NCBI GenBank assembly: GCA_024275095.1
Contig: JAJRZV010000075.1
Coordinates: 1-32,877 of the forward strand
Direction: 5' to 3'
Length of the DNA stretch: 32,877 nt
Source of the DNA: a bacterium
GTDB lineage: Bacteria > JAJRZV01
The notes beneath the pieces were generated by a model, which worked only from the letters and a program-made list of their open reading frames with translations, ran no database searches and was not told the DNA's origin. The translations under genes and the position numbers were made by a program. Shown here in pieces: positions 1-32,877 of the stretch; position 1 is the first letter of the stretch, and each line of letters starts with the position of its first letter.

Positions 1-1100
1 CTGGATGCGATTTTTTCTATGTCTTCCATTTCCGGTTTTACAGTTGTGCAGCCGCCAGGTCGGGTGTAGATTTTGAAGCGGACGGGGCCGTAGGGTGTGG
101 TGATTTTACGTATTTCACGTTCCGCCTGAGCCCTCGTGACCAGCCAGTACCTGACGCCGGCGGTGGTGGTGTGGCAGAGGAGGTGGTTAATCAGGGTGTC
201 CAGTTTTTCTTTTTTGGCAATGACGGTTATTCGGATGGCTGGGCGGCCTTTTTTCATCAAGATGCTGTGCATTGTCGCGTCAAGGGCTCCCTTTTCAAGG
301 AGTGCCGGAATGAGAGGCTGGAGGTCTTCACCGGTCATGTCGTCGATGTCGGTTTCAATCCTGTATATTTCGCCGCGGCCTTCGCAGGGAGTGGATATGA
401 GCCATGCCCGCAGGGCGTTCATGCCTTCGCCCCTGCGCTTGCCCATGCCGTAGCCGACTTTACGGGGAATGAAAACAAATCCATCATGTACGGGTTTCGC
501 AAAGCACCGGATAAAAGCGGCGCCTGTTGGGGTGGTTTTTTCGAACGAGCCGTCCATGAATACAGGAAAGTCGTTGAGCAGTTTTTCAACGGCTGGTGGT
601 GGCACGTGGTATGTCCCGTGGGCGGTATGAATCACACCACCCCCCAGGTTTACGGGAAATGACAGGACCTCCTCTACTTTCAGAAGTTCAAGCAGCAGGG
701 ATATTCCCATGAGGTCCACCACAGTGTCCCAGCCGCCCAGCTCGTGGAAGGTGACATTTTCGAGGTCCGTGCCGTGGACTTCCGCCTCGGTCCGGGCCAG
801 TGCTTCCGCCATTTCCAGGGCTTTTTTTTTCACGGACCTGGTGGCATTTGAGGCCTCCAGTACCCTGCGAAGTTCTGCAAAGGTTTTCACTTCCGGTGCA
901 GTGTTTTTAAGAGAGATGCGGATGTTAACAGCTTCTACGGCGTGAACTTCGCAGTGTTCCACGTCAAAATGTACGTGTTTTAGTATCCCGGTCTTTTCAA
1001 GTTCCCTGATAAATTTGTTTGCGTCTTCGAAAAGATGAAGAAGTGCGCCCATCAGCATGTCCCCGGAGATGCCCGAGAATGGGTGGAGGAGCAGTTTCAT
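1..1100 (-). CDS. larC: LarC-like nickel insertion protein (pyridinium-3,5-bisthiocarboxylic acid mononucleotide nickel chelatase), 3' end beyond the window
   Basis: Minus frame open from ATG at 1098-1100 to the window edge (absent from the ORF track because it has no stop here). N-term MKLLLHPFSGISGDMLMGALL; HELGGWDTVVD...GGGVIHTAHGTYHVPPPA...TPTGAA; IETDIDDMTGEDL. ATGA overlap with larB. Confidence 0.93.
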   Translation of the reverse strand, partial: MKLLLHPFSGISGDMLMGALLHLFEDANKFIRELEKTGILKHVHFDVEHCEVHAVEAVNIRISLKNTAPEVKTFAELRRVLEASNATRSVKKKALEMAEALARTEAEVHGTDLENVTFHELGGWDTVVDLMGISLLLELLKVEEVLSFPVNLGGGVIHTAHGTYHVPPPAVEKLLNDFPVFMDGSFEKTTPTGAAFIRCFAKPVHDGFVFIPRKVGYGMGKRRGEGMNALRAWLISTPCEGRGEIYRIETDIDDMTGEDLQPLIPALLEKGALDATMHSILMKKGRPAIRITVIAKKEKLDTLINHLLCHTTTAGVRYWLVTRAQAEREIRKITTPYGPVRFKIYTRPGGCTTVKPEMEDIEKIAS

Positions 1101-1849
1101 TTGCCGGCCCTGAGGGCAATGAGTGATGCTGTAAATCCAGCTCCAACGCCGTCGTTTATGTTCACTGTAACCACGTTGGGTGCACAGGATGCGAGCATTG
1201 AGAGAAGGGCGGTGAGCCCCCCGCCTGACACACCGTACCCGTGGGCCACCGGCAGTCCTATGACGGGAATGCCAACCATTCCTGCGATAACGCCTGGAAG
1301 GGCACCTTCCATGCCTGCTGCCACTATGGCGCATGCGGCTTCCGCTATGAGCGGGAGATGTTCTGTAATGCGGTGAATGCCGGCAATGCCCACGTCTGTG
1401 ATGAGGTGTACCGGTACACCCATCATGCGGCAGGTGATTTCCGCTTCCGCGGCCACGGGAATGTCAGATGCTCCTGCGGTGATGACGCATACGTGACAGC
1501 GGGTTTTTTTCTCAGGATAGGGAGTGTGAAGCACTTTTGCAGTGGGGTTGTATTTGACTTTTTTTATCTTTTGTTCAATGGCCTTTCCGTCTTTTTCCAG
1601 TACCCTTGTTGCCAGCATTGCTTCGCATTTTTTCAGCGAGGCTTTTATAAGCGAGATGAGCATGCTTCGAGATTTACCTTCAGCATAGATGATTTCAGGG
1701 AACCCGGTGCGCAGTGCCCTGTGGGTGTCGAGCACGGCTTCACCCAGGCGCTCGAAGGGTAGCGCTTTCAGGCGGCTTATGACTTCTTCTACCCCTACAC
1801 GTCCTTCAAGAAGGTCCTGCAGCAGTTTTTTGATTTTTCCCTCTTCCAC
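1097..1849 (-). CDS. larB: LarB-like pyridinium-3,5-biscarboxylic acid mononucleotide synthase (AIR carboxylase fold)
   Basis: 250 aa; VITAGASDIPVAAEAE...GMEGALPGVIAGMVGIPVIGLPVAHGYGVSGGGLTALLSML...VNINDGVGAGF; next to larC. Confidence 0.93.
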   Translation of the reverse strand: MEEGKIKKLLQDLLEGRVGVEEVISRLKALPFERLGEAVLDTHRALRTGFPEIIYAEGKSRSMLISLIKASLKKCEAMLATRVLEKDGKAIEQKIKKVKYNPTAKVLHTPYPEKKTRCHVCVITAGASDIPVAAEAEITCRMMGVPVHLITDVGIAGIHRITEHLPLIAEAACAIVAAGMEGALPGVIAGMVGIPVIGLPVAHGYGVSGGGLTALLSMLASCAPNVVTVNINDGVGAGFTASLIALRAGK

Positions 1850-1856
1850 CTGGATG

Positions 1857-2327
1857 TCACAGCGTGATAATTCCTTTCCGTAGACTTCGGATAATCATTT
1901 CACCCGTGGCCACGTGAAATTCCACTGTGCGGCCGTGTGAACCGCCGAAATCAGCAGCGACAAGAGGAATGTTCAGTTTTTGAAGCAGGGTCTGCACCGC
2001 TTCTACATTCTGTTCCCCAATGTTTGGTATGCGCTGGAGTTTGAAAATAGTAGCTCCCCCCGCTGCCTTTGCTATGATGCGAGAGGGGTTTGCACCTCTG
2101 GAAAGTATTTCTTCGTAAAGCAGGTGGACAGCCCTGTCCATGAATTTTGAAGGGGCTTTGTGTACGGGATGACCGTTTGAGGAGGGGAGAAGAGGATGTG
2201 CCATGCCCCCTATTTTCAGAGCAGGGTCGTAGAACACCACGGCCACACAGGAACCCAGACCGATGGCTTCAAGGATGGCATCTCCTTGAACCACAGCCGT
2301 TTCTGCTATGCCCACGCGAATTTTCAT
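1857..2327 (-). CDS. cheD: Chemoreceptor glutamine deamidase CheD
   Basis: GLGSCVAVVFYDPALKIGGMAHPLLP (catalytic Cys and His context) and AAGGATIF; in che cluster. Confidence 0.93.
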   Translation of the reverse strand: MKIRVGIAETAVVQGDAILEAIGLGSCVAVVFYDPALKIGGMAHPLLPSSNGHPVHKAPSKFMDRAVHLLYEEILSRGANPSRIIAKAAGGATIFKLQRIPNIGEQNVEAVQTLLQKLNIPLVAADFGGSHGRTVEFHVATGEMIIRSLRKGIITL

Positions 2328-2939
2328 TTATACCTTTTCAAGTATAAGTTTTTCCGCTCCATCGGTGGGAATGAGAAAAAAATCAAGCGCAGCAGCCTGG
2401 TCGTCGGAAGCAATGGAAGTATTGAACACAAAGATGTCATCTGTGTTCTGACAGGCAGCGGCCACAACAGCGTCAACCGCGCTTTCCAGGTACTCAAAAG
2501 CAAGAAGAGGCACTGAGGTGATAACCGGTTCAGAAATCATTTCAGAAACAGCGTTGGCAAAAGCTCCCGCGAGAATGTTGCATATCTCGAGAAGAGCGGA
2601 TCGGATGATGTTTTGCTCGTCATCACTCGCAAGGTGTTCGCTGAGTTGTTCTGTATTTATGCTTTGTCCTGTAAGCTGTTCGACAAGTTTGGCGGCATTT
2701 TCGGGGTAAACAACAAAAAGACCTTCCAGGTTGATACCGCCTGTAAACGAGGAGTGGAGTATGACGGCCGGGGCGGTGGGAAGAAAATCTTCGATTGCAT
2801 GCACAGGAACTCGCGTAACTCCGGGAACAGTGATGAGCACTTTTTTTCCTGTAATAACCGAAAGGGCGTTGGATGCATTTCCTGCTCCGATGTTGACTAT
2901 TTCCCTTAAAATGTCGAGTTGAAGCTCTGATATATTCAT
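2328..2939 (-). CDS. cheC: CheY-P phosphatase CheC
   Basis: Two CheC-type motifs: D-ILR-EIVN (first) and S-ALL-EICN (second); adjacent to cheA and cheD. Confidence 0.9.
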   Translation of the reverse strand: MNISELQLDILREIVNIGAGNASNALSVITGKKVLITVPGVTRVPVHAIEDFLPTAPAVILHSSFTGGINLEGLFVVYPENAAKLVEQLTGQSINTEQLSEHLASDDEQNIIRSALLEICNILAGAFANAVSEMISEPVITSVPLLAFEYLESAVDAVVAAACQNTDDIFVFNTSIASDDQAAALDFFLIPTDGAEKLILEKV

Positions 2940-4777
2940 TTTTCTCCCCCGCTGAGAGAGACATGATCTATGATAAATGTCATTTCGCCTCCTGTCGAGA
3001 CAGTTGTGGCGAAGAAAGGTTTGAAATCTTTTAATAAACCTTTCAGGGGCTTGATGTATATTTCAGCTGTACCCAGAATTTCGTCAGCGTATATGGCTGC
3101 ATGGTCTTTTCCTGTATCTACAATAAGGACAGTGCCTGAGTGAGGTCTGGGATCCAGCCCAAGCAGTTCCCTGATGGGAAATATTCTGGCCACTATACCG
3201 TTGTGAAGGTACACGTTTTTTTCGTCTGTTTCTTTTACAATCTCTCCGGAGGTGGCATCTGTGACAAGGAGCAATCTGTCTGCATTGATGCCCATCTGGT
3301 ATGGTCCGATTCTGAATACAGCCGCCTGTACAATTGCGGCTCCGGAAGGAAGCTTTAATTTTATGGTTGTACCTTTACCTTCTTCAGAATGGATTTCCAT
3401 GACCCCATGGAGCTTCTCCACGGCATTTGCTACAACGTCCATGCCTACTCCACGACCGGATATATCGGATACCTCTTCACGGCTGGAAAATCCTGGAGTA
3501 CAGGTAAGTTTGAAGACTTCTTCATCCGTGAGAGTCTCTGCTTCACCCGGGGAAATAAGGCTTTTGCTAACGGCTTTTTCAAGGATTTTCTGACGATTCA
3601 TGCCACGGCCATCGTCGCTGACTTCTATAATGGTCCAGCCAGCTGTTGAATAAGCGGAGATTTTTACGAGCCCCGTGGGTTCTTTGCCCGCTTTTTCTCT
3701 TTCTTCAGATTTTTCGATACCGTGATCAATAGCGTTTCTGAGAAGGTGAATGAGTGGATCAGAAAGCTCTGTAAGAAGGTGGCGGTCCATGCGGATGTTT
3801 CCGCCCTCCACAACAAGCTTTACTTTTTTACCAAGTTTTCTGCACAGTTCCCGCGATGTCCTGTGCAGGGTTGCCGTGATTGTTTCGAAAGGGACAAGGT
3901 TCATCTGAAGCACAACGTCGCGTAGCTGCTTGAGAAGTATGCGCATCCTTTCAAAGTTTTCGCGGGCAAGGGCTGGCATTTCCTCGGTATACGGGTACAG
4001 GGAAGACTCGAGAAACAGTATGTCTCCCAGAATTTTTAAGGCACTGTCCAGGTCGCTGGAGTCAACTTTTACGTGCTCTATGATTTTTTTCTTTTTTTCG
4101 TCTTTACTATCTTCTTTTTTGAGTTCTTCTACTTTGTGAATAAAGTCCCACTCCCGTAGCCTAGAGACAGCAGCCTTTGCGGCCTTGTCATCTGAAAAAT
4201 AGAGTGTGAACTCATATCCCTTCCAGCCTTTCTTAACTTCTTTTACGGTGGGAGTGGAACCCGTAAATCCTTCCCAGTCGGTTACACGACTCAGTACCAT
4301 GTAAACACGTGCTGCTGGTAATGCTTCCGATGAGTCTATGGTGACTTTGACAGGAACCCCTCCGGTAGAAGCTGATTCTTCCGGTTTTTCCTCTGGCGGA
4401 GTTTTTTCTTCTGTTGTGGACCTTTCAAAGGGGGTAGGGCGAGGCATGACAGAGCCGGTATTTTCATACTCGGATAGCATCTCTTCCAGCGCGCCCGTTC
4501 CTTCTTCAATGATTTTCAGGTCTTCGTCGGATAGGTTACGATTCTCATCCCTGATCTGCTGAAGGTAGCTTTCCAGGGCATGGCTGTAGGAAGAAATGGC
4601 TTCTATGCCCATGGCCGCGGAGGCCCCTTTTATGGAGTGAAACAGGCGGAATATTTCGTTGATTATAGGACCGTGGTCCTGTATTTCCCGAGCCCTTTCC
4701 AGGTTTTTAAATATGGCATCGAGGTTATCGCGGGTGTCCTCGATGAACAGCGAACGATATTTGTCTATACCGCTCAT
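2936..4777 (-). CDS. cheA: Chemotaxis histidine kinase CheA
   Basis: 613 aa; P1 H-box LFHSIKGASAAMG; kinase LLRNAIDHGIE, DDGRGM, GRGVGMDVV; C-terminal CheW-like P5 domain. Confidence 0.97.
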   Translation of the reverse strand: MSGIDKYRSLFIEDTRDNLDAIFKNLERAREIQDHGPIINEIFRLFHSIKGASAAMGIEAISSYSHALESYLQQIRDENRNLSDEDLKIIEEGTGALEEMLSEYENTGSVMPRPTPFERSTTEEKTPPEEKPEESASTGGVPVKVTIDSSEALPAARVYMVLSRVTDWEGFTGSTPTVKEVKKGWKGYEFTLYFSDDKAAKAAVSRLREWDFIHKVEELKKEDSKDEKKKKIIEHVKVDSSDLDSALKILGDILFLESSLYPYTEEMPALARENFERMRILLKQLRDVVLQMNLVPFETITATLHRTSRELCRKLGKKVKLVVEGGNIRMDRHLLTELSDPLIHLLRNAIDHGIEKSEEREKAGKEPTGLVKISAYSTAGWTIIEVSDDGRGMNRQKILEKAVSKSLISPGEAETLTDEEVFKLTCTPGFSSREEVSDISGRGVGMDVVANAVEKLHGVMEIHSEEGKGTTIKLKLPSGAAIVQAAVFRIGPYQMGINADRLLLVTDATSGEIVKETDEKNVYLHNGIVARIFPIRELLGLDPRPHSGTVLIVDTGKDHAAIYADEILGTAEIYIKPLKGLLKDFKPFFATTVSTGGEMTFIIDHVSLSGGEK

Positions 4778-5139
4778 TCACCGAGAATCTTTTTTATGAC
4801 TGAGATTACCTTATCTTTTTTGAACGGCTTGGTAATGAAGTCAAGAGCACCGGCCTCAAGGGCCTCCATCACCAGCGATTCCTGCCCCAGTGCACTGACC
4901 ATAATTACCTTGGCTGAAGGATCCATCTGCCGTATTTCACGCAGGGCTTCCAATCCATTTTTAGACGGCATGACGATGTCCATTGTTGTCAGGTCTGGCT
5001 TTAAATTTTTATACATTTCAACAGCTTCAATTCCATTGGATGCTTCCCCGACAACTTCAAATCCTTCTGATTCCAGAATTTCACGTATCATATTCCTCAT
5101 AAAAACCGCATCATCAACGACGAGTATCTTGTGACCCAT
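4774..5139 (-). CDS. cheY: Response regulator CheY
   Basis: 121-aa single receiver domain; KILVVDDAVFMR, MDIVMPSKNG, KPF; 4-bp overlap with cheA. Confidence 0.96.
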   Translation of the reverse strand: MGHKILVVDDAVFMRNMIREILESEGFEVVGEASNGIEAVEMYKNLKPDLTTMDIVMPSKNGLEALREIRQMDPSAKVIMVSALGQESLVMEALEAGALDFITKPFKKDKVISVIKKILGE

Positions 5140-5581
5140 GACTACCCCCCACTTGGATTAATCTTTGAAATTCCTCTTTCAACATACCAACCAACCTTTC
5201 TACGTCTACCACTCGCACTACACCGTAGTCTGTATAAAGTGTTTCCCTCAAAACTTCTTCATTATTCGCATTTTCCTTTTTTCTTTCTATTCTATCAAAT
5301 GAAATAGTCAGACATGAGGATGGATGCACGGAAAGAGCAAGTTCAGGAAAATCCTTGCCTACGGCCACTGCGTAAGTGTGCGTTTCCGCGGGTTTTTCTC
5401 CTGCGAGAACGGCTCCTGAGTCCACAACCAGCACAGCATCACCGTGGAAAAATGTTACCCCCATAAAACTTGTATCTTTCATAAAAGGAAAGGATATAAG
5501 CCTGCTGATTTCGAATACTTCCAGCACAAATTTTTCCTCAAGGGCGAATAGCCGATTTTTATGCCGGAAGGCAAAATACAT
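5114..5581 (-). CDS. cheW: CheW-like adaptor protein
   Basis: 155 aa; YFAFRHKNRLFALEEKFVLEVFEISRLISFPFMKDTSFMGVTFFHGDAVLVVDSG, CheW-like fold; between mcp and cheY. Confidence 0.85.
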   Translation of the reverse strand: MYFAFRHKNRLFALEEKFVLEVFEISRLISFPFMKDTSFMGVTFFHGDAVLVVDSGAVLAGEKPAETHTYAVAVGKDFPELALSVHPSSCLTISFDRIERKKENANNEEVLRETLYTDYGVVRVVDVERLVGMLKEEFQRLIQVGGSHGSQDTRR

Positions 5582-6847
5582 TTATACCCTGAATTCCTCG
5601 ACCTTTTTCTTGAGTTCTACTGACAGGGAAGCCAGATGCTGAGCAGCCTTGTTGAGTTCCGCCATGGAGGCTGTTTGTTCTTCCATGGAGGCTGTCACTT
5701 CTTCTGTTACTGAAGCATTTTCTTCCGCAATGCGGGCGATGCTGTCTATAGTACTGATGAGCTTATCTGCAATGCCGGCCTGTGTTTTGTTAAATGAGGT
5801 AATTTCCTGGACCCTGGTGGCCGTCTCCAGGGTGTTATTTGTAATTTCTTCAAATGTTGAGCGGACCACCTCCATATCTGCTTTGCCTTCTTCGATGGAT
5901 TGAGCCATGATTTTCATTTCTTCCGTGAGTTCCCGGGAGTTTTTCTCCACTGTATCAATCAGTTCGGTTATCTGTGCAGTAGATTTTTGGGTGTTATCAG
6001 CCAGCTTCCGGATTTCCTCCGCAACCACACCAAATCCTCGGCCGCTTTCGCCGGCCAGGGCTGCTTCAATGGCTGCATTCAGTGCGAGCAGGTTCGTTTT
6101 GTTGGAGATACTTGTAATGACGTCGGTGATTTCCCGAACACGGCTGATAACAGCGCTGAATTCGAGAAATTTTTGCGTAGTGCTGGCGGCCCGGTCGAAG
6201 GTGATACGCATTTTTTCCATGGCGGTTGCTACAAGTTCAGAGCCTTTCTGGGCCATTTCCACTGTTTTTCTGACAGCTTCCTCTACATTTTCTGCAATGC
6301 GGGCAGCAGCCAGGGCTTTTTCAGCAGTTTCCTTTATGAAACTGGCGCCTTTTTCTACTTCTTCTGCCTGACGTGAAGCACCCTGGGCAATATTTTCCAT
6401 CGTTTTTGAAACTTCTTCTGCAGAGGCGGTCACTTCTTCTGCAAGTGCACCGAGTGATTGGGCTGAAGCCGCAACACTTTCTGATATTTCGATCATGGAG
6501 GTGACAAGATTTTTGAGATTGTTCCGCATGGCTTCCATGAACTCTTTTAACTCGTCAAATTCATCATAAAATCGAGTATCTTTCCAGGGAATGTCTATAA
6601 GCAGATCACCCCTTGCAACACCTTCACTGAGCGTACGCAGCTTGTCGATTTTCGAAGAGGTGCCCCGAAGGATAAAAAGACCGATAACAGATCCCAGAAG
6701 CAATGCTGATGCTACGGATACGATTTTCTCCAGAACAGGCCCCAGATTTGCGAATGCAAACAGATAGGGAGAGACCACGGATATAAAAATAATGGAAAGA
6801 AATCCCAGTATAAATTTATAAGCGACACCAAACTTACTTTTCTTCAT
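5582..6847 (-). CDS. Methyl-accepting chemotaxis protein with two TM helices and almost no external loop
   Basis: 421 aa; signalling tip [13 protein letters not shown]-type sequence ([36 protein letters not shown]); two adjacent N-terminal hydrophobic segments; SD-like AGGAGG upstream of ATG. Confidence 0.95.
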
Positions 6848-6946
6848 GTCGACCTCCTTTTCATGCCCTTAAGTTGATGCTGAGGTTATTTGGGTCAAAT
6901 GTAAGACAATTACTGCAGGAATGCTGGATAAATGTTACCGCCATTA

Positions 6947-7771
6947 TCAACCCTTTTCTTTAATAATACGGTATACCCGGTGCCTGAGAGAGAGAGGCTT
7001 GAAGAAATGTGCCAGCTCTCTTGGTACGGATTCTACCTTTCCAAGCACCAGAAATGCAGGGGTTGCTGCTATTGAAAGAACATGAGCAAGTATCCGGCTT
7101 TGGTAAGCTCTTTGTAAAAATATCAACACGTTCCTCACAATGACCATGTGAAAAGGATTTTCAGGTTTTAAATCTACTATATTAGTGGTCTTGAATGAAG
7201 TAATTTTTCGCAGTGCAGGATCCACTTGCAGACCTTCAGGTGAAATTGAAAAAAATTTTTTATACTTGAGAGGTATATCTCCGGCACTTTCGGGAGGATA
7301 AAGGCCTTTTTCCGCTTTTTCAATATTGAGTGGATCGAGGTCAATACCGACGATGTTGACTCTTGAGATCTCCTGTGAGAATGATTCTGCAATCATAGCA
7401 GCGAGTGAATATGTCTCTTCCCCTGTGGAGCAGCCGCCGGAAAGTATGTTAATTGTTCCACTTTGTACTACCCGGAATATTTCGGGTAGTACATGGGTGT
7501 CAATAAATTGGAACACGTCAGGATTTCGAAAGAATGAGGAGACGTTGATGGTGAGAATTGAAAACAAAAGCCTTGCTTTCGCTTCATCAGCGATTACCAG
7601 CTGGATTAGTTCTTCCACATCTTTGCACCTGAGTCTTTTAAGAGCGATTTCGAGCCGCCTTTGCAGGAAGGAATATTTATAACCGCTGAGATCTGCACCG
7701 TAGTGTTTTCTGAGAGCTTGTTCGAGAAGTGCAAAATTACCGTTTGAAAAGGGTAATTCGTTCTCAGACAA
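6947..7771 (-). CDS. cheR: Chemotaxis protein methyltransferase CheR
   Basis: 274 aa; INVSSFFRNPDVF, SGGCSTGEETYSLA, VRNVLIFL-type motifs. Confidence 0.95.
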   Translation of the reverse strand: MSENELPFSNGNFALLEQALRKHYGADLSGYKYSFLQRRLEIALKRLRCKDVEELIQLVIADEAKARLLFSILTINVSSFFRNPDVFQFIDTHVLPEIFRVVQSGTINILSGGCSTGEETYSLAAMIAESFSQEISRVNIVGIDLDPLNIEKAEKGLYPPESAGDIPLKYKKFFSISPEGLQVDPALRKITSFKTTNIVDLKPENPFHMVIVRNVLIFLQRAYQSRILAHVLSIAATPAFLVLGKVESVPRELAHFFKPLSLRHRVYRIIKEKG

Positions 7772-8984
7772 CTTTTTCTACCTCGATTTTTTCTATTCGT
7801 TTACCGTCGCATGAAAGGATGCGCCAGCGGTATCCTCCCCACAAAATTTCTTCTCCTGCTGCAGGAATTTTTTCCATGAGTTCAATGAGAAATCCCGCTA
7901 TGGTAACTGATTCCACATTATCAGGTACGCGAATGTTGAGCGTTTTTTCTACTTCCTCTATTTCGGTTTGCCCGTTGATGATGAAGCGGCTGGGACTCTC
8001 AGAATGAATGTTTTCGTAGGGCTTCGCCTCAAGAGTTCCTGTAAGTTCTTCCACAAGGTCAATAAGCGTGATGATTCCTGCTGCGCCCCCGTATTCGTCT
8101 ACTACCACGGCAATTTCTTCTGACCTGTGTGCAAGAGTGAAAAGAGCTGCATCACACGGCATGGTTTCGGGAAGGTAGAGGATGGGGTGGAGGAAATGTT
8201 TTACCGGATCTTTCCGGTTTTTCATTTTGCGGTATATGTCTTTGATGCGTACGTATCCCGTGATGTTAACCACACGGTTGGAAAAGACAGGAATTTTAGA
8301 GTGTCCATATTTTTTTGTGAGTTCGAATACTTCTGTGAGAGGAGCATTTTCCTCCACCGCGTGAACATTTACTATTGGTGTCATTACTTCTTTGAGAAGT
8401 GTTTCGCTCAGGGCCATGACAGCGAGTGACATTCTTTTCTCTGTGGTGGTGATGCTTCCGTATCTGTGAGCGAGGTCGATAGCCTCTACTATTTCTCTGC
8501 GTTCGAGATGGGTAAACTGACGATCTTCACCAGAGGTTTTGAAGATTACGTCTGAAAGGCGGATGAGCAGGTGGAAGGGGTATATAACAAGGGAGACGAT
8601 TTTAAGTGGGATAATGGTGAGCAAGGCGATAGTGGTGGAATGGCGGTAAGCGATGTCTTTGGGTAGTATTTCTCCCAGAATGATGATAAATGGTGAAAGT
8701 ATCAAGCCCGTAAGAAATTCATATCCAGCTCCCAGGTGCTTGTAGAGTATTTGTGCTGCCACCGTGGATGCGGCAATTACGCATATAGTAGTACCGGCTA
8801 TTGAAGCTGCAATAATTTGTTCTGCGTGTTTCCATTCACGCACGATGAGTTTTGCCCTGTAGTTCCCGTCGCGTGCAAGTGCAGTAATAATAGACCTTGG
8901 AGCAGAGAGGAAGGCGATTTCGCTACCCGAAAAAAATCCTTCGAAAAAGACCAAAGCGATAATAATGAGAAGTTCGCCGGTCAT
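7764..8984 (-). CDS. CNNM/CorC (HlyC) family transporter-like protein: DUF21 + CBS pair + CorC_HlyC domain
   Basis: 406 aa; N-terminal TM region FFSGSEIAFLS; VMTPIVNVHAV, HSKIPVF, VVDEYGGAAGIITLIDLVEELTG; C-terminal transporter-associated domain. Confidence 0.92.
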   Translation of the reverse strand: MTGELLIIIALVFFEGFFSGSEIAFLSAPRSIITALARDGNYRAKLIVREWKHAEQIIAASIAGTTICVIAASTVAAQILYKHLGAGYEFLTGLILSPFIIILGEILPKDIAYRHSTTIALLTIIPLKIVSLVIYPFHLLIRLSDVIFKTSGEDRQFTHLERREIVEAIDLAHRYGSITTTEKRMSLAVMALSETLLKEVMTPIVNVHAVEENAPLTEVFELTKKYGHSKIPVFSNRVVNITGYVRIKDIYRKMKNRKDPVKHFLHPILYLPETMPCDAALFTLAHRSEEIAVVVDEYGGAAGIITLIDLVEELTGTLEAKPYENIHSESPSRFIINGQTEIEEVEKTLNIRVPDNVESVTIAGFLIELMEKIPAAGEEILWGGYRWRILSCDGKRIEKIEVEKVV

Positions 8985-10216
8985 TGGACCTTTTCCGCGT
9001 AAATTTCCTTTACCGTTCTGCTGTTTTTCATGGATTCAATGCGGAACTTCCAGGTTTTATAGGTGAATTCATCGCCCTCTGAAGGAATACGTCCAAGTAC
9101 ATGCATGGCAAAACCCGAGACTGTTTCAAAGTCTCCCGTGGGCAGCTCTATGCCGTATTTCCTGAGCAACTCGATTTTTGCATCTCCCTGGATGAGGTAA
9201 CCCTTTTTCTTTTTTTTCACCAGCTTACCTTCACCAATCTGGGCCATGCGGCTGAAAAGGGTGTAAATGATATCTCCCAGGGTAATGATGCCTGTATAGG
9301 TACCGAACTCATCCACGACGATCGCTATATGGGTTTTCATGCGGCGGAAGTCTTCCAGAAGGCTGATAACCTTTTTTACTTCCGGTACAAAGTAGGGTTT
9401 TTTCAGCAGGACATGCCAGTTTTTTTCTCCACTACCGTGCCATGAGGCAAAATCTTTAAGATAGAGAATACCCACGATGTTGTCGGGTCTGTTCTGGAAG
9501 ACAGGAAAGCGCGAATGAGAGAAGGCTTTAAGGGTAGCCTCTACTTCCTCGCTCGTGAGTTCATAACTGAGCATTTCCACATCTTTTTTGGGCGTCATGA
9601 TGTCAGAGCACCGGATCCTGTCGAGTTGAAGCACCTGCATGAGAATTTCCATTTCTTCCTTGTCAATGGCACCCGCCTGAGTTCCTTCTTTCAGGAGGAG
9701 CATGATGTCCTTTTCACTCATGCCGGGCGTGCTTGCCGTTTCGCGGATTCTTCTGGGTATGATGTAGGAGGCCCATGTGGTGAGTACGTAAAATGGATAG
9801 GCCAGCCTGGAGAATACATAGAGCACCGGGGCTGCTGCGGTGGCATAGGCTTCTGGATTGCGGAAAGCGAGTTTGCGAGGAAGAACTTCTGCCAGCAGAA
9901 GTACCAGCAGGAGCGTTACTGCTGCTGCTATCCATTCTCCGTTGTATCCCAGGAGGATAATTCCAATGGAAGCACCAATAGCGCTGAGCGTGGAGTTGGC
10001 GAGGTCATTGCCCGTAAATATTGTTACCAGTAGTTTTTTGGGATCGCTCATGAGGGTGCGTATGAAGTGATTTTCACTGAGCATTTTGCTGGAGACACGC
10101 CTGAGGGAGAAAAGCGCGGCTTCTGCACCTGAAAAGAACGCTGACAGGAGCAACAGGAAAATTGCCAGGGCAAGCCGAATGTAGACAGCTTCACTCACCG
10201 GGCTGCTCCTGCCCAA
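8981..10216 (-). CDS. CNNM/CorC (HlyC) family transporter-like protein (tandem paralogue)
   Basis: 411 aa; FFSGAEAALFSLRR, IMTPKKDVEML, HSRFPVF, VVDEFGTYTGIITLGDIIYTL; 4-bp overlap with the next paralogue. Confidence 0.92.
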   Translation of the reverse strand: MGRSSPVSEAVYIRLALAIFLLLLSAFFSGAEAALFSLRRVSSKMLSENHFIRTLMSDPKKLLVTIFTGNDLANSTLSAIGASIGIILLGYNGEWIAAAVTLLLVLLLAEVLPRKLAFRNPEAYATAAAPVLYVFSRLAYPFYVLTTWASYIIPRRIRETASTPGMSEKDIMLLLKEGTQAGAIDKEEMEILMQVLQLDRIRCSDIMTPKKDVEMLSYELTSEEVEATLKAFSHSRFPVFQNRPDNIVGILYLKDFASWHGSGEKNWHVLLKKPYFVPEVKKVISLLEDFRRMKTHIAIVVDEFGTYTGIITLGDIIYTLFSRMAQIGEGKLVKKKKKGYLIQGDAKIELLRKYGIELPTGDFETVSGFAMHVLGRIPSEGDEFTYKTWKFRIESMKNSRTVKEIYAEKVQ

Positions 10217-11249
10217 ACCGAAATGAGTGCAGAAACCCTTTGGGGCGCGCGAATTTTACAGGATGACTTTCAAAAAAGATTTGTATCCCCGAGCCTTTTA
10301 CAACTTCGCCTATTTCCATGAATTTGGCAATCTTTTTTATTTCAAGGGCCTTACCCGGTGGAGCGGTTATCATCAGGCGGTAGTCTTCTCCTCCCCACAA
10401 GAACATATCAACGGGTGTGATGTCGAGTTTTTTGCATGCCTGAACAAATATACGCGGGAACATCTGTCCGGTAAGATCGAGAATAATTTTTACTCCAGAT
10501 GCTTTTGCAAGATGATATGCAGATTCCACAAGGCTATCGCTTGTATCAATACATGCGATACGTGTAATTTTCATGCGCGCGATGCGGTGGGCGAGGGTGA
10601 ATTCAGGTCCGGGCATGAGAAAGTGCTTTTCCAGTGAAGTCAACCTTCTTGGGAAGGGAAGTCCTTGTCTTCTCTTTATGAGCTCGAGCCCAAGAGCAGC
10701 CAGTCCTGTGGGTCCTGAAATAAGGACTTTATCACCGGGCTTTGCGTTGGATCGCATAAAAGGTTTGGAGTAAGGTTGGCCGAATACCGTGAAGTTCAAG
10801 ATGAAACCTTCGGAAGAAGCAATAATGTCACCTCCTCCCAGAGGTACATGGTAGCGAATGGAGCATTTATAAATTCCGTCAATTAAATCCTTTGTATCCC
10901 GTTCCTCAGCATTTTGAGGTATTCCGAGCGTAAAGAAGAACCCCAGGGGTCTGCAACCACACGCGGCAAGATCACTGAGAGCCCCGGCAAGAGCCCGATA
11001 CCCTGCATATTTAAGAGGGAAAAGGTCTCTGCGGAAGTGAACTCCTTCTGCCGAACCGTCAGTGGATATGAAAAATTTTCCTTTGAGAAAGAGTCCGGAA
11101 CTGTCATCCCCAATCCATGGGGAGAAGTGTTTTTTCCACCGACGAAATCGCCTTTTTATGTATTGAATTAAACGTGTTTCTGATGTGTTCAGTGTTTCCA
11201 AAGCTTCAGGAACGTCCTGCTGCCACGCTGGCTTCTGTTTCTTCAGCAA
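10191..11249 (-). CDS. thiL: Thiamine-monophosphate kinase; ORF start as in the track, true start possibly the TTG just after the lon stop (about 11205)
   Basis: IGDDSSGL, EGVHFRRDLFPLKYAGYRALAGALSDLAACGCRPLG, GGGDIIAS, GDKVLISGPTG, GGEDYRL. Confidence 0.9.
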   Translation of the reverse strand: MLKKQKPAWQQDVPEALETLNTSETRLIQYIKRRFRRWKKHFSPWIGDDSSGLFLKGKFFISTDGSAEGVHFRRDLFPLKYAGYRALAGALSDLAACGCRPLGFFFTLGIPQNAEERDTKDLIDGIYKCSIRYHVPLGGGDIIASSEGFILNFTVFGQPYSKPFMRSNAKPGDKVLISGPTGLAALGLELIKRRQGLPFPRRLTSLEKHFLMPGPEFTLAHRIARMKITRIACIDTSDSLVESAYHLAKASGVKIILDLTGQMFPRIFVQACKKLDITPVDMFLWGGEDYRLMITAPPGKALEIKKIAKFMEIGEVVKGSGIQIFFESHPVKFARPKGFLHSFRFGQEQPGE

Positions 11250-13590
11250 GAGATATTCGAACAGCTTCTTCTATGCTGCGGATAAAGTGAAACTGCATTT
11301 TTCGTTTTACGTAGGGAGGTAACTCCTGCACCTCACCCTGGTTAGGAGCAGGTAATACTACTTCTTTAATCCCGTACCTGAGAGCACCCAGTACCTTTTC
11401 TTTAATTCCCCCAACCGGAAGTATTTTACCAGTAACAGTAACTTCACCTGTCATGGCTACATCTTTGCGGACCCTCGTGTTTTTGAAAGCAGAAATAATG
11501 GCCACTGCAATGGTTACTCCTGCACTGGGGCCATCTTTGGGAATTGCTCCTGCTGGAACATGTACGTGTATGTCCGTTGTGTTAAACAGATTTTCGTCAA
11601 TATCGAAATCACCAGAGCGTGCACGTGCAAAACTCAAAGCTGCCCTTGCCGATTCCTTCATGATCTCTCCCAGATGTCCGGTGAGAATGAGGTTGCCCTT
11701 GCCACCTTTCATGAGAACACACTCCACCTTGAGTACTTCGCCTCCATAAGGAGTCCAGGCGAGTCCAAGGGCGACTCCCACTTCTTCATTACCCAGTTCT
11801 GTTTCCGGCTGATACTGCTCATTACCCAGGAACCGGCGGATACTCTGCTTTTTAATAATTACGGGAAGCTGGCGTTTCTTCTCCACAATTTCCACTGCCA
11901 CCTTTCTCAAGACAGAAGCAATGTTTCTTTCGAGATTTCGAAGCCCTGCTTCTCGAGTATAGCCGCGGATGATTTGAACGATGGCGTCATCCGTAAACTT
12001 TACTTTTTCTACGTCGAGGCCATTTTCTTTACACTGGCGGGGTATGAGATATTTTTTTGCGATGTTCACCTTTTCTTCTTCGGTGTAGCCGGGAAGGTAG
12101 ATGACCTCCAGGCGGTCAATGAGTGCGGGGGGGATGGTGTCGGTGATGTTGGCTGTGCATATAAACATCACTCGTGAGAGGTCATAAGGTAGATTAATGT
12201 AATGGTCTACGAAGTTGAAGTTTTGCTCAGGGTCAAGCACTTCCAGAAGAGCAGAGGATGGATCACCGCGGAAGTCCATCCCGAGCTTGTCAACCTCATC
12301 CAGCATAAACACGGGATTGCTGGTTTTTGCCTGGCGGATGCCCTGGATAATTTTTCCAGGCATGGCTCCCACGTATGTGCGCCTGTGACCCCGGATTTCC
12401 GCCTCGTCGCGCACACCCCCGAGACTGACACGAACGAATTCCCTCCCGAGTGCGCGTGCTATGGACTTTCCGAGTGAAGTTTTCCCTACACCGGGTGGGC
12501 CCACAAAGCAAAGGATAGGTCCCTTGTGATCTGGTTTTAACGTTTTGACTGCCAGAAACTCAATGATTCTTTCTTTGACCTTTTCCAGGTCATAATGGTC
12601 CTCGTCCAGTATTTTGCGTGCTCGTGAAATATCCAGATTATCTGTGCTGTATTTTTGCCACGGTAGCTCCAGGAGCCAGTCCAGATAAGTCCGCACCACA
12701 GAGGCTTCTGCTGAATCAGGATGCATGTTTTGAAGTCTCTTAAGCTGTTTAAAAGCTTCTTCCTTGACCTGCTCGGGCATGAGAGCTTCTTCTATGCGCT
12801 TTTGCAGTTCCTGAATTTCTTTTTCACGGTCATCCAGTTCTCCGAGTTCTGACTTGATAGCTTTAAGTTGTTCCCGCAGAAAATATTCTTTTTGTGCTTT
12901 GTCTATAACCTGTTTGGCCTGCTCCTCAATTTTTTGTTTCACCTTGAGAAGTTCGAGTTCACGTGCCAGGTATTTGTTGACCGTGGTGAGCCTTTTTACA
13001 GGGTCTGTTTCTTCAAGTATCGCCTGAGCCTCTTCCACTTTTAGATTCAGATTGGATGCGATAAGATCTGCCAGGCGGCCTACTTCCTGGATGTTTTCAA
13101 GCATTGATATGAATTCCGGAGGTACTACTTTGGTTATTTGTACAATTTCGTTTACCAGTTCAAGCGTAGCCCTTTTCAGAGCTTCCAGGTGAATATCAAA
13201 TTTGGGTTGCTCACCTTCCTCAAGAAGTTGAATTTTAGAGAGTATGAAAGGTTCCCACTGGGTTACTTCTACAAGGCGCGCACGCTTCAGCCCCTGAACC
13301 AGGGTCTTGAGTGTCCCGTCAGGCATTTTGATCATGCGCAGAACACTTACTACAACTCCCACTGTGAATAAATCATCCTGCCGTGGATTCTCCACCTCAC
13401 TCTGTTTCTGAGCTACCATAAAAAGCAGGCGGTTATTTTTGAGAGCTTCATCCACTGCTTTTACAGATGTAGGCCTTCCAATCATCAAGGGGGAGATGGC
13501 GAAAGGCAGAAGCACCATGTCTCGAAGAGGTACGGTGGGAAGCAGCTCTGGAATTCTGATTTGTTCGTGGCCGGTAACTTCTCCGTTCAT
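11206..13590 (-). CDS. lon: ATP-dependent protease Lon
   Basis: 794 aa; Walker A GPPGVGKTSLGKS, Lon N domain LPTVPLRDMVLLP, protease active site KDGPSAGVT. Confidence 0.98.
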   Translation of the reverse strand: MNGEVTGHEQIRIPELLPTVPLRDMVLLPFAISPLMIGRPTSVKAVDEALKNNRLLFMVAQKQSEVENPRQDDLFTVGVVVSVLRMIKMPDGTLKTLVQGLKRARLVEVTQWEPFILSKIQLLEEGEQPKFDIHLEALKRATLELVNEIVQITKVVPPEFISMLENIQEVGRLADLIASNLNLKVEEAQAILEETDPVKRLTTVNKYLARELELLKVKQKIEEQAKQVIDKAQKEYFLREQLKAIKSELGELDDREKEIQELQKRIEEALMPEQVKEEAFKQLKRLQNMHPDSAEASVVRTYLDWLLELPWQKYSTDNLDISRARKILDEDHYDLEKVKERIIEFLAVKTLKPDHKGPILCFVGPPGVGKTSLGKSIARALGREFVRVSLGGVRDEAEIRGHRRTYVGAMPGKIIQGIRQAKTSNPVFMLDEVDKLGMDFRGDPSSALLEVLDPEQNFNFVDHYINLPYDLSRVMFICTANITDTIPPALIDRLEVIYLPGYTEEEKVNIAKKYLIPRQCKENGLDVEKVKFTDDAIVQIIRGYTREAGLRNLERNIASVLRKVAVEIVEKKRQLPVIIKKQSIRRFLGNEQYQPETELGNEEVGVALGLAWTPYGGEVLKVECVLMKGGKGNLILTGHLGEIMKESARAALSFARARSGDFDIDENLFNTTDIHVHVPAGAIPKDGPSAGVTIAVAIISAFKNTRVRKDVAMTGEVTVTGKILPVGGIKEKVLGALRYGIKEVVLPAPNQGEVQELPPYVKRKMQFHFIRSIEEAVRISLAEETEASVAAGRS

Positions 13591-14048
13591 TCTGATTCCT
13601 CTGAAATGATAGGTATGTTGTATACAGGTCGACGGCGTTCCTGAATTTTTTGCAGCTTCACCTTTAACACGCCGTTTTTTAAAATTGCTTTGGCATCTCT
13701 CATGTTACAGGGCGTAGGTACTTCGACCACTCGGCGAAACCTGCCAAAGTGTCGTTCGGCCCTGAGGTAACGAAAGTTTGCTGATGGATCAAGTTTCTCA
13801 TTTGTTTTAAAGCCTTCTACTATAACCGTGTTTCCTGTTGTGTAGACTCGTAATTTTTCTACCTTGACCCCCGGAATTTCGAACAAAAGAACAACATGAT
13901 CTTCTGTCTCGTATACATCTGTTTCCGGGAAAAGAATAATATCCTCTGCCTCGGCATCGTGGGGCCTGTAGCCGAAAAGACGTTCAAAAAGTCTTTCGAT
14001 TTCTTCCTGAAGAAGAGCCATCTGTTCAAGGATCATATTTCGCTTCAT
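13587..14048 (-). CDS. Hsp20/alpha-crystallin family small heat-shock protein
   Basis: 153 aa; ACD-type sequence VVLLFEIPGVKVEKLRVYTTGNTVIVEGFK...GRFRRVVEVP...AILKNGVLKVKLQK; 4-bp overlap with lon. Confidence 0.92.
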   Translation of the reverse strand: MKRNMILEQMALLQEEIERLFERLFGYRPHDAEAEDIILFPETDVYETEDHVVLLFEIPGVKVEKLRVYTTGNTVIVEGFKTNEKLDPSANFRYLRAERHFGRFRRVVEVPTPCNMRDAKAILKNGVLKVKLQKIQERRRPVYNIPIISEESE

Positions 14049-14052
14049 GACA

Positions 14053-14090
14053 ATGTAATTATGGGGTGAGTTTAGGTTTCTATCAAGGGT
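14053..14090 (-). promoter_or_regulatory. Candidate sigma32 (RpoH)-type heat-shock promoter for hsp20-lon
   Basis: Minus strand CTTGAT (14082-14087), 15 nt, CCCCAT(AAT) (14061-14066), resembling CTTGAA-N13..17-CCCCATnT; immediately upstream of the hsp20 ATG. Confidence 0.7.
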
Positions 14091-14301
14091 TTGGTTTGTA
14101 TTCCTTATTTAAAAGAGATTTAAACTGGGTACTGTGGGACAAAAATTAAGAAATTTCCAGTGGATATAGATCAGGAGAGAAATGCTTGCTTGTGGTCAAA
14201 AAAGTAAAACAATGCTTAATTTGGCTTTTGTGCTGAAAGGAAAGATGTTATAGTCCCGCACGACAAATTAAAACAAACGTTTAATATTTACGGCCTCTAC
14301 A

Positions 14302-15219
14302 GTGAAGAGATTGTTCAGACATGTAAGCCAGAACCTTATTCTATGGGTTATTGTATGGAGTGTTGCAGCCTATTCTTATCCCCGTCCGTTTATTTCGATA
14401 AAGCCTTACCTCGAGTATTTTTTCACCCTCACCATGTTATGCGTTGGTTTGCTGCTCAATCCACAACATGTGAGGATGCTATCTCAGAATCCTCAGAGGG
14501 TAGGTGTGGGCACGTTGCTGCAGTTTACAATTATGCCTGCAACTGTTTTTAGTGTATCTATTTTCTTCGATGATCCTCTGGTAAAAACAGGAATTATTCT
14601 CACCGGCTGTGTTCCTGGTGCAATGGCGAGTAATCTGATGAGTGCCCTTGCAGAAGCGGATGTGGCTCTTTCTGTATCAATAACGACCCTGTCCACACTC
14701 TTATCGCCTCTGGTTACACCGTTTTTGCTTTACGTTATGGCAGGCAGCATGGTGAAGATTAATTTTTCAGCGATGTGTGTAAAACTTATGTGGATGGTTG
14801 TTCTCCCTGTTATAGCAGGGTACATTTTAAGGCTGAGAAGGGGAGAGTGGGCATTGCGCGGAAAGGATTATTTTTCTGGAATTGCCGGGCTTGCCATTGT
14901 GGTTATCGTGGCCATCGTTGTGGCCAGCAATTCTGGTCATCTGAAGATGAACCATCTGGGTATTGTGCTGGCACTACTTGTGCCCAACATTATTGGATAT
15001 GCAGCAGGTTTTGGTTTTGCGTCGCTTTTCGGCTGGCCGAGCTCACAACGTAGAACAGTGTCTCTGGAAGTAGGAATGCAAAACGCAGGACTCGGGACCG
15101 TCCTTGCGCTGGGTTACTTTGGGGATAAAGCAGCGATACCCCCTGCTATATATACCGTACTGTGTCTTGTAACATCATCGCTGCTGGTTACGTACTGGGA
15201 GAGGGCTGATTTGCCCTGA
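14302..15219 (+). CDS. Bile acid:sodium symporter (BASS) family transporter
   Basis: 305 aa polytopic protein, GTG start; GCVPGAMASNLMSALAEADVALSVSITTLSTLLSPLVTP and EVGMQNAGLGTVLALGYFGDKAAIPPAIYTVLCL. Confidence 0.9.
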   Translation: MKRLFRHVSQNLILWVIVWSVAAYSYPRPFISIKPYLEYFFTLTMLCVGLLLNPQHVRMLSQNPQRVGVGTLLQFTIMPATVFSVSIFFDDPLVKTGIILTGCVPGAMASNLMSALAEADVALSVSITTLSTLLSPLVTPFLLYVMAGSMVKINFSAMCVKLMWMVVLPVIAGYILRLRRGEWALRGKDYFSGIAGLAIVVIVAIVVASNSGHLKMNHLGIVLALLVPNIIGYAAGFGFASLFGWPSSQRRTVSLEVGMQNAGLGTVLALGYFGDKAAIPPAIYTVLCLVTSSLLVTYWERADLP

Positions 15220-15301
15220 CCTCAACTTCCTTTGAGTTCCAAATCGGAAATCGCGGGTGCACATGCTTCTCGTTTTTTTGTTGGGTTTTGGGATATGAAT
15301 G

Positions 15302-16783
15302 TCAAATGTTGAGACCAGACCCCGAAGCGTGGAGGGCGAGCGTCATGATGGTTTGTTGTGGGTTGATGGCTGTTGAAGTGGGTAGCACGCTTCCGTCGAC
15401 GATAAAGAGTCCTTTTATTCCGTGAAATTCGCAGAACTGGTTTACCACCGAGTTTTCAGGCGATGTGCCCATTCTGCACGTACCAAGGGGGTGAAGACTT
15501 CCACCGAGCATGAATTTTCTTTTTTCAAACAGCGTGTCTATTTTGTCCAGTTCTTTTTCGCTTTTTAACGTGAGTCCTCCGATGTGTACAGGAAATACTT
15601 TCTTTGCTCCCGCGGCAAAATATATCTGGCACAGAATCTTCAACGCCTTTCTCATCTTTTCTATGTCAGATTGGAGAAGTTTGTAGGAGACCAGAGGCAG
15701 ACCGCCCGGCATTACCCTCACACGCCCCTCGGATGTATCACTGATGAGAGCTCCCGCATCTGTAAAACGGATATATTCCTGCATGTTTCTCTGATGCTCG
15801 ATGCCACATCCTGGAACGAGCATTCCACCGATCGGAGGAGGCACCGCACCCACAAGAAAGATAATGCCTTCGTGGAGGTATTCATCTGAGTAATAACTCT
15901 GGGGAACACCCTTCCAGCATTCAATTTCCTCATCAAAGATGGCACCGGCCACCACTCCTGGATGAAGATGCAGGTGGCGTCCAATGTGGGGATTTCGCAG
16001 TCCGCTTTTTACCAGTATCACGGGAGTCCATATGGCCCCGGCAGCCAGGCCCACGACAGGAGCCGTAACTTTAAATTTTGTACCCTTCATTTTTCCTCGC
16101 ATAAAAGTGCCTCTCACACCCTTGACCTTCCCTTTTTCTATTTCCACACGTTCAACATTTGCTCCCGTGTAAACTTCTCCGCCGAGAGCCTGAACTCTTG
16201 GTATGAACGAAAGGTGCGGGGCTTTCTTGGCGTTCAGAGGACATCCAATGACACAACTGCCACAACCCCTGCATCCTGCTGCATTCCTTTTCACCGGCCC
16301 CCCGGAAAATCCCAGTGCTTTGATGCCCCTTTCGAATATTATGCCGCTTTTGCCCATTGCATCACGGGATACAGGTTCTATTGGGAGGAACTCCTCGAGT
16401 TTACGTGAAAGTTTATCCACGTAATCAGGGGTAAATACTTCGAGCCCGTCCTCTCTCCATTTCTGAATTACGTGGTCAGGCGGTCTGAAACATGTACCCG
16501 CGTTCATTGCGGCCGAGCCACCGAGGCAACTCGCATAAAGAATGGGAATGGCAGGTGTGCTCAGTGCCAGGGAAACACGGAATGGCTGGTACTGGTTTAT
16601 GACTCTCAGGGCACCTTCCACAGGGTCCTCGTTTTCTTCAAGTTTTGCAACGGGCAGTCCCTTTTCCAGGATGATAACCTTTTTCCCTGCTTCGGCCAGT
16701 CCCCATGCGAATGCTCCACCACCGGCACCAGAGCCTATCACGCAGGCGTCCGCCTTGATATGCATTTCCTTCAACTGGCACAC
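15302..16783 (-). CDS. GMC-family FAD-dependent oxidoreductase
   Basis: 493 aa; VIGSGAGGGAFAWGLAEAGKKVIILEKG dinucleotide-binding motif; CRGCGSCVIGCP; C-term HPLGTCRMG...VDGSVLPTSTAINPQQTIMTLA. Confidence 0.93.
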   Translation of the reverse strand: MCQLKEMHIKADACVIGSGAGGGAFAWGLAEAGKKVIILEKGLPVAKLEENEDPVEGALRVINQYQPFRVSLALSTPAIPILYASCLGGSAAMNAGTCFRPPDHVIQKWREDGLEVFTPDYVDKLSRKLEEFLPIEPVSRDAMGKSGIIFERGIKALGFSGGPVKRNAAGCRGCGSCVIGCPLNAKKAPHLSFIPRVQALGGEVYTGANVERVEIEKGKVKGVRGTFMRGKMKGTKFKVTAPVVGLAAGAIWTPVILVKSGLRNPHIGRHLHLHPGVVAGAIFDEEIECWKGVPQSYYSDEYLHEGIIFLVGAVPPPIGGMLVPGCGIEHQRNMQEYIRFTDAGALISDTSEGRVRVMPGGLPLVSYKLLQSDIEKMRKALKILCQIYFAAGAKKVFPVHIGGLTLKSEKELDKIDTLFEKRKFMLGGSLHPLGTCRMGTSPENSVVNQFCEFHGIKGLFIVDGSVLPTSTAINPQQTIMTLALHASGSGLNI

Positions 16784-17160
16784 CCCGGCGTGTATTTGGT
16801 GATTCCACGGCTTTGCGGAGAGGAGTAGAGCGTACCCACAGCAATAAGTTTTGCAAGAATAAAGAGCAGGCGTCCAAAGGCAAATCTGTGATTTTCCAGG
16901 CGACTGAGCACCCGGATGCGTTTTTCAGGGCTGAGCAGGTGAAACGGTCTGAAAGTTAATGCTACAGCTGGAAGTATCAGGTTGAGCACGAGTAGAGCGA
17001 TTTTGAGTCCCAGGGCACCTCCACGAAACTCTTTCAGCGCGGTAATGACACGCGTGTAAAGAGGTTCTTCAGGATCTTCATTTTTCCACTCAGGAGCAAA
17101 GGATTCGATGAGTGCATAAAATATTTTTTGTGTCAGTGTCAAAGTTCTACGAATCCCCAC
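16771..17160 (-). CDS. Small membrane-associated protein resembling the N-terminal region of long-chain alcohol oxidase-type GMC proteins
   Basis: 129 aa, one hydrophobic segment (ALGLKIALLVLNLILPAVALTF), then FRPFHLLSPEKRIRVLSRLENHRFAFGRLLFILAKLIAVGTLYSSPQSRGITKYTP; overlaps the GMC ORF start by 13 bp. Confidence 0.7.
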   Translation of the reverse strand: MGIRRTLTLTQKIFYALIESFAPEWKNEDPEEPLYTRVITALKEFRGGALGLKIALLVLNLILPAVALTFRPFHLLSPEKRIRVLSRLENHRFAFGRLLFILAKLIAVGTLYSSPQSRGITKYTPGCAS

Positions 17161-19022
17161 ATGTTAAATGGTGGAATCTCCATTTTTATGCATCCGTTGT
17201 CGCCAGCACGGGCCTGAATTTTTTGAGTTTTTTCCATTGTATAAAAAATCACTTCGTGTATAGAAGAAAGGTTATTTCCGCAGTAAGTGAGAGTAAAGGG
17301 TGATGTGTAGACGAAATCGCGGTCAATGACAGAATAATTATAGTTAAGAAAGTGCAAAATGACGTGGCCATCGCCCTTTACGGGAATAATGCCGAGGGTA
17401 TCGCTCGCATCTGTGAAGATGGATGTTTTGCCGCCCAGCCTTTCCTGCACGGTACTGATGAGTCGCTGGGCTATTTGGGAGCTGCCGGTGGACCAGTACG
17501 TGGAAGCTTGAGGGAGGTAAAGCACATCTATGCCCGCGCTTCGGGCCTTATTCAGTAAACCCGCAGGATCGTGACTGTTGCAGGGTTCGTAAGGGACGAT
17601 AATGAGCTTTACGTCGGGAAGCGTGGCAGAGGCGGTATTGGTGGAGACGAGGTCGCCATCTCCTTCGTAAAGTGCGACAAATGGAATGTGGGCTTTTTCG
17701 AGAAGAGTGGTCATTCCCAGGTAACCCGTGTGTACAGAGCCTGAAGGCATCCACGGGGTTGCAAATCCCTGGATTGTGTATTCTTCGAGAGCACATGAAT
17801 AGTCGTAGAACACGGCCACATCACCGATGGGTTCCGTTTCTCTTACAATGTCAGAGTGTTCACGGATGAATTCTGTTACCATCGCTGCGGTATCTGCTGG
17901 AAGTGTGGCTGCCCCGGATACCGTAGAGGTGCCACCGCCGAATACGTACGCGTGATAGGGAATGAGAAATGATGCCCCGGAGGCGGCGGCTTCGGCAAGC
18001 CTGAATGCAATGGCCTGCCACTGCCTGCCGGATATGGAAAGAGCGAGAAGGTCAATGATTGTCGGGAACATCACCACGGGTTTGCCCGGAGAGATGGCTC
18101 TTGCCAGCAGGTAGGTGCCAACGTATCTGGCGTAGGGTGGATACTCCACGAAATTTTCAGATACGGTGAAATCCATGTCTTCGATAAAATGTTGTTTGTT
18201 TGGAGTGTAAAAAAATGTGTTGGCAGCAAAGGCGATATCCCTGCCGGCATACTCTCTTGCAAAGGTGATGAGTTCCCGGATCTGCTCTTTTCTGCTTTTA
18301 AGCTGGAAATACACAAATTCTCTGCGCAGTGCAACGTTGGGGTCGCCTGCGGGTGTGCTGGCACCGTGCTGGATCAAATATTTCCTGTAGTCGAATGTAC
18401 TGATGTCAGTAATACCGAATTTTTCTAAAAGTTCATCCGGGCTGAACCTTTCAGCAAGGTAATTCCTGAAGGCCTGCATGCAATACTCGCAGAAACCGGC
18501 CACGTAAAGGTGCCCACCGATACCTTCTATCTCGTCGAAATGAACGGCGTCCACGCCACCGTCGATGTGTTCCTTGATGCGCTCTTTCATGAATTCCTGC
18601 CAGTGGGGATTATTGTGACATGGAAGGTAAGGAGGGTCAGGTTGAATCCACAGGGCCCTGACGGGATTGCCATGGATATCTCTGCAGGCAAAATCTTCAA
18701 GATTGGTTTCACTTCCGACAACAGAAGCACTGGCCTGCATGGTGGGAAAGTTGGAGGCCACCTTTATGCCGTGTCGATGGAGTTGTTCGACGTACGCGAG
18801 TTCTTCTGTATTGAACCCTCCGTGATAGACAGACCAGGTGATCACCTCCGCTCTCACATCCAGCAGGTATGAGAGAGGAGGTTTTCCGTAAACAAATACC
18901 GTGACGTCATTCAACCAATCGTTAGAAAAGATGTAAGGTCCTCCGCCTGACTCTGACACACACCCAGTTAATATGGCGGCGAATAAATATGCCCCCAGCA
19001 CCGACCATTTGAGATTAATCAT
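17139..19022 (-). CDS. Lipoprotein with a glycoside-hydrolase-like (GHL-type) TIM barrel
   Basis: Start chosen at MINLKWSVLGAYLFAAILTGC (lipobox LTGC); the ORF track extends to 19109. GVDAVHFDEIEGIGGHLYVAGFCEYCMQAF resembles hypothetical glycosyl hydrolases with FDE and CxxC. Confidence 0.75.
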   Translation of the reverse strand: MINLKWSVLGAYLFAAILTGCVSESGGGPYIFSNDWLNDVTVFVYGKPPLSYLLDVRAEVITWSVYHGGFNTEELAYVEQLHRHGIKVASNFPTMQASASVVGSETNLEDFACRDIHGNPVRALWIQPDPPYLPCHNNPHWQEFMKERIKEHIDGGVDAVHFDEIEGIGGHLYVAGFCEYCMQAFRNYLAERFSPDELLEKFGITDISTFDYRKYLIQHGASTPAGDPNVALRREFVYFQLKSRKEQIRELITFAREYAGRDIAFAANTFFYTPNKQHFIEDMDFTVSENFVEYPPYARYVGTYLLARAISPGKPVVMFPTIIDLLALSISGRQWQAIAFRLAEAAASGASFLIPYHAYVFGGGTSTVSGAATLPADTAAMVTEFIREHSDIVRETEPIGDVAVFYDYSCALEEYTIQGFATPWMPSGSVHTGYLGMTTLLEKAHIPFVALYEGDGDLVSTNTASATLPDVKLIIVPYEPCNSHDPAGLLNKARSAGIDVLYLPQASTYWSTGSSQIAQRLISTVQERLGGKTSIFTDASDTLGIIPVKGDGHVILHFLNYNYSVIDRDFVYTSPFTLTYCGNNLSSIHEVIFYTMEKTQKIQARAGDNGCIKMEIPPFNMWGFVEL

Positions 19023-19181
19023 GTTCCCCATATTATAACGATATTGGGCCTGTGGGTAATGTGATTTAAAAAATTTTTTCAAGCTGCAGATAGAGTGATG
19101 AAATGCCATTCTTTTTTTGTCGGTAGAGAGAGCGAGTGATATGTGTTAAACTGGAATGGAAATTATTTTGGAGGTTTTTTT

Positions 19182-20558
19182 ATGAAGAAAAAAATTCTGC
19201 TTGTGGAGCCCCGCGGACGCGGTGAAAGTATGTTTGTCTATCAGTCCAATTTTCCCCTTATGGGTCCGGTTGTATTGGGTACCATTCTCAAAGCAAAAGG
19301 TCATGAAACCCTTGTGTACAGCGAAAGCATGGTCGGTAGTGATGTGCCTGATGCACTTCTTGCGTGGGCAGACGTGCTTTCCCTCTCTTTGCTGACGCTT
19401 ACATCTCTGAGAGGCTATCGTATTGCGCGTCGCTACAGGGAATTGAACCCCAAGGGTGTGGTGGTCCTTGGAGGAATACACCCGTCCTTTATGCCGGAAG
19501 AGGCACTGGAATATGCAGATTATGTTTTTTGTGGTGAGGGTGAGGAGGTGTTTCCTGACTTTTTGGAATTCGGCTCCGATGAGAAGATCATTACCGGCGG
19601 GAAGGTTTCGGATATGGATAGCCTGCCCATTCCGGACTGGACGATTGTCGCAGGCTTCGAGAAGGTGAAGGTTCAGCCCGTGATGACTTCCAGAGGGTGC
19701 CCTTATGATTGCAGTTTTTGCACGGTGACAGCCATGTTTGGAAGAAAGTTCAGGATGGCTTCTCCCGAGAGGGTCCTGGAAGAACTGAAAAGAACAGACA
19801 AAAGCATGGTGTTCTTTTATGACGATAACATGGTGGCTTCTCCTGCCCGGATGAGAAGAATTGCAGAGCTCATGATAGAGAGCAACCTTAAGATAAAATG
19901 GTATGCCCAGATGCGCGCTGACGCGTCACGGGATCCCGAACTCTTACGCCTCATGCACAGGTCCGGTCTGCGTCACGCGTTTATCGGCTTCGAATCGGTG
20001 AGTGATGCAACACTGGAGGAGTACAACAAACAGCAATCCGCCGAACAGATAAAAGCGGCCATAAAGGCGTTTCATGAGGCCGGCGTGGGTGTGCACGGGA
20101 TGTTTGTTTACGGGTCGGATGCTGACACCCCCGATATTTTTGGAGAAACGCTGCGATTTTGTCGTGATGCGCGGTTGGATACAGCACAGTTTGCGGCATT
20201 AACACCTTTTCCCGGCACCAGACTTTACGAGAAACTGCAGCGTGAGAATCGGATCCTGCACTCACGCTGGGATTTTTACGATGGGTTGCACGTGGTGTTC
20301 AAGCCCAGGAACATGTCACCGGTGGACCTTCAGCAGGGGGTATTTCAATCGTTTCAGGATTTTTACTCTCTTATTTACACTTTTGGTGATGCACTTGATG
20401 CAGTGGCGGTGGAGGTGCTTTCATTTTTCAGAAAGAAGGCAATACCCGGCGTGAGGGATGCCATTATAAGAGCTGTCGTCAGGTCGTCTTTCATGAAATG
20501 GAAGCGTAAAGACTGGTGGTATCTCGATTATCTGGGAAACTTCTGCGAGACCGTTTGA
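19182..20558 (+). CDS. B12-binding-type N-terminal domain plus radical SAM protein
   Basis: Start at ATG 19182 after GGAGG; SRGCPYDCSFCTVTAMFGRKFR (CxxxCxxC); N-terminal Rossmann-like MGPVVLGTILKAKGHE...VVLGGIHPSFMPEEALEYADYVFCGEGE. Confidence 0.92.
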   Translation: MKKKILLVEPRGRGESMFVYQSNFPLMGPVVLGTILKAKGHETLVYSESMVGSDVPDALLAWADVLSLSLLTLTSLRGYRIARRYRELNPKGVVVLGGIHPSFMPEEALEYADYVFCGEGEEVFPDFLEFGSDEKIITGGKVSDMDSLPIPDWTIVAGFEKVKVQPVMTSRGCPYDCSFCTVTAMFGRKFRMASPERVLEELKRTDKSMVFFYDDNMVASPARMRRIAELMIESNLKIKWYAQMRADASRDPELLRLMHRSGLRHAFIGFESVSDATLEEYNKQQSAEQIKAAIKAFHEAGVGVHGMFVYGSDADTPDIFGETLRFCRDARLDTAQFAALTPFPGTRLYEKLQRENRILHSRWDFYDGLHVVFKPRNMSPVDLQQGVFQSFQDFYSLIYTFGDALDAVAVEVLSFFRKKAIPGVRDAIIRAVVRSSFMKWKRKDWWYLDYLGNFCETV

Positions 20559-20661
20559 TGATATATACAATCCTGGTGTCGGAATGTATAAGTAAAACCC
20601 TTCTGGTCAAAAGTACTATGAGGTCAAGAACAATATTTTTCTCTCAAGCAAGTGTATGATG

Positions 20662-20733
20662 TGGCGGCGGTAGGAGTCGAACCTACGACACAGGGCTTAT
20701 GAGACCCCCGCTCTACCGCTGAGCTACGCCGCC
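20662..20733 (-). tRNA. tRNA-Met (anticodon CAT); CCA not encoded
   Basis: Minus strand GGCGGCGTAGCTCAGCGGTAGAGCGGGGGTCTCATAAGCCCTGTGTCGTAGGTTCGACTCCTACCGCCGCCA folds as a cloverleaf with 7-bp acceptor stem, anticodon loop CTCATAA and TTCGACT T-loop. An Ile2 (lysidine) identity cannot be excluded. Confidence 0.93.
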
Positions 20734-20752
20734 ACGTTTTTCGTGTTACCTA

Positions 20753-20782
20753 TTTATAATGAATAATCACTGCTGCGGTCAA
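20753..20782 (-). promoter_or_regulatory. Candidate sigma70 promoter for the tRNA
   Basis: Minus strand TTGACC (20777-20782), 18 nt, TATAAA (20753-20758), about 20 bp upstream of the tRNA 5' end. Confidence 0.65.
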
Positions 20783-20800
20783 GGTGCCCTGTTGCTCTTG

Positions 20801-21970
20801 TTACTGAGTACCTGCCGTAATGTTTTCAGGGTAAGCACTTTCAGTAAGAAAAAGGATTTTAACCGGGGGCAGAGCCGTGGAAATACGCGTCATATCCCCT
20901 GTGGCTTCGTTGACTATGACGATGCCCGGGTTCTGAAAGTCGTTGTTTGCAATCCAGATTTCACCGTTATTCACTTCTAAATCGGAGATAGTGAAACCGT
21001 CAGCCTGGAATATCACGTCGGTGCTTCCTGTGGGGAAGTCATAGCTCACAACAGACATTTTGCAGCCGGAGGCACCCCAGATTCCACATTCTCTGGTGGC
21101 GACGATTGCGAACAATGTAGCTGCGTCTTCTGAGATGGAAATATCAAAGAGGTTTCCCCCCAGTACGCTTTCAGTAATTTCAAGCGAGGCTGTAAGTGCC
21201 ACGGGGTCAATCGCCACCACGCCGCCGTCACCCACTCTGTCATTGTATCCAGCGCACGGGAGATAAAAGACATCTTGAGAAGGGTTTTCCACAAAATCTT
21301 CCACGGGGTTTGACACTGGAAGGGGAATAACCTTTGCAATTTTTGAGGTTTCGGTATTCAGCACCGCCACTGCAGAACCGTCTGTGGTGATGGACCACGG
21401 CCAGCCTTTGTCTGTAACCCAGCGCTGTAACGCGATGAACACAGTGCCGTTTTTCTCTGCGAGATATGCGGCTTCCGGGTTACCGTCGGAGTCGGCATAT
21501 GCACTGATGTCCACCGGAGATGTTACAGAAAGGGAAGGCACAGGGCTCATGACCAGGATCTGCGGAACACCGTACCGTGACACGTACGCTTTGCCGTCTA
21601 CAAATTCAATGTCATAGGGATTGGAGCCGCTACCTGTTGATACCTGGTAAATGGTGGCGAAGCCCTGCCGGGGATCTATGACCTGGACGTTGTCGGCATA
21701 CATGCGGTTGATCACGTAAATAAGGCCGTCGTGAAGTACGGCCTGGTCCACGTCGGAACCCACCGTTCCACTTTTTTCGTAGACAACACTTCTGCTTTCC
21801 AAGTCAACAACGCTGAAGCCACCGGTCGTGTAATCCGTGCTGAGGATGAAAGCCCCGGCCACACCTTCGGCTTTTTCTGGACCGTTGTCCCCGCATCCAG
21901 CGGAGAGCACAGCGAGGACGAGCAAGACAGTTACAGCACTACCACATTTTTTCATGTGACACCTCCTCAC
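20801..21970 (-). CDS. YncE-like beta-propeller lipoprotein, candidate BtuG-type cobalamin-binding protein
   Basis: Lipobox LAVLSAGC; repeated propeller-blade sequences (GGFSVVDLESRSVV, NPYDIEFVDGKAYVSRYG, AVLNTETSKIAKVIPLP, ISDLEVNNGEIWIANND); 4-bp overlap with the TonB receptor gene in the B12 uptake operon. Confidence 0.8.
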   Translation of the reverse strand: MRRCHMKKCGSAVTVLLVLAVLSAGCGDNGPEKAEGVAGAFILSTDYTTGGFSVVDLESRSVVYEKSGTVGSDVDQAVLHDGLIYVINRMYADNVQVIDPRQGFATIYQVSTGSGSNPYDIEFVDGKAYVSRYGVPQILVMSPVPSLSVTSPVDISAYADSDGNPEAAYLAEKNGTVFIALQRWVTDKGWPWSITTDGSAVAVLNTETSKIAKVIPLPVSNPVEDFVENPSQDVFYLPCAGYNDRVGDGGVVAIDPVALTASLEITESVLGGNLFDISISEDAATLFAIVATRECGIWGASGCKMSVVSYDFPTGSTDVIFQADGFTISDLEVNNGEIWIANNDFQNPGIVIVNEATGDMTRISTALPPVKILFLTESAYPENITAGTQ

Positions 21971-23877
21971 GTGTTTTTTTGAAATTTTGGTGAATACTGG
22001 ACGTAGAAATATAACCCGCGTCCCGGGAGCGGATACCCCAGGAAGTCGTACTCGCGTGTGTTAAAAACATTTCGTACAGTGAGTTTTACAGTCATCTGGT
22101 TTTTCCAGATCCCAAGTGCCATGGAAAACGTGTGCGTGGCAAATGGACCGACATGGAAGGCATTGGTTCTGTCCAGAAATTTTTTACTTTCAAAGCGTAT
22201 CCTGTAGGTGAAAGAGAAAGGTTCCAGGTTGTATTGAAACATGAACACACCCGAAAGGAGAGGTTGGCCCGGTATGTATTTGCCCTTCCAGAACGGGACA
22301 CTCCCGGTGTCACGGGTGTAAATGATGTTGACAGTAGCCGTTGCCATCCATCGCTTCAATCGGTAGTGACCGGATATTTCTGCGCCTGCGGAAACGGCGG
22401 AGTCTACACTTTCAGCACGCACGGTAAACTGAGAGTTCTGGATGAAAATGTGCAGGTCCCTTGCAGATACGAGAAAAAGCGTGCATTCGAGGTAAAGTGA
22501 CGGCCGGTGAAATCTTATACCGGTTTCATATGTGGTTCGCTTTTCCGGGGATATGTCAGGGTTGGGAGCGATGAATCCTCTGTCCCCGGCAATTTCCGCC
22601 ATGGAAGGTGGTTGCACCAGATGAGTGATGTTGAAAAACACTGAAAAACGGCTGTTGGAGCGCCAGAGAAGCCCTGCCGAAGGTTCCACAAACCAGTAAA
22701 CGTTGCGTTCTATTTTGGCATTCACAGGAAACAGGGGGCGGCCTGATAGACGAAAGTGAACAAGGCGCAGGCGTCCAAATGTCCGCAGATTGGTAAATTT
22801 TCTGCTCATGTCCACATTGAAGAAAACGTGTGATGTGTGGAACCCGTACGTACCGTTATTAATGTAGTCGCGCCCCTTTTCTGACGAGAGGAAGATTCCA
22901 GCCCCTGTAGAGATGAACCATGCTCTAACAGTAGTGGGAATGTATATTTTTATGCCGCCTTCCTCGAGCAGGCCTTTTTCATCCTGAGAAAGCAGTCCCA
23001 CCTCACTGTAAGGGTCGTAGAAGCGTTTGCTGGAGAACCGGGCGTGCATCGTGACTTCCGCATGCCGGGGCTTCTGCAACCTGAGCGTGCTTCCTGCAAC
23101 AACTGTGGCATCCTTGTATCGTGCTGCAGATGATTGAAAGGTGTATATACCCGGAATGCCGCTTTCACGTTTAACGGCAGTGATGAAACTCCTTGTTTCA
23201 ATGTGCTCGCTGTTTGTGGAGATAAAGAGGTATCCGCCTCCCGTGGAGTGGTCGTTGTTCGCACGTGTCACTTCGATGTCGTCGTCGGGGTTAAAGGGGG
23301 TGCCGTTGTCGCTGAGAAAGGTAAAATCACCTCGCGTGTAGTTGTATCCACTTCCTGCAGCAATGCTGAATCTCTTTGTAGATGTGCCCCAGAATACATG
23401 GCCTCCTCCGGTGGAAAATGACCCTGCGTAGGTGCTCAGGGTAAATCCCTGAATGCGTTGTTTAAGGTGGAGGTTTACTGCACCGGCTCCGGAGAGAGGA
23501 GAGAGACTTGAGGGAATGTAGGAGCGGTACAGGTCGGCGTTTTCAAACATCCACGCAGGAAGGCTGCCGAGGTCCTGGATGCCGAACCTTGCGTCACCGA
23601 GTGGTACGCCTTCCAGAAATATGCCCACGGCGGACGTGGAAGAACCACGTATGGAAACGGCTGAAAAGGCACCGCTCCCTGTAAGTTCACGCGATACCAC
23701 ACCAGGTGTTAATGCGAGTATCTGGGCCAGGTTTTCATTCCCGCTAAACGCTCTGGTGATGTTTACCGAACCTGAGGCCAGGGCAGGGTCCGGCGGTGCG
23801 GTGGAGGTAAGCTGGATAGGAGCGCGGTATAAAGTGCCCTGTATGAACGCGAGCAAGGCAAGAACTTTCAGCATCAT
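21967..23877 (-). CDS. btuB: TonB-dependent outer membrane receptor, BtuB-like
   Basis: 636 aa; plug LAQILALTPGVVSRELTGSGAFSAVSIRGSSTSAVGIFLEGVPLGDARFGIQDLGSLP; C-terminal barrel NQMTVKLTVRNVFNTREYDFLGYPLPGRGLYFYVQY; B12 operon context. Confidence 0.85.
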   Translation of the reverse strand: MMLKVLALLAFIQGTLYRAPIQLTSTAPPDPALASGSVNITRAFSGNENLAQILALTPGVVSRELTGSGAFSAVSIRGSSTSAVGIFLEGVPLGDARFGIQDLGSLPAWMFENADLYRSYIPSSLSPLSGAGAVNLHLKQRIQGFTLSTYAGSFSTGGGHVFWGTSTKRFSIAAGSGYNYTRGDFTFLSDNGTPFNPDDDIEVTRANNDHSTGGGYLFISTNSEHIETRSFITAVKRESGIPGIYTFQSSAARYKDATVVAGSTLRLQKPRHAEVTMHARFSSKRFYDPYSEVGLLSQDEKGLLEEGGIKIYIPTTVRAWFISTGAGIFLSSEKGRDYINNGTYGFHTSHVFFNVDMSRKFTNLRTFGRLRLVHFRLSGRPLFPVNAKIERNVYWFVEPSAGLLWRSNSRFSVFFNITHLVQPPSMAEIAGDRGFIAPNPDISPEKRTTYETGIRFHRPSLYLECTLFLVSARDLHIFIQNSQFTVRAESVDSAVSAGAEISGHYRLKRWMATATVNIIYTRDTGSVPFWKGKYIPGQPLLSGVFMFQYNLEPFSFTYRIRFESKKFLDRTNAFHVGPFATHTFSMALGIWKNQMTVKLTVRNVFNTREYDFLGYPLPGRGLYFYVQYSPKFQKNT

Positions 23878-24644
23878 TTTGGCGGTTCTGCGACAATGTG
23901 ATAGTGCCCCTCAGGTGATCGGTGCACGTGAATTTTTACCTGAAAGGCGTGTTCTAACACGTGGGTGCCGACAAGTTCATCAGGAGTGCCTGAAAAGATG
24001 ATTTTGTGACCTGATAACACGTATACAGTATCTGCAATGCTGAGTGCCGTGGAGAGGTCCTGGGTAACGAATACAATGGCCTTGCCGCTGGCGCGGAGTT
24101 TTTTGATGACTTCTACCGCGGCTACTGATGCGCGGATGTCCATGAAAGGTGCAACTTCGTCGAAAAGAATGTAATGACTTTTGCCCACAAGTGCAGTTGC
24201 GAACGCCACGCGGGCTTTTTCACCCTGGCTCAGGTGATTGAAATCTCTTTCCAGCAGATGAATGATTTTTAACTCTTCTGCAGCATTTTCTACAGTCCTT
24301 ATGTCATTCTCAGTAAACGGCTGCAGCAAGCCGCGTAACGGAATGCGTGAGAGAAGTAAGAAGTGTTTTACCTTCATGGGATGAGGTAATTCATTGTAAA
24401 AGCAGATGTACCTTACAAGTTGAGCACGGGCTTTACGAGATAGATTAAAAAGGTTGTTCCCTTCCACATATACGTGTCCACGTGAGGGGTGGAGTATACC
24501 GGCAAGAATTTTGAGTAATGTGGTTTTCCCGGCGGCGTTGGGGCCAATGATGCACGTGATCTTTCCTGATGCGGCCAATACGGACACGCCCCGAAGTACG
24601 GTGTTTGTGCCGTAATGGTAATGTATGTCTTCAGCCCTGAGCAC
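23874..24644 (-). CDS. btuD: ABC transporter ATP-binding protein, BtuD/FecE type
   Basis: Start reassigned to GTG at 24642-24644 with SD GGAGGG (track start 24701); Walker A GPNAAGKTT, signature LSQGEKARV, Walker B YILFDE. Confidence 0.9.
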   Translation of the reverse strand: MLRAEDIHYHYGTNTVLRGVSVLAASGKITCIIGPNAAGKTTLLKILAGILHPSRGHVYVEGNNLFNLSRKARAQLVRYICFYNELPHPMKVKHFLLLSRIPLRGLLQPFTENDIRTVENAAEELKIIHLLERDFNHLSQGEKARVAFATALVGKSHYILFDEVAPFMDIRASVAAVEVIKKLRASGKAIVFVTQDLSTALSIADTVYVLSGHKIIFSGTPDELVGTHVLEHAFQVKIHVHRSPEGHYHIVAEPPK

Positions 24645-25575
24645 GTACGGCCCTCCACATGAGATATGCAAGTGCAGGTGCTCCAATAACAGCCGTGACA
24701 ATGCCCACCGGCACCTCTACAGGAAAGGCGCTTCGTGCGAGCGTATCAGCGAGTGTGAGAAAAGCACCACCTGTAAACGCCGAGAGAAAAATTACACGAA
24801 ATGCTCTGCGATACCCGGTGAGCCTCACCACGTGCGGTATCACAAGCCCGACGAACCCCACAATGCCGCAGATGGCCACAGCAAGTGCTGTAAGGACCGA
24901 TGTCACGATAAGTGTGAGCAGGAGAATTTGAGACGGCTGAATTCCTACAGAAAATGCAAAGTCTTCCCCTGCATTGAGTGCTTCCAGTGGCCGTGAGAGC
25001 AACAGGAGAAAGGGAAGAGTAACAGCCCCTCCTCCTAAAGCAATGAAGAGCGTTTTTGCTGTGCCCAGTGATAACTGGCCGCTGAGGAACGCTAAGGTTG
25101 AAGCATAACGTTCTGGCAGGAATGCAACAATGTTTAACATGACGAGTGCAGCTGCAAAGGTGCTTATAGCAATTCCTGCAAGTATTACAGTTGCAGGGGA
25201 AAATCGGCCGGTACCTCCAGCAATAAAAATTGTTGCAAGTGCTGCTGTGCCTCCACCTGCAAAACCTGCCAGCCATAACAGCTCCGAAGGCAGGCCTGCA
25301 ATAATCCAGCCTGTCATGCCGAGCGCAGCTCCGGAAGAGATCCCTATCAAATAGGGGTCTGCCAGGGGATTGCGCAATGCCATTTGAAGCGCAGCACCTG
25401 ATGAGGCCAGATAAGCTCCTACCAGTACCCCCGCGGACGTTCTCATAAGCCTGAGAGTGAAGATCGGACCTTTAGGAAGATAGAATCCAGAGGAGCCCCA
25501 CAGAAGTGATAGCAGGACAGCAAGAATGCATAATGAAAGAAGTATCAAGGGTCTTGCTGCTGCTTTAGCGCGCAT
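24631..25575 (-). CDS. btuC: ABC transporter permease, BtuC/FecCD type
   Basis: GAALQMALRNPLADPYLIGISSGAALG, CGIVGFVGLVIPHVVRLTG; start chosen at MRAKAAARPLIL (track start 25650 lies deep inside btuF). Confidence 0.93.
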   Translation of the reverse strand: MRAKAAARPLILLSLCILAVLLSLLWGSSGFYLPKGPIFTLRLMRTSAGVLVGAYLASSGAALQMALRNPLADPYLIGISSGAALGMTGWIIAGLPSELLWLAGFAGGGTAALATIFIAGGTGRFSPATVILAGIAISTFAAALVMLNIVAFLPERYASTLAFLSGQLSLGTAKTLFIALGGGAVTLPFLLLLSRPLEALNAGEDFAFSVGIQPSQILLLTLIVTSVLTALAVAICGIVGFVGLVIPHVVRLTGYRRAFRVIFLSAFTGGAFLTLADTLARSAFPVEVPVGIVTAVIGAPALAYLMWRAVRAQG

Positions 25576-26356
25576 GGCTGCTGCACCATTTTTTGATGCG
25601 TTCCAGCGCCTTAAAAATTCCAGGTCCCGGACGCATGAGATTGTTGTCATTTACATGGATAAAGCCTGTACGGGGAAGCAACTGTAGAAGAACATCCGGT
25701 TTCTTCGACGAGGGCAGAATAATAACTTCCGGGTTGATTTCCTGGAGTTTTTCGGCGTCCAGATAGAAATAGCCTCTGCCGTAGTCAGCCGCGTTTTTCA
25801 AGCCTGCTTTCGTGAGAAGATCGTGGATAAAAGTGTCTTTTCCAGCGGCCATGGGCGGTGATACCTCGATTAAGGCCATGGCTGTTAAGGATGGACAGGG
25901 TGGAATTGAGAGAATTTTTTTTGCCTGATTCAGGGTCTCTTTTGCCACGGGTTCCGAGTGAAACAGGTGCCCGAGCTTTTTTATCCATGAGAAAATATCT
26001 TCAATGTTTTTTATCGTGACCACGAGGGTTTTTACTCCCGCTCTTTCAAGTGCACCTTTGATATGAGGTGGATTACCTTCAGTGGATATGAGTACAAGGT
26101 CTGGTTGCAGCGCAATAATTTTTTCGAGGTCGGGATTGGTGTAAATACCCACACGTGCAATGTGCAGTTTTGGAGGAACGGAGCTGAAATAGCTGACACC
26201 TGCCAGGTGGTCGAGACCCCCGGCGGCGATAACCATATCTGCAAGTGAGGGTGCAAGTGTGACAACAGATGGTCGCACTACAGCATTTGCGCCGCCCGCA
26301 AGCTGCACCGATAGCAGGAAAATCAAGATTTTAGTTGCCTGTGTGACACTTTGCAC
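25565..26356 (-). CDS. btuF: Periplasmic cobalamin-binding protein, BtuF type
   Basis: 263 aa, GTG start, signal peptide; VVTLAPSLADMVIAAGGLDHLAGVS...NPDLEKIIALQPDLVL; next to btuC. Confidence 0.9.
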   Translation of the reverse strand: MQSVTQATKILIFLLSVQLAGGANAVVRPSVVTLAPSLADMVIAAGGLDHLAGVSYFSSVPPKLHIARVGIYTNPDLEKIIALQPDLVLISTEGNPPHIKGALERAGVKTLVVTIKNIEDIFSWIKKLGHLFHSEPVAKETLNQAKKILSIPPCPSLTAMALIEVSPPMAAGKDTFIHDLLTKAGLKNAADYGRGYFYLDAEKLQEINPEVIILPSSKKPDVLLQLLPRTGFIHVNDNNLMRPGPGIFKALERIKKWCSSHAR

Positions 26357-26362
26357 CGGACA

Positions 26363-26392
26363 CCTCTCACTCCCTCCTCGGGGAGATTGAGG
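26363..26392 (-). promoter_or_regulatory. Candidate SD-sequestering hairpin (riboswitch expression platform)
   Basis: Minus strand CCTC-AAT-CTCCC-CGAGGA-GGGAG-TGA-GAGG: 5-bp and 4-bp helices around a 3x3 internal loop; the last GAGG lies in the btuF SD GAGAGG. Confidence 0.55.
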
Positions 26393-26398
26393 CTACGA

Positions 26399-26579
26399 CG
26401 GGTTCAGGCAGGTCTCCTGGCTCTGGGATCATCGCCTGCCTCCCGCCTTCCCATCCACCTTCGCATTGCGCTTGCGGTGGACAGTGGCACCATGGGAGGC
26501 GGCTCCCCCATTACAGTGGCGGGACCGCGCCGGATTTTCACCGGCTTCCCTTTTAAGCCCCGACGGGCACCTGAACCCG
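26399..26579 (-). ncRNA. Cobalamin (B12) riboswitch aptamer
   Basis: Minus strand contains GGGAAGCCGGTGAAAATCCGGCGCGGTCCCGCCACTGTAA and GAGCCAGGAGACCTGCC; perfect 10-bp P1 CGGGTTCAGG/CCTGAACCCG. Confidence 0.97.
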
Positions 26580-26598
26580 GAGGAGCCTCGTTGGTCGC

Positions 26599-26627
26599 AT
26601 GTTACATTTCTTAGGCCAAAGTGTCAA
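26599..26627 (-). promoter_or_regulatory. Candidate sigma70 promoter for the B12 operon
   Basis: Minus strand TTGACA (26622-26627), 17 nt, TAACAT (26599-26604), just upstream of the riboswitch. Confidence 0.75.
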
Positions 26628-26699
26628 CACCGGCTGTACGTGCGGAAAAAGAGGAGTTTTAAATTGGGCATACGTGGAAAATATTGTATTTTTTAAATT

Positions 26700-27407
26700 A
26701 TGAAGCAATGGATATCTTACATTTTTACTTTGTTGTTTATCGTCTCATACGTGTACGCCGGAGGATACGATGACCGTTCCAGTATTTTCTTTCTTCCCAC
26801 CGCATACCAGATACCCCGGAATTATCAGATAAAAACCTACGATTTTTTATATTACACAATAGAAAAAAAAGTGGCCCCTTTCGTGAGCGTGGGGATAAAT
26901 ACGACCCTGCCCATGGAGGTTGGAGGATTTACGGGTATTTTCATGAAGTCCACCCTGAAGATCTCTTCTCACGTGGCAGTGGGAACCCTCATGCAAATGG
27001 GAACTGCTTATGAATATTCTATAGGAGAGAGTTCGGGAACAGTGAGACCGATCGCGCTCTTTTCCCCGATACTCACTTTCGGGTGGAGATCATTATTTAT
27101 AAGCTTCGGGATGTTTACCTATGGGGTTTTTCGGGCTGATCAGTGGGACCTGATAACAGTGGCTGCCGGTGGTGTAAATACCCGCATAACCAGAACCACA
27201 CAGCTGGCCCTTGAATTGTACATTCCATTGTATTCACAGCAGGAAATGCCGCTGGAGTGGTTGGTGATCTACGGTTTCCGATTTGCAGCGGGACGGAAGT
27301 TTTTTGCCAGCCTGTCGCTTGCTTTGCCAATGGTGACAGACCCGGATTTTTTTGTCGATGTGTCCCCTCTTGGTGCCCCCCTTTTAATACTGGGAATGAA
27401 CCTTTGA
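26700..27407 (+). CDS. Hypothetical secreted/outer membrane beta-barrel-like protein
   Basis: 235 aa, signal peptide MKQWISYIFTLLFIVSYVYAGG, alternating hydrophobic beta-strand-like sequence. Confidence 0.7.
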   Translation: MKQWISYIFTLLFIVSYVYAGGYDDRSSIFFLPTAYQIPRNYQIKTYDFLYYTIEKKVAPFVSVGINTTLPMEVGGFTGIFMKSTLKISSHVAVGTLMQMGTAYEYSIGESSGTVRPIALFSPILTFGWRSLFISFGMFTYGVFRADQWDLITVAAGGVNTRITRTTQLALELYIPLYSQQEMPLEWLVIYGFRFAAGRKFFASLSLALPMVTDPDFFVDVSPLGAPLLILGMNL

Positions 27408-27429
27408 TACATGCGTGCAGGCAAGCTTT

Positions 27430-28698
27430 TCAGACTTTTTCTATCCCGGGGTTCTTTTTGATTGAGCAGTACTCTCCACACATTGTGCACACGTCGTTAA
27501 TGGAAGGAGGAGCTGAGGCTCGGAGTTTTCTTGCCCTGGTAGGGTCTATGGCGAGTTGAAATTGCCTGTCCCAATCGAGAAGTTTTCGCGCTCGTCCCAT
27601 TGCATCGTCTCTTTCGCGTGCGCCGGGTATCCCCTTCGCGATATCACCCACGTGTGCTGCAATACGCGTTGCCACAACGCCCTCTTTTACTTCTTCCACA
27701 TCGGGGAGCTTCAGGTGCTCAGCTGGCGTGACGTAACACAAAAAGTCAGCTCCCTTTGCAGCGGCGATGGCCCCTCCGATGGCTGCCGTAATGTGGTCGT
27801 AACCAGGAGCAATATCCGTGACCAGTGGGCCAAGCACGTAAAATGGAGCACCATGGCATAACTTTTTTTCTATAAGTACATTTGTTTCAACCTCTTCTAT
27901 TGGAATGTGTCCCGGGCCTTCAATCATTACCTGAACTCCCGCATCCCAGGCACGTAGGGTCAACTCACCAAGTATGTTGAGTTCTTCGATCTGGGCCATA
28001 TCCGTGGCATCTGCAAGGCAACCGGGCCTGAGCCCGTCGCCCAGGCTCAGGGTAACGTTGTGTTCCCGTGCAATGGCCAGTATTTCATCGAAATATTCGT
28101 AGAGTGGATTTTCACGGTTGTTTGTTCCCATCCATTCAGCAATCAGAGAGCCTCCACGGGATACAATTCCCAGTACTCTGGGATACATGCGAAGTTTTCG
28201 CAGTGATCCCCTGGTAACACCGGAGTGAATGGTCATGAAATCCACCCCCAGCTCTGCCTGCCTGCGAATTACATCAATAAGTTCTGAAACGGTCAGGTCA
28301 GTAAAGGCTTTTCCCTTCATGCGTGCGGTTACCGCTGCCTGATACAGGGGAACCGTGCCGACTGGGACCGGGGATACGTCAAGCATGGTTTCGAGGATAT
28401 GCCATACATCTCCGCCTGTGGAGAGGTCCATGATTGTATCGGTACCTGCTTCTACAGCCGCGGAAAGTTTGGCAATTTCTTTTTCCAGGTCCGCGATATC
28501 AGGGGATGTACCAATATTTGCGTTAACTTTTGTGGAAAGTTTTTCACCCACTCCCACGGGCTCAATGGCTTTACGTCTCGAGGAATTTTTCAGAATGACG
28601 GCCCTGCCTGCGTCGACAAGTTCTTCGAGCTCGCGTGCATCAATCTTTTCCTTCGTGGCCACGAGGAAAATATCTTCTTTTTTTACCGGAAATCTCAT
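27430..28698 (-). CDS. thiC: Phosphomethylpyrimidine (HMP-P) synthase ThiC, short form
   Basis: 422 aa; VILKNSSRRKAIEPVGVGEKLSTKVNANIGTS, DLSTGGD, IEGPGHIP, CTMCGEYCSIK cluster motif. Confidence 0.95.
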   Translation of the reverse strand: MRFPVKKEDIFLVATKEKIDARELEELVDAGRAVILKNSSRRKAIEPVGVGEKLSTKVNANIGTSPDIADLEKEIAKLSAAVEAGTDTIMDLSTGGDVWHILETMLDVSPVPVGTVPLYQAAVTARMKGKAFTDLTVSELIDVIRRQAELGVDFMTIHSGVTRGSLRKLRMYPRVLGIVSRGGSLIAEWMGTNNRENPLYEYFDEILAIAREHNVTLSLGDGLRPGCLADATDMAQIEELNILGELTLRAWDAGVQVMIEGPGHIPIEEVETNVLIEKKLCHGAPFYVLGPLVTDIAPGYDHITAAIGGAIAAAKGADFLCYVTPAEHLKLPDVEEVKEGVVATRIAAHVGDIAKGIPGARERDDAMGRARKLLDWDRQFQLAIDPTRARKLRASAPPSINDVCTMCGEYCSIKKNPGIEKV

Positions 28699-28716
28699 CT
28701 TACTTTCACCTCGTTA

Positions 28717-29547
28717 CTAACACATTTTACCACTGATTAATGTATTGAGCATACGGTGGTGTGTGTCACACAGGTTAATACTTCGGGAGGCATGGACGCG
28801 GATAAGGTCTTCCTGAAAGTGAAAGTTATACAGACGACACTCAGGAGAGGAACAGAAACCTTCGCCCAGCAACTGGTAGAAAATTGCCTGAAGTGCACAT
28901 CCTGCTGCGACAACAGCAATGCGCGGATCTCCATGCGCTAAATATTTTCCACTGTGGCGGACTTTCGCGATGGCATCTGCCACGTCTGCCTGTGCTAAGG
29001 TGGACATCTGTAACCTGTCCAGATAGTATGAACGGGGTTTTGCGGGACCTTCTACAAGTCCTCCAATGGAAATGACAGATGGCTGCCAGAGGATAAGGTA
29101 TCGGGCATGATAACGCAGGTCATTTTCGTCGTATGTCATAAGAAGCTGATCAGTTATTACAATGCAGGTTGTGTTAAGCGAAGCTTTTATTTTTCTATTC
29201 ACAATTTCCCATGTCATAACGGCGTATTCGAATCCATCGTAGGGAACACCGTACGCAGGGGCAGCGTTGTTTACAATGCGCTTTTTTTCATACTGAAGTT
29301 CTACAGGTGTTGGAGTGCGGTTTTTTTCTTGAAATTGTGAGAAAGGATTGATTATTCGCATGAGAACGAGGCGTGTTGCCAGCTCTTCGTACTGTTTTTC
29401 ATCGGGAAGAGGAAAAAGGGGAATGCATGATTTTACAGTGATGCCGAAGATAGAATGTAGCTCTTTTGCTATTTCGCCGCTCAGGCGCTCTCCTTCTGAG
29501 CCTTCGAAAAAGAAGTAGACGGAGAAACTATCCTTACTTGGAATCAC
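28717..29547 (-). CDS. Archaemetzincin-like protein with degenerate catalytic motif, thiamine-operon associated
   Basis: 276 aa; C-terminal [47 protein letters not shown] resembles archaemetzincin HExxHxxGxxHCxxxxC...C..C but lacks the catalytic residues; overlaps thi4 by 14 bp. Confidence 0.65.
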
Positions 29548-30334
29548 GGAGCGTATGCAGGGCTACTTCGGCCGCGCGTTTTCCTGACAGAAGCATTCCG
29601 CCGAATGTGGGACCCATACGTGGAAGACCGAATGCCGTCGCTACCGCCATTCCCGTTACGATAAGTCCGGCATGAACCTCTCCTGTGTGTTCCACCAGTA
29701 AATCCTCAGATTTTTCCACCCACATGGCCCCAAATCCTGGAACCTTGAGTACTCCACGTTCTTCAAGTTTTCTTACCACACATGCATCGTGTCCCGTGGC
29801 GTCAATAACAACACGGGACTCCAGCGCAATGGGATCCACACAGGTGATCTCCCGTGGCAAACTGCTGACAGGGGTCCAGTTTACCACCACACCTGCCACA
29901 CGTCCGCCTTCACGCAGGACTACATCGTCGAAAACGGTCATCTGGAGAAATTTGGCTCCCGCTTCACATGCCGAAGCGATAACCTTGGAACATGCATGGG
30001 GGCCATCGGTCACAAACAGTCCTGGAGTGACCTCTTCACACGGGACGCCCAGTTCGCGCAGTACTTCTTCACCGGGATGCCTTACAGTAATCTTGTTCAT
30101 CAGGAACCCACCCAGCCAGAATCCACCGCCCAGATAATTGTTTCGTTCAATAATGAGAACATTGAACCCTTCTTTGGCCAGCTCCCTACCGGCGATAAGT
30201 CCGCTCGGTCCTCCACCTACTATGATAACGTCACTGAAGACATACTTCTGAAAGTCCTGGGCGAATCCAGAAACAATAGCACTGGTTACTTCTTTCTCAC
30301 CTACATCTGAAAAAATCTTTTTTTCATCCCCCAT
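29534..30334 (-). CDS. thi4: THI4-type thiamine thiazole synthase
   Basis: 266 aa; [79 protein letters not shown] upstream. Confidence 0.94.
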
Positions 30335-30354
30335 GATTCACCTCCTCTGAACGT

Positions 30355-30387
30355 GGCATTATATGAATGCCTCTTTTTTACTGTCAA
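30355..30387 (-). promoter_or_regulatory. Consensus sigma70 promoter for thi4 with a palindrome over the -10
   Basis: Minus strand TTGACA (30382-30387), 18 nt, TATAAT (30358-30363); inverted repeat GGCATT-N5-AATGCC at 30355-30371. Confidence 0.8.
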
Positions 30388-30473
30388 TGTACTGAAAACG
30401 ACTTCAACACTGTTTCGAAAATTAAATCTGAAAATGAGGACATTTGCTTTTATGTTCATTAAAATGATTTTTC

Positions 30474-31478
30474 ATGTGGCCTGACAGAGACGTTAAACGC
30501 AGGTTTGTCATTGTCGGGGGGATGGCGATCCTTGTTTTTGTGGTGGGCACGGGAGGTTATATGGTTATTGAGGGATGGAATATTACTGATGCCATGTACA
30601 TGGTAATTATTACATTGAGTACAGTAGGGTACAGTGAAACACATCCTCTATCCTTCCCGGGTCGTGTTTTTACCATGTTTCTTATTCTTGGTGGTACCGG
30701 CACGCTGCTTTATGCCATCAGCTCTGTTACTGTACTTTTGGCCGAAGGCGAACTTCAGAAATTTCTCAGGAGGCGTCGTATGGATAAAAAAATTGGCCAG
30801 ATGAGGGATCATTACATTGTATGCGGCGCAGGAAAAACGGGAATTCATGTGATACACGAGCTGGCAAAGACAAAACATGAATTTGTCGTGGTGGAGCGTG
30901 ATCCTGAAAAAATAGAGATGCTGGGTGAAGAAGTGCATGTTATTCAGGGTGATGCCACTCAAGATGAGGTGCTGAAGATGGCGGGAGTGGAGAGGGCCAG
31001 AGGTCTTGTCACGTGTTTGCCAAACGATGCAGATAATCTGTTTGTTGTGCTTACGGCAAGGGGACTCAATCCTTCTCTACGGATCGTCGCCCGTGCCAAT
31101 GACGAGGAGTCCTATAGAAAGATTTTTAAAGCCGGGGCTGATTCGGTGGTTTCTCCAAATTTCATCGGGGGATTGAGGATGGTGTCTGAGTTAATACGGC
31201 CTACCGTTGTTACTTTTCTGGATACGATGTTGAGGGAAAAAGGAACCCTGAGAGTGGAAGAGGCCACTGTTGCAAAAGGCTCAAAATACGTGGGCAAGCG
31301 TCTTCAGGAAGTTCCTCTCAGGGATAAAAAAATTAATTTACTGGTGGTGGCTATAAAAAAAGATGGTGACTACATTTTCAATCCCCAGGCTGATACAACA
31401 CTCGAAGCCGGAGATGTACTTGTTGTGATTGGTGAGATTGATGATGTGAAGAAACTCAGAAAAATGCTTACACCGTGA
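30474..31478 (+). CDS. Two-TM potassium channel with C-terminal RCK (TrkA_N/TrkA_C) domains
   Basis: 334 aa; pore ITLSTVGYSETHPLSFPGRVFTMFLI; RCK HYIVCGAGKTGIHVIHEL...VIQGDATQDEVLKMAGVERARGLVTCLPNDADN. Confidence 0.93.
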   Translation: MWPDRDVKRRFVIVGGMAILVFVVGTGGYMVIEGWNITDAMYMVIITLSTVGYSETHPLSFPGRVFTMFLILGGTGTLLYAISSVTVLLAEGELQKFLRRRRMDKKIGQMRDHYIVCGAGKTGIHVIHELAKTKHEFVVVERDPEKIEMLGEEVHVIQGDATQDEVLKMAGVERARGLVTCLPNDADNLFVVLTARGLNPSLRIVARANDEESYRKIFKAGADSVVSPNFIGGLRMVSELIRPTVVTFLDTMLREKGTLRVEEATVAKGSKYVGKRLQEVPLRDKKINLLVVAIKKDGDYIFNPQADTTLEAGDVLVVIGEIDDVKKLRKMLTP

Positions 31479-32686
31479 TGAAGAGAGCAATTGTCCTTGC
31501 AGGTGGTGGCGCGCGAGGGGCATATGAAGCCGGGGTTCTCCTTTACATCAGTGAGCATTTTGCTCGCGCAGGCGGTTTGCTCCCTTTTGAGATCGTTACA
31601 GGGACATCGGTTGGAGCCATACACGCCTGCTATCTGGCATCACGGGCAGGAGATTTCAGAAAGGGAGCTGCTGAACTTGTCAAATTATGGCGTTCGTTGA
31701 ATTTTGCAGATGTTCTTTCCTCCAGGTTTTCTGGAGCCCTCGAATATCCTTATTACGAAATCAGGTCACGTGTTAAGTTTCTGAACCCACGGCGATTACC
31801 TCGAAAGATGGGTGGATTGTTTGACACAACCCCTCTCGAGAAAATGGTTCTCAGCGAGGTAAAATGGCGTTCTATTTCTCATGAAATTCGGAATCACCAT
31901 ATCGAATCGCTTGGGGTAACCGCCACTAATTTGTCCACTGGTTCAACGGTTGTTTTTGTAGAGACAGCACTTCCTGAAAATGAGGTGCAACTGGATGATG
32001 ATTTGACTCATTTTCAAAAAGTGCGCATACGGCCTCTTCACGCCCTTGCTTCGTCTGCAATACCTTTCCTGTTTCCTTCTGTCCGCATCGGCAATTCCTA
32101 CTACGCAGATGGCGGCGTGAGAATGATGACACCGTTAAGGCCGGCTATTCATCTGGGTGCAGAGGCTGTGCTGGCCATTTCACTGAAAAGCGCGGAAAAA
32201 GTTCACGTGAATCGGTCCCGTGTTGCCTGGATGCCACCATCGCGCATGGCCGGGAAAGTACTCAATTCTTTTTTTATTGACCGGCTTGAGGCAGACGCAA
32301 GATTTGCTTCACTCATTAACGATATCCTCCTTGCGGGCGAACACGCGTGTGGCCGAAAGTTTAAAGATGCACTTATAAAATTGCGCCGTTCCACCGGAAA
32401 GAAGCCGTACAGACCGGTAAAGGTAATGCTCATAAGACCTTCTAAGGATATGGGGGTTATCGCTGCACAGCATGCAGATAAAATTTCCTTCTCACTGCGG
32501 CCGAGAAAATTTTTCTACTCCTTGTTGGCGAAACTTCTTGTGAACATAGAAGGTGGGGAAGATGTGGACTTCCTCAGTTACCTTCTCTTCGACAGTGCGT
32601 ATGCCAGCAGTTTGATAGATCTCGGTTATTCTGATGCTGAAGGCATGCACTCCCGGCTTGAAGAGTTCTTCGGTGCAAATTCCTGA
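31475..32686 (+). CDS. Patatin-like phospholipase family protein (start ATG 31478 or GTG 31475)
   Basis: GGGARGAYEAGVL oxyanion hole, GTSVG nucleophile elbow, DGG dyad motif; overlaps the K+ channel stop. Confidence 0.93.
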   Translation: MMKRAIVLAGGGARGAYEAGVLLYISEHFARAGGLLPFEIVTGTSVGAIHACYLASRAGDFRKGAAELVKLWRSLNFADVLSSRFSGALEYPYYEIRSRVKFLNPRRLPRKMGGLFDTTPLEKMVLSEVKWRSISHEIRNHHIESLGVTATNLSTGSTVVFVETALPENEVQLDDDLTHFQKVRIRPLHALASSAIPFLFPSVRIGNSYYADGGVRMMTPLRPAIHLGAEAVLAISLKSAEKVHVNRSRVAWMPPSRMAGKVLNSFFIDRLEADARFASLINDILLAGEHACGRKFKDALIKLRRSTGKKPYRPVKVMLIRPSKDMGVIAAQHADKISFSLRPRKFFYSLLAKLLVNIEGGEDVDFLSYLLFDSAYASSLIDLGYSDAEGMHSRLEEFFGANS

Positions 32687-32701
32687 CGTACCTGAACTGT
32701 T

Positions 32702-32877
32702 TCATTTAGCCTGGAAGTTTTGAAGTGTGTTTCCCTGGGGGATTCCTGTGGTTGATTGCGGATACGTGCGGAGCATTTGCTGAACCTTTTTTATTACGTA
32801 GTCCCACAAAATATTTACCTGGTACTCCCGTTTTTTTGCCTGAAGCCAGGCCTGAAATGGAGGAGATGAAGTTGAAA
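32702..32877 (-). CDS. C-terminal end of an unidentified CDS running in from the right edge
   Basis: Open minus frame to the edge: STSSPPFQAWLQAKKREYQVNILWDYVIKKVQQMLRTYPQSTTGIPQGNTLQNFQAK-stop; convergent with the patatin gene. Confidence 0.45.
   Translation of the reverse strand, partial: STSSPPFQAWLQAKKREYQVNILWDYVIKKVQQMLRTYPQSTTGIPQGNTLQNFQAK

Follow-up and report, generated by a model that had tools for sequence, protein, structure and literature searches.

Does a B12-capture lid of the BtuG type exist outside the Bacteroidetes? Members of the BtuG family bind corrinoids with femtomolar affinity, are exposed at the cell surface and form a stable complex with BtuB. Published work describes such lids as exclusive to Bacteroidetes. 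The question is raised by a 32,877-nucleotide stretch of bacterial DNA (the window) in which a sequence-only reading had placed a lipoprotein with YncE-like propeller repeats at the end of a riboswitch-controlled B12 operon, and had proposed it as a BtuG-type capture protein in a host without any obvious Bacteroidetes signature.

The operon and its last gene

The operon stands as described. All of its genes lie on the minus strand, in the order cobalamin riboswitch, btuF, btuC, btuD, TonB-dependent receptor and propeller lipoprotein, and its parts up to the receptor are identified by matches to Rfam, Pfam and NCBIfam models. The features on which the analysis draws are as follows.

26390–26589, minus strand: cobalamin riboswitch (RF00174), operon leader; 131.3 bits, gathering score 31.5
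25565–26356, minus strand: btuF-like periplasmic binding protein; PF01497 at 7e-22, NCBIfam BtuF among the matches
24631–25650, minus strand: btuC-like FecCD permease; PF01032 at 6e-67
23874–24701, minus strand: btuD-like ABC ATPase; PF00005 at 4e-22, corrinoid and B12 ATPase models among the matches
21967–23877, minus strand: BtuB-class TonB-dependent receptor, 22-stranded barrel with plug; PF00593 at 1e-23, PF07715 at 4e-9
22423–22440, minus strand: tip of receptor loop EL8, motif QNSQFT (residues 480–485), between predicted strands 15 and 16
20801–21955, minus strand: propeller lipoprotein (BtuG-like), ATG start; assigned by family profile, AF2 fold and Foldseek
21893–21907, minus strand: lipobox LSAGC with mature Cys21, as read from the sequence
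21473–21502, minus strand: family motif AYADSDGNPE (consensus FADADGLPE), C-D loop of blade 3; D135, D137, G138 and E141 conserved at 89–95%
21422–21427, minus strand: Gln157-Arg158, A-B loop of blade 4, with Gln157 at the end of strand A; Q conserved at 86%
20733–20661: tRNA-Met, after the lipoprotein gene

One detail of the earlier description does not survive. An overlap of 4 bp between the lipoprotein start and the receptor stop needs the GTG at 21970, which sits upstream of the lipoprotein's Shine-Dalgarno sequence. Because a perfect GAGGAGG (21962–21968) precedes the ATG at 21955 by six bases, the ATG is the likelier start, and the two genes would then be separated by a gap of about 11 nt, counted to the receptor stop at 21967. 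The lipobox is confirmed within the N-terminus MKKCGSAVTVLLVLAVLSAGC, and the residues that follow the cysteine, GDNGPEK, resemble no clear Bacteroidetes export signal, the rule for which may not be that of this host.

Elsewhere in the window, a chemotaxis cluster at 1857–6847 comprises CheD, CheC, CheA (with Hpt, P2 and CheW domains) and a methyl-accepting protein, and a 656-residue protein at 17139–19109 has a very weak GH42 match (0.034) as its sole family match.

Relation of the lipoprotein to BtuG

As a single sequence, the lipoprotein has no match in Pfam, DUF5074 included, in NCBIfam or among PDB chains searched with phmmer, where BtuG is not hit directly; the sequence criterion published for the BtuG family is a BlastP value of e-10 (PMC6143338). 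A pattern scan over 84,980 species genomes yielded 65 loci, and a profile built from 63 family members was run against 177,635 PDB sequences. Among distinct sequences, BtuG takes all of the first nine places in this search (2.5e-11 to 2.6e-8), ahead of WD40 proteins at 4e-5 and of YncE at 1e-3, and the main alignment to BtuG is co-linear. DUF5074 is matched weakly by 4 of the 63 relatives (best value 1.3e-5).

Structure prediction, which had been suggested as a check on the fold, gives a seven-bladed propeller of 28 strands (AlphaFold, AF2; pLDDT 91.7, pTM 0.91). When this model was compared with 350,542 PDB chains using Foldseek, the first eight hits were BtuG1, BtuG2 or BACUNI chains (2e-15 to 1.5e-13, TM 0.66–0.71); an archaeal surface-layer propeller occupies rank 9, and the siderophore lid XusB first appears at rank 16 (1e-10). 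Sequence profile and fold comparison therefore agree on BtuG. The "propeller" half of the YncE-like label thus holds, whereas the "YncE" half is loose, the family profile favoring BtuG by many orders of magnitude and the single sequence matching no family. Similarly, the suggestion of an independent or distant version of the receptor-plus-lid arrangement is retained in its second sense; the detectable homology to BtuG makes an independent origin less likely. YncE and YncD (PqqU) of E. coli also pair a propeller with a TonB-dependent receptor, but YncE is much the weaker profile match and the ligand is PQQ rather than B12; we know of no riboswitch in that system.

Propellers of this fold include enzymes, and a few family members give weak lactonase and NHL matches, so that one might regard the lipoprotein as a lactonase-, YncE- or PQQ-class enzyme that processes corrinoids or some other ligand and is not a lid. 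We consider this very unlikely given that the window protein itself matches no family, that pairing with a receptor gene is strict across loci (see below), and that the best matches are ligand-binding lids.

Conservation across the family points to one side of the propeller. Blades were delimited manually on the strands of the model; on this assignment the A-B and C-D loops average 2.08 bits, compared with 1.20 for the loops B-C and D-A (permutation p = 1e-5). In BtuG2, three aromatic residues, Trp194, Trp272 and Tyr316, constrict the cavity round the upper ligand (PMC10404256). Profile alignment places Trp194 at the near-invariant Gln157 and Trp272 at an LGG(D/N) turn in the C-D loop of blade 5; the B12-contact residues of BtuG are not kept in the family, as the replacement of Trp194 by Gln157 illustrates, and the family motifs NRxGxDN, SRY, FADADGLPE and QRL occupy places where BtuG has other residues. 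Judged from these alignments, the conserved face is the one with which BtuG binds B12, although its chemistry differs.

The lipoprotein is best read as a remote homolog of BtuG that nevertheless belongs to a family of its own, in which the pocket residues differ. Like BtuG1, BtuG2 and BtuG3 of B. thetaiotaomicron and BACUNI_02894 (PDB 3DSM), it has seven blades and is encoded beside a BtuB-type receptor under a cobalamin riboswitch; it is also a lipoprotein, has BtuG as its top match by profile and by fold, and has its conserved positions on the matching face of the propeller. It differs in that identity is only about 14–18% and escapes a single-sequence search, in the substitution of glutamine for Trp194, and in the lack of a clear Bacteroidetes export signal, while many of its relatives have a C-terminal tail rather than a lipid and reside in other phyla.

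Pairing with receptors and possible routes to the surface

A TonB-dependent receptor lies directly upstream of the propeller gene on the same strand in 58 of the 60 other non-redundant loci with upstream DNA. The exceptions are L056 and L017; for L017 the upstream sequence extends over only 1.7 kb. With contig identity inferred from coordinates, RF00174 maps to the start of the receptor gene in 47 of the 50 genomes searched and elsewhere upstream in the operon in L022 and L019, giving 49 of 50 at the operon; L056 (Leptospiraceae), which has neither receptor nor riboswitch nearby, is the sole genome of the 50 without one. Two remote relatives of the lipoprotein (34% and 29%), from unrelated genomes, are both found behind TonB-dependent receptors under cobalamin riboswitches. 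The linkage of propeller, receptor and riboswitch is far beyond chance. In addition, pairwise distances among lids track those among receptors (Mantel r = 0.94), a correlation to which shared species history contributes, and BtuC-like permeases are present within the flanks taken in 21 of 51 loci.

By record title, the loci come from Eisenbacteria, Krumholzibacteria, Latescibacterota, Gemmatimonadota, Deltaproteobacteria, Myxococcota, Bdellovibrio, Fibrobacteres, Leptospiraceae/Spirochaetota and others, several being titled as groundwater, lake or sea; none of the 65 is titled Bacteroidota. A few show variant arrangements. In a delta-lineage operon, the receptor gene lies between two propeller genes (L019:8695–10011 and 12892–14172), and the riboswitch precedes the first of these. 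The frame after the propeller gene carries a cobalamin adenosyltransferase domain in one locus (L004:10865–12505; PF01923, 1.5e-51), and the following gene is TonB in another (L005:8059–8865).

The AF2 model of the window receptor (pLDDT 88.1) has 22 strands, and the protein is a TonB-dependent barrel with plug that falls into the cobalamin class by profile ranking: XusA is the top match of the receptor family profile, and Bacteroides BtuB1 and BtuB3 and E. coli BtuB are among the top six distinct PDB sequences. On the NCBIfam BtuB models TIGR01779 and NF007926 the receptor scores 24–25 bits versus cut-offs of 600 and 836. The receptor fold proved uninformative as a pointer to the ligand, PqqU being the top Foldseek hit.

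The XusA match, together with the fact that XusB is itself a propeller lid, might suggest that the lipoprotein binds a siderophore or metal chelate and is merely co-regulated with B12 uptake. XusB and XusA of Bacteroides do resemble the present pair as a propeller lipoprotein on a TonB-dependent receptor, but their ligand is a siderophore, the fold match is weaker, and no cobalamin riboswitch context is known to us. With that riboswitch at 49 of 50 operons, a lid much closer to BtuG, and a cobalamin adenosyltransferase frame after the propeller in one locus, a siderophore or chelate lid seems extremely improbable.

Returning to the reading of the receptor as a B12 transporter, its EL8 loop merits attention. 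EL8 of the B. thetaiotaomicron receptor fills the pocket of BtuG and dislodges B12 (PMC10404256). The Q, N, S and Q of the EL8 motif are kept in 42, 44, 48 and 40 of 55 receptors, respectively, and the motif is absent from the host's four other receptors. Profile alignment sets QNSQ against the stretch of BtuB3 EL8 that contains Tyr538, and an aromatic residue at that position is not conserved among the family receptors. The window receptor shares with BtuB1, BtuB2 and BtuB3 of B. thetaiotaomicron and with E. coli BtuB a 22-stranded TonB-dependent barrel with plug, and these proteins are among the top profile matches; the QNSQ motif, however, is not seen in the aligned BtuB sequences, and the window receptor lies under the NCBIfam BtuB cut-off.

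Family members take two forms, having either a lipobox or an ordinary signal peptide with a C-terminal tail of about 100 residues. The lipobox occurs mostly in "delta" lineages, Bdellovibrio, Myxococcota, Fibrobacteres and the window host. Some 40 relatives carry the tail in place of the lipobox, mostly as a sorting domain, and these belong mainly to Eisenbacteria, Krumholzibacteria, Latescibacteria and Gemmatimonadota. Eight tails were scanned. Matches of the seven sorting-type tails to FlgD_ig and T9SS sorting-domain models range widely in strength, with TIGR04183 values from 5e-8 to 6e-3, several of them under the curated cut-off. Of the genomes with tailed members, 25 of 28 have SprA_N, the marker of the T9SS translocon, compared with 3 of 17 genomes with lipobox members (Fisher p = 2e-6, confounded by phylogeny). 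Such a pairing would be expected of a protein that has to be located outside the cell and takes whichever route is available. The window host has no SprA and uses a lipid anchor; its lipoprotein, too, would presumably face outwards.

The eighth tail, in L052, is a different domain. This second extracytoplasmic domain, which matches LIC_13355 lipoproteins weakly and belongs to no Pfam family, forms a fusion with the propeller there (L052:10144–10854) and occurs as a neighboring gene at L037:4831–5628, L032:10307–11134, L025:5760–6563, L023:511–1854 and L019:9998–10915. By its position, comparable to that of BtuH or BtuJ, it could be another corrinoid-binding surface protein. Assignment of the L052 domain as DUF4465/BtuH-like was rejected on finding no Pfam or PDB match.

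A different orientation of the lipoprotein must also be weighed, in which its lipid faces the periplasm and the propeller, as a B12-binding protein or chaperone like a YncE-like propeller, aids the handing of B12 from receptor to BtuF. The glycine at +2 after the lipobox cysteine, with no known surface-export signal in the host, would fit such a location, as would L005 and L060, which have neither lipobox nor sorting tail. On the other hand, the T9SS-type tails in SprA lineages point outside the cell, the operon's own BtuF already covers the periplasm, and the homology is to BtuG, not YncE. We regard a periplasmic role as unlikely.

A probable B12-capture lid in a host outside the Bacteroidota

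The ranking of BtuG first by both profile and fold, the cross-phylum linkage to riboswitch and receptor, and the conserved pocket-side face support the BtuG-type reading put forward from the sequence. We estimate a probability of roughly three in four that the lipoprotein is a BtuG-like seven-bladed propeller serving as the B12-capture lid of the adjacent BtuB-class receptor. The window protein very likely works like BtuG in principle, though it has neither a direct sequence match to BtuG nor the BtuG pocket residues. We infer that the riboswitch would permit expression of the operon when B12 is scarce, and that the lipoprotein, held by its lipid on the outer membrane, would catch a corrinoid on the conserved A-B/C-D face and close over the receptor barrel in a complex. 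By analogy with B. thetaiotaomicron, EL8 of the receptor might then push the corrinoid from the lid into the barrel, from which TonB-driven uptake would deliver it to BtuF and BtuCD.

The host assembly is 97% complete and no 16S gene was found in it, so RpoB was used for placement. The RpoB tree contains open forks and several doubtful long rows, namely L082 and a root group of six rows in which mis-picked frames are probably present, and was used for broad placement alone. In it the host sits with lineages represented by Syntrophobacteraceae, Myxococcota and Bdellovibrio sequences, among others, and not within the well-supported FCB clade formed by Latescibacteria, Eisenbacteria, Krumholzibacteria and Fibrobacteres. 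None of the nearest 59 genomes compared is closer to the host than the same domain. The earlier remark on the missing Bacteroidetes signature is thereby upheld: the host is not Bacteroidota and groups with delta-like lineages.

The restriction to Bacteroidetes does not describe these loci, the host being outside the FCB clade and the relatives titled as many other phyla. A literature search limited to open-licence papers returned no report of BtuG or of a cobalamin-linked propeller outside Bacteroidetes. PF16819 propellers do co-locate with 40% of one DUF4465 cluster in a family that spans eight clades (PMC13398666), which hints at a wider spread of BtuG, so that databases may already contain part of this picture implicitly. 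The finding of a BtuG-like partner for B12 capture outside Bacteroidota, as one member of a broad family, is real and well supported. It appears likely, on the comparisons above, that lid-assisted B12 uptake is a widespread, multi-phylum strategy among B12-dependent bacteria and no speciality of the Bacteroidetes, with a separate BtuG-like family that reaches the surface by a lineage-specific route (lipid anchor or T9SS tail) and has other chemistry in the corrinoid pocket and EL8 than BtuG and BtuB. If so, lids would have to be seen as a response to scarce B12 that bacteria use generally, and the ejection model could be tested on another set of residues in pocket and EL8 that has diverged from the first.

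This BtuG-related partner of BtuB-class receptors under cobalamin riboswitches occurs across many phyla, mostly in genomes seemingly unable to make the corrin ring. CbiL is above its cut-off in 1 of 31 genomes (Syntrophobacteraceae), and the host, which is included in this set, has no match at that level; sub-threshold CbiL matches fall mostly in frames of about 450–540 residues, which we take to be sirohaem-type methyltransferases. The host has six proteins with B12-binding domains above cut-off, and this, together with the lack of a convincing CbiL, fits dependence on scavenged corrinoid.

Several further observations concern corrinoids in this host. A second cobalamin riboswitch (L078, G000:C114, 89–274, minus strand) points off the end of a short contig, leaving the gene it controls unassembled. 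Upstream of the B12 operon, a ThiC-like gene (27430–28698) lies beside a DUF6775/DUF7001 metallopeptidase-like gene (28717–29547) and also scores on BzaB, a model for B12 lower-ligand synthesis, below the BzaB cut-off. Finally, a BchE-like B12-binding radical SAM protein is encoded at 19143–20558, convergent with the B12 operon, and is a possible user of the imported cofactor.
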